From the NCBI GenBank assembly GCA_004193285.1, contig SECP01000001.1, positions 124,001-188,000 of the forward strand: a DNA stretch of 64,000 bases, given 5' to 3'. Both the position numbers and the translations under genes were made by a program. A model generated the notes under the pieces. That model worked only from the letters and a program-made list of their open reading frames with translations, was not told where the DNA came from and did not search any database. This DNA comes from Myxococcales bacterium (GTDB lineage Bacteria; Myxococcota_A; Polyangia; Polyangiales; Polyangiaceae). Of this stretch, positions 1 through 64,000 are shown in pieces. The stretch's first letter is position 1; the number at the start of each line of letters is the position of its first letter.

Positions 1-104
1 AATACGAGTCGCTCGGCGTGGATACTTTCATTTTTTCGGCTTATCCCAACCTCGAGGAAGCAGTGCGTATCGGTGAAGATCTGCTGCCCTTGCTCTCGCG
101 ATGA
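1..104 (+). CDS. C-terminal end of a luciferase-like (SsuD-type) FMNH2-dependent monooxygenase, partial
   Basis: Only the last 33 codons are in the window (frame from base 3, stop TGA 102-104). The peptide includes [17 protein letters not shown] and ends LLPLLSR. It matches the C-terminal barrel strand and helix of alkanesulfonate monooxygenases: the complete SsuD at 17,518-18,651 has [17 protein letters not shown] at the same place. It probably releases sulfite from an alkanesulfonate using FMNH2 and O2, in the cytoplasm. The stop overlaps the start of the amidase gene (ATGA), so the two are translationally coupled. The family is clear from this short piece; the substrate is not. Confidence 0.75.
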
Positions 105-1489
105 GCAGCGCCGCCAAGGCGAGGGATCGAGAGCTCGCTTACCTGAGCGCAGTCGAGCTCGGTCAGGCCTATCGCAGCAAGGGGCTGTCCCCGGTGGAGG
201 TAACGCAAGCGGCTCTGCGGCGCATCGAGGCAACCCAGTCCACCATCAACGCCTTCGTGCTGTTCGACCCAGAATCAGCCCTCCTCGCCGCGCGCGCCGC
301 AGAGTTGCGGTTCCAGCGCCAGGCGCCCTTGAGCCCGCTGGACGGCGTGCCCCTGTCGCTCAAAGACTTGCTCTTGACCCGCGGCTGGCCCACGCGGCGC
401 GGGTCCCGCACAGTCCCGGCAGAAGGCGCGTGGCTCGAGGACTCTCCGGCAGCGGCGCGGCTCCGCGAAGCGGGCGCGGTCTTGCTCGGTAAGACCACCA
501 CGTCCGAGTTCGGGCTGCGCGGTATGGGGGATAGCCCGCTGACCGGGATCACCCGCAACCCCTACAACCTCGAGCACACGCCGGGGGGCAGCAGCGCGGG
601 CGCGGCGGCTGCAGTCGCGGCCGGGCTCGGCACGCTCGCGGTCGGCACCGACGGCGGTGGTTCCATCCGGGTACCGGCTGCCTATTCGGGGGTGGTTGGT
701 CTCAAGCCGACGTTCGGCCGCGTCCCGAGCCACCCCGCGAGCGTCATTGGGGCCCCTCCCCACGTCGGCCCCATCGCCCGTAGCGTTGGAGACGCTCGGC
801 TGCTGCTCGAGGTTCTCTCTCAGCCGGACGACCGCGACCCCTACCGGGTTCCGACTTCCGCTTCGAGCTTCGTGGAGCCAGGGCTGCCTTTCGCGCAACG
901 GCGAGTCGGCTACCTCGCAGGGATCGAGCAGGGCTGCGGGCGCGAGGCGCGGGACGCCTTCGAAGCGGTCCTTTCGCGCTGCCGCGAGCTGGGATGCAGC
1001 CCAGTTCCGGTGGAGCTTTCCTTCGAGGGCGCAGCCGACGTGCTGACGACGCTGTTTCAAGCGCGGGCCGCGCACACGCTCGCGACGTTACCGGCGGAGC
1101 TGCGGAGCTTGGTGGACCCGACCATCCGCGGCGCTGCTGAAGCCGGAGAGCAGCTGTCGCTGTTGCAATACCTCGCCGTCGAGGCAGAGCGGACCGCGCT
1201 CGCGCTGCGGGTTGCGCACGTTTTTCGGACCGTGGACGTCCTGCTCACCCCGACCACCGCCGAGTCCGCACCCACGGTGGACGCCTCGCCGTCGCCCCGC
1301 CGGGCGCCTTTCACCGGCCTCTTCTCCCTGACCCGACATCCCGCGATCAGCATCCCGAGCGGCACGACGCGCGCGGGGCTTCCCATCGGTCTCCAAATCG
1401 TCGGCCGTCATTTCGAGGAAGGGCTGGTGCTGAGCGTGGCGGCGGCGCTCGAGTCCACTCGGGCGTTCGCGGCGCCGCCAGAGCTTTAG
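101..1489 (+). CDS. Amidase signature (AS) family hydrolase
   Basis: A 462-residue protein with the full amidase-signature core. The Ser-cisSer-Lys triad is visible: Lys88 in PLSLKDLL, cis-Ser in GGSSAG (162-167) and the nucleophile Ser188 in GTDGGGSIR. Family members hydrolyse amides of many kinds (GatA, aryl- and short-chain acylamidases). No GatB or GatC neighbour is present, so a tRNA amidotransferase role is unlikely. The gene overlaps an upstream SsuD-type monooxygenase by 4 bp and lies tail-to-tail with an SsuBC-type transporter. It may therefore release the amine or acid part of an organosulfur or organonitrogen compound. The family is certain, the substrate unknown. Confidence 0.9.
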
Positions 1490-1505
1490 CGGCGCCGCCC
1501 GTCAC

Positions 1506-2342
1506 TCAACCGGTCGCGAGCAGGGCGCTCGCCGCGGCCGAACGTAGCTGGGCCTGGAACCGGACGCCGGAGGCGTGCGAGGCGTCATCGTCGTCCACGC
1601 CGAGGAAGCCGAGCAGCTGGCGGCGAAGCTCGGCAAAAGCGGCGTCGCCCCGACGCAGGGAGGCGCGCTGGTCGATGGCGACGTCCGCCACGATTCGGCT
1701 GCCGTGCTCCAGCGGCGCGCCTGGCGCGGCTCCGAGCACAATCGCGCGATCGGCCAGTAAGATCGCTTCGTCCACGTCGTGCGTGACCAGCAAGACGGCG
1801 GGGCGATGTTGCTCGAGCAGCTGCGAGAGCAGGCCGTGCATTCGAATCTTGGTCAAGGCGTCCAGCGCGCCGAACGGCTCGTCCAGCAGCAAAAGCTCGG
1901 GTTCGCGGACGAGCGCGCGCGCCAAGGCAACGCGCTGCGCTTCACCACCGGAAAGGGTGACCGGCCACGCGCCCTCCCGCGCGGAGAGACCGACTTCGTC
2001 GAGCGCGGCTAGGGCGCGTCCTTTACGGCTCGCCGCGTCCCCCTCCAGACCCAAGGCCACGTTCTTCCAAACGCGCTTCCACGGGAGCAGCCGCGGCTCC
2101 TGGAAGACCACCGCGCGCTTGCTGGGCGTCTCCAGCAACCCGGTGCAATGCGGATCGAGCGAAGCGAGGGCGCGCAGGAACGTGCTCTTCCCGGTGCCGC
2201 TTCGCCCGAGCAGCGCCACGAACTCACCTTGTCGGATCTCCAAGTCAATCCCCGCCAGCACGCCGCGGGTGCCGAAGGTGCGACGGACGTCCCGCGCGGT
2301 CACGACGGGGCGACTTTCATTCGAGCTCATCTGCGACTTCAT
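1506..2342 (-). CDS. ABC transporter ATP-binding protein, SsuB/TauB type
   Basis: A 278-residue ATPase of a nitrate/sulfonate/taurine importer. It has Walker A GRSGTGKS (46-53), Q-loop FQEPRLLPW (80-88), signature LSGGEAQR (130-137), Walker B LLLLDEPFGALD and H-loop VTHDVDEA. The QEPRLLPW Q-loop is typical of SsuB/TauB. It lies 4 bp downstream of its permease gene and is the last gene of that two-gene unit. No binding-protein gene belongs to the unit, but several orphan binding proteins of the same class lie within 10 kb. The start MKSQMSSNES was taken as the first ATG; a start at M5 is equally possible. Confidence 0.93.
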   Translation of the reverse strand: MKSQMSSNESRPVVTARDVRRTFGTRGVLAGIDLEIRQGEFVALLGRSGTGKSTFLRALASLDPHCTGLLETPSKRAVVFQEPRLLPWKRVWKNVALGLEGDAASRKGRALAALDEVGLSAREGAWPVTLSGGEAQRVALARALVREPELLLLDEPFGALDALTKIRMHGLLSQLLEQHRPAVLLVTHDVDEAILLADRAIVLGAAPGAPLEHGSRIVADVAIDQRASLRRGDAAFAELRRQLLGFLGVDDDDASHASGVRFQAQLRSAAASALLATG

Positions 2343-2346
2343 CCTT

Positions 2347-3165
2347 TCATCCGCCTGCGAAGGCCACGCGCCACACCAAGACCCGACGCTCGAGGGCGCG
2401 CACCAGCGCGTCCGTGAGTAGCCCGAGCAAGCTGTAAACCACCAAGCCGACGACGATGATGTCCGTCCGCAAGAACTCGCGGGCGTTGGTCATCAAGTAG
2501 CCGATACCAGCCGTGGCGTTGATTTGCTCGCTGATTACGAGAATGAGCCACGCGATACCCAGCGAGTAGCGCAGGCCAACGAGCGCCCCCGGCAAGGCGC
2601 CCGGCAAAATGACGTGCACGATCAACTCCGCGCGGCTCAGCCGCAGCGTGGTCGCCGCCTCCACCAACTTGTTATCGATACCGCGGATGCCGGCGTAGGT
2701 ATTCAGATAGATGGGGAACATCGTCCCGAGCGCCACGAGGGCAACCTTGGGCGTCTCGCCGATCCCGAACCACAGGATGAACAGCGGCACCAGCGCCAGG
2801 ATGGGCAACGTGCGCAGCATTTGAATGGGCGGATCCAACAGGTCCTCCCCCAGGCGGAATAGTCCGGAAAGCAAGGCCAAGGTGACGCCGACGCTCACGC
2901 CTATCCCGAGCCCTCGCACGACCCGCCCGAGCGACACCCACAAGTGCTGCTGGAGCTCGCCCTCTTTCACCAGCTCCCAACCCGTTGCCAGCACCGTCGT
3001 GGGCGCGGCCAGTACCCGTGGCGAAACGATCTGCAGCGACGAGAGCAGCTGCCAAGTCACGACGATGAACAAGGGCCCGAGAAGCCGGCGGAGCCGTAGC
3101 TTGGAGAGCCAGCGCCACGCCGGGGGCGCGAGCGGCGCTCCGGGCGGTAGAGATTCGTTGGACAT
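2347..3165 (-). CDS. ABC transporter permease, SsuC/TauC type
   Basis: A 272-residue inner-membrane permease with about six hydrophobic segments. It carries the cytoplasmic EAA coupling loop (EAATTLRLSRAELIVHVILP) followed by PGALVGLRYSLG, as in SsuC/TauC. It pairs with the ATPase encoded 4 bp downstream to import sulfonate- or nitrate-like anions delivered by a periplasmic binding protein. It is the first gene of its operon. A GTCY-N8-RGAC box lies about 60 bp upstream, in the region shared with a divergent lipoprotein gene, which ties it to the same regulon as the orphan binding proteins. Confidence 0.93.
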   Translation of the reverse strand: MSNESLPPGAPLAPPAWRWLSKLRLRRLLGPLFIVVTWQLLSSLQIVSPRVLAAPTTVLATGWELVKEGELQQHLWVSLGRVVRGLGIGVSVGVTLALLSGLFRLGEDLLDPPIQMLRTLPILALVPLFILWFGIGETPKVALVALGTMFPIYLNTYAGIRGIDNKLVEAATTLRLSRAELIVHVILPGALPGALVGLRYSLGIAWLILVISEQINATAGIGYLMTNAREFLRTDIIVVGLVVYSLLGLLTDALVRALERRVLVWRVAFAGG

Positions 3166-3190
3166 GTCTGTCTCTTACTCTAGCAGGTTG

Positions 3191-3207
3191 GTCTAGCCAG
3201 CCGAGAC
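3191..3207. promoter_or_regulatory. Degenerate GTCT...GAGAC dyad in divergent promoter region
   Basis: GTCTAGCCAGCCGAGAC has GTCT and AGAC ends like the 16-bp boxes of this window, but is 17 bp long, so it is only a possible second or relic site. It lies 18 bp from the better box at 3225-3240, between the permease and lipoprotein genes. Confidence 0.25.
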
Positions 3208-3224
3208 AAAAACCTTGACGCTTA

Positions 3225-3240
3225 GTCTTTTATAATAGAC
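3225..3240. promoter_or_regulatory. GTCY-N8-RGAC operator-like box 1
   Basis: GTCTTTTATAATAGAC is palindromic at 14 of 16 positions. It contains TATAAT, so it may overlap a -10 element. It sits between the permease gene (start 3165, minus) and the small lipoprotein gene (start 3286, plus). The same 16-bp architecture recurs at nine other intergenic places in this window. Confidence 0.6.
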
Positions 3241-3285
3241 GTTCAGGGCCGCACGGCTTGCCGCGCGCTATCTTCGAGGAGTTTC

Positions 3286-3576
3286 ATGTCTATTCGTGGT
3301 GCTTGGTTATTGGCTCTCGGTGTCGGTCTGGTCGGTGTCGCGGCGGCTGGTTGCTCGAGCTCGGACGACAAGCTGCCGCCGCTGGCCGCGGGAGCGAGCG
3401 GTGGCGGCGCGGGTGGAAAGGGCGGAGCCGGCGGTGGTAGCGGCACGGGCGGTGGTGGCGGTCCGACCGCCGTGGGCGGAGGAGGCGAGGGCGGAGCCGT
3501 AGGCGGTTCTCCGGCGGGGGAAGGCGGAGCACCCTCTGAAGAGGGCGGCGTGCCGGCGGCTGGTGGCGCCGGCTGA
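3286..3576 (+). CDS. Small glycine-rich lipoprotein, hypothetical
   Basis: A 96-residue protein with a lipoprotein signal: a hydrophobic segment, then a lipobox AAAGC (Cys about 22). The mature part is almost entirely Gly, Ala and Ser with a few charges (GGGAGGKGGAGGGSG type). Such low-complexity lipoproteins are common in myxobacteria; no enzyme motif is visible. A similar small protein is at 58,746-59,153. It is divergent from the ABC permease, shares the GTCY-N8-RGAC box region with it, and is followed by a strong hairpin. No function is recognised; it may be a surface spacer or adhesive lipoprotein. Confidence 0.6.
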   Translation: MSIRGAWLLALGVGLVGVAAAGCSSSDDKLPPLAAGASGGGAGGKGGAGGGSGTGGGGGPTAVGGGGEGGAVGGSPAGEGGAPSEEGGVPAAGGAG

Positions 3577-3604
3577 GCGGCGTCCCGCCCAGTAGAGGTG
3601 GGTG

Positions 3605-3640
3605 GACGAAACGCCGCTCTTGAGGAAGCGGCGTTTCGTC
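3605..3640. terminator. Bidirectional hairpin terminator
   Basis: A perfect 14-bp stem (GACGAAACGCCGCT with its complement) and an 8-base loop, between the convergent ends of the lipoprotein gene (3576) and the binding-protein gene (3652). TTTCGTCTTG on one side gives a weak T-rich tail. Confidence 0.8.
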
Positions 3641-3651
3641 TTGCGGTCTGT

Positions 3652-4728
3652 TCAGCCGACTTGGCCAGACGGAGATACTTGGGGCCAATAGCCTTCCAGG
3701 TTCAAATCCTTCAGCGCTTGGTTCAGGAACCGACGGTCGATGAGCGACTCGAAATCGAACGTTTCGCGGATGAGGCCAAACTTCTTCGCGAGCGGGATCT
3801 TCGCCTTCAGCTGCGATACCAAATAGGGGTCGAGGAGGGGGCTCGCGCTCAGCTTGAGCGAGGTGCCCTGGAAGTCCTCCTTGTAGTTGGCGAACTGGAC
3901 CCCGGACTTGGTCCACAGCTGGAACGCGGGAGCCGGGTTCGCGTCATGGTCCGAGATCCACTTCGAGGCAATGACGAGCCGCTTGACGATGCGCTGGGTG
4001 ATCTCCGGGTAGCGAGTCACGAACTGCTCCGTGCCGATGAAGACGCCGTGCCTCAGGTAGCGTGGGTCGCCGCGCGTGCTGTAAATCAGCTTCGCGACCC
4101 CCTGGTCGCGCAGCGACAGCACGTCGTTTCCGCCGAAGTAGGCGTCGATGTCCTTGGTGACGATCGCCGCGCGCGACGCGCCCGTATCCATGTTGATGAA
4201 CTTCACGTCCTTCTCGGTCAGGCCGAGCGGCTCGAGGATTTGCGCGACAGCGAGCTGGATGTTGGTGCCCTTGAAGATAGCGACCTTCTTCCCGCGAATG
4301 TCCTTGATGGTCTGCAGCGAGGAGTCGGCCGGCGCCACGAGGTAGGTGTTGCCGCGGATGAAAGCGCTGGCCAGCACCTTGCGCTTCAGCCCGCTCGCTT
4401 GCCCCACGATGAACGGCAGGTCACCGAGCGGGGAGATGTCCACGAGCCCGTTCGCGTAGAGCTCGTTCACGGCCGGGCCCGCGCCGCGCAAGAAGGTCCA
4501 CTGGACCTTGATCCCGTCGGCCTTGAACTCCTCTTCCAGCGCCCCCTGCAGGTGCAAGTTGGCGGCGTTGCCTCCCCCCACGAAAGGCCGGTTTCCGATG
4601 CCCACGCCCGGGAAGGCGATGCGGATGGTGGCGGGCTTGTCGGCGGCCCGGGCCGACCCTCCTCGCAGGAGTCCCGCCGCTACTGCCCCACCCGCCAAAG
4701 TCTTGATGAAATCGCGCCGCTGTATCAT
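3652..4728 (-). CDS. Orphan ABC substrate-binding protein, sulfonate/nitrate/taurine class (paralogue A)
   Basis: A 358-residue protein starting at the ATG (4728) of MIQRRDFIKTLAGG, a twin-arginine (Tat) signal ending near SARAAD. The mature part is an SsuA/TauA-type binding protein (IRIAFPGVGIGNRP, RGAGPAVNELYANGLVDI, IRGKKVAIFKGTNIQLAV, VTKDIDAYFGG). It is a close paralogue of the proteins at 6790-7863 and 11,341-12,417. All three share KGTN(I/A)QLA and the NYKEDFQ...SLK...SP(L) tail, so they form a duplicated family. No transporter gene is adjacent; the nearest permease/ATPase pair (1506-3165) lacks its own binding protein and may serve all three. A GTCY-N8-RGAC box lies 26 bp before the ATG. 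Confidence 0.88.
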   Translation of the reverse strand: MIQRRDFIKTLAGGAVAAGLLRGGSARAADKPATIRIAFPGVGIGNRPFVGGGNAANLHLQGALEEEFKADGIKVQWTFLRGAGPAVNELYANGLVDISPLGDLPFIVGQASGLKRKVLASAFIRGNTYLVAPADSSLQTIKDIRGKKVAIFKGTNIQLAVAQILEPLGLTEKDVKFINMDTGASRAAIVTKDIDAYFGGNDVLSLRDQGVAKLIYSTRGDPRYLRHGVFIGTEQFVTRYPEITQRIVKRLVIASKWISDHDANPAPAFQLWTKSGVQFANYKEDFQGTSLKLSASPLLDPYLVSQLKAKIPLAKKFGLIRETFDFESLIDRRFLNQALKDLNLEGYWPQVSPSGQVG

Positions 4729-4754
4729 GTCTGGATGTACTCCTGTGTAGATAT

Positions 4755-4770
4755 GTCTACTTAGGAAGAC
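4755..4770. promoter_or_regulatory. GTCY-N8-RGAC operator-like box 2
   Basis: GTCTACTTAGGAAGAC, 26 bp upstream of the start codon of binding protein A (minus strand), where it would overlap the -10 region or transcription start. Confidence 0.6.
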
Positions 4771-4820
4771 ACTCGTCGGCAAGGCGTGGCCTGGTGGCCC
4801 CGGACACAATGACTTGGCTG

Positions 4821-4836
4821 TGTTGCTGGGGCAGCA
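4821..4836. promoter_or_regulatory. TGYTGC-N4-GCARCA palindrome (possible sigma-54 enhancer site)
   Basis: TGTTGCTGGGGCAGCA fits exactly the palindrome found upstream of the sigma-54 promoters in this window. It lies about 100 bp upstream of binding protein A. A GG/GC pair on the minus strand (near 4779-4791) has 9 instead of 10 bases between, so a functional -24/-12 promoter is not supported here. The match may be fortuitous. Confidence 0.3.
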
Positions 4837-4950
4837 ATGTTTCCGCCGATTTCCGCTCCAGCAAGGCGATGGCGGATCTGTCCCTGATGCCAGACAAATT
4901 ATGTGGGTTTTCAGCGCGCCCGGACCGCGGTAGCGCAGGGGCAGAAAGCC

Positions 4951-6465
4951 ATGGCCAAGCAGACCACCGTTTCGAACTTCAGCCTCAAGGGGCGTGAAAT
5001 CCTCTCCTCCTACGCGAACTTCACCCTCGAGGGCGAAGTCAGCGCAAAAGCCACCCGCGGCGACGAGACCTGGACCGTCACCGAGCGCAACGGCATCGCC
5101 AAGGGGACCTCCGACGGCGAAAACGAAGCCGTCTACATCGCCAACGATCAGGCCCTCGCGTCGATCACGCAGAACATCGCCCCGCTCCTCCCGGCGCAGG
5201 TCGTGATCAACAAGCCGAAGGACATTTTGGACGCGGCGGCTGCGTTCGACCTCAAGCTCGTGAAGGGCGCCGGACAGAACAAGAAGGTTTGGGGTGGTAA
5301 CGCCTGCCTCGCCTCCTCCACCGCGTTTTTCCAGACCCTGCTCAAGGCCAGCGGCTACGAGGCGTGGGAGCTGTTCGCCACCGAGCAGACCAAGACCTTC
5401 TACTTCCCGAACATCGCCTTCAACATGGTGTGCGGCGGCGAGCACGTCCCCGGCACGAAGCAGGACATCCAGGAGATGTTCTTCTTCGCGATGAAGGCGA
5501 GCTCCGTCAAACAGGTGTTCGAGATTGGCACCAAGTTCTTCCGCCAGTTCGAGAAGAACCTCGTGCGGGACGGCTTGCCCACCGGCACCGCCAAGGAGCG
5601 CGGCTTCGTGTTCCCGGTCGCGGACAACTTCGAAGGCCTCAACCGCATCAAGGAGACCGCGGGGCAGCTCGGCCTCAAGCCGGCGGAGTACGCGATCGGT
5701 ACGGACAACGCGTTCAGCGAGGTCCAAAAGGGCGAGGAGCTGATCAAGTCCGGAACGTACGACATGCGCTTCTCCGGCACCGGCAAGAAGACGCGCGAGC
5801 AGCTCATCGACTTCGACGGCGAGGTCGTGAACAGCGCGGATAACTTCGCCACGATGGAAGATCCGGCTTCCGAGCATGACGTGGCGGCGCACAAGCTCAT
5901 GAACGCGCGCTACGGCGACCGCACCCAGGTCGTGCTGGACGACTTGGTAGTGACGCAGCTGCGCTTCATCATTCCGTGGCTCAGCGGAAAGAAGCGCGAA
6001 GATCGCGCCGGTAACAGCGTGCTCATCAAGCTGAACCAGGCCGGCACCTTCACGGAGACGCGCCTCGCGATCGAGACCGTGCTCGGCCTCGCAGACGTCG
6101 AGCTCGTCCGCGAGTTCCTCACCGCGCGCGGTGACCTGGAGTGGATCCTCGCCGAGTGCGCCAAGGTCGGCGTCGGCAGCCTCGAGGAAGCGCTCGCCAA
6201 CATCAAGTCCTACGGCTTCACGGCGTTCATCTCGCACCGCTCCACGGAGGGCTCGAGCGAGTTCTTGCCGTACCTGCCGCTGATGTACGGTCCGCTCACG
6301 CGCAAGCTGTGGTTCAAGGCAGGCGCGCCGAACGGTGAGCGCAACCTCCAGAACTACAACCCGCTGCTCCGCGCGGAAGAGCAGATCCGCGAGCGCGGAA
6401 TCAAGACAGAGATCGCGGGCTGGGCGGGCTTGCCGGACGGCGTGAAGGTACCGGCCGCAGGCTGA
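4951..6465 (+). CDS. Divergent enolase homologue
   Basis: A 504-residue protein aligning over its length with enolase (about 430 residues), at low identity. Recognisable are ILSSYANFTLEGEV (enolase ILDSRGNPTVEVEV), GGEH and DIQEM (His165, Glu175), AIGTD (Asp252), MEDP (Glu303), VLDDLVVT (Asp330/331), NSVLIKLNQAGT (Lys360), ISHRS (His429) and FKAGAP (Lys456). The Mg ligands and catalytic Lys/His/Glu therefore seem kept, while about 40 residues are inserted between Lys360 and His429. Start ATG 4951 has GCAGGGG about 9 bases upstream. It may be a true enolase replacement, a paralogue with another substrate, or a moonlighting form. Its setting between two sulfonate-binding-protein genes is odd. 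Confidence 0.75.
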   Translation: MAKQTTVSNFSLKGREILSSYANFTLEGEVSAKATRGDETWTVTERNGIAKGTSDGENEAVYIANDQALASITQNIAPLLPAQVVINKPKDILDAAAAFDLKLVKGAGQNKKVWGGNACLASSTAFFQTLLKASGYEAWELFATEQTKTFYFPNIAFNMVCGGEHVPGTKQDIQEMFFFAMKASSVKQVFEIGTKFFRQFEKNLVRDGLPTGTAKERGFVFPVADNFEGLNRIKETAGQLGLKPAEYAIGTDNAFSEVQKGEELIKSGTYDMRFSGTGKKTREQLIDFDGEVVNSADNFATMEDPASEHDVAAHKLMNARYGDRTQVVLDDLVVTQLRFIIPWLSGKKREDRAGNSVLIKLNQAGTFTETRLAIETVLGLADVELVREFLTARGDLEWILAECAKVGVGSLEEALANIKSYGFTAFISHRSTEGSSEFLPYLPLMYGPLTRKLWFKAGAPNGERNLQNYNPLLRAEEQIRERGIKTEIAGWAGLPDGVKVPAAG

Positions 6466-6611
6466 GCCTAGTCGCGGCGCGGCTGCTTGCAGGATTGACC
6501 TGCCGGCAGCCGCCGCCGTTGAGCCTCGGCCCCGAGCGTTCCGTCACTCGCTTCGCGATCTCGGACGGCGCTCGAGCGCTTTGGAAGCAGATAGCCACTC
6601 GGCAGACTCAT

Positions 6612-6630
6612 TGTATCGAGTCGCGATGCA
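6612..6630. promoter_or_regulatory. Inverted repeat operator, copy 1
   Basis: TGTATCGAGTCGCGATGCA: 7-bp arms with a 5-bp centre (one wobble mismatch). The second copy has its centre 61 bp away. Together they look like tandem sites for one dimeric regulator acting on the binding-protein gene that starts at 6790. Confidence 0.5.
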
Positions 6631-6672
6631 AGCGTCCGCGCGGGAAACCGCGACCCAGGCAAATCCAGCCAG

Positions 6673-6691
6673 TGTATCGCTCTGCGATGTA
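6673..6691. promoter_or_regulatory. Inverted repeat operator, copy 2
   Basis: TGTATCGCTCTGCGATGTA shares 15 of 19 positions with copy 1 (consensus TGTATCGNNTNGCGATGNA). It lies about 100 bp upstream of the start of binding protein B. Confidence 0.5.
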
Positions 6692-6716
6692 AACAGCGCT
6701 TGCGTGAAGGACGTGT

Positions 6717-6732
6717 GTCTTACACAGTGGAC
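6717..6732. promoter_or_regulatory. GTCY-N8-RGAC operator-like box 3
   Basis: GTCTTACACAGTGGAC, 57 bp upstream of the ATG of binding protein B. Confidence 0.55.
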
Positions 6733-6789
6733 GAATCGTTTGGCGTGGCGAAGCCCGCCCCAAACCTCACACGCTGCCGGAGTTTGTTC

Positions 6790-7863
6790 ATGAAGCGCTC
6801 GACATTCATCAAAGGTTTGCTCTCGGTCTCCGCGATCTCGCTCCTGGGCGAGCGCACTGCGCGCGCGGCCGCGCCTTCGGTCATTCGCATCGGCGTGCCA
6901 GGGGTGGGCGTCGGCAATCGTCCGATCATCGGAGGATCGAACGTCGCCACCGTCGCCCTCCGCGGCCTCCTCGAGGAGGAGTTCAAAGCCGAAGGTATCA
7001 AGATCCAGTGGAACTTCCTGCGCGGCGCCGGCCCCGCCGTCAACGAGCTGTTCGCGAACGGCCTGGCGGATTTTGGGTGGGGCCTCGGCGACCTTCCTTC
7101 GATCATTGGCAAGGCGGGAGGCCTCAAGACACGCATTCTCTCCGCGGGCGGCATTCGCCAGAACACCTACCTCGCCGTCCCTTCGGACTCGTCGATCAGC
7201 AGCATCAAGGACCTGCGCGGCAAGAAGGTCGCGATCTTCAAGGGCACGAACGCGCAGCTGGCGATCGCAAAAATCTTGGAGGCGAACGGCTTTACGGAAA
7301 AAGACATCCGCGCGATCAACATGGACAACAATACCGCGCGCCTCGCCCTCACCACCAAAGACATCGAGGCCGGCTTCGGTAACGCGGACTTTCTCCAGCT
7401 CCGCGATCAAGGCGTTGCCAAGATCGTCTACACCTCGCGCGGCGACGCGCGGGTGCTCAAGCACTCCTCTCTCATCGCCTCGCAGTCCTTCATCGACCAG
7501 TACCCGGAGATCACCCAGCGCGTCGTCAATAAGCTGGTGGAGGCCTCCAAGTGGCTTAGCGACCAGGAAGCGAACCCCGCGCCCGTGTACCAACTCTGGG
7601 CCAAGAGCGGCACCGGCTTCTCCAACTACAAGGAAGACTTCCAGGCCTCATCGTTGAAGGTTCGCGCGAGCCCGCTCATCGACGAGTACTTCGCGTCACA
7701 ATACAAGCGCGCCATCGCGGACTCCAAGCGCTTCAACCTCATCAAAAACGACATCAACTTCGAATCCTGGGTCGAGCCCAAGTTCCTCAACCAGGCACTC
7801 AAGACGCAAAAGCTCGAGACCTACTGGCAGCGCCACGGCGCCGACGGAAACCCCAAGGCCTGA
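6790..7863 (+). CDS. Orphan ABC substrate-binding protein, sulfonate class (paralogue B)
   Basis: A 357-residue paralogue of the proteins at 3652-4728 and 11,341-12,417. The start at 6790 gives MKRSTFIKGLLSVSAISLL, a Tat-like signal with KR instead of RR, cleaved near ARAAAP. It shares IRIGVPGVGVGNRP, RGAGPAVNELFANGLADFG, LRGKKVAIFKGTNAQLAI and SNYKEDFQASSLKVRASPLIDEY with paralogue C. It should deliver a sulfonate-like ligand to an inner-membrane transporter; none is adjacent. It is monocistronic between the enolase homologue and a repeat block. Two inverted repeats and a GTCY-N8-RGAC box upstream suggest control by at least two regulators. Confidence 0.88.
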   Translation: MKRSTFIKGLLSVSAISLLGERTARAAAPSVIRIGVPGVGVGNRPIIGGSNVATVALRGLLEEEFKAEGIKIQWNFLRGAGPAVNELFANGLADFGWGLGDLPSIIGKAGGLKTRILSAGGIRQNTYLAVPSDSSISSIKDLRGKKVAIFKGTNAQLAIAKILEANGFTEKDIRAINMDNNTARLALTTKDIEAGFGNADFLQLRDQGVAKIVYTSRGDARVLKHSSLIASQSFIDQYPEITQRVVNKLVEASKWLSDQEANPAPVYQLWAKSGTGFSNYKEDFQASSLKVRASPLIDEYFASQYKRAIADSKRFNLIKNDINFESWVEPKFLNQALKTQKLETYWQRHGADGNPKA

Positions 7864-8112
7864 GCGCGAACCGCCGTGAAGGGGGCTGCCACCGCCGCAG
7901 CCCTCCCGGCAAAAGCTCTCGTGTCGGCCCAAGGTCTCACTGCCGCGCTACCCGTCACCCGACAGTGCGTCCCTCCGCGCCCCCATCCTTCGGATCCCCG
8001 CTTCGAAGAATACCCGCGACTGCCCGGACCAAGCCCAGCATCATCGCGCCCTCGCGCTCCCGCTCGCGACCCCGTGACCTCGCGTTCGCGACCCCGCGAC
8101 GCCGCGACCTCG

Positions 8113-8197
8113 CGACCGCCACGACCTCGCGACCGCCACGACCTCACGACCGCCACGACCTCACGACCGCCACGACCTCACGACCGCCACGACCTCG
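8113..8197. repeat. 17-bp tandem repeat, five copies
   Basis: Five head-to-tail copies of CGACCGCCACGACCTCR, differing only at the last base. They are flanked by shorter CGACCTCG/CGACCCCG units. Confidence 0.85.
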
Positions 8198-8465
8198 CGA
8201 CCTCACGGCGGCGGCCTCCCCGAGCGCCGTCGACACCCCGGCTTTCAAGACTCCGCACCTTCGCGGGGGCTCGCGTTGGACGTGATGCTGCGTCGCTCGC
8301 GCCCACGCTCCGCTGAGAGTGCCCCTCTCGGCCCGAACTCTACTTCGGATCCGAAGAATGGTTTGAGCCGAGAAGAGCGCTCCCGCCACGCGCGTCATCT
8401 TTCGAATCCGAAAAATGCCTGCGACTCACCGCCCTCGAACCCTCGACGTGGTTGCACGCCCACCG

Positions 8466-8605
8466 ACCTCGCGACCTCGCGACCTCGCGACCTCGCGTTG
8501 ACGACCTCGCGCTGGCGCCCTCGCGCTGGCGCCCTCGCGCTGGCGCCCTCGCGCTGGCGCCCTCGCGCCCTCGCGCCCTCGCGCCCTCGCGTTGGCGACC
8601 TCGCG
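8466..8605. repeat. Mixed 8-bp and 14-bp tandem repeats
   Basis: About four CGACCTCG units, then about four 14-bp units CGCTGGCGCCCTCG, then more 8-bp CGCCCTCG units. The blocks look like slippage products of one another. The following sequence (CGGCGGCGGCC, CGACACCCCGG, TTTCAAGACTCCG) repeats the one after the 17-bp array. Confidence 0.8.
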
Positions 8606-8904
8606 CTGGCCGCGGCTTCGCGACGGCCGCGCCCTCGCGACCTCACGGCGGCGGCCCCCGAGCGCCCTCGACACCCCGGCGTCGGTTTTCAAGACTCCGC
8701 TCCGCGGAGGGTGCCCTTCTCGGCCCAAACTCTACTTCGGATCCGAAGAATGGTTTTTTGAGCCGAGAAGAGCGCTCCCGACGAAACATGGATCCTTCGG
8801 AATCCCAAGAGCGGCTTGTACCGAAAAGAGCGCCCTCTCGACGCGCGGTCATCCTTCGGATCCGCGTATCCGAAGCACGGTTCGAACCGAAGAGAGTGCC
8901 CCCC

Positions 8905-9350
8905 GGAGCGCAATTCACCCTTCGGATCCGAAGAACGGATCGAGCTGAGGGGAGTGCCTCCCGGCGCGCGGTGTAGCCTTCGGATCCGAAGAACGGATCG
9001 AGGTGAAGGGAGTGCCTCCCGGCGCGCGGTGCCTCTTCGGAACCGAAGAACGGATCGAGCTGAGGAGTGCCCCCCGGAGCGCAATTCACCCCTCGGATCC
9101 GAAGAACGGATCGAGGTGAAGGGAGTGCCTCCCGGCGCGCGGTGTAGCCTTCGGATCCGAAGAACGGATCGAGCTGAGGGGAGTGCCTCCCGGCGCGCGG
9201 TGTAGCCTTCGGATCCGAAGAACGGATCGAGGTGAAGGGAGTGCCTCCCGGCGCGCGGTGTAGCCTTCGGATCCGAAGAACGGATCGAGGTGAAGGGAGT
9301 GCCTCCCGGCGCGCGTTGTAGCCTTCGGAACCGAAGAACGGATCAAGCTG
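8905..9350. repeat. 58-bp tandem repeat array with a palindromic core
   Basis: About eight units of 56-58 bp. Each begins with the palindrome CTTCGGATCCGAAG (some copies CTTCGGAACCGAAG), then AACGGATCGAGSTGA, then GGGAGTGCCTCCCGGCGCGCGGTGTAGC. Copies differ by a few bases, and the array decays into more divergent units on its left (from about 8335). No spacers of CRISPR type are present, as the whole period is repeated. It looks like a tandem array of a palindromic interspersed element; function unknown. Confidence 0.85.
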
Positions 9351-9474
9351 AGGAGAGAGCGTTGCGACGACCGTATGGTTGCCCTCGGGTCGCGGGAGCC
9401 ACCGTGTGGCTGAGTAGGGGTGCCGGGAAACGGATCAGACTCTTGGTGCGGCAGCGCGAGGGCGCTAGATACGG

Positions 9475-10248
9475 ATGATGACTGATAAGTGGAGGCCGGC
9501 GCAGTACGAGAAGTTCCGTGAGGAGCGGGCTCAGCCCTTCTTCGACCTGCTGAGCTTGGTGGAGGCGCGGCCGGGGATGCGGGCGGTAGACCTGGGCTGT
9601 GGCACGGGAGAGCTGACGAGTGAGCTCCATCGGCGGCTGGCATGTGAGTCCACCTTGGGCGTGGATACTTCGCCGGCGATGCTGGAGAAGGCGGCGGGGC
9701 ACGCGGGTGGGGGGCTCCGCTTCGAGGTCGCGGACCTGGGTAGCTTCGAGACGAAGGAACCGTTCGACTTGGTGTTCTCCAACGCCGCCGTGCAGTGGGT
9801 GCCAGAGCACGAGAGGCTGTTCGCCCGGTTACGGCCGTTGGTCGCAGTCGGCGGCCAGCTTGCGGTGCAGATGCCGGCCAATCACGATCATGCGGCGCAC
9901 TTGGCAGCGCAAGCAGTCGCCGAGCGCGAGCCTTTCAGTGGCGCGCTGGGCGGCTACGTGCGCGAGAGCCCCGTGCTCACGGTGGAGCGGTACGCCATGC
10001 TGCTCCACGAGCTCGGATTCGAGCGCCAGCACGTGCGTTTGCAAGTGTACCCCCACCTGCTGCCCTCGCGGGAGGGCGTGGTGGAGTGGGTGAAGGGCAC
10101 GCTGCTCACGGACTACGAGAAGCGTCTATCGGCCGAGCAGTTCGCGGCGTTCCTGGAGGCCTATCGGCTCGAGCTCGCGACGCGCCTTCCGGCGGCGAGC
10201 CCGTTTTTCTACCCGTTCAAGCGGGTGCTGCTTTGGGCAAGTGGGTGA
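9475..10248 (+). CDS. tam: Trans-aconitate 2-methyltransferase-like SAM methyltransferase
   Basis: A 257-residue class I SAM-dependent methyltransferase. It has motif I VDLGCGTGELTSEL (about 40-53), the acidic residue after strand 2 (GVDTSPAML) and FDLVFSNAAVQWVPEH as motif IV. The N-terminal KWRPAQYEKFREERAQPFFDLL and a length near 255 match E. coli Tam, which methylates trans-aconitate to relieve inhibition of aconitase. The gene is alone, following the repeat block and convergent with a binding-protein gene 15 bp away. Two adjacent ATGs (9475, 9478) are possible starts. The family is sure; the substrate follows from the best-known relatives. Confidence 0.82.
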   Translation: MMTDKWRPAQYEKFREERAQPFFDLLSLVEARPGMRAVDLGCGTGELTSELHRRLACESTLGVDTSPAMLEKAAGHAGGGLRFEVADLGSFETKEPFDLVFSNAAVQWVPEHERLFARLRPLVAVGGQLAVQMPANHDHAAHLAAQAVAEREPFSGALGGYVRESPVLTVERYAMLLHELGFERQHVRLQVYPHLLPSREGVVEWVKGTLLTDYEKRLSAEQFAAFLEAYRLELATRLPAASPFFYPFKRVLLWASG

Positions 10249-10263
10249 GCTGAGCTCAGGGCG

Positions 10264-11295
10264 TCACTTCGCCTGGGGCTGGTTGAGGTCGTTGGTATAG
10301 ACGGCGGGCAGGTTGAGCTGCCCCTGCCGAAGCTCGCCGGCGCGCACCATCCAGTCGATCCAGATGCCGAAATCGCGCGGTTGGATGCGGCCTTGCGGAG
10401 TGCCGACGCCGTAGCTGTGCCAGTACTTGATGACAGTCGCGTCCTCATTGCGCTTTCGCTTCGCGATGATGCTCCGGAAGCGCTCGAGAACTTGGTCGCG
10501 CGGCGTTTCGCGGCTCCAGTCCAGCGCCTTGCCCACTCCCTCCACGAAGGTCCGCGCGGCCCTGGGATGCCGCGCGATGAAGTCGCGACGGAGCACGTAG
10601 CTGCCCGCGGTGAAGGAGCCGAACAGCTCCAGATCCGAGAACAACAGGCGTAGACCACCACGCTCGAGGGCGCGGTCGCGGTAGATGCTCGTCAGGACCG
10701 AAACGTCCGTCTGGCCCTGCCGGAGCGCTTGCTCCACATTGATGGGAGGGAGCGAGACGAGCATCACTTGCTTGATGTCCTCCTGACTGAAGCCGCTGCG
10801 AACCAGGTACTCTTTGAGCGCGAACTCTTGGTGCGCGCCAACCGTGTTCACCGCCACCTTCTTGCCGATGAGGTCGCGCGCGCTCTTGATCGGGCTGTCT
10901 TGCTTGACGTAATAGCCTCCCCAAATCTTCGGATCCACGCCGTAGCTGCCGACTACGGCGCGAATCGGCGCTCCGGCCGCGATAAGCTTGAGGATCGCGC
11001 CGTTGAACGCGCTCCCCACGTCCACATCTCCCGTGACCACGGCTTGAATGCTCTGGGGACCGCTGGTGGTGCTGCTCACGTAGTCCAGCCGGTAAGGCGC
11101 CAAGTAGCCGAGATCCTCGGCGAGCTCGATGGGTGATACCGTACCGGGCGCCGACATGTAACGGAGAAGACTCGGCTCTTCCGACCGCTCTCCGGCGCGC
11201 TCTTGAGAGCCGTTCGCGCTTTTGCAAGCGAGGAGCGCCACGCCGAGGAGCAAGCTCAGGGCGAGCGCGAGGAGAGCTGGGGTGCGGAAGGACAT
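10264..11295 (-). CDS. ABC substrate-binding lipoprotein, NMT1/sulfonate class
   Basis: A 343-residue protein with a lipoprotein signal (SLLLGVALLACKS, lipidated Cys about 24). The body is an NMT1/SsuA-like binding fold: LAEDLGYLAPYRLDYV, QAVVTGDVDVGSAFNG, DLIGKKVAVNTVGAHQEFALKEYL. It is not a close paralogue of the three Tat-type proteins of this region. No permease or ATPase is next to it. The gene starts 46 bp after the end of paralogue C (same strand), with a GTCY-N8-RGAC box in the gap, so it probably has its own regulated promoter. The ligand is unknown; a sulfonate or sulfate ester is likely from context. Confidence 0.85.
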   Translation of the reverse strand: MSFRTPALLALALSLLLGVALLACKSANGSQERAGERSEEPSLLRYMSAPGTVSPIELAEDLGYLAPYRLDYVSSTTSGPQSIQAVVTGDVDVGSAFNGAILKLIAAGAPIRAVVGSYGVDPKIWGGYYVKQDSPIKSARDLIGKKVAVNTVGAHQEFALKEYLVRSGFSQEDIKQVMLVSLPPINVEQALRQGQTDVSVLTSIYRDRALERGGLRLLFSDLELFGSFTAGSYVLRRDFIARHPRAARTFVEGVGKALDWSRETPRDQVLERFRSIIAKRKRNEDATVIKYWHSYGVGTPQGRIQPRDFGIWIDWMVRAGELRQGQLNLPAVYTNDLNQPQAK

Positions 11296-11324
11296 GGGCG
11301 CAGGGTAGCAGTCGACGGACGTGC

Positions 11325-11340
11325 GTCTACTATAGAGGAC
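11325..11340. promoter_or_regulatory. GTCY-N8-RGAC operator-like box 4
   Basis: GTCTACTATAGAGGAC has a palindromic centre CTATAG. It is 29 bp upstream of the binding lipoprotein gene (start 11,295) and directly after the stop codon of paralogue C. TATAGT on the minus strand could be the -10 element. Confidence 0.6.
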
Positions 11341-12417
11341 TCAGGCTTTGGGTTTGCCGTCGGGACCGTGCGGCGTCCAAAAGTTTTCCAAGCCCTGCGC
11401 CCGCAGAGCCTCTTTGAGGAAGCGGGGCTCCACCCAGGAGTCGAACGAGAACTCGTTTTTGATCAGGCCGAAGCGCTTCGCGTCTCTAATCGCGCGCTTG
11501 TACTGGGAGGTCAGGTATTCGTCGATGAGGGGGCTCGAACGTACCTTGAGCGACGACGCCTGAAAGTCCTCCTTGTAGTTGGAGAACTGCACGCCTGACT
11601 TGGTCCACAGCTGGAAGACGGGGGTGGGATTGGCGTCGTGATCGCTGAGCCACTTCGCGGCTTTGACGATGACGCTGACCACGCGCTGCGTCGCCTGCGG
11701 ATACTGGTCGATGAAACTCTGCGCTCCGACCACGGACGAATGTCGCAGAAAGCCCGGGTCCCCCCCGCGCGTGGTGAAGACGACCTTGGTGACGCCTTGA
11801 TCGCGCAGGGCGAGGTAGTCACTGCCACCAAACGCCGCGTCCACATCCCGGGTGACGAGGGCGGCCTTGGTGGACGCCGTATTCATGTTGATCGAACGGA
11901 GCTCTTTTTCCGTGAGACCGTTCGCCTCGAGGATTCGCTGCACCGCGAGCTGGATGTTGGTGCCCTTGAAGATCGCGACTTTCTTGCCTCGCAAATCCTT
12001 CACGCCGTTGACGGACGAGTCTGCGGGGACGGAGATGTAGCTGTTCTGCCGGATACCGCCGGCGAGCAGCACCCGAGTGGGGAGCCCACCCGCTCTGCCG
12101 ATGATCGAAGGAAGGTCGCCAAGGCCGAAGCCGAAGTCCACCAGGCCGTTCGCGAAGAGCTCGTTCACCGCGGGACCCGCGCCGCGCAGGTAGCTCCACT
12201 GCACCTTGATGCCGTCCGCCTTGAACTCTTCTTCGAGCAAGCCCTGCAGGCCGACGGTGGAGGGCGGCGAACCACCCGATTTCGGCCGATCGCCGACGCC
12301 CACGCTGGGAACGCCGATACGGATGACGGACGGGCTCGCGGCGCGCGCGCTGCGCTCACCGAACAGGCTCAGCGCGGACACGGACAAGAGCCCCTTCAAA
12401 AAGCTAGAACGCTTCAT
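11341..12417 (-). CDS. Orphan ABC substrate-binding protein, sulfonate class (paralogue C)
   Basis: A 358-residue protein from ATG 12,417. MKRSSFLKGLLSVSALSLFGERSARA is a Tat-like signal almost the same as in paralogue B. The mature protein (IRIGVPSVGVGDRP, RGAGPAVNELFANGLVDFG, LRGKKVAIFKGTNIQLAV, ALRDQGVTKVVFTTRGGDP) is most similar to paralogue B (6790-7863), suggesting a recent duplication followed by inversion. There is no adjacent transporter. Upstream lie a GTCY-N8-RGAC box and an overlapping GAGACATTCGTCTC inverted repeat. It is likely one of several alternative receptors sharing a permease/ATPase pair. Confidence 0.88.
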   Translation of the reverse strand: MKRSSFLKGLLSVSALSLFGERSARAASPSVIRIGVPSVGVGDRPKSGGSPPSTVGLQGLLEEEFKADGIKVQWSYLRGAGPAVNELFANGLVDFGFGLGDLPSIIGRAGGLPTRVLLAGGIRQNSYISVPADSSVNGVKDLRGKKVAIFKGTNIQLAVQRILEANGLTEKELRSINMNTASTKAALVTRDVDAAFGGSDYLALRDQGVTKVVFTTRGGDPGFLRHSSVVGAQSFIDQYPQATQRVVSVIVKAAKWLSDHDANPTPVFQLWTKSGVQFSNYKEDFQASSLKVRSSPLIDEYLTSQYKRAIRDAKRFGLIKNEFSFDSWVEPRFLKEALRAQGLENFWTPHGPDGKPKA

Positions 12418-12470
12418 CTCTCGAATCTCGACTTTCGCGGGCACGCGCCCGCTCCTGGAGTTGACTTGAT

Positions 12471-12486
12471 GTCCAGTATGAGAGAC
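12471..12486. promoter_or_regulatory. GTCY-N8-RGAC operator-like box 5
   Basis: GTCCAGTATGAGAGAC, 53 bp upstream of the ATG of paralogue C. It is followed by ATTCGTCTCTC, which makes a second small palindrome GAGAC-ATTC-GTCTC sharing the right half-site. Confidence 0.55.
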
Positions 12487-12563
12487 ATTCGTCTCTCGAT
12501 CAACATCCAGCCGAGATATTTTTTGGGTGCCGCGAGCGGCATGCCGGCGCGGCGGGGCTGCGC

Positions 12564-13973
12564 TCAGCGACGCTGCGACGCGAGGCCCGTTTCGTCCACG
12601 AAGAAGTCCCGGACCGAGGTGATGTCGTCGCCGCTCAGGAAGCCGCTGCGCCCGAGCAGGCGCCCGCTTTCCCAATTCGTGAGACCCAGCTCCGGCCGCA
12701 GCCAAGCCCACTGCCCATCTACCCAGCGCGTGAAGGCGTTGCCGACGTACGGCGCTTCCACCGCGTCCGCCCACTCCTCGAAGGCTCCGGCCCGGGTCGA
12801 CAAGATCGAAGCCACGAAGCGTGGGCTGTACCGGTTGAACAGCGAGGCGGCCTCCGCGAGCCCGTCCACCAAGGCGAAAGATACCTCTGGCGCGGCGTCC
12901 CACTCCCATTCGTGCGCGAGCCGCGGCTCTTCCAGCTCCTGCTTCGCGGTGACGACGCCCTCGGAGCCGCGTAGCACCGCCACCTCGGCTTTCACTTCGC
13001 GGAGAGCCTTCTCCACGACTGGTCCGAGGGTGGCGACGGCGGCGCGATCCAGGAGAAGCACGTTGAGGGTGTTGCACACCTTGCGGTCCAAGCTGTTGAC
13101 GACCGCGTTGTGTACCGTCTCGGGCCTAGCCGAGGGCTCCACGTACATCCACGCGCCACCGGTGCCGTGCAGAGAGACGGGGATGCCGTGCTGCCGCGCG
13201 ACCGCACCGAGCAGCGCGACGGTGCGACCCGAGCCGCGTGCGACCGCGAGCCGCACCGAGCGCTCGCAGAACAGCGCCTGCGCAGCCCCGTGCTCCGTGC
13301 TGCGCACCAAGGTGAGCGCACCGGAGGGCAGCCCGGCGCTCGCGAGGGCGGGCCGCAGCGCGAGCTCTTCTATGGCCACGGCCGTGTTCAGCGCGTCGCC
13401 GCCGATGCGAAACACGGCAGCGTTACGGTTGCGCAGCACCCCGGCCGCGTCCGCGAACACGTTGGGCCGGCCTTCGAACACGAACGCCACCAAGCCGAGC
13501 GGCGCGCGGCGCCGTTCGATCGCGAAGCCTTCGCCCTGCCGGCGCTCGACGAGCTCCCCGACGCGAGAAGGCGCCGAAGCCCAGCCCCGCAGCCCGCCAA
13601 TCATGTCCCTGCGCATGGGCTCGGTGAGTCTCAAACGGCCGGTGCTGCGCCCACGCTTCTGCGCTGACTCCACGTCCGCCGCGTTCACCTTCGCGATCTG
13701 TTCGAAGGTGGCAGGGTCCTCCAAGCGCTCCGCAAAGGCCTGGAAGAACTGGCTGATGCTCGCGTCGCTCGCGCGTCGTAGCGGCTCCAGGGCGTCGTTG
13801 CCGCGGGCAACCGCTTCTCGCGCAGCGAGCTGAGCCGCGGGGGAGAGGACGAGCAGCTCCGACAGCTCGGTGACGGGCAGGAGCTTCTGACCGGGCTCGA
13901 GCTGCGGCAGCACGGCGACCTTGTCACCAACCAAAACGTGCGTCTGTCCGCTCATTTGCCCGGAACGTACCAT
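12564..13973 (-). CDS. proA: Glutamate-5-semialdehyde dehydrogenase (gamma-glutamyl phosphate reductase) family
   Basis: A 469-residue aldehyde dehydrogenase superfamily protein of the ProA branch. It has RRAPLGLVAFVFEGRPNVFADAAG (about 155-178), HGIPVSLHGTGGAWMYV and the catalytic cysteine Cys300 in DRKVCNTLN. ProA reduces gamma-glutamyl phosphate with NADPH in proline synthesis. The protein is about 50 residues longer than usual, mostly at the N-terminus; a start at M7 (MSGQTHVL) is possible. No proB is adjacent. CNTL replaces the commoner CNALE after the cysteine, so a related acyl-phosphate substrate cannot be excluded. It is divergent from gor. Confidence 0.8.
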   Translation of the reverse strand: MVRSGQMSGQTHVLVGDKVAVLPQLEPGQKLLPVTELSELLVLSPAAQLAAREAVARGNDALEPLRRASDASISQFFQAFAERLEDPATFEQIAKVNAADVESAQKRGRSTGRLRLTEPMRRDMIGGLRGWASAPSRVGELVERRQGEGFAIERRRAPLGLVAFVFEGRPNVFADAAGVLRNRNAAVFRIGGDALNTAVAIEELALRPALASAGLPSGALTLVRSTEHGAAQALFCERSVRLAVARGSGRTVALLGAVARQHGIPVSLHGTGGAWMYVEPSARPETVHNAVVNSLDRKVCNTLNVLLLDRAAVATLGPVVEKALREVKAEVAVLRGSEGVVTAKQELEEPRLAHEWEWDAAPEVSFALVDGLAEAASLFNRYSPRFVASILSTRAGAFEEWADAVEAPYVGNAFTRWVDGQWAWLRPELGLTNWESGRLLGRSGFLSGDDITSVRDFFVDETGLASQRR

Positions 13974-14037
13974 GCCTCGCGCGTTTTTCCCGGCCTGGAC
14001 GTTGAACGCCGCCGCCCTTAGGTGAAAGCTGGGACCC

Positions 14038-15384
14038 TTGGAAACCTACGACTATTTGGTCATCGGCGCGGGCAGCGGCGGTATGGCTTCGGCGCGGCGG
14101 GCGGCACGCCACGGGGCCAAGGTCGCGCTCGTCGAGCGGGGGAGGCTCGGCGGCACCTGCGTGAACGTCGGCTGCGTCCCCAAGAAGGTGATGTGGAACG
14201 CGGCCGAGTGCGCAGAATGGCTGAAAGACGCCGCGGACTACGGCTTCGAGGTGACGCCGCCGAGAGTCGACTGGGCCGTGCTCAAGCGGGCTCGCGACCA
14301 GTACGTTCAGCGGCTGAACGGCATTTACGAGCGCAACGTGGAGCTTGACGGGGTGCGCCTCTTCCGCGGAGAAGCGCGCTTCGTCGCGCCCGGACTCGTG
14401 CAGGTCGGAGACGAGCAGTTGGCCGCCCGGGCGGTCTTGATCGCTACCGGGGGTCGGCCCAGCGTTCCGAACGTGCCCGGTGCGGAGCTTGGGCTCACGT
14501 CGGACGGCTTCTTCGAGCTCGAGTCGCGGCCGGATCGGGTGGCCGTCGTCGGGGCTGGCTACATCGCGGTCGAAATTGCGGGCGTGCTGACGGCTTTGCG
14601 GAGCGACGTCACGTTGTTCCTCCGCGGCGGGCGTCTACTCGCGGGCTTCGACGAGCTGCTGTCGACGACTTTGGCGAGCGAGATGTCGGCGTCCGGCGTG
14701 AGCTTGATGTCCGCGCACGAGCTGAGCTCGGTGGCGCGCGCGGAGGACGGTAGCTTGAGCGTCAAATCCCTTCACGGTAAGCACCACAGCGGCTTCGACG
14801 CGCTGATCTGGGCGACCGGGCGAGTCCCCAACACCGAGGGGCTGGGCCTGGACACCTCGGGGGTCCAGCTCAATGCGCGCGGCGAGATCGAGGTCGACGA
14901 CTTCCAAAACACCAGCGTGGAGGGCATCTATGCAGTGGGAGACGTGACCGGCCGCAAGCAGCTGACTCCGGTCGCGGTCGCGGCGGGTCGGCGCCTCGCA
15001 GATCGTCTGTTCGGTGGCAAGCCCGACGCAAAGCTAGACTACCAAGACATCCCGACGGTCGTGTTCAGTCATCCGCCCATCGCCACGGTGGGGCTCACGG
15101 AGGCCCAGGCGCGCGACCTGCATGGCGACGACGTGAGGATTTACATCTCCCGCTTCACCAACATGCGCTTTGGTTTGACCGAGCGAAAGCCGAAGACGGC
15201 CATGAAGCTGGTTTGCGTCGGGCCCCAAGAAAAGGTCGTGGGCGTGCACACCATCGGCACCGGCTCGGACGAGCTGCTGCAGGGGTTTGCGGTGGCGGTA
15301 AAGCTTGGCGCCACGAAGGCGGACTTCGACCGCACCGTCGCCGTGCATCCCACCGCCGCAGAGGAGCTCGTGCTCATGACTTGA
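14038..15384 (+). CDS. gor: Glutathione-disulfide reductase
   Basis: A 448-residue FAD/NADPH disulfide reductase. FAD-binding [13 protein letters not shown] is at 11-23, the redox-active pair lies in [13 protein letters not shown] (about 38-50), NADPH-binding [11 protein letters not shown] in the middle, [16 protein letters not shown] for the second FAD contact, and HPTAAEE at the C-terminus as catalytic His/Glu. The [13 protein letters not shown] form and the length match glutathione reductase better than lipoamide dehydrogenase. It keeps glutathione reduced in the cytoplasm and may support the thiol-dependent steps nearby. The start is TTG 14,038; no ATG precedes the FAD motif. Confidence 0.9.
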
Positions 15385-15413
15385 GCCTCACGTCTGGCGT
15401 AGTGCCGGTGAGT

Positions 15414-15429
15414 GTCTCGAGTGGGGGAC
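15414..15429. promoter_or_regulatory. GTCY-N8-RGAC operator-like box 6
   Basis: GTCTCGAGTGGGGGAC, 154 bp before the start of regulator 1. The core is not palindromic, so this is the weakest of the ten boxes. Confidence 0.35.
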
Positions 15430-15583
15430 GTCAATCCGGAGGGTTATCGTATTTAAGTCAGCAAATTCCAGCGCTTGCCTCGGGGGTGGTGGCGCCCGGG
15501 CGCATTTCTTGGTTGGCGCCTCCATTAAAACGGACGTATAGGGAACTAAGAAAGAATGGCGCGCCGCCCTCGACGGTAAAGCA

Positions 15584-17515
15584 ATGCCTCTCCTCACGCT
15601 CGGCGATCCCCAGGCTCATTCACTTTCGGTACGGGCCAAGGCTCTGGTCTTCGAAGACCCGCGCTCGGTCGAAGTTCTGGCTCGGCTCCGGCAGATAGCC
15701 CCCAGCGAAGCGACCGTGCTCGTCATGGGAGAGACCGGGACCGGCAAGGAGATCGTTGCCCGCCACATCCACGAGCTGAGTCAGCGCGGGGACCGGCCGT
15801 TCGTCGCGGTCAACTGCGGCGCCCTGGCCGACACGCTCATCGAAAGCGAGCTCTTCGGTCACGAAAAGGGCGCCTTCACCGGCGCGCTGAGCAGCAAGCC
15901 CGGGTGGTTCGAGGCGGCGAGTGGGGGAACGCTCTTTTTGGACGAGATCGGCGATCTGCCGCTCGGCATGCAGGTCAAGCTGCTCCGCGTGCTGCAAGAA
16001 GGCGAGGTGGTGAGGGTTGGAGCGCGCCACCCCATCCGCGTTGACGTACGCCTGATCGCGGCGACCAACGTCTCGCTTCAACAAGCGGTCGCGGCTGGTC
16101 ACTTCCGCGAGGACCTTTTTTACCGGTTGAACGTAGCGCCGCTCATCTTGCCGCCCTTGCGGGAGCGCCCCGGCGACATCTTGCCGCTAGTCGAATACTT
16201 CATCGCGTTTTACCAGCAGCGGCTCGGAATCACGGCCCCCACGTTGAGCGAGCAAGCGATCCAGCGCCTACTGCAGCACGGGTGGCCGGGGAACATCCGG
16301 GAGCTCGAGAACGCCGTGCACCACGCGCTGCTCGTGTGCCAGGGAGGCTATGTCACGCCGAAGGACCTGCAGCTCTCCAGCATGCCCGCGCGCGTCAGCC
16401 GCCTGCCGGAGCGAGTCGCTTCCGAGCCGGTGACCCCGGAGTCGGCGTTGTCGGCGGGGCTCGAGCAGCTGTTCGACGCGGACGTTCCCGACTTGTGGGC
16501 AGCCATCGAACGCACGGTGATGAGCAAGGCGTACGAGTACTGCGAGCGCAACCAGCTGCAAACGGCGCGGCTCCTGGGCATCAGCCGCAACATCGTGCGC
16601 GCGCGGCTGCTCGAATATGGCCAAATCCACGGCTCTGTCCGCGGCCCGAGCGCCGCCGTGGAGCCCGCCAACGCACCGCCCGAATCGCAGCGGGTGCTGC
16701 GGCCCTCCGTACCTTGCGTGCGCATCGGCTACCAGCGAATCGGCTTGCTCCCGCTGGTCAAGGAGCACGGCGGGCTGGACGCGGTGCTCGGCACGCGTGG
16801 ATACCGCGTGGAGTGGATCGAGTACCCGGGGGGCATCCAGATGGTGGAGGCGTTTCAGACCAGCCAGCTGTCGTTCGCCGGTGTGGGTGAAGGCCCTCCG
16901 GTGTTCGCTCAAGCGGCCCGCGTTCCTATCGTTTACATCGCGGCGGAGGCTCCGGCCCCGACCGACGAGGCGTTGGTCGTGCCGCGTGGCTCGCAGGTGC
17001 GCGCGGTCCGTGACCTCGCGGGCAAACGCGTCGCCCTCAATCGAGGCGCCAACGTGCACTACTTGCTCATCCGAGCCCTCGAGGAGGCAGGCCTTGCCTA
17101 CGAGGACGTCGAGGTCGTCTACCTCACTCCGGCGGAGGCGCGCGTCGCATTCGAACGGGGGGAAGTGGACGCGTGGGCGATCTGGGCGCCCCTGCTGCAC
17201 GAGCTGCTGGAGAGTGGCAGCGCGCGTGTGCTCCGCGACGCCTCGGGGCTCACGGATAACCCGGTGCTCTACATTGGTAGCGAGAGCTTGGTACAAGCCC
17301 AGCCTGAGCTCGTGAGCCTGTTTTTCGGCCAGCTCGCGGCGGTCGCGGCGGTCGCCGCACCGCACCGCTTCCCGCGCCGCGTGGATGACAGTCTGTTGGC
17401 GGAGCAGCAAGCGGTGGCGGACACGTTCCATCGGCACAAGCTGCTGGGCCAGGCCGTGCGCATCCGAGACGCACGCGCGCCGCGAGTAGTCAGCTCCAAT
17501 ACGGCGCTCGCCTGA
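15584..17515 (+). CDS. SfnR-like sigma-54 activator with C-terminal SsuA-like ligand-binding domain (regulator 1)
   Basis: A 643-residue protein with an unusual domain order. Residues about 20-255 are a sigma-54 AAA+ domain: Walker A GETGTGKE (49-56), sigma-54-contacting GAFTGA (96-101), Walker B LFLDE (117-121), REDLFYRLN (175-183). There is no N-terminal receiver or other sensor domain, as in SfnR, which controls sulfone use in Pseudomonas. A Fis-type helix-turn-helix lies at about 323-342. Residues about 378-620 are homologous to the binding protein Ssu[20 protein letters not shown] and VDAWAIW match the 23,008-24,036 protein. No signal peptide is present, so the domain should bind a cytoplasmic ligand. 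Likely targets are the sigma-54 promoters before ssuD and the porin operon. Confidence 0.9.
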
Positions 17516-17517
17516 GC

Positions 17518-18651
17518 TCACACTCGCCTCGGCACGATGTCGTTGCCGATGATTTCGCCGAACGGCCCGGTCAGATTCAACTCGGCGGGGGCCGCGCTCC
17601 GTGCGAGCGGCAGCTTCGGGAAGAGCAGCTCGGCCGTGCGGTACGCCTCCTCCAAGTGCGGGTAGCCGGAGAGAATGAACGTCTCGATGCCCAGCTCTCG
17701 GTACTCGAGCAATCGGCGCGCAACCGTATCCGGATCGCCGACGAGGGCCGTACCCGCACCCCCGCGTACCAGCCCGACGCCCGCCCAGAGATCGGGGCTG
17801 ACCTCGAGCTTGTCTCGCCGGCCGCCGTGGAGGCTGGACATGCGGCGCTGGCCCTCGGAGTCGAAACGCGAAAACGACTGTTGAGCAGCGGCGATGGCCG
17901 AGTCGTCCAAGTGGCTGATCAGCCGCTCGGCGGCCGCCCACGCCTCGCTGCGGGTCTCACGCACGATGACGTGCAGTCGAATGCCGAAGCGGAGCTTCCG
18001 ACCCCGTGCCTCGGCGCGCTCGCGCATGTCTTGGAGCTTCTGGGCGACGGCGGCCGGAGGCTCGCCCCACGTGAGGTAGACGTCCACGTGCTTGGCCGCG
18101 AGCTCGTGCGCGGCCGGCGAAGACCCCCCGAAGTAGAGCGGAGGATACGGCCGCTGCACGGGTGGGTAGAGGATCTTCGCTCCGCGCACCCGCAAGTGCT
18201 GTCCCTCGAAGTCCAAGGTTTCGCCCGCGCTCACGCGGCGCCAGATCTCCAGGAACTCGTCCGTCTGCCGATAGCGCGCGTCGTGGTCGAGGAAGATGCC
18301 GTCTCCGGCCGCCTCGCTCGGATCGCCCCCGGTGACGACGTTGATGAGCAGTCGGCCTCCCGACAAGCGATCAAGAGTGGCCGCGATGCGGGCACCTGCG
18401 GTCGGCGAAATGATGCCGGGGCGGAGCGCGACCAGGAACTTGAGTTGCTTCGTCGAGGGCATCACGGCCGACGCGACTGCCCAGGCGTCCTCGCAAGAGC
18501 GGCCTGTCGGCAAGAGCACGCCGCCGAAGCCGAGAGAATCCGCTGCTTGCGCGATCTGCTGCAAGTAGGGGAGCGACACCGCTCGCGCGCCCTCGGCGGT
18601 TCCTAGGAAGCGGCTGTCGCCATGGGTGGGTAAGAACCAGAAAAGCTCCAT
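17518..18651 (-). CDS. ssuD: FMNH2-dependent alkanesulfonate monooxygenase
   Basis: A 377-residue luciferase-like monooxygenase starting [17 protein letters not shown], the typical SsuD N-terminus. [35 protein letters not shown] and [19 protein letters not shown] are family hallmarks. SsuD oxidises C1-C14 alkanesulfonates to an aldehyde plus sulfite with FMNH2 from an SsuE-type reductase; no ssuE is seen in this window. It lies downstream of an SsuB-A-C set on the same strand but has its own sigma-54 promoter and enhancer palindrome. The predicted transcript starts only about 5 nt before the ATG. Confidence 0.93.
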
Positions 18652-18665
18652 GCTAGTGACTCACG

Positions 18666-18683
18666 AAGCAAAGTTTTGGCCGG
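18666..18683 (-). promoter_or_regulatory. Sigma-54 (-24/-12) promoter of ssuD
   Basis: Minus-strand CGGCCAAAACTTTGCT. The -24 GG is complementary to 18,680-18,681 and the -12 GC to 18,668-18,669, with exactly 10 bases between; TTTGCT fits the -12 consensus well. The transcript would start near 18,656, about 5 nt from the ATG. Confidence 0.6.
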
Positions 18684-18722
18684 CGCCAAACGCGCGTTCG
18701 TCGCCGGCTCGCGCTCAAGTGA

Positions 18723-18738
18723 TGCTGCTGTAGCAACA
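18723..18738. promoter_or_regulatory. Enhancer palindrome TGYTGC-N4-GCARCA upstream of ssuD
   Basis: TGCTGCTGTAGCAACA, centred about 74 bp upstream of the predicted sigma-54 start of ssuD. Same 16-bp pattern as upstream of the porin operon. Confidence 0.6.
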
Positions 18739-18771
18739 CCGCGCGCGCAGCGGCTGCGTCGTCACGCACAG

Positions 18772-19512
18772 TCACGCGGCTCGCCAGGGCTGCAGCTTGG
18801 TCTCCAAAGCTTGCAGCAAACGGTCGGAAAGCTTGCCCAGCAGCGCAAAGCTGAAAATCGCGGCGAGGACGAGCTCGATGCGGCTCGTGCTTTGTCCGTC
18901 CACCATCAAGTATCCAAGCCCTCGGCTCGCGCCGAGCAGCTCCGCCGCGACGACGAACATCCACGACAGGCCGAGGCCGCTGCGAAGACCCGTCAGGTAG
19001 GCGGGCAGCGCCGCCGGAACCAGCACGTGCCGCGAGAGCGCCCAGCCGCCGTAGCCGTTCATCACCCCGACCTCCACCAAGCGCCGATCGATCGCCAAGA
19101 TGCCGGACAGCAGATTCAAATACACGGGGAAGAACGCGCCCACCGCGATCAGCGCCACCTTGGAGGTTTCTTGGATCCCGAGCCAGAGCAAGAAGAGCGG
19201 CACCCAGGCGAGGGACGGAATGCTGCGCAGCGCCTGCAGCGAGGGATCCAAAAGCTCGCGCAGTTTCTCGGAGCGACCGCAGCTTACCCCCAGCAACGTG
19301 CCAAAAGCGGCGCCGAGGGCAAAGCCGAGCACGAGCCGCGTCAGCGTCGACACCACGTGCTCGAGGAGCTCGCCGCTCCGCGAAAGCTCCAGCAATGTCA
19401 GCCCGATCGCGGTCGGCGCCGGCAGCCAGTTCGGCGGCAACACGCCGACGCGCGCCATGAGCTCCCACAGCCCGACGACGACCCCCGGTACGATCAGGCC
19501 GCGCGTTTTCAT
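18772..19512 (-). CDS. ssuC: ABC transporter permease, SsuC type
   Basis: A 246-residue inner-membrane permease with about six hydrophobic segments, including SIPSLAWVPLFLLWLGI and VALIAVGAFFPVYLNLLSG, the SsuC-typical stretches. The EAA-type loop is VEVGVMNGYGGWALSRHVLVPAALPAYLTGLR. It follows its binding protein by 7 bp and belongs to the order ATPase, binding protein, permease, then ssuD after a 120-bp gap with a separate promoter. It imports the aliphatic sulfonate captured by the Tat/lipo-type binding protein encoded upstream. Confidence 0.92.
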   Translation of the reverse strand: MKTRGLIVPGVVVGLWELMARVGVLPPNWLPAPTAIGLTLLELSRSGELLEHVVSTLTRLVLGFALGAAFGTLLGVSCGRSEKLRELLDPSLQALRSIPSLAWVPLFLLWLGIQETSKVALIAVGAFFPVYLNLLSGILAIDRRLVEVGVMNGYGGWALSRHVLVPAALPAYLTGLRSGLGLSWMFVVAAELLGASRGLGYLMVDGQSTSRIELVLAAIFSFALLGKLSDRLLQALETKLQPWRAA

Positions 19513-19519
19513 GCTCGGC

Positions 19520-20485
19520 TCAGCTGCGGCTCAGCTCTTGAGTGAAGGACGAGTCGATGAGCGAGCCCGCCACTTGGGGAACGTCCACCTCGGCTTTGAC
19601 AACGCCGCTCTTTTTGAGGACGTCACCGGCGGCTAGGATCACCGTCTTTTGCCGCTCGCCGATGCTAGGCGACGAGATGTCCGTCCGCGCGAGCACCGCC
19701 TTGCTGACCGCTTCGGTGAGGTGGGCTTCCTTGGCGAGCGCCTGCTGCAGCTCGGCCGGGTTCTTGAGCGCGTCCGCGCGGGCGCGTTCGTAAGCTGCGA
19801 TGACCGCCTTCACGAGCGCGGGGTAGCGTTGAGCGAGCTCCTCGCGCACGTTGAGGACGCCGTAGCTGTTGAACTCCGGGTTGCGAAAAAACAGGGTCGA
19901 CCCGTGCTCCAGCTCGGAGCTTGCCATCATTGGGTCTAGTCCGGACCACGCGTCCACGTCGCCTCGTTCGAGTGCCTTCTGGCCTTCCGGATGCTGGAGG
20001 GGGACGAGCTCGATGTCCTTCTCGGTGAGGCCCACGGAGTCCAGCGCACGCAGCAAGAAGATGAACGGGTCCGTGCCTCGCGTTACGGCCACGCGCTTGC
20101 CCTTCAGGTCCGCCAGGGCGCGGATACCGGTGCTCGGACGCGTGACCAACGCGGTCCACTCCGGCTTCGAGTACACGTAGACGGCCCGGATGGGGTTACC
20201 GTTGGCGCGCCCGACGAACGCGGCCGCGCCGGCGGTGGAGCCGAAGTCCACGCTCTTCGAGTTCAGGAACTCGAGCGCCTTGTTGGAGCCCAGGCTCTTC
20301 ACCCACTCGACCTTCACGCCCTCTTCGGAGAGGCCCTGCTCCAGATAACCCTTCTGCTTCAGGAGCAATCCTACCGGGTTATAGGTCGCGTAGTCCAAGC
20401 GGACCACGGCGGGCTTCTCCTTGCTGGCGCACGCCCCTAGAGCCGCGCTTCCTAGAATCGTCATCAAGCTACGTCGAGTAATCAT
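19520..20485 (-). CDS. ssuA: Aliphatic sulfonate ABC transporter substrate-binding protein
   Basis: A 321-residue SsuA-type protein. The N-terminus ITRRSLMTILGSAALGACAS carries both a twin-arginine motif and a lipobox (LGAC), so it may be a Tat-exported lipoprotein. The body shows LDYATYNPVGLLLKQKGYLEQ, SKSVDFGSTAGAAAFVGRANG, LKGKRVAVTRGTDPFIFLLRAL and RGDVDAWSGLDP, the usual SsuA ligand-pocket regions. It overlaps the upstream ATPase gene by 4 bp (ATGA) and precedes the permease by 7 bp. Together the three genes form a complete importer. Confidence 0.9.
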   Translation of the reverse strand: MITRRSLMTILGSAALGACASKEKPAVVRLDYATYNPVGLLLKQKGYLEQGLSEEGVKVEWVKSLGSNKALEFLNSKSVDFGSTAGAAAFVGRANGNPIRAVYVYSKPEWTALVTRPSTGIRALADLKGKRVAVTRGTDPFIFLLRALDSVGLTEKDIELVPLQHPEGQKALERGDVDAWSGLDPMMASSELEHGSTLFFRNPEFNSYGVLNVREELAQRYPALVKAVIAAYERARADALKNPAELQQALAKEAHLTEAVSKAVLARTDISSPSIGERQKTVILAAGDVLKKSGVVKAEVDVPQVAGSLIDSSFTQELSRS

Positions 20486-21345
20486 GAGTTTCCTTGCTGG
20501 GTGCGGCGAGCGAGATGAGCTTGCCCGCGCTGAATGGGGATGGGAGAGGCGGCGACGGTAGGGGAGGACGGCACTTCGTCCGCGCCCCCGAACTCGCGCA
20601 GCACGCGGCGCCGCAATCGCGAGAAGGCGCTGCTGGTTCGATCCCGCGGGCGCGCCAGGTCGACCGTGAGCTGCTCGCGGATTCGGCCCGGCCTTTCGCT
20701 GAGAACCACGATGCGGTCGGCGAGGTAGACCGCTTCCTCGATGTCGTGGGTCACGAGCAGTGTCGTCGCGCGAGCGAGCTCGCGGACGCGGGATAGCTCT
20801 TCCTGCAAGCGAGCCTTGGTGAACGCGTCCAGGGCCGCGAACGGCTCATCCAGCAGCAGCACGGAGGGACGGCGGGTCAACGCACGCGCCAGCGCGACGC
20901 GCTGAGCCATGCCGCCCGAGAGCTGGTGGGGGTAGGCGCGCGCGAATTCAGCGAGCCCCATCAGCGCGAGTTGCTCCGTGATGAGCGCGTGCTTCTCCGC
21001 GGCGGCCCTGCCCGGAAGCGCGAAGGCGACGTTGTCCGCCACGGTCAGCCAGGGAAACAAGCGGTGCTCTTGAAAGACCATGGCGCACTCCGCCGATGGC
21101 CCCAGCACCGGGGAGCCATTCACCGAAACCTCGCCTTCGCTCGGCCGCTCCAGACCTGCCACCAGGCGGAGTAAGGTGCTCTTGCCGCATCCGCTCCGAC
21201 CAACCAGCGCAACGACTTCACCGCGGGAGAGGTCGAGCTCGATACCGGAGAGCGCGGTGACTCGGTGCCCGTCGACCCCGCGAAAATCCTTCGTGACCCG
21301 GTGGAGTCGCACCGCAGCGCTGGGGCGATTGCCGGCGAGGAGCAT
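20482..21345 (-). CDS. ssuB: ABC transporter ATP-binding protein, SsuB type
   Basis: A 287-residue ATPase from the ATG at 21,345 (MLLAGNRPSA); an in-frame ATG at 21,393 would add 16 basic residues. Walker A GRSGCGKS, Q-loop FQEHRLFPW, signature LSGGMAQR, Walker B VLLLDEPFAALD and VTHDIEEA are all present. It is the first gene of the minus-strand ABC unit and is divergent from the porin operon. The intergenic region carries the enhancer palindromes of the porin promoter, and no sigma-54 promoter is seen in the direction of this gene. Confidence 0.92.
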   Translation of the reverse strand: MLLAGNRPSAAVRLHRVTKDFRGVDGHRVTALSGIELDLSRGEVVALVGRSGCGKSTLLRLVAGLERPSEGEVSVNGSPVLGPSAECAMVFQEHRLFPWLTVADNVAFALPGRAAAEKHALITEQLALMGLAEFARAYPHQLSGGMAQRVALARALTRRPSVLLLDEPFAALDAFTKARLQEELSRVRELARATTLLVTHDIEEAVYLADRIVVLSERPGRIREQLTVDLARPRDRTSSAFSRLRRRVLREFGGADEVPSSPTVAASPIPIQRGQAHLARRTQQGNS

Positions 21346-21417
21346 CGACGCGCCCTGAGCAATCCTCGTGCCGCATCGGGCACCGCGGCGCATCGCTAGA
21401 AAGCTTCGAGGCTAGGT

Positions 21418-21433
21418 TGCTGGGAGAACAGCA
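21418..21433. promoter_or_regulatory. Weaker enhancer-like palindrome
   Basis: TGCTGGGAGAACAGCA keeps the outer TGCTG/CAGCA of the TGYTGC-N4-GCARCA pattern. It starts 29 bp before the better site at 21,447. Confidence 0.35.
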
Positions 21434-21446
21434 GCTGCTGATCGAG

Positions 21447-21462
21447 TGTTGCTCTAGCAGCA
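21447..21462. promoter_or_regulatory. Enhancer palindrome TGYTGC-N4-GCARCA upstream of the porin operon
   Basis: TGTTGCTCTAGCAGCA, a near-perfect dyad centred about 85 bp upstream of the predicted sigma-54 start at about 21,540. Confidence 0.65.
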
Positions 21463-21512
21463 GCCGGCCACCGCCCCGGGCGAGATTTCGCGAAATATCG
21501 AGCGTCGAACGG

Positions 21513-21530
21513 TTGGCACCGCTCCTGCTT
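21513..21530 (+). promoter_or_regulatory. Sigma-54 (-24/-12) promoter of the porin-ssu-Rieske operon
   Basis: TTGGCACCGCTCCTGCTT: perfect -24 TGGCAC (GG 21,515-16), 10 bases, GC 21,527-28. Start predicted near 21,540, 51 nt before the porin ATG. Confidence 0.75.
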
Positions 21531-21590
21531 AGGGCCCTCACGGAGGTCGGCGCCGCGCGCATTCATCGCGGCGCCCCAAACAAACTCGAG

Positions 21591-22979
21591 ATGGTCTTCG
21601 GTCGTTCGCTCTTGTCTTGCTTCGTCGTGCTCGGTTTTGCGGCTACCGCACGAGCCCAGGCTCCCCAGGCCGCTCCGGCGCCCGCCGCTGCGCCCGCGCC
21701 GGCTACGGCCCCAGCGCCCGTGCCCGTGCCCGCGGCTCCGCCGGCACCAGTCGTCGTAGCGCCCGCTCCCGCGGCGCAACCGGCGCCAGATGCTCAGCCG
21801 GTCGTAACCTCCAGCACGCTGCCGCCCGTTGCCGCGGGGGAAGCCAACCCGCCCGGCGCCGTACCCAAGCCCAACGCCGAGCCGGTTCCGGCCGACCCCC
21901 CTGCGCCGGCTCCGGCCAAGGCTGCCGCGCCGCCACAGTTGAAGATTGAGGCTGCCAACGGGACCAGCATTCGCTTCGGCGTCTTGTGGCAGGGGCAGTT
22001 CGAAGCCCGCGGCAACTCGAACAACGACGACCTGACCCGCAATCTCTACGTCCGTCGCTTCGCGCTGTTGATCGGCGGCACGGTGCTGAAGGATTTCGAA
22101 TACTTCTTCGACAGCGACTTCGCGGACCTGTTCAAGGCGCCTACGGGCGAGCAGGGCCTCAAGAACGGCCCCAGCTTCCAGACCAAAGACGCCTTCGCGA
22201 CGTACCGAGTCTTCGACGACAAGCTCAAGGTCGACGGCGGCTTGCTGCTGCCGCCCGGGACGCACAACTTTCTCCAAGGTGGTGGGTCGCTCTACGGGTG
22301 GGACTTCTTCCTCAATACCTACCGCGCCGGCAACCTGTTCGGCAGCGTCAACAACCCCTACGGCCGCGACGTGGGTGCCCAGCTGCGCGGCATCGTCTTG
22401 GACGGCTTGCTCGAGTACCGCCTCGGCATCTTCCAAGGCAAGCGCAACACGCCCGCCAACGGCGCGGCTTCACGCAACGACTTTCGTTACGCTGGTCGCG
22501 TCCAGGTCAACTTCTTGGACCCCGAGACGAACTACTTTTACGGCGGCACCTACCTGGGCACCAAGAAGGTGTTCTCCGTCGGCGCTCTGTTCGATTACCA
22601 ACACGGTAGCCAGGAGTCGTACCGCGCGTTCGGTGCAGACGCGTTCTTGGACCTGCCGGTGGGACCGGGCGGCGTGACTGCGCAAGTCAATATCCTCCAT
22701 CGGGACGGCGGGTCGCGCATCGCGCTCCCGAGCCAGACCGCGTTCATGGCCGAAGCAGGCTACCGCTTCGACGCGATCAAGCTCAGCCCCATCGGCCGAT
22801 TCGAGCGTCGCTGGGGCGACGCGGCCGCCGGGCGCGAAACGGACGTCGGCGGCGGCGTGGCCTTCTGGCCCTACGGTCACAACAGCAACCTGAAGGCGTT
22901 TTACACGAGGTTGATCCCGGACTCTCCGGTGAAGGCCTACGACCAGTTCAACCTGCAGTGGCAGCTCTACTTCTACTGA
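21591..22979 (+). CDS. Outer-membrane porin (OprO/OprP-like) with Pro/Ala-rich N-terminal linker
   Basis: A 462-residue protein from ATG 21,591. MVFGRSLLSCFVVLGFAATARAQA is a Sec signal. A long Pro/Ala tract follows (about residues 23-115), probably periplasmic or wall-spanning, then a beta-barrel of phosphate-selective porin type (GTSIRFGVLWQGQFEARGNSN, VRRFALLIGGTVLKDFEYFFDSDFADLF, final residues QLYFY with C-terminal aromatic). It begins a seven-gene unit with SsuABC, a Rieske dioxygenase and an SfnC-like enzyme, so it likely lets a bulky sulfonate cross the outer membrane. The sigma-54 promoter upstream should drive the whole operon. Confidence 0.85.
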   Translation: MVFGRSLLSCFVVLGFAATARAQAPQAAPAPAAAPAPATAPAPVPVPAAPPAPVVVAPAPAAQPAPDAQPVVTSSTLPPVAAGEANPPGAVPKPNAEPVPADPPAPAPAKAAAPPQLKIEAANGTSIRFGVLWQGQFEARGNSNNDDLTRNLYVRRFALLIGGTVLKDFEYFFDSDFADLFKAPTGEQGLKNGPSFQTKDAFATYRVFDDKLKVDGGLLLPPGTHNFLQGGGSLYGWDFFLNTYRAGNLFGSVNNPYGRDVGAQLRGIVLDGLLEYRLGIFQGKRNTPANGAASRNDFRYAGRVQVNFLDPETNYFYGGTYLGTKKVFSVGALFDYQHGSQESYRAFGADAFLDLPVGPGGVTAQVNILHRDGGSRIALPSQTAFMAEAGYRFDAIKLSPIGRFERRWGDAAAGRETDVGGGVAFWPYGHNSNLKAFYTRLIPDSPVKAYDQFNLQWQLYFY

Positions 22980-23007
22980 GCGCTCACCAAGAAAGCTCCG
23001 CACCCTC

Positions 23008-24036
23008 ATGAACGCTCAATCATCCAAAGCTTTCCTCGCGCTCCTCGCCGCGCTGCCAGCGCTGCTGCTCGGTTGCCAAAAGCAAAGCGACGACGGCGCG
23101 GCGAAGTCCTCACCGAGCGCGGCACCGGTGGCCGCCGTTCCCGCGCCTCAGCCCGCTGGAGTCGTGCGCATCGGCTACCAGAAGATCGGCGCGCCCTTCT
23201 TGCTCAAATCCCGCAGCGCGGATCTCGACAAGCACTTGTCGGAGAAGGGCGCGAAGGCCGAGTGGACGGAGTTCAAGCACGGCCCGGCCGTCCTCGAAGC
23301 CATTAAGGCCAAAGAGGTGGACGTGGGCTACGTCGGTGAGACACCGCCCGTGTTCGCGCAGGCGGGCGGGGTGGACTTCGTCTATGTGGCGACGGATCCT
23401 CCCGCGCCCAAGGCCGAGGCGTTGATCGTGCGCAAGGACTCGCCGCTCAAGAGCCTCAAAGACCTCAAAGGCAAGAAGGTCGCCCTGAACCGCGGCTCCA
23501 ACGTGCATTACTTGCTCGTTCGGGCGCTCGAGAGCGCGAAGCTCACGCTCAAGGACATCGAGGTGGTGTACCTGGCCCCGGGTGACGCGCGGCCTGCCTA
23601 CGATAGCGGCAAGGTGGACGCCTGGGTGATCTGGGATCCGTTCCTGGCCGCCGCGGAGAACGCCGGCTCTCGCCAGCTGGCGAGCGGCGAAGGCTTGGTG
23701 GACAACCGCTTGTTCTACGTTGCGCGTCGTCAATTCGCCGAGGAGCACCCGGAGCTTTTGCGCGCCACCCTCGACGAGTTCAAGGCCCTGAGCGATTGGG
23801 AGAGCAAGAACCCCGAAGAGGCATCGAAGATCCTCGCCGCTTCGTCAGGCGTCGCCTACGAAGCTCTGCTGCTCTCGGAGAAGCGTCACGCGTACGGCAT
23901 CTTGCCCGTCACTGACGAGGTGCTCGACGCCCAGCAGAAGATCGCCGATTCGTTCCGCAAGCTCGACTTGATTCCCAAGGACATCAAGACACGGGACGCC
24001 TTCTTGCCGGCGGCCGTCTACGCAGACAAGCCATGA
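23008..24036 (+). CDS. ssuA: Sulfonate ABC transporter substrate-binding lipoprotein
   Basis: A 342-residue SsuA. The lipobox is LLLGCQK (Cys about 23) after MNAQSSKAFLALLAALPA. It shows VVRIGYQKIGAPFLLKSR, EVDVGYVGETPPVFAQAGGVDFVYVATDPPAPKAEALIV, KGKKVALNRGSNVHYLLVRAL and KVDAWVIWDPFL, standard aliphatic-sulfonate-binding motifs. The same motifs are found in the C-terminal domains of both sigma-54 regulators of this window, so receptor and regulator probably recognise related ligands. It follows the porin by 28 bp and overlaps the permease gene by 4 bp. Confidence 0.93.
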   Translation: MNAQSSKAFLALLAALPALLLGCQKQSDDGAAKSSPSAAPVAAVPAPQPAGVVRIGYQKIGAPFLLKSRSADLDKHLSEKGAKAEWTEFKHGPAVLEAIKAKEVDVGYVGETPPVFAQAGGVDFVYVATDPPAPKAEALIVRKDSPLKSLKDLKGKKVALNRGSNVHYLLVRALESAKLTLKDIEVVYLAPGDARPAYDSGKVDAWVIWDPFLAAAENAGSRQLASGEGLVDNRLFYVARRQFAEEHPELLRATLDEFKALSDWESKNPEEASKILAASSGVAYEALLLSEKRHAYGILPVTDEVLDAQQKIADSFRKLDLIPKDIKTRDAFLPAAVYADKP

Positions 24037-24836
24037 GTCGAAGGGCCGCTCTCGAGCTGGCCCGCCGCCGCGCGCGACCGGTGCTCCCCTGGGTGGCGCC
24101 GGTCGTGCTCGTGCTGCTTTGGGAGCTGTCTTCGCGCCGCGGCTGGATTTCCGCAGATTTGGCGCCAGCGCCGCTAGACGTGCTGCGTGCCGCGATCAGC
24201 GCGACCAAGCACCAGCAGCTCTTGACTCACTTGCTGGTGAGCACCGGACGCGCAGGCCTCGGGACGCTCATCGGCTCGGCAATTGGCCTGACTCTCGGCC
24301 TCGCCACCGGCCTCTCACGCCCGCTGCAGTTGCTGCTGGACGGTCCCCTCCAAATGCTGCGCGCGGTACCCGCCCTCGCGCTCGTTCCTTTGGTCATCCT
24401 TTGGTTCGGCCTGGGGGAGACAGCCAAGATCTTCATCGTGGTGGTGACCGTGGTTTTCCCCGTCTACTTGAACACTTTTCACGGTGTGCGCAGCGTCGAC
24501 CCGCAGCTCGTGGAGATGGCGCGAGTTTACGACGTGCGCGGGTTCGCACTCTACCGCGAGGTCATTTTGCCAGGGGCGCTCCCTTCGATCCTCGTCGGCC
24601 TGCGCTTCGCGCTCGGCATGTCGTGGCTCGTCATCATCATCGCCGAGACGCTAGGGGCGACGAGCGGCCTGGGCTACCTCGCCGGCAACGCGCGGGACTT
24701 CATGCAGATGGACATGCTCGTGCTCACGATCGTGCTGTGGGGCATGTTGGGCAAGGGCGCGGATCTCCTCGCGCGCGGCCTCGAACGCTGGTTATTGCCT
24801 TGGCAGCCCAAGGCCCAACGAATGAGCGCGGATTAG
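24033..24836 (+). CDS. ssuC: Sulfonate ABC transporter permease
   Basis: A 267-residue permease with LLWELSSRRGWISADLAPAP at the N-terminus, MLRAVPALALVPLVILWFGLGE, VFPVYLNTFHGVRSVDPQLVEMARVY and the coupling segment REVILPGALPSILVGLRFALG. These are typical SsuC features with about six transmembrane segments. It overlaps the ssuA stop (ATGA) and is 6 bp from the ssuB start, so it is part of one tightly coupled operon. Confidence 0.94.
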   Translation: MSRRAALELARRRARPVLPWVAPVVLVLLWELSSRRGWISADLAPAPLDVLRAAISATKHQQLLTHLLVSTGRAGLGTLIGSAIGLTLGLATGLSRPLQLLLDGPLQMLRAVPALALVPLVILWFGLGETAKIFIVVVTVVFPVYLNTFHGVRSVDPQLVEMARVYDVRGFALYREVILPGALPSILVGLRFALGMSWLVIIIAETLGATSGLGYLAGNARDFMQMDMLVLTIVLWGMLGKGADLLARGLERWLLPWQPKAQRMSAD

Positions 24837-24842
24837 GCAATA

Positions 24843-25667
24843 ATGACGAGCTACAAGTCTCCCTGCGGCGCTTCTGTCGTCCTCGATGGCCTCTCCAAGA
24901 GCTTCGGTGAGCGGCAGGTGCTGGCGGACGTAGAGCTGGCAATTCCACCCGGGCAATTCGTTGCGATCGTGGGTCGCAGCGGCTCCGGCAAGAGCACCCT
25001 GCTGCGCCTGCTCTGCGGGCTGGAGGAACCGACGGCGGGCGGTGCGCGCGTCGTCGACGCCGACGGCCGAGACGCGAAGGGCCAGGTTCGCGTGGTTTTT
25101 CAAGAGCCGCGGCTTTTGCCCTGGAAGACGCTGCTCGCCAATGTGGGCATCGGCGGGCGGGGAACGAGCGACGCGCTGGCGCGCCAAGTGCTCGCTTCGG
25201 TCGGGCTCGGTGATCGCTTGAACGACTACCCCGCCGTTCTCTCCGGTGGCCAGAAGCAGCGCGTGGCGCTCGCTCGCGCGCTCGTGCACGAGCCGTGCGT
25301 GATGCTGCTGGACGAGCCGTTCGGCGCGCTCGACGCGCTCACCCGAATCGAGGCGCAGCGCTTGGTGGAAGACTTGTGGCGCGAGCGCGGCTTCACGGCG
25401 CTCCTCGTTACCCACGACGTGACCGAGGCGGTGCTGCTCGCGGATCGCGTGATCTTGATCGAGGAAGGGCGAATCGCGGAGAGCTTCGAGGTGGCGGTGC
25501 CACGCCCGCGCCGTCGTGATAACGCGGAGCTAGCCAAGATCGCGAGTGCGGTGCTGGACCGGATCTTCAGCGGCAGCGCCGAGCGCAACGCCGCGTCACC
25601 CCCGAGCGGGCCGCGCGAAAAGCAGAGCCCGACCCCGACCATCGCGGCCGTGCAGGCCGGAATCTGA
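24843..25667 (+). CDS. ssuB: Sulfonate ABC transporter ATP-binding protein
   Basis: A 274-residue ATPase: Walker A GRSGSGKS, Q-loop FQEPRLLPW, signature LSGGQKQR, Walker B VMLLDEPFGALD, H-loop VTHDVTEA. The last 35 residues (rich in Ala, Ser, Pro) extend beyond the normal SsuB C-terminus. It completes the SsuABC importer of the porin operon and is followed 19 bp later by the Rieske oxygenase gene. Confidence 0.93.
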   Translation: MTSYKSPCGASVVLDGLSKSFGERQVLADVELAIPPGQFVAIVGRSGSGKSTLLRLLCGLEEPTAGGARVVDADGRDAKGQVRVVFQEPRLLPWKTLLANVGIGGRGTSDALARQVLASVGLGDRLNDYPAVLSGGQKQRVALARALVHEPCVMLLDEPFGALDALTRIEAQRLVEDLWRERGFTALLVTHDVTEAVLLADRVILIEEGRIAESFEVAVPRPRRRDNAELAKIASAVLDRIFSGSAERNAASPPSGPREKQSPTPTIAAVQAGI

Positions 25668-25686
25668 CCGGAAGCAAAGAGGAACC

Positions 25687-26967
25687 ATGAGCCAGCAGAG
25701 CACTTTGGAGTGGCGAACGCGGATCGGCAGCTCGAGCCTGCCCTTCGTGGACAGCCGCATCTACACCGAACGGGACATCTTCGACGAAGAGCGCACCAAG
25801 ATCTGGCGCAAGAGCTGGCTGCTGGTTGCGCACGAAAGCGAGCTCCCAGAGCCGCTGGACTTCCGCACCACGAGCATCGCCCGAGAGCCGGTTGCCATCG
25901 TGCGCGGCGAAGACGGCGTGGTGCGCGCGTTCCTCAACGTCTGCCCCCACCGCGGCGCGATCTTGCTGCGCGAGCCTGCGGGCAGCCTCAAGCAGGCGAG
26001 CCCTTCCGGAAGCCCGAAGCGCATCACGTGCATGTTTCATGCTTGGCAGTTCGACGCCAAAGGTCACTGTTTGTCGATTCCGCGGCGCAACGCGGGCTAC
26101 CAAGAACGCTTGGAGTGCAGTGACGTGGGGCTGCACCAGCTCGCCTGCGAGGTCGCCTACGGTGGCTTCATTTGGGTGCACTTGGAGGCGAACCCGGTTC
26201 CGCTGCGGGAGTACATGGGCAAGGCGTTCGATGACATCGCGCCCCACCTGGAGGCGGAGCCGCTAGAGGTGTTTCATCACCACAAGGCCATCATCTCCAC
26301 GAACTACAAGCTGTGGCACGAAACCAACAGCGAGTTTTATCACGACTACATGCATCACTTCAACCGAGTGACGAGCATGCAGCAAGCCGGCTACCACGAC
26401 CGGCACTACGAAGCGTTTCCATTCGGGCACGCCACCGTGAGCTCCATGGAGGTCAAGTACACCGCCTATGAGCACGAGCAGGTAAACCTCGCCGAGTCTC
26501 GAGACCTCTCGTTTCCGCTCCTCGAGCGCAACGGATGGAAGCTCCTCGACCTGTTTCCAGGCATCACCCTCAACTTGCGCGGCTCCGCTCTTCGCATCGA
26601 CACCGCGACGCCCCTCTCCGAGGACCGCGTGCTCATCGAATTTCGAGGGCTCGGCCTCAAGCGGGACACGGCTTCGGAACGTGAGCGGCGCGTCCGCGAC
26701 CACAATACGATCTGGGGTCCATTCGGCCGCAATCTGCCGGAGGACCTGCTCGGCGTGACGAATCAGACGCTGGGCATGTGGCCAGGGTCGGAGGGTCTGC
26801 ACGTGCTCCACGGTCGGCAGGAAAACGGCCGTATTCACGATGAGATTGGGCTGCGGCACTACTACGAGGAGTGGTCGCGCCGGCTGGGTCGCTCCGCGAG
26901 CGACCCGTACGGAGAGGCGGCCCAGAGCGCCGCGCCGACGCCGCTTCGCGCCGGAGGAGCGCGATGA
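25687..26967 (+). CDS. Rieske non-heme iron ring-hydroxylating dioxygenase, large subunit
   Basis: A 426-residue protein. Rieske [2Fe-2S] ligands are Cys86/His88 and Cys115/His118 (CPHRG...CMFHAW); the gap between the pairs is about ten residues longer than usual. Mononuclear iron ligands fit NSEFYHDYMHH (His219 and His223 or His224), where the usual bridging Asp is Glu216. It should insert O2 into an aromatic or N-/S-substituted substrate with electrons from a separate reductase, which is not encoded nearby. Its place between SsuB and a small subunit in a porin-SsuABC operon suggests an aromatic sulfonate whose dihydroxylation releases sulfite. ATG 25,687 follows AGAGGAAC. Confidence 0.87.
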   Translation: MSQQSTLEWRTRIGSSSLPFVDSRIYTERDIFDEERTKIWRKSWLLVAHESELPEPLDFRTTSIAREPVAIVRGEDGVVRAFLNVCPHRGAILLREPAGSLKQASPSGSPKRITCMFHAWQFDAKGHCLSIPRRNAGYQERLECSDVGLHQLACEVAYGGFIWVHLEANPVPLREYMGKAFDDIAPHLEAEPLEVFHHHKAIISTNYKLWHETNSEFYHDYMHHFNRVTSMQQAGYHDRHYEAFPFGHATVSSMEVKYTAYEHEQVNLAESRDLSFPLLERNGWKLLDLFPGITLNLRGSALRIDTATPLSEDRVLIEFRGLGLKRDTASERERRVRDHNTIWGPFGRNLPEDLLGVTNQTLGMWPGSEGLHVLHGRQENGRIHDEIGLRHYYEEWSRRLGRSASDPYGEAAQSAAPTPLRAGGAR

Positions 26968-27452
26968 GCCTCGCCGAGCTGCGCGCTGAGCTGACGAACG
27001 TCATCGCGGAGAGCGCGCTCTTGCTGGATGACCGGCGCTTCGGGGAGTGGCTCGACCTCACTGCGCCGGCCTTCCGCTACCGCATCGAGGCGTACAGCCA
27101 TGACCTTCGCAAGAACATGACCTGGCTCGATCACGATCGAGGAGGAATGAGCGCGCTGATCGAGCTCTTGCCCAAGCATCACATCGACGGCGGGGACTGG
27201 CTTCGCCAGGTAAGCGTCGGCAAAGTCTGGGAGGACGGGCCGAGCTCCGCGAGCGCGGTCAGCTCGCTCGCCGTCTTTCACACCGCGCGGGACATCGGCG
27301 ACGCGCACGTGGACGGGGGCAGCTCCAAGCTGCTCCTCGTCGGGCGCTACCACGACCGGTTCAGTCGCGAAGGCGACCGCTGGCTGCTGACCGAGCGCGT
27401 CGTTCGCCTGCAGACTCGGCAGCTCGGCGTCGGCTCGCACCTGTTTCCCTGA
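26964..27452 (+). CDS. Ring-hydroxylating dioxygenase small (beta) subunit
   Basis: A 162-residue protein of the SnoaL/NTF2-like fold used by dioxygenase beta subunits: an N-terminal helix (ELRAELTNVIAESALLLDDRRFGEWLDLTA), FRYRIEAYSHDL, and a final strand RWLLTERVVRLQTRQL. It overlaps the large-subunit stop (ATGA), the usual arrangement for an alpha3beta3 enzyme. Beta subunits are mainly structural. A stand-alone SnoaL-like enzyme is the less likely alternative. Confidence 0.8.
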   Translation: MSLAELRAELTNVIAESALLLDDRRFGEWLDLTAPAFRYRIEAYSHDLRKNMTWLDHDRGGMSALIELLPKHHIDGGDWLRQVSVGKVWEDGPSSASAVSSLAVFHTARDIGDAHVDGGSSKLLLVGRYHDRFSREGDRWLLTERVVRLQTRQLGVGSHLFP

Positions 27453-27461
27453 CTTTGGTTG

Positions 27462-28664
27462 ATGGCGCTCCCCGCCCCCGCGCCGCAGAACGGTGTCATG
27501 AGCTTCCAAGAGATTTTCGCAACCGCAGAGCGACTCACGCGCAGCCTCGGCGAGACCGCGCTCGAGCGTGATCGCGAGGGCGGAACTGCCAAGCGAGAGC
27601 GCGACCAAATTCGGTCGAGCGGGCTCCTCGCAAGCTCCGTTCCGGAGGCTTACGGTGGTCAGGGGGCGAGCTGGCTCGAGGTCATGCAGCTGGTTCGGGT
27701 CTTCTCCAGCGCTGACAGCTCGCTCGGGCATCTGTTCGGCTTTCATCACTTGCTCGTGGCCACGGTGCGGCTGTTCGGAGCCCAGCCGCAGTGGGAAGCC
27801 GCTTACCGGGATACCGCAAAAGAAAACCTGTTCTGGGGCAACGCGCTCAACCCCCTGGACCCTGGCACGACCCTCACGCGCACCGACGCGGGGCTCATCG
27901 TCAGCGGCAGGAAGAGCTTCTGCTCGGGCGCGCTGGATTCGGATCGGCTCATCCTTTCCGCGAATGACGCCGCGACCGGGAAGCTGCTCGTCGCTGCGAT
28001 CCCCTCGAACCGCCCGGGTATTCGTTACAATCAGGACTGGGACAATCTCGGCCAGCGCCAAACTGATAGTGGCAGCGTGGAGCTCGACCACGTGGTGATT
28101 CAAGAGTCCGAGCTGCTGACCACGCCCGGTCCGCTCGGTAGCCCCTTTGCTTCGCTGCGACCGTGTATTGCGCAGCTCGTGCTCTGCAACGTGTACCTGG
28201 GCATCGCTCAGGGCGCGCTCGCCATCGCCAAGCCGTACACCCAGACTCAGCGGCGCGCGTGGCCCCCTTCCGGCGTCGCCAGCGCGACCGAGGACCCCTA
28301 CGTGCTCGCGCGCTACGGCGAATTTTACCTGCAGCTTGAGTCAGCACGCCTCCTTGCTGACGCTGCGGGGAGCGCGCTGGACGCGGCTTGGAACGCGAAG
28401 GAAGAGGTCACGCCGGAGGCGCGCGGTCAAGCGGCAGTCGCGATCGCCGCCACCAAGGTCGCCACCACGCGCGCGAGCCTCGATGTTTCGACCCGCATCT
28501 TCGACGTGATGGGAGCTCGCTCCACCACGGCCAAGCTCCGGCTCGACCGCTTCTTCCGCAACGCGCGCACCCACACCTTGCACGACCCCGTTGACTACAA
28601 GCTCAAGGAGCTCGGTGAGTGGGAGCTCTCCGGGAAATTGCCAGTACCCTCGTTCTATTCGTGA
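27462..28664 (+). CDS. Acyl-CoA dehydrogenase-like flavin monooxygenase, SfnB/SfnC/DszC family
   Basis: A 400-residue protein of the acyl-CoA dehydrogenase fold without a clear acyl-CoA base: ASSVPEAYGGQGASWLEVMQLVRVFSSADSSLGHLFGFHH, FWGNALNPLDPGTTLTRTDAGLIVSGRKSFCSGALDSDRL, VMGARSTTAKLRLDRFFRNARTHTLHDPVDYK. Relatives are SfnB/SfnC (sulfone and alkanesulfinate use in Pseudomonas) and DszC (FMNH2-dependent dibenzothiophene monooxygenase). A desulfurisation monooxygenase role is therefore the best guess. It is the last gene of the porin operon, ending 6 bp from a convergent gene. Starts at TTG 27,459, ATG 27,462 or ATG 27,498 are possible. Confidence 0.82.
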   Translation: MALPAPAPQNGVMSFQEIFATAERLTRSLGETALERDREGGTAKRERDQIRSSGLLASSVPEAYGGQGASWLEVMQLVRVFSSADSSLGHLFGFHHLLVATVRLFGAQPQWEAAYRDTAKENLFWGNALNPLDPGTTLTRTDAGLIVSGRKSFCSGALDSDRLILSANDAATGKLLVAAIPSNRPGIRYNQDWDNLGQRQTDSGSVELDHVVIQESELLTTPGPLGSPFASLRPCIAQLVLCNVYLGIAQGALAIAKPYTQTQRRAWPPSGVASATEDPYVLARYGEFYLQLESARLLADAAGSALDAAWNAKEEVTPEARGQAAVAIAATKVATTRASLDVSTRIFDVMGARSTTAKLRLDRFFRNARTHTLHDPVDYKLKELGEWELSGKLPVPSFYS

Positions 28665-28670
28665 AGGACC

Positions 28671-29648
28671 TCACGCAGACAGCACGCGGACGGGCGAGCC
28701 CCCGAGGTATGCGTGAATGGCCTCGAGCGCGTCCGAGTAAAAGACGCGGTAGGTCTCGTCCGTGACGTAGCCGAGGTGCGGCGTGAGCAGCGTGTTGGGT
28801 GCGCTGCGCAAGACGTGATTTTCGGGTAGAGGCTCCACGTCGAACACGTCCAATGCCGCGCCGCCCAGCGCGCCGGCGCGCAGCGCTGCGGCCAGAGCGA
28901 CCTCGTCCACGAGCGGGCCCCGGGACGTGTTGACCAGTAGCGCGCTGGGTTTCAGACGTGAAAGCTGCCGGGCTCCGAGCAGCCCGCGGGTGCTTTCGGA
29001 GAGCACCAGATGCACGGTGAGCACGTCCGCTCGCTCCAAGAGAGCGTCTTGCGTGACGAGCTCCACTCCCGCTTCGTTCGCGCGTTGTGCGGTGAGGTGG
29101 GGGCTCCAGGAGATGACCTGCATGCCGAAAGCCTTGCCAATCCGCGCGACCTGCGTGCCGAGGCGACCGAGACCGAGCACGGACAGCGTCTTACCACTCA
29201 GGCCAGAGCCGACCGTCGTTTGCCACGCGCCTCCGCGCAGCGCGCGGTCCTCCTGCGCGATCTTACGCGCGAGGCCCAGAATCAGGGCCCAGGTGAGCTC
29301 CGCGGTCGGGTAGGGGAGCCCGCGCGTTCCCGAGACGGTGATGCCGAGCTCTGCGGCCGCCGCCAAGTCGATAGCTGCGTTGCGGGCGCCGGTAGTGACG
29401 AGGAGCTTGAGGTTCGGGAGCCGTCGCAGCAAAGACGCAGTGAAGGGAGTGCGCTCGCGCATCGCGACCAGGGCCTCGAACGGCGCGAGTCGCTCCACCA
29501 AAGCATCCTCCGCGGACGCGTGATCGTGGAAGAACCGAACCTTGCTGGCGCGCGGCAACGACGCCCAATCTGCGTAGCGCTCGGCGACGCCCTGGTAGTC
29601 GTCCAACACACCCACTCGAATGGGACGCGGCGAGCTGCTCGGCAGCAT
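28671..29648 (-). CDS. D-isomer-specific 2-hydroxyacid dehydrogenase family protein
   Basis: A 325-residue NAD-dependent dehydrogenase. The nucleotide-binding motif is LGLGRLGTQVARIGKAFGM; the catalytic Arg is in VNTSRGPLVDE, the Glu in FDVEPLPENH and the His in TPHLGYVTDE. Family members reduce 2-oxo acids or oxidise D-2-hydroxy acids. It may process a carbon skeleton left after desulfonation, for example a hydroxyacid. A GTCY-N8-RGAC box ends only 2 bp before the ATG at 29,648, so translation may start within a very short leader or at a later codon (RVGVLDDYQ). It stands alone, convergent with the SfnC-like gene. Confidence 0.87.
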   Translation of the reverse strand: MLPSSSPRPIRVGVLDDYQGVAERYADWASLPRASKVRFFHDHASAEDALVERLAPFEALVAMRERTPFTASLLRRLPNLKLLVTTGARNAAIDLAAAAELGITVSGTRGLPYPTAELTWALILGLARKIAQEDRALRGGAWQTTVGSGLSGKTLSVLGLGRLGTQVARIGKAFGMQVISWSPHLTAQRANEAGVELVTQDALLERADVLTVHLVLSESTRGLLGARQLSRLKPSALLVNTSRGPLVDEVALAAALRAGALGGAALDVFDVEPLPENHVLRSAPNTLLTPHLGYVTDETYRVFYSDALEAIHAYLGGSPVRVLSA

Positions 29649-29650
29649 TT

Positions 29651-29666
29651 GTCTATCATAAGAGAC
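29651..29666. promoter_or_regulatory. GTCY-N8-RGAC operator-like box 7
   Basis: GTCTATCATAAGAGAC, palindromic at 12 of 16 positions, directly upstream of the hydroxyacid dehydrogenase start. Confidence 0.6.
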
Positions 29667-29703
29667 AGAGTCGCGCGTGACAAGAGCCCCCGGACGTCCC
29701 GAG

Positions 29704-30150
29704 CTACGGAAGGGCGGCGAGCACCTCCGCGGCGTGCCCCTCTGGCTTCACGCCTTCGAAGACGCGGATGACCTTGCCCTGATCGATGATGAAGGTCGTG
29801 CGCAGGATGCCGAAGCTCCCCGGCTTGCGTTCTGCCCAGACCCCGAAAGCCTCCGCCACCTGGTGACCCGGGTCCGACAGGAGCGGGAAGTTGAGCGCGT
29901 ACTTGTCTCGAAACGCTTGGTGGCTCGCCACGTCGTCCGGGCTGATGCCGAATACGAACGCGCGCTGTTCGAACGACGCTTTTGCGTCGCGAAACTCTTT
30001 GCACTCGATGGTGCAGCCCGGTGTGTCGTCCTTCGGGTAGAAGAAGAGCACGATCGGTTTGCCCTGAAGCGCCCGAGAGGAAACGCGCTCTCCCGCGTCC
30101 GTGTCGAGCTCGAAGGAAGGAGCGTCGTCGCCTACGTTGAGGATCGCCAT
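29704..30150 (-). CDS. bcp: Thioredoxin-dependent thiol peroxidase (bacterioferritin comigratory protein)
   Basis: A 148-residue atypical peroxiredoxin: VGDDAPSFELDTDAGERV, then VLFFYPKDDTPGCTIECKEFRD with peroxidatic Cys46. A second Cys50 lies four residues later, one position off the usual resolving cysteine of E. coli BCP. FGISPDDVASHQAFRDKYALNFPLLSDPGHQVAEAFGVW and the terminal FEGVKPEGHAAEVL match the family. It reduces peroxides with thioredoxin in the cytoplasm. An ATG six codons further upstream (30,168) is an alternative start. It is divergent from a Nudix gene. Confidence 0.92.
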   Translation of the reverse strand: MAILNVGDDAPSFELDTDAGERVSSRALQGKPIVLFFYPKDDTPGCTIECKEFRDAKASFEQRAFVFGISPDDVASHQAFRDKYALNFPLLSDPGHQVAEAFGVWAERKPGSFGILRTTFIIDQGKVIRVFEGVKPEGHAAEVLAALP

Positions 30151-30209
30151 GACGTTTGCATCTACCATGGTCGGCCAGCGGTCACTACAAGGACCAAGCG
30201 AGAGCGCAC

Positions 30210-30836
30210 ATGAGCATCCAGCGTTGGCAGGTAGTCGGCACGCGCGTGAGTTACGAAGACGACTGGCTGAAGGTCGTCACCGATACGTGCCGGGCCGGTG
30301 ATGGCCACCTGCTGGGGGACTACCACACGCTTCAGTACCCGGACTGGGTGAACGTGGTAGCGCTGACGGAAGCCGGGAAGGTGCTGTTGGTTCGAGAGTA
30401 CCGTCACGCGCGGCGCTCGATTTCGCTCGGCTTGCCAGGCGGAGCGGCCGAGCCGGGGGAGCTTCCACTCGCGGCGGCTCAGCGAGAGCTGCGCGAGGAG
30501 ACGGGGTACACCGCGCCGCGATGGATTGAGTTGGGGAAGAGTGCCGTTAATGCGGCGACCCACGGCAACCTGCTCTGGTCGTTTCTGGCTTGGGACGCAA
30601 AGCAAACGCAGTCGCCGAGCTTGGACGCAACTGAGGACGCCGAGCTGGTGGTCGAGGATTGTGGCGAGGTTCTGCGCGCATTCGGTAATGACGGCGAGGC
30701 TCAGTCCCTGCACCTGGCCTCGCTACTGCTGGCCGTGCGCTTCTTGCTCTCCGACCGCTCCGACGCTCTGAGCGCCGCGAGAGCGTCATTGTTGGAAAGC
30801 TCGACGGCTCCGAGCCGCACCGACGAACGCCCCTAG
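30210..30836 (+). CDS. Nudix hydrolase, ADP-ribose pyrophosphatase-like
   Basis: A 208-residue protein with the Nudix box GGAAEPGELPLAAAQRELREETGY (about residues 75-98) and the preceding strand KVLLVREYRHARRSISLGLPGG. The YRHARR...LPGG(A/E) pattern is that of the ADP-ribose/NDP-sugar pyrophosphatases. It cleaves a nucleoside diphosphate linked to another group. Start ATG 30,210 was chosen because the N-terminus WQVVGTRVSYEDDWLKV matches the usual first strand. It is unlinked to the sulfur genes. Confidence 0.87.
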   Translation: MSIQRWQVVGTRVSYEDDWLKVVTDTCRAGDGHLLGDYHTLQYPDWVNVVALTEAGKVLLVREYRHARRSISLGLPGGAAEPGELPLAAAQRELREETGYTAPRWIELGKSAVNAATHGNLLWSFLAWDAKQTQSPSLDATEDAELVVEDCGEVLRAFGNDGEAQSLHLASLLLAVRFLLSDRSDALSAARASLLESSTAPSRTDERP

Positions 30837-30961
30837 GTTCATTGCGTCGAGCGTGCCTTGGGCGGACAGCGCTGCAAACGCCGAGACCGACGGAGCCACG
30901 CTCTGCACCGCGAGGGCGGCGTTGACGACCTTGCGTCCGCGGCGCCCAGGCCCCGGCCGGC
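30837..30961. other. Short convergent intergenic region
   Basis: 125 bp between the ends of the Nudix gene and the SDR gene. No convincing terminator, gene or site is seen. Confidence 0.5.
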
Positions 30962-31741
30962 TCATGCTTGGCGAGGCGCGCTCGCGATCGCGAAGCCGCC
31001 GCCAGAAATATCCAGGCACGCGCCGGTGATGAACGAGGCTTCGCTCGAGAGCAGCCACGCGATCGGCGCCGCGACTTCTTCGACTCGCGCGGGCCTGCCG
31101 ATGGGAATCGTCTCCGCGATGACTTGCCGGAACCCCGCGTCTTCCAAGCGGGCCTTGGTCATGTCCGTGATGGTGAAGCCGGGCCGGACGGAGACCACGC
31201 GGATGCCCTCCGCCGCCACTTCTTTCGCGAACCCGACGCTGAACGCGTCCACCGCGGCCTTACTCGCCGCGTAGTGGGAGTTGCCAGGCCGCCCGCCGAT
31301 GGTCGCTGCCATCGACGAGACGTTGACGACGACGCCGCCGGAGCCGCCGTTCTTGGTCGACATGGCTCGAGCCGCTTCTCGGCAGCTCAGCATCACGCCG
31401 AGCACGTTGGTTCGCAGTAGCCGTTCGAGCTCCGCGGCGGTGGCGTCCTCGACGCGGAGGCTGGAGGTGGCGATGCCTGCGCTGTTCAAGACCGCGTCCG
31501 GCACGCCGAGCTCTTGCTTCACCCGCTCGTACAAGCTCTCGAGCTGGCTCGGCTCCGAGACATCAGCCGCGATCGCGACCGCGCGAGCTCCGAGTGAGCG
31601 AAGCTCGGTCACGAGCCCTTCTGCCTGCTCCCGCCGGCTCCGATAGTTGATGGCCACCGAGAACCCGCGCGGCGCCGCGATGCGAGCGACCGCGGCGCCA
31701 ATCCCGGAGGCGCCGCCGGTGATGAGCAGGACCTTGGACAT
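30962..31741 (-). CDS. Short-chain dehydrogenase/reductase
   Basis: A 259-residue classical SDR: TGGASGIG for the cofactor (8-15), LNSAGIA, the catalytic Ser in VNVSSMAA and HYAASKAAVDAF with Tyr/Lys. The sequence YRSR after strand 2 suggests NADPH preference (inference). The C-terminus GACLDISGGGFA is typical for FabG-like members. Its start overlaps the TauD stop by 1 bp, so it is co-expressed with the dioxygenase and may reduce or oxidise the aldehyde/ketone released from the sulfonate. Confidence 0.87.
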   Translation of the reverse strand: MSKVLLITGGASGIGAAVARIAAPRGFSVAINYRSRREQAEGLVTELRSLGARAVAIAADVSEPSQLESLYERVKQELGVPDAVLNSAGIATSSLRVEDATAAELERLLRTNVLGVMLSCREAARAMSTKNGGSGGVVVNVSSMAATIGGRPGNSHYAASKAAVDAFSVGFAKEVAAEGIRVVSVRPGFTITDMTKARLEDAGFRQVIAETIPIGRPARVEEVAAPIAWLLSSEASFITGACLDISGGGFAIASAPRQA

Positions 31742-32598
31742 CAGAAGGGCCGGCTACCAGCGATGCTGACTCGCTTCAATACGCGGCGCTCCTCGGCTGG
31801 GAACGCGCTGCGCGAGTGCAGCACGGCCTGATTGTCCCAGTACACGATGTCGCCGACGGACCACTTGTGAGTGTAGCGGAACCGTTCCTGAGCGAGGTGC
31901 TCGCGCAGCTGCTCGATCAGCTCGAACCCCTCTTGCTTCGGCACACCGACGACTTCGACCTCGGTAGCCGAGTCCAGGAACAAGATGCGCTTGCCGCTAT
32001 CGGGATGAATGCGCACCAGCGGGTGGGGGAAGACAGGGCTGATCAGCGGCTTGTCCTCGAAGCGGTATTTCGGCCGCGGCCCCTCCTTGGGGGTGAGGAA
32101 CGGATTGTAAGTGATCAGCTGCAGCCCATCGATTCGGCGCTTGAGCTCGGCGTTCAGAGTCTCGTACGCCAAGTGCATGTTGTAGAACGACGTCTCGCCG
32201 CCGGTGCTCGGTACCTCGAGGGCATAGAGCAGCGAGCCGGCGGAGGGCTGCGGCGCCCAATGATGATCCGAGTGCGGAGTGAGCTCGCCGTTGCCGGTGT
32301 ACCCTCCGTCCACGTTTGCAACGAGGACGATGTCCGGGGTGGCGCCGCCCTCTTTGGAGGCGAGCACCGGGACGTCCGCCGGGGGGATGAAGATGGTGCC
32401 AAAGTATTGAGCGAAGGCCTTGAACTGGGCCTCGGACAGGTCCTGACCCTTGAAAATCAGGATGTGGTTGTCCAGCAAACCGCGCTTCAGCGCGAGGACC
32501 TGCTCGCCCGCGAGCGTCGCGCTCACGTCCAGGTCGAGGACGGTGGCGCCGAGGGCGCTGCCAGTGGGGCGGAGGTGAACGGGGGAGCTCGTGGACAT
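31741..32598 (-). CDS. tauD: TauD/TfdA-family 2-oxoglutarate-dependent dioxygenase
   Basis: A 285-residue Fe(II)/2-oxoglutarate dioxygenase. Iron ligands are His109 and Asp111 (TPHSDHHW) and His261 (AVLHSRSAF); Arg271/272 are candidates for the 2-oxoglutarate carboxylate ligand. RGLLDNHILIFKGQDLSEAQF is the family N-terminus. TauD hydroxylates taurine next to the sulfonate, releasing sulfite; TfdA, AtsK and others act on ether or sulfate esters, so the substrate is open. Start ATG 32,598 (MSTSSPVHLR) has a GTCY-N8-RGAC box 24 bp upstream. It is the first gene of a two-gene operon with the SDR. Confidence 0.88.
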   Translation of the reverse strand: MSTSSPVHLRPTGSALGATVLDLDVSATLAGEQVLALKRGLLDNHILIFKGQDLSEAQFKAFAQYFGTIFIPPADVPVLASKEGGATPDIVLVANVDGGYTGNGELTPHSDHHWAPQPSAGSLLYALEVPSTGGETSFYNMHLAYETLNAELKRRIDGLQLITYNPFLTPKEGPRPKYRFEDKPLISPVFPHPLVRIHPDSGKRILFLDSATEVEVVGVPKQEGFELIEQLREHLAQERFRYTHKWSVGDIVYWDNQAVLHSRSAFPAEERRVLKRVSIAGSRPF

Positions 32599-32622
32599 CT
32601 CGGTCTCGTGTAGCAACCGGAT

Positions 32623-32638
32623 GTCTTGCAAACAAGAC
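32623..32638. promoter_or_regulatory. GTCY-N8-RGAC operator-like box 8
   Basis: GTCTTGCAAACAAGAC, with arms GTCTTG/CAAGAC offset by an asymmetric centre, 24 bp upstream of the tauD-like ATG. Confidence 0.6.
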
Positions 32639-32695
32639 CAGGGGGCCGATTGATCGCCTATCGCTGCGGGACAAGCAACGCTACAACCTCTTGGC

Positions 32696-33118
32696 ATGCT
32701 GACGGGCCGCTGTCTGTGCGAGGGCGTAGCGTACGAGATCGAGGGCGAGCTGGGGCCAGCCTACAACTGCCACTGCTCCAAGTGTCGCCGCTGGCACGGC
32801 GCCGCCTTCCGTAGCCGTGCCTCCATCCGCACCGAGCAGTTCCGCTGGGTGCGGGGGGAGGAGCTGCTCGCGAGCTACCTGCTTGGCAAGGTGACGCGGC
32901 TCTTCTGCAAAGTGTGCGGCTCGAACGTCGTCAGCACCTACGCAGACAGGCCCGAGGTGCTCGGGCTCCCGCTCGGGGGGCTGGAGCAACACCCCGGGCG
33001 AGTACCGGAGGCTCACATCTTCGTTGGCTCCAAGTCGCCGTGGTACGAGATAACCGACGACCTACCTCGGTTCGAGGCCTGGCCAGGCGAAGAACGCAAG
33101 GTCAGGGAGACGCGCTGA
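32696..33118 (+). CDS. GFA-family (glutathione-dependent formaldehyde-activating enzyme-like/CENP-V) zinc protein
   Basis: A 140-residue protein with the GFA zinc-ligand pattern: GRCLCEGVAYEIEG, NCHCSKCRRWHGAAF and LFCKVCGSNV. The family includes Gfa of Paracoccus, which promotes S-hydroxymethylglutathione formation, but most members have unknown substrates. It lies between tauD and the XRE-cupin regulator gene, and glutathione reductase is encoded elsewhere in the window. A role in handling aldehyde released from sulfonates is possible but only inferred. Confidence 0.82.
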   Translation: MLTGRCLCEGVAYEIEGELGPAYNCHCSKCRRWHGAAFRSRASIRTEQFRWVRGEELLASYLLGKVTRLFCKVCGSNVVSTYADRPEVLGLPLGGLEQHPGRVPEAHIFVGSKSPWYEITDDLPRFEAWPGEERKVRETR

Positions 33119-33128
33119 GCAAAACGCC

Positions 33129-33782
33129 TCAGCTACCGCGGGGGTAGCGGATCACGTTCAAACAGCGGATTTCCCGGGCGGTGCGGTTCTCGTACGTGTG
33201 GGGAACGTCAGCTCGGAAGAACACCGAGTCACCCGTCCCCAGCTCGTGCTCGGAGCCCTCGACGATCAGGCGCAGGGTGCCGGTGAGCACGACCAGCGTC
33301 TCGGTCGTGCCCTTGCCGTGCGGGTCGCTGCGGTGCACCGCTTTCGGTTGAAAGCGGAGATCGTAAACTTCCACGTCCGCGTTGCCGCCGCCCGGAGAGA
33401 GCAAGCGGCTTTCCATGCGTCCGTCGCCGCTCTTCAGGGGCGGGGTGTCGCCGGCCCGTAGCACACGCACGTCTTGCTCTTCGTTGGTGCCGAGGAGGTC
33501 GTGGAAGGGCACGTCCAGACCGACCGCGATCTTCCAGAGCACGGCCAGGGTGGGGTTGGTGCGCGCTCCTTCGATTTGCGAGAGCGCTGCGCGGCTGACG
33601 CCACTTCGCGATGCCAAGTCATCCAGCGAGAGTCGGCGGTCGGCCCGCAGCTTCTTGAGGACTTCTGCCACACGACGCGCCATCTCCGCGGCGCCGATGT
33701 CGTCCCCGCTGTTGTCCTTGACCGTGGGGCGAGCGACCTCTTTGAGGGCCGCGCTCGCCACCTTGCTCTTCGCTTTCGCCAT
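33129..33782 (-). CDS. XRE-family regulator with C-terminal cupin domain
   Basis: A 217-residue one-component regulator starting at ATG 33,782 (MAKAKSKVAS). The helix-turn-helix lies at about 45-100: LKKLRADRRLSLDDLASRSGVSRAALSQIEGARTNPTLAVLWKIA. A cupin_2 barrel follows at about 140-213 (FQPKAVHRSDPHGKGTTETLVVLTGTL, FFRADVPHTYENR), likely sensing a small molecule. E. coli SutR (YdcN), a sulfur-use regulator, has the same architecture. It is encoded between tauD/GFA and cysK-cysE. A GTCY-N8-RGAC box lies 22 bp before its ATG, suggesting autoregulation and making it the best candidate to bind all these boxes. Confidence 0.88.
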   Translation of the reverse strand: MAKAKSKVASAALKEVARPTVKDNSGDDIGAAEMARRVAEVLKKLRADRRLSLDDLASRSGVSRAALSQIEGARTNPTLAVLWKIAVGLDVPFHDLLGTNEEQDVRVLRAGDTPPLKSGDGRMESRLLSPGGGNADVEVYDLRFQPKAVHRSDPHGKGTTETLVVLTGTLRLIVEGSEHELGTGDSVFFRADVPHTYENRTAREIRCLNVIRYPRGS

Positions 33783-33804
33783 TGTTTCGAGCTTAACCGA
33801 TACT

Positions 33805-33820
33805 GTCCGCTTTTCGGGAC
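33805..33820. promoter_or_regulatory. GTCY-N8-RGAC operator-like box 9 (autoregulatory candidate)
   Basis: GTCCGCTTTTCGGGAC, outer arms TGTCC/GGACA, 22 bp upstream of the XRE-cupin start codon. Confidence 0.6.
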
Positions 33821-34034
33821 ACTTCTCGGCGATTTTTGCCCCGCGGCCGCGCGCCCAAGGCGGGCAATTCGGCGAGAATTGCGCGCGCCCTTCGGCCGAG
33901 CTACGTTCCGCGGCGCAATGTTCAGTCGCATCGGCCTCGCTCCCCGCGGACCCCAGCCCTGCTGTACCGGGCTGGCGCGCCTCGTCCGCTAGTGCGATTT
34001 CGCCACTGAACCGGACGCGGCTCGTCAGCTCACC

Positions 34035-34046
34035 AGACAGCTGTCT
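34035..34046. promoter_or_regulatory. Perfect 12-bp palindrome upstream of cysK
   Basis: AGACAGCTGTCT, 41 bp before the cysK ATG. It uses AGAC/GTCT half-sites in the order opposite to the 16-bp boxes, so it could be bound by the same or a related regulator. Confidence 0.4.
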
Positions 34047-34087
34047 CTTTTCCTCAAATCGCGGCCCCACCGCGCGAGGTCCGGTCC

Positions 34088-35071
34088 ATGTCGGTAAGCG
34101 TTCCCTGGTTCGAGAGCTACGCGGAGTCCATCGGTGGCACTCCGCTCGTGAGGTTACGTCGCGTGGTCGACGGCGCGCACGGCCGCGTGTTCGCGAAGGT
34201 GGAGAGCCACAGCCCGGCCAGCTCCGTGAAGTGCCGCCTCGGCTCCGCGCTCATCATCGACGCAGAGCGCCGGGGAGTGCTCGGACCCGGCAAGGAGATC
34301 GTCGAGCCGACGAGCGGCAACACCGGCATCGCGCTGGCGTTCATGGCCGCGACGCGCGGCTACCCGCTCACGCTCGTGATGCCGGAGACGATGAGCTACG
34401 AGCGGCGCAAGTTGCTGCGGGCCTATGGCGCCAAGCTGGTCCTCACCGACGGTGGCTTGGGGATGGAGGGCGCAGTGAAAGCGGCGGAGACGATCGCGGC
34501 GGCCGCCCCCGATTACTACGTGCTCTTGCAGCAGTTCAAGAACCCGGCCAACGCGGAGGTGCACGAGCGCACGACGGGGCCGGAGATTTGGAACGACACG
34601 CGCGGCGAGGTGGACATCCTGGTGTGCGGCGTCGGCACGGGCGGCACCATCACCGGCATTTCTCGGTACATCAAGCGCGGTCGCGGCAAGGCCATTCGCA
34701 CGGTCGCGGTGGAGCCCGCCGCCAGCCCTATCCTCACGCAACACCGAGCCGGGCAGCCATTGCGGCCGGGGGTGCACAAAATCCAGGGAATTGGCGCCGG
34801 CTTCGTGCCGGACGTGCTCGACCTTTCGCTCGTCGACTCCATCGAGCTCGTCAGCAACGAGGAGGCCATCGAGGGTGCCCGCCGACTCACCCGCGAGGAA
34901 GGTATTCTATCTGGCATCTCGGGGGGCGCGGCGGCAGCGGTCGCGGTGCGGCTGGCGAAGCAGCCCGAGAACCACGACAAGACCATCGTTTGCATCCTGC
35001 CGGATTCGGGCGAGCGCTATCTCACGACCGAGCTCTTCGACGGCTTTCAGGAACAGGAGCTGGCGTCGTGA
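34088..35071 (+). CDS. cysK: Cysteine synthase (O-acetylserine sulfhydrylase)
   Basis: A 327-residue PLP enzyme. The PLP lysine is Lys48 in SSVKCRLG, the phosphate/asparagine loop [10 protein letters not shown] lies near 74-83, [16 protein letters not shown] binds the PLP phosphate, and [14 protein letters not shown] follows. It makes cysteine from O-acetylserine and sulfide, the final step for sulfur released by the desulfonation enzymes of this region. It overlaps the serine acetyltransferase gene (GTGA). The usual SSVKDR is SSVKCR here, a small variation next to the catalytic lysine. Confidence 0.94.
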
Positions 35072-36011
35072 CGAGCGGCATCGTTTGGGATCGGGAGCCT
35101 TCGGCGCGCGCGCTCGTCACCGAGGGGTGGGATCTCACTCCCATCGTCAAGGAGCTGCGCAGCCCGAGCCGCGCGCTCGGCAACACCCATGGGCTCCTCG
35201 CGCGACGCGAGCTGCCCTCGCACGACGCGCTCGTAGCGATCGCGCGCTCTCTTCGCTCGGTGCTCTTTCCGGCTCACTTCGGCCCCTCGGATTTGACGGA
35301 GGAGGGGCTCGAATACTTCGTCGGGCATACGCTCGACGCGACGCTGCTGGCTCTGCACGAACAGGTGCGACGCGCGCTCAGCTACGCCGACCACAGCGCG
35401 CCGCGCCGCGACCGCGCCACCGAGATCGTGCGCGCTTTCGCGAGCCGGTTGCCCCACGTGCGCGCGCTGCTGGACAGCGACGCCCGCGCCGCCTTCGACG
35501 GGGACCCGGCGGCGACGAGTATCGACGAAGCCATCTTTTGCTATCCCGGCATCGCCGCGGTCACGCTGCACCGCTTGGCCCACGAGCTGTACCGGCTGGA
35601 GGTGCCGCTCATTCCCCGAATCGTGGCCGAGATCGCGCACGCGGACACGGGCGTGGATCTTCACCCCGGGGCCGAGATAGGCGGGAGCTTCTTCATCGAC
35701 CACGGCACCGCGGTGGTGGTCGGGGAGACGACCCGCATCGGCGAGCGCGTTCGCCTGTACCAAGGCGTCACCCTCGGCGCGAAGAGCTTTCCTCTGGACG
35801 ATGACGGCAACCCCACCAAGGGTGAGCCGCGCCACCCGATCGTGGAAGATGACGTTGTGATTTACGCGGGAGCCACCGTGCTCGGGCGCATTCGCATTGG
35901 CGCCGGCTCCACGATTGGCGGTAACGTGTGGCTCACCCGCAGCGTGCCGCCCCACAGCCGCGTCACCCAGGCGCAGGCGCGGAGCGAGGCCTTCGAAGGC
36001 GGCGGCGGGAT

Positions 36012-36015
<4 letters not shown>
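35068..36015 (+). CDS. cysE: Serine O-acetyltransferase
   Basis: A 315-residue protein starting at GTG 35,068, overlapping the cysK stop by 4 bp. The N-terminal half is the helical SAT domain ([29 protein letters not shown]). The C-terminal half is a left-handed hexapeptide-repeat domain: [57 protein letters not shown]. It makes O-acetylserine for CysK. The [17 protein letters not shown] segment is typical of EpsC/SAT forms. The cysK-cysE pair may form the cysteine synthase complex. Confidence 0.92.
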
Positions 36016-38334
<2,319 letters not shown>

Positions 38335-38352
38335 CTATAGCAGCCGGCCGCT

Positions 38353-39603
38353 ATGGATGCCGAGCGCAGCGCGCCAGAAACCCTGGAAAATAGCCCCCAA
38401 CGGCCCAGCGTGGAGTTCATCGCGCTGGTTGCGCTGACGACGTCGCTCGTGGCGATGGCGATAGACACGATGCTGCCCGCGCTCGGAGTGATGGCGAGTG
38501 AGCTCGGCGCCGCCAGCCCCAACGACCGCCAGCTCGTGCTCAGCGCGTTCTTCGGGGGGATGATGGTGGGGCAGGTGCTGTGCGGTCCCGCGTCGGACAG
38601 CCTGGGGCGACGTCGCGCGCTGTTCATCGGCATCGCGCTGTTCGTCGTGGGCAACTTGATGTGCGCGCTCGCGCCGAGCTTCGGAGTGCTCCTCGCGGGG
38701 CGCGCGCTTTCGGGCTTCGGCGCGGCGAGCCCTCGCATCGTCTCGGTCGCGATGGTGCGCGACGCGTACGGGGGGCGCGGAATGGCGAGGGTGATGTCGT
38801 TCGTCTCGACCGTATTCATCTTGGTACCGGTCCTGGCTCCATCCATCGGACAAGGCGTGCTCGTCGTCGCAAGCTGGCGGGCCATCTACTGGGGTCTGGT
38901 GGTGATGGCGATCGTGAACTCCATCTGGCTCGCGCTTCGGCAACCGGAGACTTTGCCGGAGAGCCGGCGCGTGCCCTTCTCGGTGCGCAACGTCCTCAGC
39001 GGCGCCGCGCAGACCTTCCGGCATCCGCTCACCCTCGGCTACATGATGGGGACGGGCGTCGTGTTCGGCGCCTTCATCAACTACCTGTCGACCGCGCAGC
39101 AGATCTTCCAGGAACAGTACGGCGTGGGTAAGCTGTTTCCCGTCTACTTCGGGCTGCTCGCCAGCGGCATCGGCGTCGCCTCTTTCGTCAACGGGAGGCT
39201 CGTGATGCGCTTCGGCATGCGCCAGCTGAGCCGAATTGCGCTCGTTGGCGCGAGCTCCCTTTCGCTCGTGGCGCTCTTCGGCGCGGCGCTGTGGCACGGC
39301 CACCCGCCGCTGCCGGCGCTCATGGCCTACCTGATTCCGTGCTTCTTCTTCAACGGCATTCTGTTCGGTAATTTCAACGCGCGCGCCATGGAACCCATGG
39401 GTCGCATCGCTGGCGTGGCGGCGGCCGTCATTGGCTCCGTCGGCACTCTCGTCGCGCTCGCGATCGGAACGCCGTTCGGCCGAGCCTACGACGGTACCGT
39501 GCTACCGCTCATCGGCGGCTACCTGACGAGCGGCGTGCTCGGGCTCCTGCTCACGACGTGGGCGGAGCGCAAGAACGAAGCGCTCGGCGCTTCCGCTCAG
39601 TGA
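38353..39603 (+). CDS. MFS drug-resistance transporter, Bcr/CflA family
   Basis: A 416-residue protein with 12 predicted membrane segments. The loop 2-3 signature is GPASDSLGRRRALF, and the first helix segment VEFIALVALTTSLVAMAIDTMLPALGVMASELG is like Bcr/CflA proton-drug antiporters. ARVMSFVSTVFILVPVLAPSIGQ is motif C-like. Substrates of relatives include bicyclomycin and chloramphenicol; here unknown. It is divergent from icd (57-bp gap), and its last 7 bp overlap the convergent HEAT-repeat gene. Confidence 0.88.
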   Translation: MDAERSAPETLENSPQRPSVEFIALVALTTSLVAMAIDTMLPALGVMASELGAASPNDRQLVLSAFFGGMMVGQVLCGPASDSLGRRRALFIGIALFVVGNLMCALAPSFGVLLAGRALSGFGAASPRIVSVAMVRDAYGGRGMARVMSFVSTVFILVPVLAPSIGQGVLVVASWRAIYWGLVVMAIVNSIWLALRQPETLPESRRVPFSVRNVLSGAAQTFRHPLTLGYMMGTGVVFGAFINYLSTAQQIFQEQYGVGKLFPVYFGLLASGIGVASFVNGRLVMRFGMRQLSRIALVGASSLSLVALFGAALWHGHPPLPALMAYLIPCFFFNGILFGNFNARAMEPMGRIAGVAAAVIGSVGTLVALAIGTPFGRAYDGTVLPLIGGYLTSGVLGLLLTTWAERKNEALGASAQ

Positions 39604-40544
39604 GGCGCGACCGGAATTTGCGGCAATGCGGCCAGCGCGCGCCGGGCCGCTTTGTTCACTTCGCTATCTGGGTCGCTCAGCAGCTGCTCGAGCGCGCTCG
39701 TCGCGAAGGTTGCGCGTAGCTTGCCGAGCGCGTTCGCGGCGGCTCGCCGGACATCCGGCACGGCGTCCCGCAAAAGCGCGAGGAGCTCGGCGCCGTGCGC
39801 CTGGCCGCCCACGTCCGCGAGGGCCAGCGCGGCCTCTTTGCGGACCTGCCACTGTGCGTCGTTCAGGAGCTTAGCCAGGCCTTCCGCGGAGAGCGGGCTG
39901 CCGTGCTTGCCCAGCTGCTTGATCGCGTCCGCTCGCACCCGCCAGTCTTCGTCCTTCAAGGCGGCCAGTAGGGCGAGCCTCACCTCTTGAGTGCGCGCGT
40001 AGTCCAGCGCGCCGATGGCGAGTCGGCGCACGCTAGGCTCCGGGTCTTGCAAGCGTTCGCGCAGCGGGGCGATGCTCTTTTCGGACCGGAGGTAGCCCAG
40101 CGCGATCACTGCCTGCTCACGGACGGCGGCGCTTTCATCAGCTAGGCGGAGCGTGATGGGCGCCTCCGCCTCCGGCGCGCGATGATCACGCAGCCCCGCG
40201 ATGCTTGCGGCTCGTACCTCCGCTCGCGGGTGGGTCAAGATGTTCAACAAGAGCTCGACTGCTTCCGGCCCGCGGCTGTCCCTCACCGCGGCCGCCGCGG
40301 CTTGACGAACTCGCTCGGCCTCGTCGGCCAAGGCCGCGACGATCGTCGGGGTGGCGCGCGGGTCCCCGAGGTCGTCCAGGTGTACGATGGCGAGCTCACG
40401 CACGGTAGCGTCTGCGTCCTTGGCCGCGATCAAAAGGAGGTCGAGCGCCTCGTCGTCCAGCGCGTCCCCCAGCTCCGTGAGCGCGAGCTGGCGGGAGCCT
40501 GCGTCGTCGCTCTGGAGCAGCTTTCGGATCTGTTCGATGTCCAT
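39597..40544 (-). CDS. HEAT-repeat protein
   Basis: A 315-residue protein starting at ATG 40,544 (MDIEQIRKLLQ), built almost entirely of about ten HEAT/PBS-lyase-type repeats of about 31 residues (e.g. SAAVREQAVIALGYLRSEKSIAPLRERLQDPEPSVRRLAIGAL). Such solenoids bind proteins; no catalytic motif is seen. It follows the ferredoxin of the AsfA-like unit by 5 bp on the same strand, so it is the third gene of that operon and may help assembly of the flavoprotein-ferredoxin system. It overlaps the MFS gene by 7 bp tail-to-tail. Confidence 0.85.
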   Translation of the reverse strand: MDIEQIRKLLQSDDAGSRQLALTELGDALDDEALDLLLIAAKDADATVRELAIVHLDDLGDPRATPTIVAALADEAERVRQAAAAAVRDSRGPEAVELLLNILTHPRAEVRAASIAGLRDHRAPEAEAPITLRLADESAAVREQAVIALGYLRSEKSIAPLRERLQDPEPSVRRLAIGALDYARTQEVRLALLAALKDEDWRVRADAIKQLGKHGSPLSAEGLAKLLNDAQWQVRKEAALALADVGGQAHGAELLALLRDAVPDVRRAAANALGKLRATFATSALEQLLSDPDSEVNKAARRALAALPQIPVAPH

Positions 40545-40549
40545 GCGAA

Positions 40550-40834
40550 TCAGCGCAAAAGGTAGGGAATTTTGACGACGATGGCGTCTTTGGGGCAGTC
40601 GTTCTCGCACGCGAGGCAGTACCAGCACTCGTCGAAGCGCATGTGCGCCTTACCGGTCTCGGGGTTCACGGCGAGGCAATCCACCGGGCACGAGTCGATG
40701 CACACCTTGCACCCCTTGATGCATTTGTCCTCGTTCACGATCACGGGCACATCGAAGCGCTGGGTGGTTTGAGCGGCGCGGGCCCGCGTGGCTTCAGCCG
40801 CTTTGACCGCCTCTCGGTTTTCCAGGTTGCTCAT
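40550..40834 (-). CDS. Ferredoxin with two [4Fe-4S] motifs, AsfB/AprB-like
   Basis: A 94-residue protein from ATG 40,834. A roughly 30-residue N-terminal stretch precedes CIKGCKVCIDSCP (C-x3-C-x2-C-x3-CP, one residue wider than normal in the first gap) and CWYCLACENDCP. Two [4Fe-4S] clusters are expected. It overlaps the flavoprotein stop (ATGA). The gene pair resembles asfAB of Pseudomonas putida arylsulfonate desulfonation and the adenylylsulfate reductase AprAB arrangement, so it should pass electrons to or from the flavoprotein. Confidence 0.83.
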   Translation of the reverse strand: MSNLENREAVKAAEATRARAAQTTQRFDVPVIVNEDKCIKGCKVCIDSCPVDCLAVNPETGKAHMRFDECWYCLACENDCPKDAIVVKIPYLLR

Positions 40835-42567
40835 GCGCTCGCCGCAATTCCGGGGGACGGGTTGACGCGGATGTGGTGGTAGGAGCTGAGCTCGCTTTGA
40901 GCGAGCGGCACCAGGTAGGGCGCTACGGGGCGTTTGAACGCGGTCATCTCTCCGCTTGGGTCTTTCTTCAAGTTCACGTGGCAAAACCAGTCTTCGTTGT
41001 TCATCTCCGGGTAGTCCACCCGGTGATGGTAGAGCCCCCAGCGGCTCTCTTTCCGGAACAAGGAGGCGCGCGCGGCCATCTCGGCGCAGTCGCGGATGAA
41101 GTGGCACTCGAGCACACGCATCAGCTCGTGGGGACCGCTCGCGCCGAGCTCCTCCAGCTCCTCTTTGGCGCGCATGAAATGAGCGAGCCCGGTCTGCATG
41201 CGGTGCTCGCTCTTCGGCGGCTGCAAGTAGTCGTTCACCAGGCGCCTTACCTTGTACTCGTATTGATGATGCGGCAGGCCCAGCGGGCGCTCTAGGGGGG
41301 CGAAGATGCGCCGACGCTCCTGCTCGACGTCGTCTTTGGGAAGGTCGACGAGCTCCAGCGCATTGACGTAGCTGGCGGCATTTTCGGCCGCGATCTGCCC
41401 GTAGGTGAGGGCGCCGAGCAGGTAGTTGTGAGGAACGCAGGCCATGTCCCCAGCCGCGTACAGCCCGGGGACGGACGTCTCCGCGCGCTCGCTTACCCAC
41501 ACCCCGGAGGCGCTGTGCCCGCTGCACAGCCCAATCTCGGAGATGTGCATCTCCACCAGATTCGAGGCGTAGGTGTTGCCCCGCCCGAGGTGGAACCTAC
41601 CCCGGCTGGGGCGCTCGGTGCGGTGCAGCACGCTTTCGATCTCGCTGATGGTCTCCGGCGCGAGGTGGTCGAGCTTCAGGTAGATGGGCCCGTTCTCCGA
41701 CATGAGCTCCCGGTAGAACTCCATCATCATCTGCCCGCTCCAGTAGTCGCTCTCGATGAAGCGGTGACCTTTGGCGTTTACGGTGTGGCCGCCGAAGGGC
41801 CCGGTGACGTAGGCGCAGGCAGGGCCGTTGTAGTCCTTGATGAGGGGATTGATCTGAAAGCACTCGATGCCGGTCAGCTCCGCCCCCGCATGGTATGCCA
41901 TGGAGTACCCGTCGCCGGCGTTGGAAGGATTCTCGTACGTGCCGTACAGGTAGCCGGACGCCGGCAAGCCGAGCCGGCCCGACGCGCCGCAGCACAAAAT
42001 CACCGCTTTGCAGCGGATGAGATGCAGATGCCCCTCGCGCGTGTCCAGCCCGATGACACCGACGACGCGCCCGCCGTCCACCACCACGCGAGTAGCCATG
42101 ATGCGGTTGCTCACCTGAACCAGGGCGCGCTTGATGCGCCGGGTCAGGATCTTCTTCAGGTCGTACCCCTCGGGCATCGGCAGGACGTAGCTGCCGTTGT
42201 GGTGCACCTTTTTGACGTCGAACTCGCCCGTCTCGGTCTTTTGAAACTTCACGCCCCAGCGATCGAGCTCCTCGATCATCGAGAAGCTCCGCTTCGCGTA
42301 CTCGTAGACCGCCGCCTGATCGACGATGCCATCGTTGGCCATCGTGATCTCTTTCACGTACTGCTCGGGGGTTGCGTGGCCGGGAATGACGGCGTTGTTC
42401 AGGCCGTCCATGCCGATGGCGATGGCCCCGCTGCGCTTGATGTTCGCTTTCTCGAGGAGCAGAACCCGCGCTTTGGGCATGAGCTCCTTGGCGCGAATGG
42501 CTGCCGTCGAGCCCGCGCTGCCGCCGCCAATCACCACGATGTCCGCGTCGAAGAGCTCGTCTTGCAT
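40831..42567 (-). CDS. FAD-dependent oxidoreductase, AsfA/AprA (fumarate reductase flavoprotein) family
   Basis: A 578-residue flavoprotein with FAD-binding DIVVIGGGSAGSTAAIRAKE at 8-27. RSGAIAIGMDGLNNAVIPG and later GLYAAGDMACVPHNYLLGALTYGQIAAENAA are typical of AprA/SdhA-type flavoproteins. Linked to a two-cluster ferredoxin, it resembles AsfA, needed for arylsulfonate desulfonation in Pseudomonas putida, more than dissimilatory AprA; no sat or aprM is nearby. It starts at ATG 42,567, 7 nt after the predicted start of a strong sigma-54 promoter with three upstream palindromes. The catalytic role (reductase for an oxygenase, or direct desulfonation) is unresolved. Confidence 0.82.
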   Translation of the reverse strand: MQDELFDADIVVIGGGSAGSTAAIRAKELMPKARVLLLEKANIKRSGAIAIGMDGLNNAVIPGHATPEQYVKEITMANDGIVDQAAVYEYAKRSFSMIEELDRWGVKFQKTETGEFDVKKVHHNGSYVLPMPEGYDLKKILTRRIKRALVQVSNRIMATRVVVDGGRVVGVIGLDTREGHLHLIRCKAVILCCGASGRLGLPASGYLYGTYENPSNAGDGYSMAYHAGAELTGIECFQINPLIKDYNGPACAYVTGPFGGHTVNAKGHRFIESDYWSGQMMMEFYRELMSENGPIYLKLDHLAPETISEIESVLHRTERPSRGRFHLGRGNTYASNLVEMHISEIGLCSGHSASGVWVSERAETSVPGLYAAGDMACVPHNYLLGALTYGQIAAENAASYVNALELVDLPKDDVEQERRRIFAPLERPLGLPHHQYEYKVRRLVNDYLQPPKSEHRMQTGLAHFMRAKEELEELGASGPHELMRVLECHFIRDCAEMAARASLFRKESRWGLYHHRVDYPEMNNEDWFCHVNLKKDPSGEMTAFKRPVAPYLVPLAQSELSSYHHIRVNPSPGIAASA

Positions 42568-42583
42568 ACGTAGCTCGCTGCGT

Positions 42584-42601
42584 TTGCAAGGTCCGGGCCG
42601 C
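42584..42601 (-). promoter_or_regulatory. Sigma-54 (-24/-12) promoter of the AsfA-like operon
   Basis: Minus-strand CGGCCCGGACCTTGCA: the GG (complement of 42,598-99) and GC (complement of 42,586-87) are 10 bases apart, with a perfect TTGCA. Start near 42,574. Confidence 0.7.
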
Positions 42602-42642
42602 AGCCACGAAACAATCAGCAAGGCCCGCGAGGGTGGGCAGGT

Positions 42643-42698
42643 TGCTGCTCCACGAGCACGGCTGCTTCTGGAGCAGCAGCGGTGCTGACTGCCCAGCA
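42643..42698. promoter_or_regulatory. Three 16-bp enhancer palindromes at 20-bp spacing
   Basis: Sites at 42,643 (TGCTGCTCCACGAGCA), 42,663 (TGCTTCTGGAGCAGCA) and 42,683 (TGCTGACTGCCCAGCA). They start exactly 20 bp apart, about two helix turns, so they lie on one face of the DNA. Centres are about 76, 96 and 116 bp upstream of the predicted AsfA-like start. Each keeps most of TGYTGC-N4-GCARCA. Confidence 0.6.
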
Positions 42699-42718
42699 GA
42701 ACCGGCCGCGCGAGCCCA

Positions 42719-42734
42719 GTCTGTCTCGGAAGAC
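42719..42734. promoter_or_regulatory. GTCY-N8-RGAC operator-like box 10
   Basis: GTCTGTCTCGGAAGAC, between the AsfA-like operon and regulator 2, 122 bp before the start of regulator 2. Confidence 0.45.
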
Positions 42735-42855
42735 GCCGGCGGCAGCCGAATATCCGCTCAAGCGGACAGGTGCAGGTCGTCTTAGCGTAGTTAAATGACG
42801 GGAATTTCTCGTATAGTGGACGAGGGCGGGGGCGCATGTTAGGCCGTGGGTCGCC

Positions 42856-44811
42856 ATGCCCGTCCTCACCTTGCCCGGTACCGGCCCGTCGCCCACCGTG
42901 CGCGCGAAGGCCCTCGTCTTCGAAGATCCGCGCTCCGCGGAGCTGCTGGCGCAGATCGAGCGCGTGGCCCCCAGCGACGCCACCGTGCTCGTCACGGGCG
43001 AGACCGGAACCGGTAAGGAGATCGTAGCGCGGCACCTCCACGAGCTGAGCCGTCGCCACCACGAGGCATTCGTGGCCGTGAACTGCGGCGCGATCGCCGA
43101 GCAGCTCGTGGAAAGCGAGCTGTTCGGCCATGAAAAGGGCGCGTTCACTGGCGCCCAAACGAGTCGCGCGGGCTGGTTCGAGACCGCCCACCGCGGCAGC
43201 CTCTTCTTGGACGAGGTAGGGGACCTCTCACTGCCGCTGCAGGTGAAGCTCCTGCGCGTTCTTCAGGAGGGCGAGGTGGTGCGGCTCGGCTCTCGCGCGA
43301 CGCGCGCCATCGACGTTCGTTTGATCGCGGCCACCAACGTGGACCTGGAAGAGGCGATGGCGGCAGGACATTTCCGCGAGGACCTGTTCTACCGGTTGAA
43401 CGTCACCCAGCTTCGGCTCTTGCCGCTCAGGGAGCGCCTCGGCGACATCCTCCCCCTGGTGCATCACTTCATCGGCGTTTATCAGCGCAAGCTGGACGTT
43501 CAGATATCGGAGCTGTCGCCTTCCGCCGAGCAGCGCCTGCTGGAGCACTCCTGGCCGGGCAACATCCGTGAGCTGGAGAACGTGGTCCATCACGCTTTGC
43601 TCGTAGCGAGAGGTGAGCGCGTCGAAGCCGACGATCTGCGGCTTTCGCCGCAGAAAGCGCGCACTAAGACGAGCTTGCCGGTGGAGGATGGCTTCGCTCT
43701 GCTCGAGACGGCGCTCGCTCGCATCTACGAAGCGCCCGCCCCGAAGCTGTTCGAGCGCATCGAGGAGACGGTGATGCGCACCGCTTACGCGCACGCCGGC
43801 AAGAACCAGCTCAAGACCGCTCGCCTCCTGGACATCAGCCGCAACGTGGTGCGCGCTCGCCTGCTCTCTTATGGAGACCTGGCCGGCAGCTCCCGTCCGC
43901 CCCCCTCGGAGCGTCCGGTCGCGGCCGCTCCGAGCAGCGGGCGACACACGCGCGTGCGGCTGGGCTTTCACAAGTTCGGCGTCCTCACCGTGGTCAAAGC
44001 GCTGGGCACGTTCGACGCGCTCCTCGCGGCCAAGGGCATCCACGTGGAGTGGTGCGAATTTCCCGCTGGTCCGGAGGTTGCGAGCGCCATTCAAGCAGGG
44101 GACGTAGCGCTCGGCGTCGTCGGAGATTGCCCGTCGGTCCTCGCGCAGGCGGACGACGCCAGGTTCGTTTACGTGGCCGCCGAGGCTCCCGCTCCGGAAG
44201 CGGAAGCGATCATCGTGCACGAGGACTCGGATATCGAGAGCGTCGCCGATCTGCGCGGCCGCAGCGTGGCGCTCAAGCGCGGCTCCAACGTCCACTACCT
44301 GCTCATTCGCGCGCTCGAGGAGGCAGGGGTGGACTACGGGGACGTGCGATTGACCTTTGCGGTCCCGGAGAAGGCCAAGCAGGCGTTCGAATCGCGCCAC
44401 GTGGACGCTTGGGTGATCTGGGATCCGCTGCTCTCCAGCATCCAGCACACCGCTCGCGCCCGCGTGCTGCGAGACGGCCGCGGGCTAACGCTCAACACCG
44501 CGTATTACCTGGCTAATCGCGAGTTCGCGCAAGCTCACCCCGAGCTCGTGGACGAGCTCCTGGTGCACGCGGTCAAGGCGGTGGAGTGGGCCAAGAGCAA
44601 CACGTCTTTGGTGGCCGAGCTGGTCTCCGCGCAGCTCAACATCTCGTCGCGCGCGATCGCCAGCTGGCTTCAGCGGCATCCCACCACCGGTGCGCTGACG
44701 CCGGAGCTGATGGCGTCGCAGCAATCGATCGCCGACACACTCTACCGCTTGCAGCTTCTGCCCAAGCCGGTTCAGGTCGCGGACGCAGGGTGGCGTCGCT
44801 TGGCCAGTTGA
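42856..44811 (+). CDS. SfnR-like sigma-54 activator with C-terminal SsuA-like ligand-binding domain (regulator 2)
   Basis: A 651-residue paralogue of regulator 1. Walker A GETGTGKE is at 48-55, GAFTGA at 95-100, LFLDE for Walker [10 protein letters not shown] at 174-182 and a Fis-type HTH (KNQLKTARLLDISRNVVRARL) at about 317-337. From about 367 a binding-protein-like domain follows: [45 protein letters not shown]. There is no receiver domain and no signal peptide. It is encoded between the AsfA-like operon (divergent) and the third transporter (same strand, 44 bp), both with sigma-54 promoters, so these are its probable targets. Likely ligand: an aryl- or alkylsulfonate inside the cell. Confidence 0.9.
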   Translation: MPVLTLPGTGPSPTVRAKALVFEDPRSAELLAQIERVAPSDATVLVTGETGTGKEIVARHLHELSRRHHEAFVAVNCGAIAEQLVESELFGHEKGAFTGAQTSRAGWFETAHRGSLFLDEVGDLSLPLQVKLLRVLQEGEVVRLGSRATRAIDVRLIAATNVDLEEAMAAGHFREDLFYRLNVTQLRLLPLRERLGDILPLVHHFIGVYQRKLDVQISELSPSAEQRLLEHSWPGNIRELENVVHHALLVARGERVEADDLRLSPQKARTKTSLPVEDGFALLETALARIYEAPAPKLFERIEETVMRTAYAHAGKNQLKTARLLDISRNVVRARLLSYGDLAGSSRPPPSERPVAAAPSSGRHTRVRLGFHKFGVLTVVKALGTFDALLAAKGIHVEWCEFPAGPEVASAIQAGDVALGVVGDCPSVLAQADDARFVYVAAEAPAPEAEAIIVHEDSDIESVADLRGRSVALKRGSNVHYLLIRALEEAGVDYGDVRLTFAVPEKAKQAFESRHVDAWVIWDPLLSSIQHTARARVLRDGRGLTLNTAYYLANREFAQAHPELVDELLVHAVKAVEWAKSNTSLVAELVSAQLNISSRAIASWLQRHPTTGALTPELMASQQSIADTLYRLQLLPKPVQVADAGWRRLAS

Positions 44812-44826
44812 ATCACGAGCAGCCGT

Positions 44827-44842
44827 TGGCTCGGGACTTGCT
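44827..44842 (+). promoter_or_regulatory. Sigma-54 (-24/-12) promoter of the third transporter
   Basis: TGGCTCGGGACTTGCT: GG at 44,828-29, 10 bases, GC at 44,840-41; only one deviation in the -24 box. Start near 44,853, about 3 nt before the ATG. No enhancer palindrome was found in the 150 bp upstream, which is coding. Confidence 0.7.
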
Positions 44843-44855
44843 TATCGGACGCGCG

Positions 44856-46325
44856 ATGACTCTAAGAGCTCTTGGTGCACTTTGCCTGGGCGCGCTCGCC
44901 TTGGCGCTCGGCTGCAAGTCCAAACCAGCGGGCGAGCAACCCACCGGTCAGACTGCGGAGCCCGCGGCCGCCACCGAAACCATCCGCGTCGCGATCGGTA
45001 CGCAAGACACGACCATCAATTGCGCGGCGGGTGGACCCATCGTGCGCGAGCTTCACCTCCTCGAGAAGTTCCTGCCGCACGAAGGGCGTTACAAGTCGGT
45101 CAAGTACGACATCCACTGGGAGAACCAGCCGACGGGTGCCCAGCTCAACAGCAAGTACCTGGCAAACCAGCTGGACATCGTGCAGATGGCGGACTTTCCG
45201 TCGGTGCTCGGGGCGACCGCGCTCAAAGCCGCGGGCGACAAGGTGCAGTCGTTTTACATCGCCACCCTTTCGGCGGGGATCAACGGCGCCGGCAACGCGA
45301 TCTTGGTGCCCTCGGAGTCCAAGGTGCAGTCCCTCGGCGAGCTGAAGGGCAAGAAGATTTCGGTGCCGTTCGGCTCCACCGCGCACGCCATGCTCATCCG
45401 CGCGCTCCAAGACTTGGGCTGGGACCCGAACAAGGACGTCGAGATCGTGACCCAGACGCCGGAGGTCGGCGGCAGCGCGTTGAAGGCGAATCAAATCGAT
45501 GCCCACGCCAACTTCGTGCCCTTCGGCGAGCTCTTCCCGTTCCGCGGCTTCGCCAAGAAGATCTACGACGGCAGCTCGACGGGCGTGACGACCACCCACG
45601 GCGTTCAGGTTCGCTCGGACTACGCCACGAAGTACCCCGAGGTGGTGGTCGCCTACCTCAAGGCGACGTTGGAGGCGGACCGCCTCTACAAGGAAGACCC
45701 CGAGGGGCTCTCAGAAAAGCTCGCGAAGTGGACGGGCGTCGACGCGGAGGTCTACTACGCCTTCCACGGTCCCCAAGGCATTCAGACGCGCGACTACACG
45801 CTCAAACCGGAGCACATCCAGGCGATCAGCAAGGCTCAAGAGTCGCTCAAGGTGCTGAAGAAGGTGACGAAGGAGATCGACGTCGCCAGCTACGTGAACG
45901 ACAAGTTCATTCGGCAAGCGGCCAAGGAATACGGGCTGGACTACGACGCTCGGCTCAAAGACTACGCTGCCCAGCCCTTCGCGGGTAACGCGCTGGACAC
46001 GGGCGCGGCCGTGACGGAGCCGAAGCTCGCCGGTCAGATCTGGGTGAAGGACGAGCCCAAGGTGCGCCTCTACAGCACGCCAGAAGCGACGTTTGCGGCC
46101 CTCGCGCGCCTCGAGCAAGAAGGCAAGAAGCCGCGCGTGACGTTCGTACACGACCGCGACACCGGCAACAAACTGTTCGCGGACAAGGTCTGGTACGTGC
46201 GCGGCCCCAAGGGGCTGTCCGCGTTCTTGCTGAAGAAGTCGGCCGAGACGTGGGCCGGGAAGAACGGTGGGCAAGTCATCGGCTTCGACGCCGCCCGCCA
46301 GGCCACGGGGCAGGCCAGCCTATGA
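44856..46325 (+). CDS. ABC substrate-binding lipoprotein fused to a NosL-like C-terminal domain
   Basis: A 489-residue protein from ATG 44,856. The lipobox is LALGCKS (Cys about 20). Residues about 45-370 form an SsuA/AsfC-type binding domain (RVAIGTQDTTINCAAGG, NQLDIVQMADFPSVLG, LKGKKISVPFGSTAHAMLIRAL). Residues about 390-485 match NosL: VTFVHDRDTGNKLFADKVWYVRG and GLSAFLLKKSAETWAGKNGGQVIGFDAA. The Cys-Gly-Met copper motif of NosL proper is absent. It is the first gene of a complete importer with permease and ATPase. The role of the extra domain (docking, folding, metal) is unknown. Confidence 0.85.
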   Translation: MTLRALGALCLGALALALGCKSKPAGEQPTGQTAEPAAATETIRVAIGTQDTTINCAAGGPIVRELHLLEKFLPHEGRYKSVKYDIHWENQPTGAQLNSKYLANQLDIVQMADFPSVLGATALKAAGDKVQSFYIATLSAGINGAGNAILVPSESKVQSLGELKGKKISVPFGSTAHAMLIRALQDLGWDPNKDVEIVTQTPEVGGSALKANQIDAHANFVPFGELFPFRGFAKKIYDGSSTGVTTTHGVQVRSDYATKYPEVVVAYLKATLEADRLYKEDPEGLSEKLAKWTGVDAEVYYAFHGPQGIQTRDYTLKPEHIQAISKAQESLKVLKKVTKEIDVASYVNDKFIRQAAKEYGLDYDARLKDYAAQPFAGNALDTGAAVTEPKLAGQIWVKDEPKVRLYSTPEATFAALARLEQEGKKPRVTFVHDRDTGNKLFADKVWYVRGPKGLSAFLLKKSAETWAGKNGGQVIGFDAARQATGQASL

Positions 46326-47221
46326 GCATGAGCGCCGAGTCTTCCGATCGCACGGCAGCCTCGCTCCTGCCGCGCTCCGCGCTGTTCGACGATTCGGCGC
46401 TCGCGGTCGCCGCGCGCAGCCCGGCGGCGGGTGAGAAGCTGCGCGCTTCGGCGAGGGCGGTCGCCATCGGCGCCGTGTCGATCTTGGTGTGGCTCGGCGC
46501 CTGGGAGCTCGCCTCCCGCTACGAGCTTGAGCTGTTCTTTCGCTTCGAGAACATCCCCGCACCGAGCGAGGTCGTGGTGGCGCTGGGCGAGCTCCTCGCT
46601 ACGCCGAAATTTGCGGCCCACGTCGGCAACAGCCTGCTCCGCATCTTCGTGGGGTTCGTCATCGCTGCCGTCCTGGCCGTTTCCTTCGGGCTGCTCATCG
46701 GGCGATTTCGGCTCGTGGCGCAGTCCCTGCTGCCGCCGTTGGAAGTGATTCGGCCGATCCCAGCGGTGGCGTGGATCCCCATCGCCATCCTCCTGTTCGC
46801 GTCCGCCGAGCAGAGCATGGTGTTCATCACCTTCATTGGCGCCTTTTTCCCGATCTTGCTCAGCACCGTGCATGGGGTGGAGGCGCTGGACCGTCGCTTG
46901 GTGTTCGCTTCCTTGAGCCTCGGCGCTCGGCCCCTGGACGTGTTCCGTGAAGTCATTCTGCCGGGCGCCATGCCGTCGATCGTGACCGGCCTCAGCATCG
47001 GGATGGGAACCTCTTGGTTCTCCCTGGTGACGGCGGAGATGATCTCCGGCCAGTACGGCATCGGCTACTACACGTGGGAAGCGTACACGCTGCAGAAGTA
47101 CCCGAGCATCGTGCTCGGCATGATGGCGATTGGGGTCCTCGGCATGGGTAGCAGCTTCGTGATCCGTACGCTGGGTCGCCGACTCATGCCCTGGTTTCAA
47201 CCTCAAGGAGCGAGCGAATGA
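46322..47221 (+). CDS. ABC transporter permease, SsuC/AsfC-system type
   Basis: A 299-residue permease with a roughly 45-residue hydrophilic N-terminal extension before the first membrane segment (AIGAVSILVWLGAWELASRY). The core has VIRPIPAVAWIPIAILLFASAEQSMVFITFIGAFFPILLSTVHGVEALD and coupling loop REVILPGAMPSIVTGLSIGMGTSW. It overlaps the binding-protein stop by 4 bp and the ATPase start by 4 bp. It is probably an arylsulfonate- or sulfate ester-type importer, judged from the neighbouring AsfA-like genes. Confidence 0.92.
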   Translation: MSMSAESSDRTAASLLPRSALFDDSALAVAARSPAAGEKLRASARAVAIGAVSILVWLGAWELASRYELELFFRFENIPAPSEVVVALGELLATPKFAAHVGNSLLRIFVGFVIAAVLAVSFGLLIGRFRLVAQSLLPPLEVIRPIPAVAWIPIAILLFASAEQSMVFITFIGAFFPILLSTVHGVEALDRRLVFASLSLGARPLDVFREVILPGAMPSIVTGLSIGMGTSWFSLVTAEMISGQYGIGYYTWEAYTLQKYPSIVLGMMAIGVLGMGSSFVIRTLGRRLMPWFQPQGASE

Positions 47222-48024
47222 GCGCGGCTCAGGTACTTTCCCCGCCCGAAACTGGCGGCTCGATCCGACTGCAGAACGTCGACATCCACTTCGGGGAGGG
47301 GAAGACCGCCGTTCAGGCCCTGCGAGGCATCGACCTGGGCATCGCTGCGGGGGAGCTGGTCAGCGTCTTGGGTCCCTCCGGCTGCGGCAAGTCCACCATC
47401 ATTGGCGCGGTCGCCGGGTTCACGCGTGTGAGCTCGGGCAGCCTGCTGGTGGACGGGCACGAGGTGCGCGCGCCGGGGCCAGACCGCGGGGTCGTTTTTC
47501 AACAGCACACGCTCTTCCCGTGGAAGACGGTGCTGGAGAACGTCGAATTCGGACTCAAGATGCGGCGAGTGGATCGCGCGCAGCGGCGCCGCGCGGCGGC
47601 CGAGATCTTGGACCACGTCGGCCTTGGTGAGTTCAAAGAGCACTACCCGCATCAGCTTTCGGGCGGCATGCAGCAACGCGTGAGCTTGGCGCGCGTGCTC
47701 GTCAACCGGCCGCGCGTCATCTTGATGGATGAGCCGTTTTGCTCGCTGGACGCGCAAACGCGGCTTCAGATGCAGCAAACGTTGCTCGAGCTTTGGCAAG
47801 AGTTTCACATGACGGTGGTGTTCGTGACGCACGACGTGGACGAAGCCGTCTTCCTCAGTGACCGCGTGGTGGTGCTGAGCCCGCGCCCCGGCACCGTGAA
47901 GGCGGAGCTGCTCGTGGACCTACCGCGGCCGCGAAGCGTCGATCTCCTGACGAGCCACGCGTTCATGGATCTCAAACGACGCGCCCTCGGCCTCCTCCTC
48001 GGCCCGACTCCACCCACCGCTTAG
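47218..48024 (+). CDS. ABC transporter ATP-binding protein, SsuB/TauB type
   Basis: A 268-residue ATPase: Walker A GPSGCGKS, Q-loop FQQHTLFPW, signature LSGGMQQR, Walker B VILMDEPFCSLD, VTHDVDEA. The start overlaps the permease stop (ATGA). It energises the importer encoded by the two preceding genes and ends the operon, about 135 bp before a histidine kinase gene. Confidence 0.93.
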   Translation: MSAAQVLSPPETGGSIRLQNVDIHFGEGKTAVQALRGIDLGIAAGELVSVLGPSGCGKSTIIGAVAGFTRVSSGSLLVDGHEVRAPGPDRGVVFQQHTLFPWKTVLENVEFGLKMRRVDRAQRRRAAAEILDHVGLGEFKEHYPHQLSGGMQQRVSLARVLVNRPRVILMDEPFCSLDAQTRLQMQQTLLELWQEFHMTVVFVTHDVDEAVFLSDRVVVLSPRPGTVKAELLVDLPRPRSVDLLTSHAFMDLKRRALGLLLGPTPPTA

Positions 48025-48082
48025 CTGACGCGTGTCTAACTCTAGGATTGCAGTTGTGGTGCAAAATGCGACATGGCTCGCT

Positions 48083-48109
48083 GATATCTTGAGTATTGCT
48101 CAAAATATC
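48083..48109. promoter_or_regulatory. 27-bp inverted repeat, operator or hairpin
   Basis: Arms GATATCTTGAG and CTCAAAATATC (one mismatch) with centre TATTG. It is AT-rich, unlike its surroundings, and lies between the transporter operon and the histidine kinase gene. No T-run follows, so an operator for the kinase gene is more likely than a terminator. Confidence 0.5.
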
Positions 48110-48159
48110 GCGGCTTTCGCTTTTGGCGGCCTCCCCGCCTCGGGTAGACGTCTAGAGCC

Positions 48160-50127
48160 GTGTCCCATTCAACCCAAGACGAGCTCGAGCGGCTGAGAGC
48201 CATCGAGGAACGTCATCGCCTGCTATTCACGAACATGGGCGCGGCCTTCGCCCTGTACGAGATGGTAAGCGACGCCGATGGCAGGGTGGCCGACGCTCGC
48301 TTGTTGGAAGTCAACCCCGCGTATTGCGACATGATCGGCCGGCCCGGCGAGAGCCTCGTCGGCCGCAGCATGCGCGAGCTCTTGCCGTACTTGGACCAGC
48401 GCTGGCTGGACTTCCTGGCCGAGGTGGCGTGGACCGAGCAACCGAGCTCGCGGCTGGACCACGTTCAGGAGCACGATCGCTACGTGGACGTTCGCGCGTA
48501 TTGCCCGAGGCGAGGGCAGGCGGCGGTTCAGCTCTACGATGTCACCGAGCAGAAGCGCGCGGAGCAGACCGTTCAGGAGCGGGACGCCCGGCTCGACGCC
48601 CTCGTGACCTCGGCCATGGATGCGATCGTCTCGCTGGACGAGACGCAGCGCATCACGCTGTTCAACCCGGCGGCGGAGAAGATGTTTCGGTGCACCGCCG
48701 CGGACGCGCTCGGCACCGATTTTGCGCGCTTCGTGGCGCCGCCGCATCGCGACGCCCACCGCGAGCAGCTCAGCGATTTCGTGCGCTCCGGCCTGGCGAG
48801 CCGGCGCATGGGCGTGGTCGGCGACCTGCGCGGCGTGCGCGCCAGCGGGGAGGACTTTCCGCTGGAGGCCTCGGTCTCGCAGTGCACGGTCCAGAGGCGC
48901 CCGCTGCTCACGCTCATCCTCCGTGACTCGAGCGAGCGCCGCCGGGCCGAGGACGAGCGGCTCAAGTTCTTGTCGCAAATTCAGCAGACGCAGAAGCTGG
49001 AGAGCCTGGGAGTCCTCGCCGGCGGCATCGCGCATGACTTCAACAACTTGCTGATGGCGGTGCTCGGCCACGCGGACCTCGCCCTGGACGCGCTGCCGGG
49101 CTCGTCGGAAGCGCGCGACGACCTGGCGGAGATTCGTCGGGCCGCCCAGCGCGCCACGGAGCTGTGCAAGCAGATGCTTGCCTACTCGGGCAAGGGGCGC
49201 TTCGTCATCCAGGCCGTGGAGCTGCAGAAGCTAGTCGAGGAGATGATGCACATGCTGCGCGTCTCGATCTCGAAGAACGCGATCTTGAAGCTGAACTTCG
49301 CCCCCAACCTACCCAGCGTGGACGCCGACGCCTCGCAGCTCAGACAGGTGGTGATGAACCTGATCGTCAACGCCTCCGAGGCGATTGGAGATCGCTCTGG
49401 CGTCATCACGCTCTCCACCGGCGCGATGGATTGCGACCGCGGTTACTTGTCCGAGGCCTGGCTCGACGAGCAGCTCCCGGAAGGCATGTACGTGTTCATC
49501 GAGGTGGCAGACACCGGCGCCGGCATGGACGCCGAGACGCGCTCGCGGATCTTCGATCCTTTCTACACGACCAAGTTCACCGGCCGTGGGCTGGGCCTCG
49601 CGGCGGTGCTCGGCATCGTTCGCGGCCACCGCGGCGCGATCAAGGTCTACAGTGAGCTCGGCAAAGGCACGACCCTGAAGGTGCTGTTCCCCGCCAGCCA
49701 GCGTGGAGCGGTGCGTGAAGAGGGCAGCGCGGTGCGCGGCATCTACGAAGGCAAGGGGACGGTGCTGCTCGTGGATGACGACGAATCCGTGCGCGCGGTC
49801 GGGCGTAAAATGCTCGAGCGCATCGGCTTTTCGGTGGTGACCGCCGCCGATGGCGCCGAAGCCATCGCGCGGTTTCGCGAACGGGCCGACGACATCATCT
49901 GCGCCATCGTGGATTTGACGATGCCGCACGTGGACGGGGCGGAGACCTTCCGGGAGCTCCGGCGGATGCGCCCCGGGGTGCGGGTCATTTTGTCCAGCGG
50001 CTACAACGAGCAGGACGTGACGCAGCGCTTCGTCGGCAAAGGTTTGGCGGGGTTCATCCAAAAGCCCTACCAGCTGTCCACGTTGGTCGCGGTCCTCAAG
50101 GAAGTGCTCGAGAAAGCGCGGGAATAA
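48160..50127 (+). CDS. Hybrid sensor histidine kinase (PAS-PAS-HisKA-HATPase-REC)
   Basis: A 655-residue soluble kinase with GTG start at 48,160. Two PAS domains lie at about 15-130 and 145-260. The phosphorylatable His292 is in GGIAHDFNNLL. The ATPase domain shows N-box QVVMNLIVNASEAIG, then DTGAGM and GRGLGLAAVLGIV. The receiver starts at about 535 (VLLVDDDESV) with phospho-acceptor Asp585 (IVDLTMP) and Lys635. No membrane segment is present, so it senses a cytoplasmic signal through PAS. No partner regulator is adjacent and there is no evident link to the sulfur genes apart from position. Confidence 0.93.
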   Translation: MSHSTQDELERLRAIEERHRLLFTNMGAAFALYEMVSDADGRVADARLLEVNPAYCDMIGRPGESLVGRSMRELLPYLDQRWLDFLAEVAWTEQPSSRLDHVQEHDRYVDVRAYCPRRGQAAVQLYDVTEQKRAEQTVQERDARLDALVTSAMDAIVSLDETQRITLFNPAAEKMFRCTAADALGTDFARFVAPPHRDAHREQLSDFVRSGLASRRMGVVGDLRGVRASGEDFPLEASVSQCTVQRRPLLTLILRDSSERRRAEDERLKFLSQIQQTQKLESLGVLAGGIAHDFNNLLMAVLGHADLALDALPGSSEARDDLAEIRRAAQRATELCKQMLAYSGKGRFVIQAVELQKLVEEMMHMLRVSISKNAILKLNFAPNLPSVDADASQLRQVVMNLIVNASEAIGDRSGVITLSTGAMDCDRGYLSEAWLDEQLPEGMYVFIEVADTGAGMDAETRSRIFDPFYTTKFTGRGLGLAAVLGIVRGHRGAIKVYSELGKGTTLKVLFPASQRGAVREEGSAVRGIYEGKGTVLLVDDDESVRAVGRKMLERIGFSVVTAADGAEAIARFRERADDIICAIVDLTMPHVDGAETFRELRRMRPGVRVILSSGYNEQDVTQRFVGKGLAGFIQKPYQLSTLVAVLKEVLEKARE

Positions 50128-50215
50128 ACCCGCTCCCGGGGCCGCTTAGGCGGCCGAGGGCGCGGCCCTTGCCAGCCTTCCGCCTCCGCCTGCTATAAAG
50201 CGCCCACCAAGAGCC

Positions 50216-51256
50216 ATGCGTGCAAAGTCGCTGTACCTGCTGAGTTTGTTGATGCTTTCGGGTTGTCAGAAAGACGAGCCCAAGCCGGATACCACGCGCA
50301 AAGAAGCGGAGGCGCCGGCCAAGGTCGACGCGATCGACCCGAGCCTCGCCGAAGCCGTCGCCGCCGCCTCCGCGTCACCAGCTCGTGCGGGCGTGCCCGG
50401 CCAGGCAGAGGGCGGTCCGCCGGCAGACGGCGTGTTCGGGCCAGGCGCGGCCGACAAAGAGGCGACCAAGGGCGCGGCTCCGAAGATCACTCTCGGGAGT
50501 GACGGCTCGGAGCCCCGCCAGAAGCTCGGACCCAGCAAGCCGGCCAAGCTCACGGGCACCATCCAGTTGGCGCTGCAGAGCGACCCCCGACAAGGCGCTA
50601 TCCCGGTGCTGCTCAGCCTGGCAGTGGAGCCGAAGAAGGCGGACGCGAAAGACGCGGAGGGCTCCCAGGTCGTGACGGTGCGCGTCACCGGGGCCAAGGT
50701 GGACGCGCCCGGCGTGCCCAAGGAAATGGACGATCAAGTCGCCAAGGTGAAGGGCAGCAAGGTCGAGTACACCCTCTCGCCCAACGGTACGCCGGGGCCG
50801 CTCAAGGTAGCCGCCTCCAAGGGCGCGCCCGAGGACTTCGTGCGCTCGCTTTCGGACGCGCTCGGCCTCCTCAGCATTCCTTACCCCGACAAGCCTCTCG
50901 GCGCGGGTGGGTTCTTCATGGTCACGAGCCGCGACGAGCTCATGGGCATGGACCTCGTTACGTACCGCATGGTCAAGGTCAAGGAAGTCACGCCGGAGGG
51001 CGTCACGCTGGACGTGAACACCAAGCGCTATGCGGCTTCTCGCACCTTGGAGCTGCCCGGGATGCCGCCAGACATGGACAAGAACCTATTCCAGTTCGAC
51101 GCCATGTCGGAGGGAACGGTGCGGCTGCCCCTGGGCGCGGTGCTGCCGACGCAGGGTGAGATCAACTCCGTGCTGGCGGCGCAGTTCGCGGCCGCGGATC
51201 CGAAGCGGCGCCCCGCCATTCAGCTGCAGTCTCGGGCTCAGCTGGACCTGAAATAA
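50216..51256 (+). CDS. Lipoprotein, hypothetical
   Basis: A 346-residue protein with signal MRAKSLYLLSLLMLSGCQK (lipobox LSGC). After a disordered Ala/Pro/Lys/Glu-rich region (about 20-125) there is a folded part with alternating strands (GTIQLALQSDPRQGAIPVLLSLAV, GAGGFFMVTSRDELMGMDLVTYRMVKVKEVTPEGVTLDVNTKRYAASRTLELPGMP). No known domain is recognised. It is likely a periplasmic or outer-membrane lipoprotein of the myxobacterial type. Monocistronic, and it ends 5 bp from a convergent gene. Confidence 0.75.
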   Translation: MRAKSLYLLSLLMLSGCQKDEPKPDTTRKEAEAPAKVDAIDPSLAEAVAAASASPARAGVPGQAEGGPPADGVFGPGAADKEATKGAAPKITLGSDGSEPRQKLGPSKPAKLTGTIQLALQSDPRQGAIPVLLSLAVEPKKADAKDAEGSQVVTVRVTGAKVDAPGVPKEMDDQVAKVKGSKVEYTLSPNGTPGPLKVAASKGAPEDFVRSLSDALGLLSIPYPDKPLGAGGFFMVTSRDELMGMDLVTYRMVKVKEVTPEGVTLDVNTKRYAASRTLELPGMPPDMDKNLFQFDAMSEGTVRLPLGAVLPTQGEINSVLAAQFAAADPKRRPAIQLQSRAQLDLK

Positions 51257-51261
51257 CGGGC

Positions 51262-51918
51262 CTAAAGCCCCAAACGCGCCGGTAGCTCCGCCAAATCCTC
51301 GATAGGCTCGGCGCCGGCGCGCACGATCGCGTCGCGTCCGACGGACGCCGTGTAGCCGAGCACGCGCATGCCGGCCGCGAGCGCGGCCACGACGCCCTTG
51401 GTGCTGTCCTCCACGACCACGGTCTGCGAGGGGGCGAAGCCCAACGTGCTGGCCGCGAGCAAAAACAGGTCTGGAGCGGGCTTCGGGCGACTGACCTGGC
51501 TTGCCGAGAAGATGCGGCCCTCGAAGAACGGGAGCAGCCCGGTTACCGCCAGCGTGAGCTGCATCTTTTCGTGAGCACCTTGAGAGCCGACGGCCAAGGT
51601 CACTCCCTCCGCTACCAATGCTTCGATGGCGCCTCTGACCCCTGCTACCGGGGTGAGCTCACGGGCGAGGGCGGCGAGCAGGTTGCGCTGACTGCGCTCG
51701 GGCCAGTCCTCCGGCACCTTTCTCCCGATCTTCTCCTCCACCCGGCGGATGATGTTCGCGAACGTGTCTCCGAGGAACTCGGTCTTGGCAAGCTCGGCGC
51801 TCATGTCCCAACCGAGCTCGGAGACCGCCTCTGCGGTGAGGCGCGCCGCGATGGGCTCGCTGTCCACCAGCACGCCGTCGCAGTCGAAAATGACGAGCCG
51901 ATCCGAGGCGCGATTCAT
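51262..51918 (-). CDS. HAD-superfamily phosphatase/phosphoglucomutase-like hydrolase
   Basis: A 218-residue HAD subfamily IA protein: motif I FDCDGVLVDSEP, motif II VGSQG, motif III Lys in SRPKPAPDLF and motif IV VVVEDSTKGVVAAL. The DGVLVDSEP form and helical cap match phosphatases and beta-phosphoglucomutases of the YcjU/YqaB/GPH kind. The substrate cannot be named. It is followed by FdxA on the same strand after a 97-bp gap without visible features. Confidence 0.87.
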   Translation of the reverse strand: MNRASDRLVIFDCDGVLVDSEPIAARLTAEAVSELGWDMSAELAKTEFLGDTFANIIRRVEEKIGRKVPEDWPERSQRNLLAALARELTPVAGVRGAIEALVAEGVTLAVGSQGAHEKMQLTLAVTGLLPFFEGRIFSASQVSRPKPAPDLFLLAASTLGFAPSQTVVVEDSTKGVVAALAAGMRVLGYTASVGRDAIVRAGAEPIEDLAELPARLGL

Positions 51919-52015
51919 GCGGCCATCTCCTGCGCGCCTGAGGTCAGCCTCGCCACGCTGCGGGTGAATACGGGCGGAGCTAGGCCGCGAGCCGCGCCGG
52001 CAGAACGGAGCAAGC

Positions 52016-52321
52016 TCAGAAGCCGAGCTTCTCTTTCTTTTCTTCCGCGCCCGGGTACGGGTCCAGCTTCGTGTTGATGACGGGCAGGCCAGCCGCTTTG
52101 TCTGCGTTGACCTTGATCCACTGCTTCTGGTTGTCCGGCACCTGCGTCTCGTCGAAAATCGCCTCTACCGGGCACTCGGGCACGCAGGCGCCGCAATCGA
52201 TGCACTCGTTGGGATCGATGTAGAGCATCTCGTCGTCCCCATGGAAGCAGTCGACGGGGCAGACGGCGACACAGTCAGTGAAACGGCAGCGGTGGCAATT
52301 GTCGGTTACGACGAACGTCAT
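52016..52321 (-). CDS. fdxA: Seven-iron ferredoxin, FdxA type
   Basis: A 101-residue ferredoxin of the Azotobacter FdI type. CHRCRFTDCVAVCPVDCF provides the [3Fe-4S] cluster ligands with cysteines shared with the second cluster, and CIDCGACVPECPVEAI the [4Fe-4S] ligands. A C-terminal extension of about 40 residues (WIKVNADKAAGLPVI) is normal for this class. It is a low-potential electron carrier and could donate to one of the oxygenase systems, but it is far from them. Confidence 0.93.
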   Translation of the reverse strand: MTFVVTDNCHRCRFTDCVAVCPVDCFHGDDEMLYIDPNECIDCGACVPECPVEAIFDETQVPDNQKQWIKVNADKAAGLPVINTKLDPYPGAEEKKEKLGF

Positions 52322-52374
52322 GTGACGAGGCGGAGTCTAGACTCCAGTGGCCCAGAACACAAACCGTCTCGTCA

Positions 52375-52980
52375 TCACTCGAAGGGCGTGACGTCGCCTG
52401 CGCCGACCCGCACGACGTGCGGCCTTGGCCCGCTCAAATCCACGATGCTGGTCGGCACGGTGCCGCCGGCGCCTGCGTCCAGCACGAGGGCGAGGCCGGG
52501 GAACGCCAGGTCCACCTCGCGTGGATCCGGGTCCGGGGTTTCGCCATGGCGGGCGGCGGTGCTGGAAATGATGGGCCGACCGAGCTCCGCCGCGATCGCC
52601 AGCGCCACCGGGTGCCGGGGGATACGCACGCCGACCGTCTTACGCGGCGTTTGGACGATGCGCGGGACTTCGCGCGTTGCCTCCAGGATGAAGCAGTACG
52701 GGCCAGGGGTGTACTGCTTGAGCACGCGGTACACGCTGTCGTGCATGACGGCGTAGCGAGCGACGTCGCCCAAGTTCTGACAGACGAACGCGAGCATCTG
52801 CGAGCGGTCGATGCCCTTGATCTGGTAGAGGCGGTCGATGGCCTTCTTGTTGAAGAGGTCGCAGCCGAGGCCGTAGACCGTGTCCGTCGGGTACGCGATG
52901 ACCTCGCCGGCCTCCAGCGCTTCGACAGCGCGCTTGATCTTGCGCGGTTCTGGGTTTTCCGGATTGATTTCGAGGAGCAT
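52375..52980 (-). CDS. Sua5/YciO/YrdC family protein (TsaC-like)
   Basis: A 201-residue protein of the YrdC fold: AVEALEAGEVIAYPTDTVYGLGCDLFNKKAIDRLYQIKG at the N-terminus, TPGPYCFILEATREVPRIVQ, and VGVRIPRHPVALAIAAELGRPIISSTAA. TsaC/Sua5 makes threonylcarbamoyl-AMP for the t6A37 modification of tRNA; YciO paralogues share the fold. The length fits TsaC/YciO rather than full Sua5 (about 330). DRSQMLAFVCQNL (KGI-DRSQ...) is closer to the YciO branch, so the tRNA role is likely but not proven. Confidence 0.85.
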   Translation of the reverse strand: MLLEINPENPEPRKIKRAVEALEAGEVIAYPTDTVYGLGCDLFNKKAIDRLYQIKGIDRSQMLAFVCQNLGDVARYAVMHDSVYRVLKQYTPGPYCFILEATREVPRIVQTPRKTVGVRIPRHPVALAIAAELGRPIISSTAARHGETPDPDPREVDLAFPGLALVLDAGAGGTVPTSIVDLSGPRPHVVRVGAGDVTPFE

Positions 52981-52991
52981 GGCGCTAAAAG

Positions 52992-55094
52992 CTAACGGAG
53001 CTCGAGCATCCTCACGCTCTGGGGTGAGAGCGGTGCTTCGAGCGTGCCGAAGGTAGCACGTAAGGTGGCGCCGTCGAGCGCGTCCACCGCCTCGGTGATG
53101 GGCCCGCCCAGCGCGCTCAGCTCCACCCTGGCGAGCGCCGGCTCCGGTGTCGTGTTGGTGACGAAGAGCACGCGGGGCGCGCCTGCTTCGTCACGAAACA
53201 GGCTGCAGCGCAGACCTCGCCCGGCGACGAGGCGCAGCGGTGAGTGCGCGTCGTTCAAGCGGTCCAACTCGCCCGCGAGCGCGTGCTCGGCCACCACGAG
53301 AGAGCGCTCCGCGGCGGCGGGGGTCAGGTCCGGCAGCAGCTCCAGCCCGCTCGGGCTGGTGCGCGGCAAGGTCGGCCCGAAACGCAAAAGCGCCCCGCTG
53401 GCGGCTGCGTCATTCAGCGAGCGCCAGAGCTCTCGCTCCAAGCCGCCTGCCGAAACGACGAAGCCGAAGCGGCTTTGGGCGAGCGCGTAACCGACCGAAT
53501 CGTTACCACAGACGCGGTACGCGAGCCCGCGCTCGGAGAGCTCTCGGAGCAGCGAGCGCAAGAACCGCTCCGCGTCGAACAAGCTGGCGGCGAACGGTCC
53601 CTGCTCCAGGCAGGAGTCGTACGCACCGAGCCCCATGATGTCGAAGGCGGCCGCGCTGATCGGGCCGAAGGCGTGCAGGAGCCGCTCCAGGCGGTGCAAG
53701 CTGCGCGGCACCACCACGCAAATGTCCGCCGCGCGCGACAGCTCGTAGAAGCGAGTCCGCTGCACCGCCTCGTTCAGGCGAGCCCAAAACTCGAAGGAAG
53801 CACGCTGAGCTCCGAAGCGATCGATGGGTGAGCCTATCCAGCGGTCGCGCTCCACGGCCATGTACAGGTTGAAGCCGCGGATGCCTGCGGACAGGCACGA
53901 GAGGGCCGCGAAGCGGTTGTCCTCCTCGGTGAGTGGAGGAAAGAACGGAGGGAAGCCGGCGGCCAGCTCCACCGCGAACGCGGGATAGTCGAAAGCATCC
54001 GCGCGCGTCGTCACCTCGCTCGTCCGCTTCAAGATGACGTCGGACGATGCCTCCGCGGCGACGTGGTAGTAATCCATGCCGACGCACTCCACGACTTTGC
54101 CCAGCCGCGATGGATCCAGGGGCGTCGCCGACTCACCCATCGGCAGGTTGTGACAGGTGGGCACTCTTTCCAAGCCGGCTCCGGACATGGCCTGCCGAAA
54201 GAGAGCGAACGCGTCCGCAATCGAGGACTCCTGGTACTCCGCCCAATCCAGCTGCCGGCGCAGCTCGCGCGAGTCCTGGGCGTCGAAGCGATGGGGCGGT
54301 GTGACGTCGAAGGTCTCGGTGACGATGCCGTACGCGGCCCCGAGCGCCTCTGGCGTTCCGTAGCGGCTCTCCAAATGGCGGCGATAAAGAGCCACGGAGT
54401 CAGGGTGGTAGTCTTGCTCGTAGACTCCGTCGCGAAAGTACATCGCGCCTTCGTTGTCCACCTGGCACAGCACGATCGGTCCGCGCGGCCACGCGAGCGG
54501 GCCCAGCTCCTCGCCGACGCGCCGCAGCCAGGCGCATGCCTCGTTCAGTAGCTTGCGGCTCGCGTAGCTCGGCACCGGAAATGCGAGGGGAGGCATCGGC
54601 AAGATCACGGCCTCTCCTGCAGGTGACCGCGCTTGGCAGTCGCGATCCCAGAGCACGCGCTCGGGCAGGCCGAATCCACTCAGCTCTGCGTTGATGTGCG
54701 GCCCCGGTCGCACCAGCGCGAAGAGGCCGAGCTCCTCCGCGATGCGCAAGAACTTCACCACGTCCAGCGCGGGCTCGTAGCGACCGAAATCGAAGTTGCC
54801 TTGCGGGTCTTCGTGCACGCTCCAGGGCACGTACACGTCCACCACCGTGCAACCCATGTCACGCAGGCTCTCCAGGCAGGGTCGCCAGCTCTCTGGCTCG
54901 AGCCGAAAGTAATGTACGGATCCGGAGAGCAGGGGAACGAGCCGCTCGCCGAGGAGGATTCCCGCGCGCGAAAGCTTGGGACGCGGCGCGTCGCTCGAAT
55001 CACGCTCTGCAGCGTTCTTCTCGAGGGGCGTGTTTGTGGAAATCTGCACCGACACGGCGGCGACCTTAGCGCGGAATGCCGTAAACCGGCTCAC
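52992..55094 (-). CDS. Glycoside hydrolase family 35-like beta-galactosidase
   Basis: A 700-residue protein. The N-terminal TIM barrel shows LLSGSVHYFRLEPESWRPCLESLRDMGCTVVDVYVPWSVHE, LFALVRPGPHINAELSGFGLPERVLWD and IVLCQVDNEGAMY, where the Glu of DNEGA corresponds to the acid/base of GH35. A beta-rich C-terminal part follows. GH35 enzymes remove terminal beta-galactosyl residues. There is no obvious signal peptide (MSRFTAFRAKVAAVSVQIS is weak), so it may be cytoplasmic. The long N-terminus makes a later start possible. It is not part of a visible polysaccharide locus. Confidence 0.8.
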   Translation of the reverse strand: MSRFTAFRAKVAAVSVQISTNTPLEKNAAERDSSDAPRPKLSRAGILLGERLVPLLSGSVHYFRLEPESWRPCLESLRDMGCTVVDVYVPWSVHEDPQGNFDFGRYEPALDVVKFLRIAEELGLFALVRPGPHINAELSGFGLPERVLWDRDCQARSPAGEAVILPMPPLAFPVPSYASRKLLNEACAWLRRVGEELGPLAWPRGPIVLCQVDNEGAMYFRDGVYEQDYHPDSVALYRRHLESRYGTPEALGAAYGIVTETFDVTPPHRFDAQDSRELRRQLDWAEYQESSIADAFALFRQAMSGAGLERVPTCHNLPMGESATPLDPSRLGKVVECVGMDYYHVAAEASSDVILKRTSEVTTRADAFDYPAFAVELAAGFPPFFPPLTEEDNRFAALSCLSAGIRGFNLYMAVERDRWIGSPIDRFGAQRASFEFWARLNEAVQRTRFYELSRAADICVVVPRSLHRLERLLHAFGPISAAAFDIMGLGAYDSCLEQGPFAASLFDAERFLRSLLRELSERGLAYRVCGNDSVGYALAQSRFGFVVSAGGLERELWRSLNDAAASGALLRFGPTLPRTSPSGLELLPDLTPAAAERSLVVAEHALAGELDRLNDAHSPLRLVAGRGLRCSLFRDEAGAPRVLFVTNTTPEPALARVELSALGGPITEAVDALDGATLRATFGTLEAPLSPQSVRMLELR

Positions 55095-55177
55095 CCTGGC
55101 GCCGTCGCGTGCCCGTCATGAAGCGAGGCAGGAGGGCCGACTTTCGCTCGCCAGCGAAATCCGCTAGTGGTGCGAAG

Positions 55178-55777
55178 ATGCGGAGGAGCACGCGCCTCAT
55201 CGCTGCCGGCTGGCTGCTCACTCTCGGCGCCTGCGCCAAGGAGCCGCCTGCCAAAGAGCCTCACTCGCGTGCGGCCTCCGTCCCCATGGCCCACTCTGCC
55301 CGCGTGCACGTGCGGCAGGAAAGAGGCGCCGCGTCGGGGCCCGCTCGCCGTGGCAAGCCTGGGGACGGCCAAGCGGAGACGAGTCGGGGCGGCAGCGGTC
55401 CGAGCAGCGAGCAGCTGGCGCAGCGCTACGCGAGGACGCGCGCGCTCGCGGTACAGCACGGTAGCGCCTCCTACTACTCGGACGCGCTGGCGGGTCGAAG
55501 CACCGCCAGCGGAGCGCCTTACCAGCCGCGCGAATTCACGGCCGCGCATCGCACCTTGGCTTTCGGAACCGTCCTCCGGGTCACCCGCAGCGATGGAGGT
55601 CCGAGTATTTACGTACGTGTTACTGACCGCGGCCCGTTTGGTCCGCGAGGTCGCATCGTCGACTTGTCGCGCGCCGCTGCCGAGCAGCTGGGCATGCTCC
55701 GCGCCGGGGTCGTGAAGGTCAAGGTGGAGGTCGTCGAGTACGGGCCGGCGCGCAAGCCGCGCCGTCGGAGGCGTTGA
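55178..55777 (+). CDS. rlpA: RlpA-like lipoprotein with double-psi beta-barrel domain
   Basis: A 199-residue protein from ATG 55,178: MRRSTRLIAAGWLLTLGACAK with lipobox LGAC. After a disordered linker, residues about 110-190 form the RlpA/DPBB domain: GSASYYSDALAGRSTASGAPYQPREFTAAHRTLAFGTVLRVTR, VRVTDRGPFGPRGRIVDLSRAAAEQLGM. RlpA proteins are septal lytic transglycosylases or wall-binding proteins in the periplasm. There is no SPOR domain. Its stop overlaps the next start (TGATG), suggesting coupling with the following hypothetical gene. The C-terminus is very basic (RKPRRRRR). Confidence 0.85.
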   Translation: MRRSTRLIAAGWLLTLGACAKEPPAKEPHSRAASVPMAHSARVHVRQERGAASGPARRGKPGDGQAETSRGGSGPSSEQLAQRYARTRALAVQHGSASYYSDALAGRSTASGAPYQPREFTAAHRTLAFGTVLRVTRSDGGPSIYVRVTDRGPFGPRGRIVDLSRAAAEQLGMLRAGVVKVKVEVVEYGPARKPRRRRR

Positions 55778-56949
55778 TGCGCGTTCGCTTCGGGGAGCTC
55801 TCCGCGGAAGAGGCGCGCGAGCGCGAAGCGCTGTGCGATGAAGCGCGCGAAGTTTGGCGGCAGCTCGCCGCCGGCAACTCTGCGTACGCCTGCAGCTTGT
55901 TACGGGAGCTCGACGCGAGGCTCGAGCTCTTCGTGGATAGCGAAGGTCCGGTGAGAGTCGCCGAGTTGAGCGCGCTGGAGAGCTCGGCATGGCCGCTCGC
56001 GGAGCTGCTGCTCGCGCAGGCTCCCGAGGACGCGGGCTGCGTGCTCTCGCTCGGTCGCGCCGCGGTGCCGCTCGCGCGAGCCCTGAGCGAGGTGAAGGCG
56101 ACGCACGGCGTGGACCTCGAGCGCGCTGGGCTGCGCGCTGGCTTCGGTAGGGGCCACCTCCTCGAGGTAACGCTCGGCGTGCCCGGCGGCACGGGCTCGG
56201 AAAATGAGCAAAATGCCGCAGAAAACCTGGTGCGCTCCGTGCTCGGTGACCGCGTGTTCGAGACTTGGATCGGCGCTGTGCACGTCGCGCCGGCCCCGCG
56301 CTTTCCATCGCTGCGCGTGCTCGATCCGAGAGCGCCGCGCACCACGCTACAGGTGCAAGAGCTCTTCGATACGGTCGCGGCGGCAACGCTCGGTGTGCTG
56401 CGCGGCTTGCCTGACACGCCGCGCGCGGCCGCGCGGAGCGACGCCGACGACGCGCGTGAAGAACTGGGCGCGGTGACGGAGCGTGACGACTGGACCCTGC
56501 TAGAGATCGAGCCACTCGCGGACGAGCGCGCCGGGCGCAAAGACGACTTGGTCCTCGCCAGCACGTGCACCCCCGAGCTGCTGCGCTGCTACTTGGACGG
56601 CGCGCCCTGTTCGTCGCGGCGCTTCTCGCGTGTCGGAGAGCAGTTCGTGTTCGTCAGCTACGAGGACACCGAGCGCGTCATGAGTCGTCGTGTGGCAAGA
56701 CGCACCGCCATCGAGCTCGCGCTTGCGGACGCCGTTGCTGGAATCGGAGCGGTCACCGGAGTCGGTTTCGGCGTAGGGACGAGCTACGTGGATCTCGCGC
56801 TTCACCATCCCGAAACGGGACTTGGGAGCGTGGTGAAAACACTGCGTACACTGGACGTCCCGGCCGCCACCTTCATCCAATTCTTCGACTCGGAGCTCGC
56901 CGAAGAGTGGCTCGCGATCTGGCCAGACTCCCGCCTTAGCGACGCGTGA
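55777..56949 (+). CDS. Conserved-looking hypothetical protein
   Basis: A 390-residue soluble protein with no recognised domain. Visible parts are a helical, acidic N-terminus (LSAEEAREREALCDEAREVWRQL), a central region with FPSLRVLDPRAPRTTLQVQELFDTVAAATLGVLRGLP, CSSRRFSRVGEQFVFVSYEDTERVMSRRVARR and a C-terminal glycine-rich turn AVAGIGAVTGVGFGVGTSYVDLALHHPETGLGSVV. No signal peptide or membrane segment is present. The start overlaps the rlpA stop and the end is close to the next gene, so it is part of a three-gene unit. Function unknown. Confidence 0.65.
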   Translation: MRVRFGELSAEEAREREALCDEAREVWRQLAAGNSAYACSLLRELDARLELFVDSEGPVRVAELSALESSAWPLAELLLAQAPEDAGCVLSLGRAAVPLARALSEVKATHGVDLERAGLRAGFGRGHLLEVTLGVPGGTGSENEQNAAENLVRSVLGDRVFETWIGAVHVAPAPRFPSLRVLDPRAPRTTLQVQELFDTVAAATLGVLRGLPDTPRAAARSDADDAREELGAVTERDDWTLLEIEPLADERAGRKDDLVLASTCTPELLRCYLDGAPCSSRRFSRVGEQFVFVSYEDTERVMSRRVARRTAIELALADAVAGIGAVTGVGFGVGTSYVDLALHHPETGLGSVVKTLRTLDVPAATFIQFFDSELAEEWLAIWPDSRLSDA

Positions 56950-56996
56950 CTTGCCGCGTGCTCGTGTTCGGCTATACAGGGGCCACCAAGCCGGCC

Positions 56997-57794
56997 ATGA
57001 GGCACCTGCTACAAAGACTCGTCGCCGCTCAGGCGTTGCCCCTGGCGCTGTGCTTTGCGACCATCGCTCTGGCCGAGAGCGATCACGCGGCTTGGGTCCG
57101 AGCAGCGGTGGATTCGTTGCCCTGCTTCGTGGAAGACCGAGGCGACGCACGGAAGGATGGCCAGCTCGCTGCCATCGCGGCCGCGGTGGCGGACGTGAGT
57201 CGGGACGCTCCCCGCCCGCCTCGAGAGTGGGCGGCGCTGCTGCTCACCGTCGGTTACCACGAGAGCACCTTCAGCCTCCGCATCCACCGCGGTGAGTGCA
57301 AACCGCACGAGTGCGATCGCGGACGCGCGCGCTCCGCGTGGCAGCTTCACAAGAACCTCTTCACCGAGCCCGTGTGGGAGCAGCTCCACGGTTTGGAAAA
57401 CACCGCGGTACAGGTGCGCGCTGCGTCGGACGCGCTTCGGCGCGCGTACTTCACCTGCAGCCGCAGCGGCGTACCGTGGCTGCAAGCAACGTTGAACGGT
57501 TACGCGGGCCGGCGCTGTTCTTCTCAATGGCCGGGTCTAGATCAGCGCACGGCCACGTTCAGCCGTTTGCAGCGCACCGCGACCCCGCGCAAAGCGGAGA
57601 CGAGCGAGCTGTCTCCGGCCGACAAGTCGTCACGCCTGGCCCTTGCCTCGCAAGCGTTCCAAGACGCCCGTCTCACCCAGCTCTTCGCAGAGCGCCGCGA
57701 GCTCGGCCTCGGGCGCACCGCGCCATTGCAGGTCGTCGAGGCTTTCGGCGAGTGGGGCGTCTCGCCGCAGCGTCGCGAGCTGACGGTACAGTAG
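56997..57794 (+). CDS. Secreted lysozyme-like (possible transglycosylase) hypothetical protein
   Basis: A 265-residue protein from ATG 56,997 with signal MRHLLQRLVAAQALPLALCFATIALAES. The mature part has a lysozyme-like look: AALLLTVGYHESTFSLRIHRGECK, where the Glu of HES could be catalytic, SAWQLHKN, and TLNGYAGRRCSSQ near the end of the domain. Paired cysteines (ECKPHEC) suggest disulfides. It is the third gene of the rlpA unit, which supports a cell-wall role. The last 165 bp overlap the convergent exonuclease gene, so the C-terminal tail (about 55 residues) may be an extension beyond the original end. Confidence 0.65.
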   Translation: MRHLLQRLVAAQALPLALCFATIALAESDHAAWVRAAVDSLPCFVEDRGDARKDGQLAAIAAAVADVSRDAPRPPREWAALLLTVGYHESTFSLRIHRGECKPHECDRGRARSAWQLHKNLFTEPVWEQLHGLENTAVQVRAASDALRRAYFTCSRSGVPWLQATLNGYAGRRCSSQWPGLDQRTATFSRLQRTATPRKAETSELSPADKSSRLALASQAFQDARLTQLFAERRELGLGRTAPLQVVEAFGEWGVSPQRRELTVQ

Positions 57795-58547
57795 AGCGGC
57801 GTCCTTCTGCGCGCCGAGGTTCTGAGCCAGCACCTCCGCGCCGCGCACCTTCACCCGCCAGTCGCGAGCCTCGAGTGGGATGGCTTCGAGGTGGTGGTAT
57901 TCGGCGAGCACGGTGGCGGCTGACTTGGCGCCCCAGCGCGGGATGCCGGGGATGCCGTCAGCGGTGTCCCCCACGAGCGCGAGGTAGTCCGGAATCGAGG
58001 CAGGACCAACGCCGAATTTCGTGAGCGCTCCCGTGGCGTCGAGCCAAGTGTTTCGGATCCGATCCCAGCACACCGCCTTCGGCTCGACCAAGCACTGGCT
58101 GAGATCTTTGTCCGGTGACGCGATGACCACGCGCGTGACTCGCGGATCTAGCGCGAAGCGGTGACACGCGGTCGCGATGGCGTCGTCGGCCTCGAACTCG
58201 ATCATCGGCCAGGTGACGATGCCGAGCGCTCGCGTCACGCGCTCCGCGAGCCCGAATTGCGAGTAGAGGTCGGGGTCGATGCCGTCGCCCGTCTTGTAGC
58301 CTTCGAACATGTCATTGCGAAACGACTCGATGACGTGGTCGAACGCGCAAGCGACGTGGCTGACCTCACCCGAAGCGAGGAGCGCCGCGAAGCCGCGGAG
58401 CAGCCCGCGCGCCGCGCCGACCTCGACGTCGCTCGCGTTGCGGGTCTTGGGGACGGCGAAGTAGGCGCGAAAGAGCTCGAACGTCCCATCGATGAGGTGA
58501 ATCTGCACGCTGGCTGCGTAGCTCAGCGCGCGTGCCGCATCGCCCAA
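57630..58547 (-). CDS. 5'-3' exonuclease (Pol I N-terminal/Xni family)
   Basis: A 305-residue stand-alone flap/5'-nuclease. HLIDGTFELFRAYFAVP starts the fold; metal-binding acids are in VACAFDHVIESFRNDMFEGYKTGD, EFEADDAIATACHR and VIASPDKDLSQCL. SIPDYLALVGDTADGIPGIPRWGAKSA is the helix-hairpin-helix DNA-binding part. It may remove RNA primers or flaps together with DNA polymerase I. The first 13 residues before VQIHLIDG may be untranslated (GTG at 58,508 as alternative start). It overlaps the 3' end of the convergent gene by 165 bp. Confidence 0.9.
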   Translation of the reverse strand: MGDAARALSYAASVQIHLIDGTFELFRAYFAVPKTRNASDVEVGAARGLLRGFAALLASGEVSHVACAFDHVIESFRNDMFEGYKTGDGIDPDLYSQFGLAERVTRALGIVTWPMIEFEADDAIATACHRFALDPRVTRVVIASPDKDLSQCLVEPKAVCWDRIRNTWLDATGALTKFGVGPASIPDYLALVGDTADGIPGIPRWGAKSAATVLAEYHHLEAIPLEARDWRVKVRGAEVLAQNLGAQKDAALLYRQLATLRRDAPLAESLDDLQWRGAPEAELAALCEELGETGVLERLRGKGQA

Positions 58548-58745
58548 AAAGCCGAGCCACTGCCGAATCAGGCTCCGCTGCGGCGTTTCGAGCCCTTGGA
58601 GCTCGATTCCAGCCCCGAGGCCGGCCGAGCCGGCAAATTCCCGAAGATCTTAGTTTCCGGACAACGTTTTGTTGCTTGCGCTCGCGCGTCATCCCGATGA
58701 AAAATGCCCGAAAGCGTCGTCACCGGCGCAAAGGTGAAAGTTCAG

Positions 58746-59153
58746 ATGCGTCTCTCCAACCCCTTGCTCTTGGCTTCCATTGGTGTGCTGTTCGCGACAG
58801 CCGCTTGCACGCTGATTACGGACGTCGATCGCAGCAAGATCCCCGACGGCGTGGGCGGTAGCCCCAGCACCAACGGCGGCGATGGCAGCACCGTGCAGCC
58901 CGGTGATGGCGGCACCCCGAGCGGCGGCGGTAGCCCGGCGGCGGGCGCGGCGGGTGAAGCTCAGGGCACGAGCGGCGCCGGCGCGAGCGCAGGCTCTGGC
59001 AGTGGTGGCGACACCGGCGCGGCCGGCGATACGTCGAGCGGCGGCGCGGCCGGCGGTGCCAGCGGCGGCGCTCCCGCGGAAGCTGGCGCTGGCGGCGCGT
59101 CTGGCGCATCCGGTGCGGCGGCGGACGCCGGTGCCGGCGGCGTGCCTATTTGA
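58746..59153 (+). CDS. Gly/Ala/Ser-rich lipoprotein, hypothetical
   Basis: A 135-residue protein from ATG 58,746: MRLSNPLLLASIGVLFATAACTLI with lipobox TAAC. After TDVDRSKIPDGVGG the rest is low-complexity Gly/Ala/Ser/Asp (GGDGGTPSGGG type). It resembles the small lipoprotein at 3286-3576 and many myxobacterial lipoproteins whose Gly-rich tail leads to no domain. No function can be assigned. A clear hairpin follows. Confidence 0.6.
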   Translation: MRLSNPLLLASIGVLFATAACTLITDVDRSKIPDGVGGSPSTNGGDGSTVQPGDGGTPSGGGSPAAGAAGEAQGTSGAGASAGSGSGGDTGAAGDTSSGGAAGGASGGAPAEAGAGGASGASGAAADAGAGGVPI

Positions 59154-59169
59154 ACCGCTGAATGAAGAA

Positions 59170-59198
59170 GAGCGGAGCCGCTCCGTGCGGTTCCGCTC
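59170..59198. terminator. Bidirectional hairpin terminator
   Basis: GAGCGGAGCCGC / GCGGTTCCGCTC (12-bp stem with one wobble, loop TCCGT) between convergent genes ending at 59,153 and 59,243. Confidence 0.75.
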
Positions 59199-59242
59199 CC
59201 TCCGTGAGTCGCTCATTGCCCGAAGGCGCCGAAGCTCGAGCG

Positions 59243-59728
59243 CTACGAGCGACGCTTGGTGCGGCGTAGCAAGGCGCCGAAGCCCATCGCACCCGCGACG
59301 AACAGCAGGCCCGACCAGTCGTCGCGCGGCGTTTCTTTCGCGATGCGCGCGCCGCAGCCGTAGGTGATTTGGCAGAGCTCGTTGCCGGTGTCGGGGTCCT
59401 GACCCGCCTGAAGGCGAGTGAGCGAAGTGGTCATAGTCGCGTCCGCTTTTAGTGCTGCGTAGGCTTTCTTGACTCCGCCTTCACCAGATCCCTTGGTCAA
59501 GCCGTGCGTGCCCATGTACCGACCGAAGTCCTTGCCCGTCCAGCTCGAGGCGTTGCCCGGATTCGTGGTGTGGCAAAGCGTGCAGGACGGAGCACATGCG
59601 AGGCCGGCTTCCTCCTGCAGTGCACCTGGGAAGGTTTCTTCCGCATGCGCCGCCACGGGCACCGAGAAGATAGCGACACCGGCGAGCAGGCCAGCGAGGG
59701 TGAGCTGGATCATTCTTGTAGTCTGCAT
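59243..59728 (-). CDS. Exported CxxCH (c-type heme motif) protein with C-terminal sorting-like tail
   Basis: A 161-residue protein from ATG 59,728. MQTTRMIQLTLAGLLAGVAIFSVPVAAHAEE is a Sec signal. CAPSCTLCHTTNPGNASSWTGKDFGRYMGTHGL holds the heme-binding CTLCH. The end is WSGLLFVAGAMGFGALLRRTKRRS, a hydrophobic helix plus basic cluster like MYXO-CTERM/GlyGly-CTERM sorting tails. Four more cysteines are present. It follows the CxxCH-barrel fusion by 8 bp on the same strand, so the two may form an electron-transfer pair at the outer membrane. The heme is inferred from one motif only. Confidence 0.75.
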   Translation of the reverse strand: MQTTRMIQLTLAGLLAGVAIFSVPVAAHAEETFPGALQEEAGLACAPSCTLCHTTNPGNASSWTGKDFGRYMGTHGLTKGSGEGGVKKAYAALKADATMTTSLTRLQAGQDPDTGNELCQITYGCGARIAKETPRDDWSGLLFVAGAMGFGALLRRTKRRS

Positions 59729-59736
59729 CGGTCGTC

Positions 59737-61212
59737 TCAGAGGTAGACGTGAACTTGGCCGAGGAGTTGAAGGTCTTCGCCGGTCCGCTTGATGGCGTCG
59801 AGGCGAACGTCGAAGTGGGAGTAAACGAACCAAACCGCGGAGAGCCAGCCGCCGACCTTGGGCTTGCCCTCGCCAGCAGTCCGGGCCGGCGTGGGGGCGC
59901 CCGCGCCGACCTTCTTCACTCCTTGGTCCAGCATCTCGCCGGTGACCAGGAAGTGCAGGCCCTGGACGAACTCCATGTCCAGCTGGGCGAAGCCGACGTA
60001 GCCCACCTCGCGGCGCGATTGAATGAGAGCGTCCGCCTCGGCGAGTAGTGCGAACTTTTCCCCGAACCCCGCGCGCGCCATGAGGCCGTGCGATTGGCGC
60101 ATGGTTTTTAGGTCCAGTTGGTCGAGTCGGTCAGCTTTCGAGAACATATAGAGCGAGCTCACGCCAATGGCAGTCGACTCGCCTGTTTGGTACTCGAGGT
60201 AGCCGGCGTAGCCGCGGTCGCGGAACTTGTCGGGATTGAGCTGATAGTTGCCGGCGATGCCCATGACCTCGCCACGAACCTTTTCGCCTACGTACGCGAA
60301 AGCCACGCCGTGCTGCTGGCTCGATTCGCGATCCGTGTTCGTGGCCTGGCGCACCCACATCGTGTGCTCGGGGATGCGTATGCCAAAGGGCAAGTTGAGG
60401 CGGCCGGCACGCACCGTAAGCTCGGGTAGAATTTCGTACCCGATGTAGTGGGTGCGAGAGATCAGGTTCCAGTCCTTGCCCTGATTCGTCGTGATTTGCG
60501 CGCGCCGTGCGTAGGGAGAACCCGCTGCAACACGAGCTCCGCCGATACTGCCGCCAATCTTGAACTTGCCGAACTGCGCTTGCCCGTACAAGTCCATCAT
60601 CATGGGGAAGGTGCGGAAGTCGCCATCCTTCAGTATGTTCAAGTGACGGTAGCTGCCGCCGAGCAAGAGCCACTCCGGCAAGTCCACCGCGCCGAAGAGG
60701 AAGTTTTGAAACGTGGGCTCATCCGCGCTGCTGCTGGACGCGCTCGAGCTCGACTCCGTGCTCGCCGCGCTCTCCGTGCTCTCACCCTCGGCGGTGTTGC
60801 CGTCAGCCGACGCTTCGTCCGACGTTCCTGAGTTGGCAGAGTCCTCGCTCGGACTCGCTTCCTCCGAGCTGTCACCAGCGGCGGGCGCCTTGGTGCCGTC
60901 TTCTTCGCCAGCGCTCTTCGCGGTGGCGGCAAACGACTCCGGAGCGCGCGCCAAGCGCCGCTTCAAGCCATGTTGATTGGCGGCGCTGCTCTCTGCTTTC
61001 CAAGTCGTGCTCAGCGTCAGGGAGCTGATCATGCGACCGTAGGCCGTAAGAAGCTCTCCACCTGACGGATCCGCGTGGCACGCGCCGCACGACGGATAGC
61101 TGCGCTTGATCATCCATGCGTAGGCATGGGCGTCCTTCGGCGTGAAGAGCAGCGCGAGCGGGAGCGCCAGCAGCGCCACGCGCAGGGCGATGCGCGCCGT
61201 TCCAAAGAGCAT
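59737..61212 (-). CDS. CxxCH domain fused to an outer-membrane beta-barrel
   Basis: A 491-residue protein from ATG 61,212; an ATG at 61,245 is an alternative. A Sec signal ends near DAHAYAW. SYPSCGACHADPSGGELLTAYGRMIS contains one heme c-type motif (CGACH). A long Ser/Glu/Ala-rich linker (about 85-165) leads to a predicted barrel with alternating aromatic strands (FGAVDLPEWLLLGGSYRHLNIL, RTHYIGYEILPELTVRAGRLNLPFGIRIPEHT, terminal GQVHVYL). The arrangement suggests a redox module tethered to a porin, possibly for extracellular or periplasmic electron transfer. No assigned family could be named. Confidence 0.72.
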   Translation of the reverse strand: MLFGTARIALRVALLALPLALLFTPKDAHAYAWMIKRSYPSCGACHADPSGGELLTAYGRMISSLTLSTTWKAESSAANQHGLKRRLARAPESFAATAKSAGEEDGTKAPAAGDSSEEASPSEDSANSGTSDEASADGNTAEGESTESAASTESSSSASSSSADEPTFQNFLFGAVDLPEWLLLGGSYRHLNILKDGDFRTFPMMMDLYGQAQFGKFKIGGSIGGARVAAGSPYARRAQITTNQGKDWNLISRTHYIGYEILPELTVRAGRLNLPFGIRIPEHTMWVRQATNTDRESSQQHGVAFAYVGEKVRGEVMGIAGNYQLNPDKFRDRGYAGYLEYQTGESTAIGVSSLYMFSKADRLDQLDLKTMRQSHGLMARAGFGEKFALLAEADALIQSRREVGYVGFAQLDMEFVQGLHFLVTGEMLDQGVKKVGAGAPTPARTAGEGKPKVGGWLSAVWFVYSHFDVRLDAIKRTGEDLQLLGQVHVYL

Positions 61213-61368
61213 CGCGGCTGACTCGCCGCGCGGAAATCTCAACATGGGGGCAGGTTCTTGCCGCTTCGGCGCCGCCGCGTCAACACGCCTTTCGAGGAGG
61301 ATGATGCGCTCCCCGCAGAGCCGCGCGACTCACTCGGGATCACAGAGCTAGAAACGTAAGAAACGACG

Positions 61369-61398
61369 ACGCCCGCAGCGCGTTGACGCTGCGGGCGT
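61369..61398 (-). terminator. Hairpin terminator
   Basis: Perfect 12-bp stem ACGCCCGCAGCG/CGCTGCGGGCGT with loop CGTTGA, just downstream of the minus-strand gene ending at 61,419. The sequence after it on the minus strand is TCGTCGTTTCTTACG. Confidence 0.8.
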
Positions 61399-61418
61399 AG
61401 AGCTCGTGAAGAGCGGGT

Positions 61419-62036
61419 TCAGTGCTTGGTCGAGATATCGAAGCTGTCTACCTTGATCTCGAAATCCTTCTTCACGCAGGCACCGGCGAAGCACACCTCG
61501 TTCGTGTGCTTCGTGTAGTCGAACGTGAAGCGGGCGTTGGAGATCGTGTAGGTGTCGTTGCCCTTGCCTTCGACGGTGTATTCGACCTTTGCGTCGCTGG
61601 ACTTGCCGAGGAAGTGCACCTTGCCGGATACCTTGCCGCTCTCCTTCTTGCCCGCGGCGGGATACTTGAGGTCCTTCTTCGACACGACGAGCTTCGCAAC
61701 CGAGTCCGCCTTCATGCCCGCGATCTTCGTCTCTGCGGGGTTACAGGTGTGGTCTTGACGCTTGTCGAACATCTTCAACTGCTTGCAACCACCGACGTGC
61801 GAGTCGAACGCGATGTTGCCGTCTGCTTCACGGACGGTGAATTGACCTTCGCCGTTGATGGAGAAGCCGATGTTCGTACCGCCCTTGAGGCTGTACTTCT
61901 TGACCGCATCCGCCGAAGCCGTGGACACGCTCAAACCGAGCATCATCGCGCCGGTCGCCGCGGCGACCACCAAACGGCGCAGCGTGCTGCGCGTGCCAGA
62001 GGAAACGGGGGCGGTGATGGAGTGCTTGATGTTCAT
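61419..62036 (-). CDS. Secreted hypothetical protein
   Basis: A 205-residue protein with a long Sec signal (LRRLVVAAATGAMMLGLSVSTASADA). The mature part is beta-rich and lysine-rich: GGTNIGFSINGEGQFTVREADGNIAFDSHVGGCK, KESGKVSGKVHFLGKSSDAKVEYTVEGKGNDTYTISNARFTFDYTKH, ending VKKDFEIKVDSFDIS. Four cysteines could form two disulfides. The pattern is loosely reminiscent of YceI-like lipocalin domains, but no decisive motif is present. Monocistronic with a strong terminator. Function unknown. Confidence 0.65.
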   Translation of the reverse strand: MNIKHSITAPVSSGTRSTLRRLVVAAATGAMMLGLSVSTASADAVKKYSLKGGTNIGFSINGEGQFTVREADGNIAFDSHVGGCKQLKMFDKRQDHTCNPAETKIAGMKADSVAKLVVSKKDLKYPAAGKKESGKVSGKVHFLGKSSDAKVEYTVEGKGNDTYTISNARFTFDYTKHTNEVCFAGACVKKDFEIKVDSFDISTKH

Positions 62037-62462
62037 CTGCGACTTACCTCGGATAGTGTGGGGCTGGACGGTTGGACGGGGGAACCACTTCTCTATTCAG
62101 ATTGAGGCGGCTGGCGTCGAGCCCGCTTGCATACGGAGAAGTGTTACCTTGGAGAGCAAACAAGTCAGAAATTGTTCCGGGCTCGCTTGGACCTTCATCC
62201 CATCGAGCTTCTGATTGAATGTACGGGGCGGCCGGTTCGAATCTTCCTGATCTTTACGAACCGTGCCTCGGTGGGCGTTTGGCGCCGGAGCTCTGCCAGC
62301 TCCACATGTAAGTGCCTGGAGGCCCCCAGATTTATCCGCTGGTCGACGCAGTACGAGCACTCCGTCGTGCAAATATCTGAAATCAATGATCATTTCGGAA
62401 AGGCGGCCTTCCTCGTGACGCGGCGCTCCGTGGTCGCGGGCCGCCCGGCACCTCATGTCGAC
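62037..62462. other. 426-bp intergenic region with tRNA-like fragments
   Basis: No protein gene is supported. On the minus strand, 62,104-62,127 reads GCGGGCTCGACGCCAGCCGC, close to a T-arm plus acceptor end (GCGGG-TTCGA-CTCCCGC). On the plus strand 62,231-62,245 has GGCCGGTTCGAATCT, also T-arm-like. Neither folds into a full cloverleaf by eye, so they look like decayed or partial tRNA ends. Confidence 0.35.
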
Positions 62463-63119
62463 TCATGTTCCCTGTACCGGCTGGCGGGCGTAACGCACTG
62501 CGCGCCTTCGCCCGCCGGTGAGCGGCCAGTCGTAGCTGAGATCCAGATCGATGACCCATGACGAGTGCGCCGGGGGCTCGTCTTGACCGAGTAGGACCCA
62601 AACGGCGCGCGTGGCGATACGAGCGCCTTCGCGAAGCCAGAGCGGCGGCGGCAGCGTGGCGCGCGAGATCGCCACGTCCGCAGAGTCGTTTTCTACCTCC
62701 ATCGAGCGCGCGCGCAAGAGGCGCATGTCAGGACGAGACAGCGTGCCGAACGACGTGCGCAGAAACGCAGCGCGTCGCTCGCGGGGCTCGACCAAGGTCA
62801 TGCTCAGCGCGGGGCGCAAGATCGCGAGGGGGATCGCGGGCGCGCCTACCCCGCTGCCGACGTCGACCACGGCTCCTGCGAGCGGCGTGCTCGCGAGCAG
62901 GACGGCGTCCGCCAGCAACAAATCCACGAGCGTGTCCGAGTCCCGCGCGGCGGTGAGGTCTACGCGCTCGCTCCACGTGACGACGAGGTCCAGCCAGGTG
63001 ACGAGCTGCGCTCGCGCCCCTTCCTCGAGGGTGAGCGAGAGACCGCAAGACGCGGGCACCTCGCGAAGCACGCGCTCGATTCGAGGAAGCCAGCCTTGTC
63101 CGAGCCGGGCCAGGGGCAT
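62463..63119 (-). CDS. rsmG: 16S rRNA (guanine-527-N7) methyltransferase-like protein
   Basis: A 218-residue protein with the RsmG/GidB layout. An N-terminal helix pair precedes WLDLVVTWSERVDLTAARDSDTLVDLLLADAVLL, then SAM motif VVDVGSGVGAPAIPLAILRP, MTLVEPRERRAAFLR and ADVAISRATLPPPLWLREG. RsmG methylates G527 of 16S rRNA. Gly-Ala-Pro replaces the more common GxGxPGxPLAI, and the protein is somewhat divergent; mnmG and parA, the usual neighbours, are not seen. Divergent from a kinase gene. Confidence 0.8.
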   Translation of the reverse strand: MPLARLGQGWLPRIERVLREVPASCGLSLTLEEGARAQLVTWLDLVVTWSERVDLTAARDSDTLVDLLLADAVLLASTPLAGAVVDVGSGVGAPAIPLAILRPALSMTLVEPRERRAAFLRTSFGTLSRPDMRLLRARSMEVENDSADVAISRATLPPPLWLREGARIATRAVWVLLGQDEPPAHSSWVIDLDLSYDWPLTGGRRRAVRYARQPVQGT

Positions 63120-63208
63120 GGGCTGCGCAGCATGCCTGAAACTTTTCGAAATTCAGCGGGTAACCGCCAAAATTTTGCCGGTCGGCGCGAACCAGGTACT
63201 CCCTTTTC

Positions 63209-64000
63209 GTGACGCTCCTGAAACCTCACGTCGGCTCTCCGCCGGTTGCCCTCGACGAGCTGGTCGGGAAGTGCCTCGGCGAGCCCCCGCCGGAGCTGGT
63301 CCGGCAACCGGGAGGGCTGTCACCGCGGCAATTTTTTCGTATGCGCCGCCAGTCCGGCGAGGCCGCGATGGTCATGTGGCTTCCGGACGACGCGCCGGAG
63401 CGAGAGCTGGCGCGGCGCCTCGGACGGCCGCTCCCGTTCCTCGAGCTGCGAGACTTGTTGGAAAAAAAGCGCGTGCGCGTCCCGCGCTTGTTCGGGGCGC
63501 TTCCCGAGCAGGGGCTGCTCGTCGTGGAGGACCTGGGCGAAACTTTGGCGGAACGTTGCGCGCGCGAGCCGGCGGCGCGGGCCGGCCTCTACCGGCGCGC
63601 GGTGAGCGACCTCGCGGCCGCGCAGCAGGCGCTGGCGGCGCTGCCGGAGGGAAGCATCGTCGCCACCCGCAGCTTGGATCGGAGCTTGCTCACCGGCGAG
63701 CTCGCTCAGTTCCGAGAGTGGGGCGTGGAGGCGCTCGGGGCGCCCCTCTCGTCCGAGGAGCTCGCGTGCTTCGAGCGAGTCACGGCGTTCCTGGTGGAAA
63801 CGATATTGCGGTTCCCGCAGGGCTTCACTCACCGCGACTACCAAAGTCGCAACCTGCTCGCGCTGCCGGACGACAGCATCGGGTGGATCGATTTCCAAGA
63901 CGCGCTCATCGGGCCGCGCGCCTACGACTTGGTCGCGCTACTGCGTGACAGCTACCAAGATTTCGACGAAGCCTTCGTCGACGCCCGCCTCGGCGACTAC
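63209..64000 (+). CDS. AmgK-type aminoglycoside phosphotransferase-fold kinase, partial
   Basis: 264 codons from GTG 63,209 to the window end, no stop. The fold is APH/choline-kinase: FFRMRRQSGEAAMVMWLPDD for the nucleotide lobe, LLVVEDLGETLAE, and the catalytic loop FTHRDYQSRNLLALPDDSIGWIDFQDALIGPRAYDLVALLRDSY with the Asp of HRDY and Asp of IDFQD. This HRDYQSRNLL-IDFQDA-GPRAYDL set is that of AmgK/YeiR-like kinases (N-acetylmuramate/N-acetylglucosamine anomeric kinase) of the murein recycling route, usually next to murU. The missing end may carry it. Confidence 0.82.
   Translation, partial: MTLLKPHVGSPPVALDELVGKCLGEPPPELVRQPGGLSPRQFFRMRRQSGEAAMVMWLPDDAPERELARRLGRPLPFLELRDLLEKKRVRVPRLFGALPEQGLLVVEDLGETLAERCAREPAARAGLYRRAVSDLAAAQQALAALPEGSIVATRSLDRSLLTGELAQFREWGVEALGAPLSSEELACFERVTAFLVETILRFPQGFTHRDYQSRNLLALPDDSIGWIDFQDALIGPRAYDLVALLRDSYQDFDEAFVDARLGDY

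Follow-up and report, generated by a model that had tools for sequence, protein, structure and literature searches.

An SfnR-like sigma-54 activator with an SsuA-type domain behind its DNA-binding domain: a candidate cytoplasmic sulfonate sensor in Polyangiaceae and other bacteria

In a 64,000-nucleotide stretch of DNA from a Myxococcales bacterium of the Polyangiaceae (the window), one gene encodes a sigma-54 activator that continues, behind its DNA-binding domain, into a domain of the kind used in sulfonate transport. The reading that we favour, with a probability of roughly 0.6, is that its product (regulator 1) is a one-component sigma-54 activator in which a flexible tether links an SfnR-like core to an SsuA-type domain in the cytoplasm, and that cytoplasmic sulfonate sensing would gate sigma-54 transcription of the genes for sulfonate uptake and cleavage. 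The domain order and the SsuA fold are firm as judged from sequence and structure prediction, and the target genes are well supported; that sulfonate is the ligand, and that the response to it would be activation, we infer from sequence. The protein is an uncommon but not unique variant of SfnR, and no description of an activator with an SsuA domain behind its helix-turn-helix (HTH) was found in the literature searched, which lay mostly outside subscription journals.

The first-pass annotation had read from the letters alone an AAA+ domain with GAFTGA, then a Fis-type HTH, then an SsuA-type domain, and Pfam, NCBIfam, AlphaFold2 and Foldseek bear this out (Table 1). The open reading frame is uninterrupted from ATG to stop, all 643 residues being in one frame. 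Pfam places Sigma54_activat at residues 22-187 (3.6e-70) and AAA_lid_14 at 193-265, with Walker A, Walker B and GAFTGA present here and in the paralogue regulator 2, and its HTH_8 match at 307-345 is weak (18.3 bits against a cut-off of 22). The C-terminal part matches the periplasmic-binding-protein fold: NMT1 covers 408-581 (5.5e-12), TIGR01728 (SsuA_fam) covers 379-591 at 1.2e-46 and 159.2 bits, narrowly below its cut-off of 163.5, NF008588 gives 187.3 bits against a cut-off of 299, and phmmer finds among solved structures the SsuA of E. coli (2X26, 3.1e-46) and of X. citri (3E4R, 1e-42). The domain is 39.5% identical to the window's periplasmic SsuA at 23008, and the motifs NRGxNVHYLL and VDAWxIW, which had been said to be common to the two proteins, are found in both (the SsuA at 23008 having NRGSNVHYLL and VDAWVIW, and regulator 1 having VDAWAIW for the second).

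AlphaFold2, run on 61 aligned sequences taken from the window and from named loci, modelled two confident parts and a disordered linker at residues 351-374, with a mean pLDDT of 87 and with every ten-residue block from 381 to 630 averaging above 90; at a pTM of 0.49 the placement of the two parts relative to each other is not predicted. Foldseek matched the first part to FlrC, FleQ and NtrC1 and the second to X. citri SsuA (3KSJ, 3KSX and 3E4R; TM-score on target 0.81). The AAA+ domain starts near residue 20 and for that reason no signal peptide is possible, in keeping with the cytoplasmic location proposed earlier; sequence, Pfam and the model alike find no N-terminal sensor. About 25-30 residues of the C-terminal lobe, kept in regulators 2 and 3, are absent from the binding domain of regulator 1, a feature left out of the first-pass annotation, and a similar stretch is absent in genomes G027, G162 and G163 (in the last two by reading).

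Table 1. Positions of the features discussed (window coordinates unless a contig is named)
Feature	Position	Strand	Basis and remarks
Regulator 1, SfnR-SsuA fusion	15584..17515	+	ORF, Pfam, NCBIfam; 643 aa
AAA+ sigma-54 activator domain with lid, residues 22-265	15647..16378	+	Pfam; GAFTGA at residue 96
Fis-type HTH, SfnR-type, residues 307-345	16502..16618	+	Pfam, AlphaFold2, SfnR comparison
Disordered linker, residues 351-374	16634..16705	+	pLDDT < 50
SsuA-type domain, type II periplasmic-binding-protein fold, residues 378-637	16715..17494	+	NCBIfam, phmmer, AlphaFold2, Foldseek
ssuD, FMNH2-dependent alkanesulfonate monooxygenase	17518..18651	-	TIGR03565 617.7 bits, cut-off 518.2; convergent with regulator 1
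Weak -24/-12-like site CGGCCAAAACTTTGCT	18667..18682	-	31 nt before ssuD ATG
Enhancer-like dyad TGCTGCTGTAGCAACA upstream of ssuD	18723..18738		motif scan; -24/-12-like partner
ABC permease, SsuC-like, minus-strand operon	18772..19512	-	by position and reading of ORF
SsuA-family binding protein, minus-strand operon	19520..20485	-	TIGR01728 225.3 bits
ABC ATPase, SsuB-like, first gene of minus-strand operon	20482..21345	-	by reading of ORF; ATG 21345, alternative GTG 21312
Predicted -24/-12 site CGGCACGAGGATTGCT	21358..21373	-	28 nt (first base) before ssuB-like ATG; counterpart L140:9576
Enhancer-like dyad TGTTGCTCTAGCAGCA between divergent ssu promoters	21447..21462		motif scan; counterpart L140:9650
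Predicted -24/-12 site TGGCACCGCTCCTGCT	21514..21529	+	77 nt (first base) before porin-like gene ATG; counterpart L140:9716
Periplasmic SsuA, plus-strand operon	23008..24036	+	NCBIfam
ssuC and ssuB, plus-strand operon	24033..25667	+	NCBIfam
Fumarate-reductase/APS-reductase-like flavoprotein gene	40831-42567	-	-24/-12-like site before gene
-24/-12-like site CGGCCCGGACCTTGCA	42585..42600	-	before flavoprotein gene 40831-42567; counterpart L141:10291
Enhancer-like dyad, one mismatch	42663..42678		between flavoprotein gene and regulator 2; exact in L141:10335
Regulator 2, same architecture, 651 aa	42856..44811	+	pocket Gln -> His
Predicted -24/-12 site TGGCTCGGGACTTGCT	44827..44842	+	29 nt (first base) before binding-protein gene behind regulator 2; identical in L141:12513
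SsuA/TauA-family binding protein downstream of regulator 2	44856..46325	+	family search, sequence from 44820
Regulator 3, fused paralogue	C96:64808-66553		lacks GAFTGA

The core belongs with SfnR. Relatives were sought in part by a contig scan with two peptide patterns (80 of 99 matches kept), and the closest tail-less relatives of residues 1-350, with 55-66% identity, are activators some 350-410 residues long that occur in, among others, Pseudomonas, Burkholderia, Methylococcaceae, Verrucomicrobium and Polyangiaceae. One such activator of P. aeruginosa, 64% identical to regulator 1 over 352 residues and with the same HTH helix, lies directly upstream of msuE, ssuD and a gene of the acyl-CoA dehydrogenase family, with a small hypothetical ORF between, and a second, 57% identical, lies at the end of the msu cluster. 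We call them SfnR because of this msu neighbourhood, msu being grouped with sfnR1 and sfnR2 of P. aeruginosa in the available part of PMC8234197. SfnR, SfnR1 and SfnR2 of Pseudomonas, the sigma-54 activators of sfn and msu genes, are like regulator 1 in the core, in having no N-terminal sensor and in the dyad before msuE, but they stop after the HTH whereas regulator 1 goes on with a 260-residue SsuA domain, which makes it a variant and not a standard SfnR. The annotation had set the sensor's place behind the HTH against the usual place in front; the place is right, but SfnR-like activators carry no sensor and the domain has therefore been added to a sensor-less class of core, not relocated from the front. 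Its view of the architecture as uncommon agrees with the available text of Francke 2011 (PMC3162934), where none of the four basic sigma-54 activator architectures has a sensor behind the HTH, and needs tempering in that the order recurs in paralogues and in other lineages.

The tail resembles SsuA in fold (0.81 to 3KSJ), in sequence (32-40% identity) and in a Gln/Gly/Gly/Trp pocket. It differs in having Asn for Ser141, a shortened C-terminal lobe and a TIGR01728 score below cut-off, and whereas SsuA is exported and serves an ABC transporter, this domain is without a signal peptide and stands behind a cytoplasmic activator. In outline there is also a likeness to the LysR-type regulators CysB and Cbl, whose effector domain has the type II binding-protein fold and in which sulfur control follows an anion anti-inducer logic: a DNA-binding part comes first and a binding-protein-like effector domain second. 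Regulator 1 is nevertheless not a member, its motor and DNA part being a sigma-54 AAA+ activator and its sensor SsuA by sequence. SfnR of P. putida is under CysB control, to go by the title of the cited paper, whereas an E. coli CysB query found no orthologue in the five Polyangiaceae fusion carriers tested, the best LysR-type match being 28-30% in G000, G006, G027 and G174 and G161 giving none at 1e-15, so that these five seem to lack CysB. In G564 and G183 the same query has matches of 93% and 64%, and the fusion as a general replacement for CysB is rejected, G564 having both.

That regulator 1 has to do with organosulfur compounds was part of the initial reading, and its surroundings agree: ssuD is its convergent neighbour in the window and lies near the fused gene in the six records opened from elsewhere. 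For sigma-54 promoters, the -24/-12 scan used weights set for this analysis with a consensus from general knowledge, and the count is ordinary, with four first-threshold matches in the 64-kb window against 5-9 in simulations and three strict ones against 0-3 (mean 1.4), a number not above chance; only the positions are therefore informative. All three strict sites lie 28-77 nt before the starts of ssu or binding-protein (SBP) operons and the counterpart places are occupied in the sister species, where a -24/-12-like site (L140:6880) also stands beside a dyad (L140:6921); the fourth match, at 48711, is within a histidine-kinase-like ORF. Four sites, at 21373, 44827, 18682 and 42600, have 28, 29, 31 and 33 nt from first base to start codon and are weakened, because the messages would be almost leaderless; the later GTG would ease the short leader of the ssuB-like gene, and none is evident for ssuD or for the binding-protein gene at 44856.

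Beyond the window, ssuD has a match before it in G027, G564, G365 and Pantoea vagans; in Azospirillum matches stand before the msuE operon and the operon that contains ssuD, and in Methylocystis before sfnG and before ssuD. Pantoea dispersa has none at ssuD at the scan threshold, the stretches L129 and L130 hold nine and five matches at that threshold, where a single match means little, and the P. aeruginosa stretch has one against 2.37 expected, no excess.

The other element is the dyad TGYTGC-N4-GCARCA, read off upstream of the promoters of fused loci. Four exact copies occur in the window (4821, 18723, 21447 and 38114) against 0.04 expected. Those at 18723 (for ssuD) and 21447 (for both ssu operons) are paired with a -24/-12-like site by a test that is lenient, there being 85 promoter-like matches of that kind in 64 kb; 4821 and 38114 are without a paired promoter and the latter is inside a coding region. 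Across the fused loci 14 exact dyads, 12 of them promoter-paired, compare with 0.17 expected, a partly circular result in that the loci helped to define the motif, and one drawn from 16 loci of which seven have no exact copy and some are duplicates by species. Loci with SfnR only were not used for the motif, and 22 of them contain 11 dyads against 0.5 expected (eight paired); 47 loci with SsuA only contain four against 0.33 (one paired).

Placement follows the sulfonate genes. The only two exact dyads of the Pantoea vagans stretch are between ssuD and the fused gene, the only two of the Methylocystis stretch are upstream of sfnG and of ssuD, and two of the three in G027 are before ssuD; Azospirillum has three with at most one mismatch, against 0.19 expected, on either side of the fused gene, ahead of msuE and of the ssuD operon. 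In the msu region of P. aeruginosa the single exact dyad stands 99 nt before TGGTACGGCCCTTGCT, with msuE following, and three more with one mismatch are within coding regions. The fused regulators probably share a dyad with ordinary SfnR and act through it on the sigma-54 promoters of sulfonate genes.

A survey for proteins with the AAA+/HTH/SsuA order found it in Polyangiaceae, Pantoea, Klebsiella, Azospirillum and Methylocystis, and the idea that the fusion is confined to one lineage is rejected. Full-length fused matches were found in seven genomes out of 183 from the order, one of which is the bacterium's own (three copies each in G000 and G006, one each in G174, G027, G161, G162 and G163), in 2 of 398 sampled from the phylum of P. 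citronellolis, and among 377 sampled from the bacterium's own phylum in its own genome only, with 3-12 first-look candidates scored per genome at strict cut-offs and misses possible. Of 72,556 plasmid records, 71 contain a single place that matches at least 80% of the length of regulator 1; the 60 matches listed come from Pantoea, Azospirillum sp. B510 and Methylocystis iwaonis and show 41.5-46.7% identity over 93-96% of regulator 1, and searching with the L120 protein adds Klebsiella pneumoniae. A scan of viral contigs (14 loci) gave activator-domain relatives only, of which L017 and L018 were taken into the trees.

In all six records opened (Azospirillum, two of Methylocystis, two of Pantoea, Klebsiella) ssuD is near the fused gene with at most five genes between. 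The Azospirillum gene is divergent from msuE-sfnG and one gene before ssuD; in both Methylocystis records sfnG and ssuD follow as the third and sixth genes; and the fused gene is divergent from ssuD in both Pantoea records and in Klebsiella, there with a 117-nt ORF between. These proteins have the same domain order as regulator 1 but form a separate clade of the core tree, and in the Pantoea and Klebsiella records they are named 'sigma-54-dependent Fis family transcriptional regulator' or sulfonate binding protein.

What might the tail bind? In the available text of PMC3839906, Gln36, Gly68, Gly86 and Ser141 of X. citri SsuA hold the sulfonate, Trp185 faces the pocket, and the protein is stabilised by sulfonates and not by sulfate; in that of PMC6906117 the sulfonate contacts of TauA are Gln, Gly, Gly and Thr. 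Regulator 1 keeps the Gln, both Gly and the Trp (Q384, G417, G435, W534) and has N490 in place of Ser141, all five lying outside the stretch absent from its C-terminal lobe. An alignment of 22 fused rows, three of them G006 rows that repeat the JAQSWN assembly, has both Gly in 22, Gln in 18 (otherwise His in the regulator 2 group and Ser in So ce26), Trp in 19 (otherwise Ala in the regulator 3 group) and Asn for Ser141 in all 22. On the reading that we favour, the cleft of the C-terminal domain would take up imported sulfonates, and this would alter how the AAA+ core assembles or binds DNA; the SfnR-like core would bind its dyads, and hydrolysis of ATP would open the sigma-54 holoenzyme at ssuD and at both ssu operons.

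The Asn that replaces Ser141, a side-chain bond donor in SsuA, in every fused row could also speak for a domain that reads sulfur sufficiency, the activator being switched off by an anti-inducing anion such as sulfate or sulfite, as in CysB and Cbl; the position is Ser in 22 and Asn in four of 34 SsuA-like proteins, the SsuA at 23008 being among the four, and Polyangiaceae carriers in which no CysB was found would need some other sensor of sulfur status. We hold it unlikely, given the preference of X. citri SsuA for sulfonates over sulfate in what is available of PMC3839906, the retention of the pocket Trp in most fused rows, and a fusion in G564 despite its close CysB match.

The gap in the C-terminal lobe, with its like in G027, G162 and G163, invites the thought that ligand binding has been given up and that the domain now serves oligomerisation or stability, or is being lost, with the level of expression then setting activity as it does for sensor-less SfnR; a Sorangium strain retains just its first residues, and the SfnR-only relatives do without it altogether. 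This we regard as quite improbable, for the pocket residues are kept, the fold is confidently predicted, the gene is linked to sulfonate genes in distant lineages, and the domain is under purifying selection, with a dN/dS of 0.092 (core 0.053) against the orthologue of the sister species (JAQSWN). Low values in both core and binding domain also mark regulator 1 as a maintained single protein. That a frameshift or assembly error fused an activator gene with an ssuA gene has practically no chance of being right and is refuted, the same order being found as a single ORF in three paralogues, in other genomes and on annotated plasmids, with purifying selection on both halves, so that the frame is continuous as had been supposed.

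The bacterium's own genome has three fused paralogues, all on contig C96, and regulators 2 and 3 do not adjoin ssuD. Against the JAQSWN orthologues dN/dS is 0.074 for the core and 0.050 for the binding domain of regulator 2. Regulator 3 is the best conserved paralogue, at 0.022 and 0.029 respectively, and the six domain comparisons span 0.022-0.092. Regulator 3 has DAVPTS in place of GAFTGA, DA for the DE of Walker B and GR for the GK of Walker A, and its orthologue in the sister species has DALPNS, DA and GR. An AAA+ activator without GAFTGA should be unable to activate sigma-54, and on its sequence regulator 3 should not be able to do so. The pockets differ (Gln/Trp, His/Trp and Gln/Ala in regulators 1, 2 and 3), and the three therefore probably read different organosulfur ligands or have different roles.

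As to history, 9 of 59 rows were dropped for the core tree (three G006 duplicates, A_L118, A_L013, one Methylocystis, and the long branches A_L018, A_L015 and OUT_L006) and 5 of 43 beforehand for the binding-domain tree; earlier near-copy removal had taken up to 17 named binding-domain rows and 6 core rows, and short pieces went by a length filter. In the core tree the Polyangiaceae fusions share a clade (97/93) with all 27 SfnR-only rows, and the Pseudomonadota fusions, seven in number (96/94), branch outside it. Monophyly is rejected for the fused rows (AU p 1.5e-7) and for the SfnR-only rows (p 7.7e-6); both groups took their names from architecture, but a quick tree had been inspected before they were tested. 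The binding-domain tree unites the eleven Polyangiaceae rows in a clade (100/99) and gathers every fused row on the same side, weakly supported at 56/82; three alternatives with separate origins are not rejected (p 0.315, 0.255 and 0.134). In one Sorangium strain the core is kept but the domain stays in frame for only its first 15 residues or so before a stop, an observed loss of the sensor.

A single ancient fusion of activator and SsuA domain, followed by losses, is possible on these trees, and so are two fusions. A fuller scenario, rather doubtful as a whole, would have the fused form ancestral, the sensor-less Pseudomonas SfnR having lost the tail and come under CysB, while in Polyangiaceae the tail stayed and was duplicated into ligand-tuned paralogues, with regulator 3 as a sigma-54-inactive competitor for the same dyads.

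If the favoured reading is true, a transport binding protein has been reused as a cytoplasmic sensor; the result would be a naturally occurring biosensor for sulfonates whose DNA target can be read, and the sulfonate response in bacteria without CysB would have a direct molecular explanation. In the Pantoea and Klebsiella records the fused protein adjoins ssuD and automatic annotation varies, calling it now a regulator and now a transport protein. Regulator 1 offers a clean test of how an AAA+ ring may be controlled by a sensor behind the HTH.

The stretch from 3652 to 46325 of the window is an organosulfur island. It is dense in binding proteins of the SsuA family, with about seven, of which a family search covered five, and also holds TauD-like, DszC/SfnB-like, CysK, CysE and fumarate-reductase/APS-reductase-like genes. 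Close to the exact dyad at 4821-4836 (see table) there is only a weak −24/−12-like site, at 4848 on the minus strand.

Features of the window and of contig C96 of the source genome
Feature	Position	Details
Exact dyad TGTTGCTGGGGCAGCA	window 4821-4836	between binding-protein gene and enolase-like gene
Tandem array	window 8868-9351	58-bp unit, 8.4 copies, 87% matches
Further short-unit arrays	window 8057-8641	
Third fused paralogue, regulator 3 (L003)	C96:64808-66553	outside window

Elsewhere, the SfnR-type gene of Sorangium cellulosum So0008-312 has lost its sensor: its reading frame extends only into the very beginning of the SsuA domain before it meets a stop. On plasmid p1 of Pseudomonas silvicola, where four separate pieces match the fused gene and the annotation gives it as two short ORFs, the fusion is probably broken.

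Regulator 3 lacks both GAFTGA and the Walker-B Glu, and has Ala at the position of the pocket Trp. Among the three paralogues it is the one under the strongest purifying selection (dN/dS 0.02–0.03), and exact dyads lie immediately upstream of its start in both the source organism and its sister species (L144:9790 and L143:9531 in the stretches compared). Regulator 3 is possibly a non-activating competitor.
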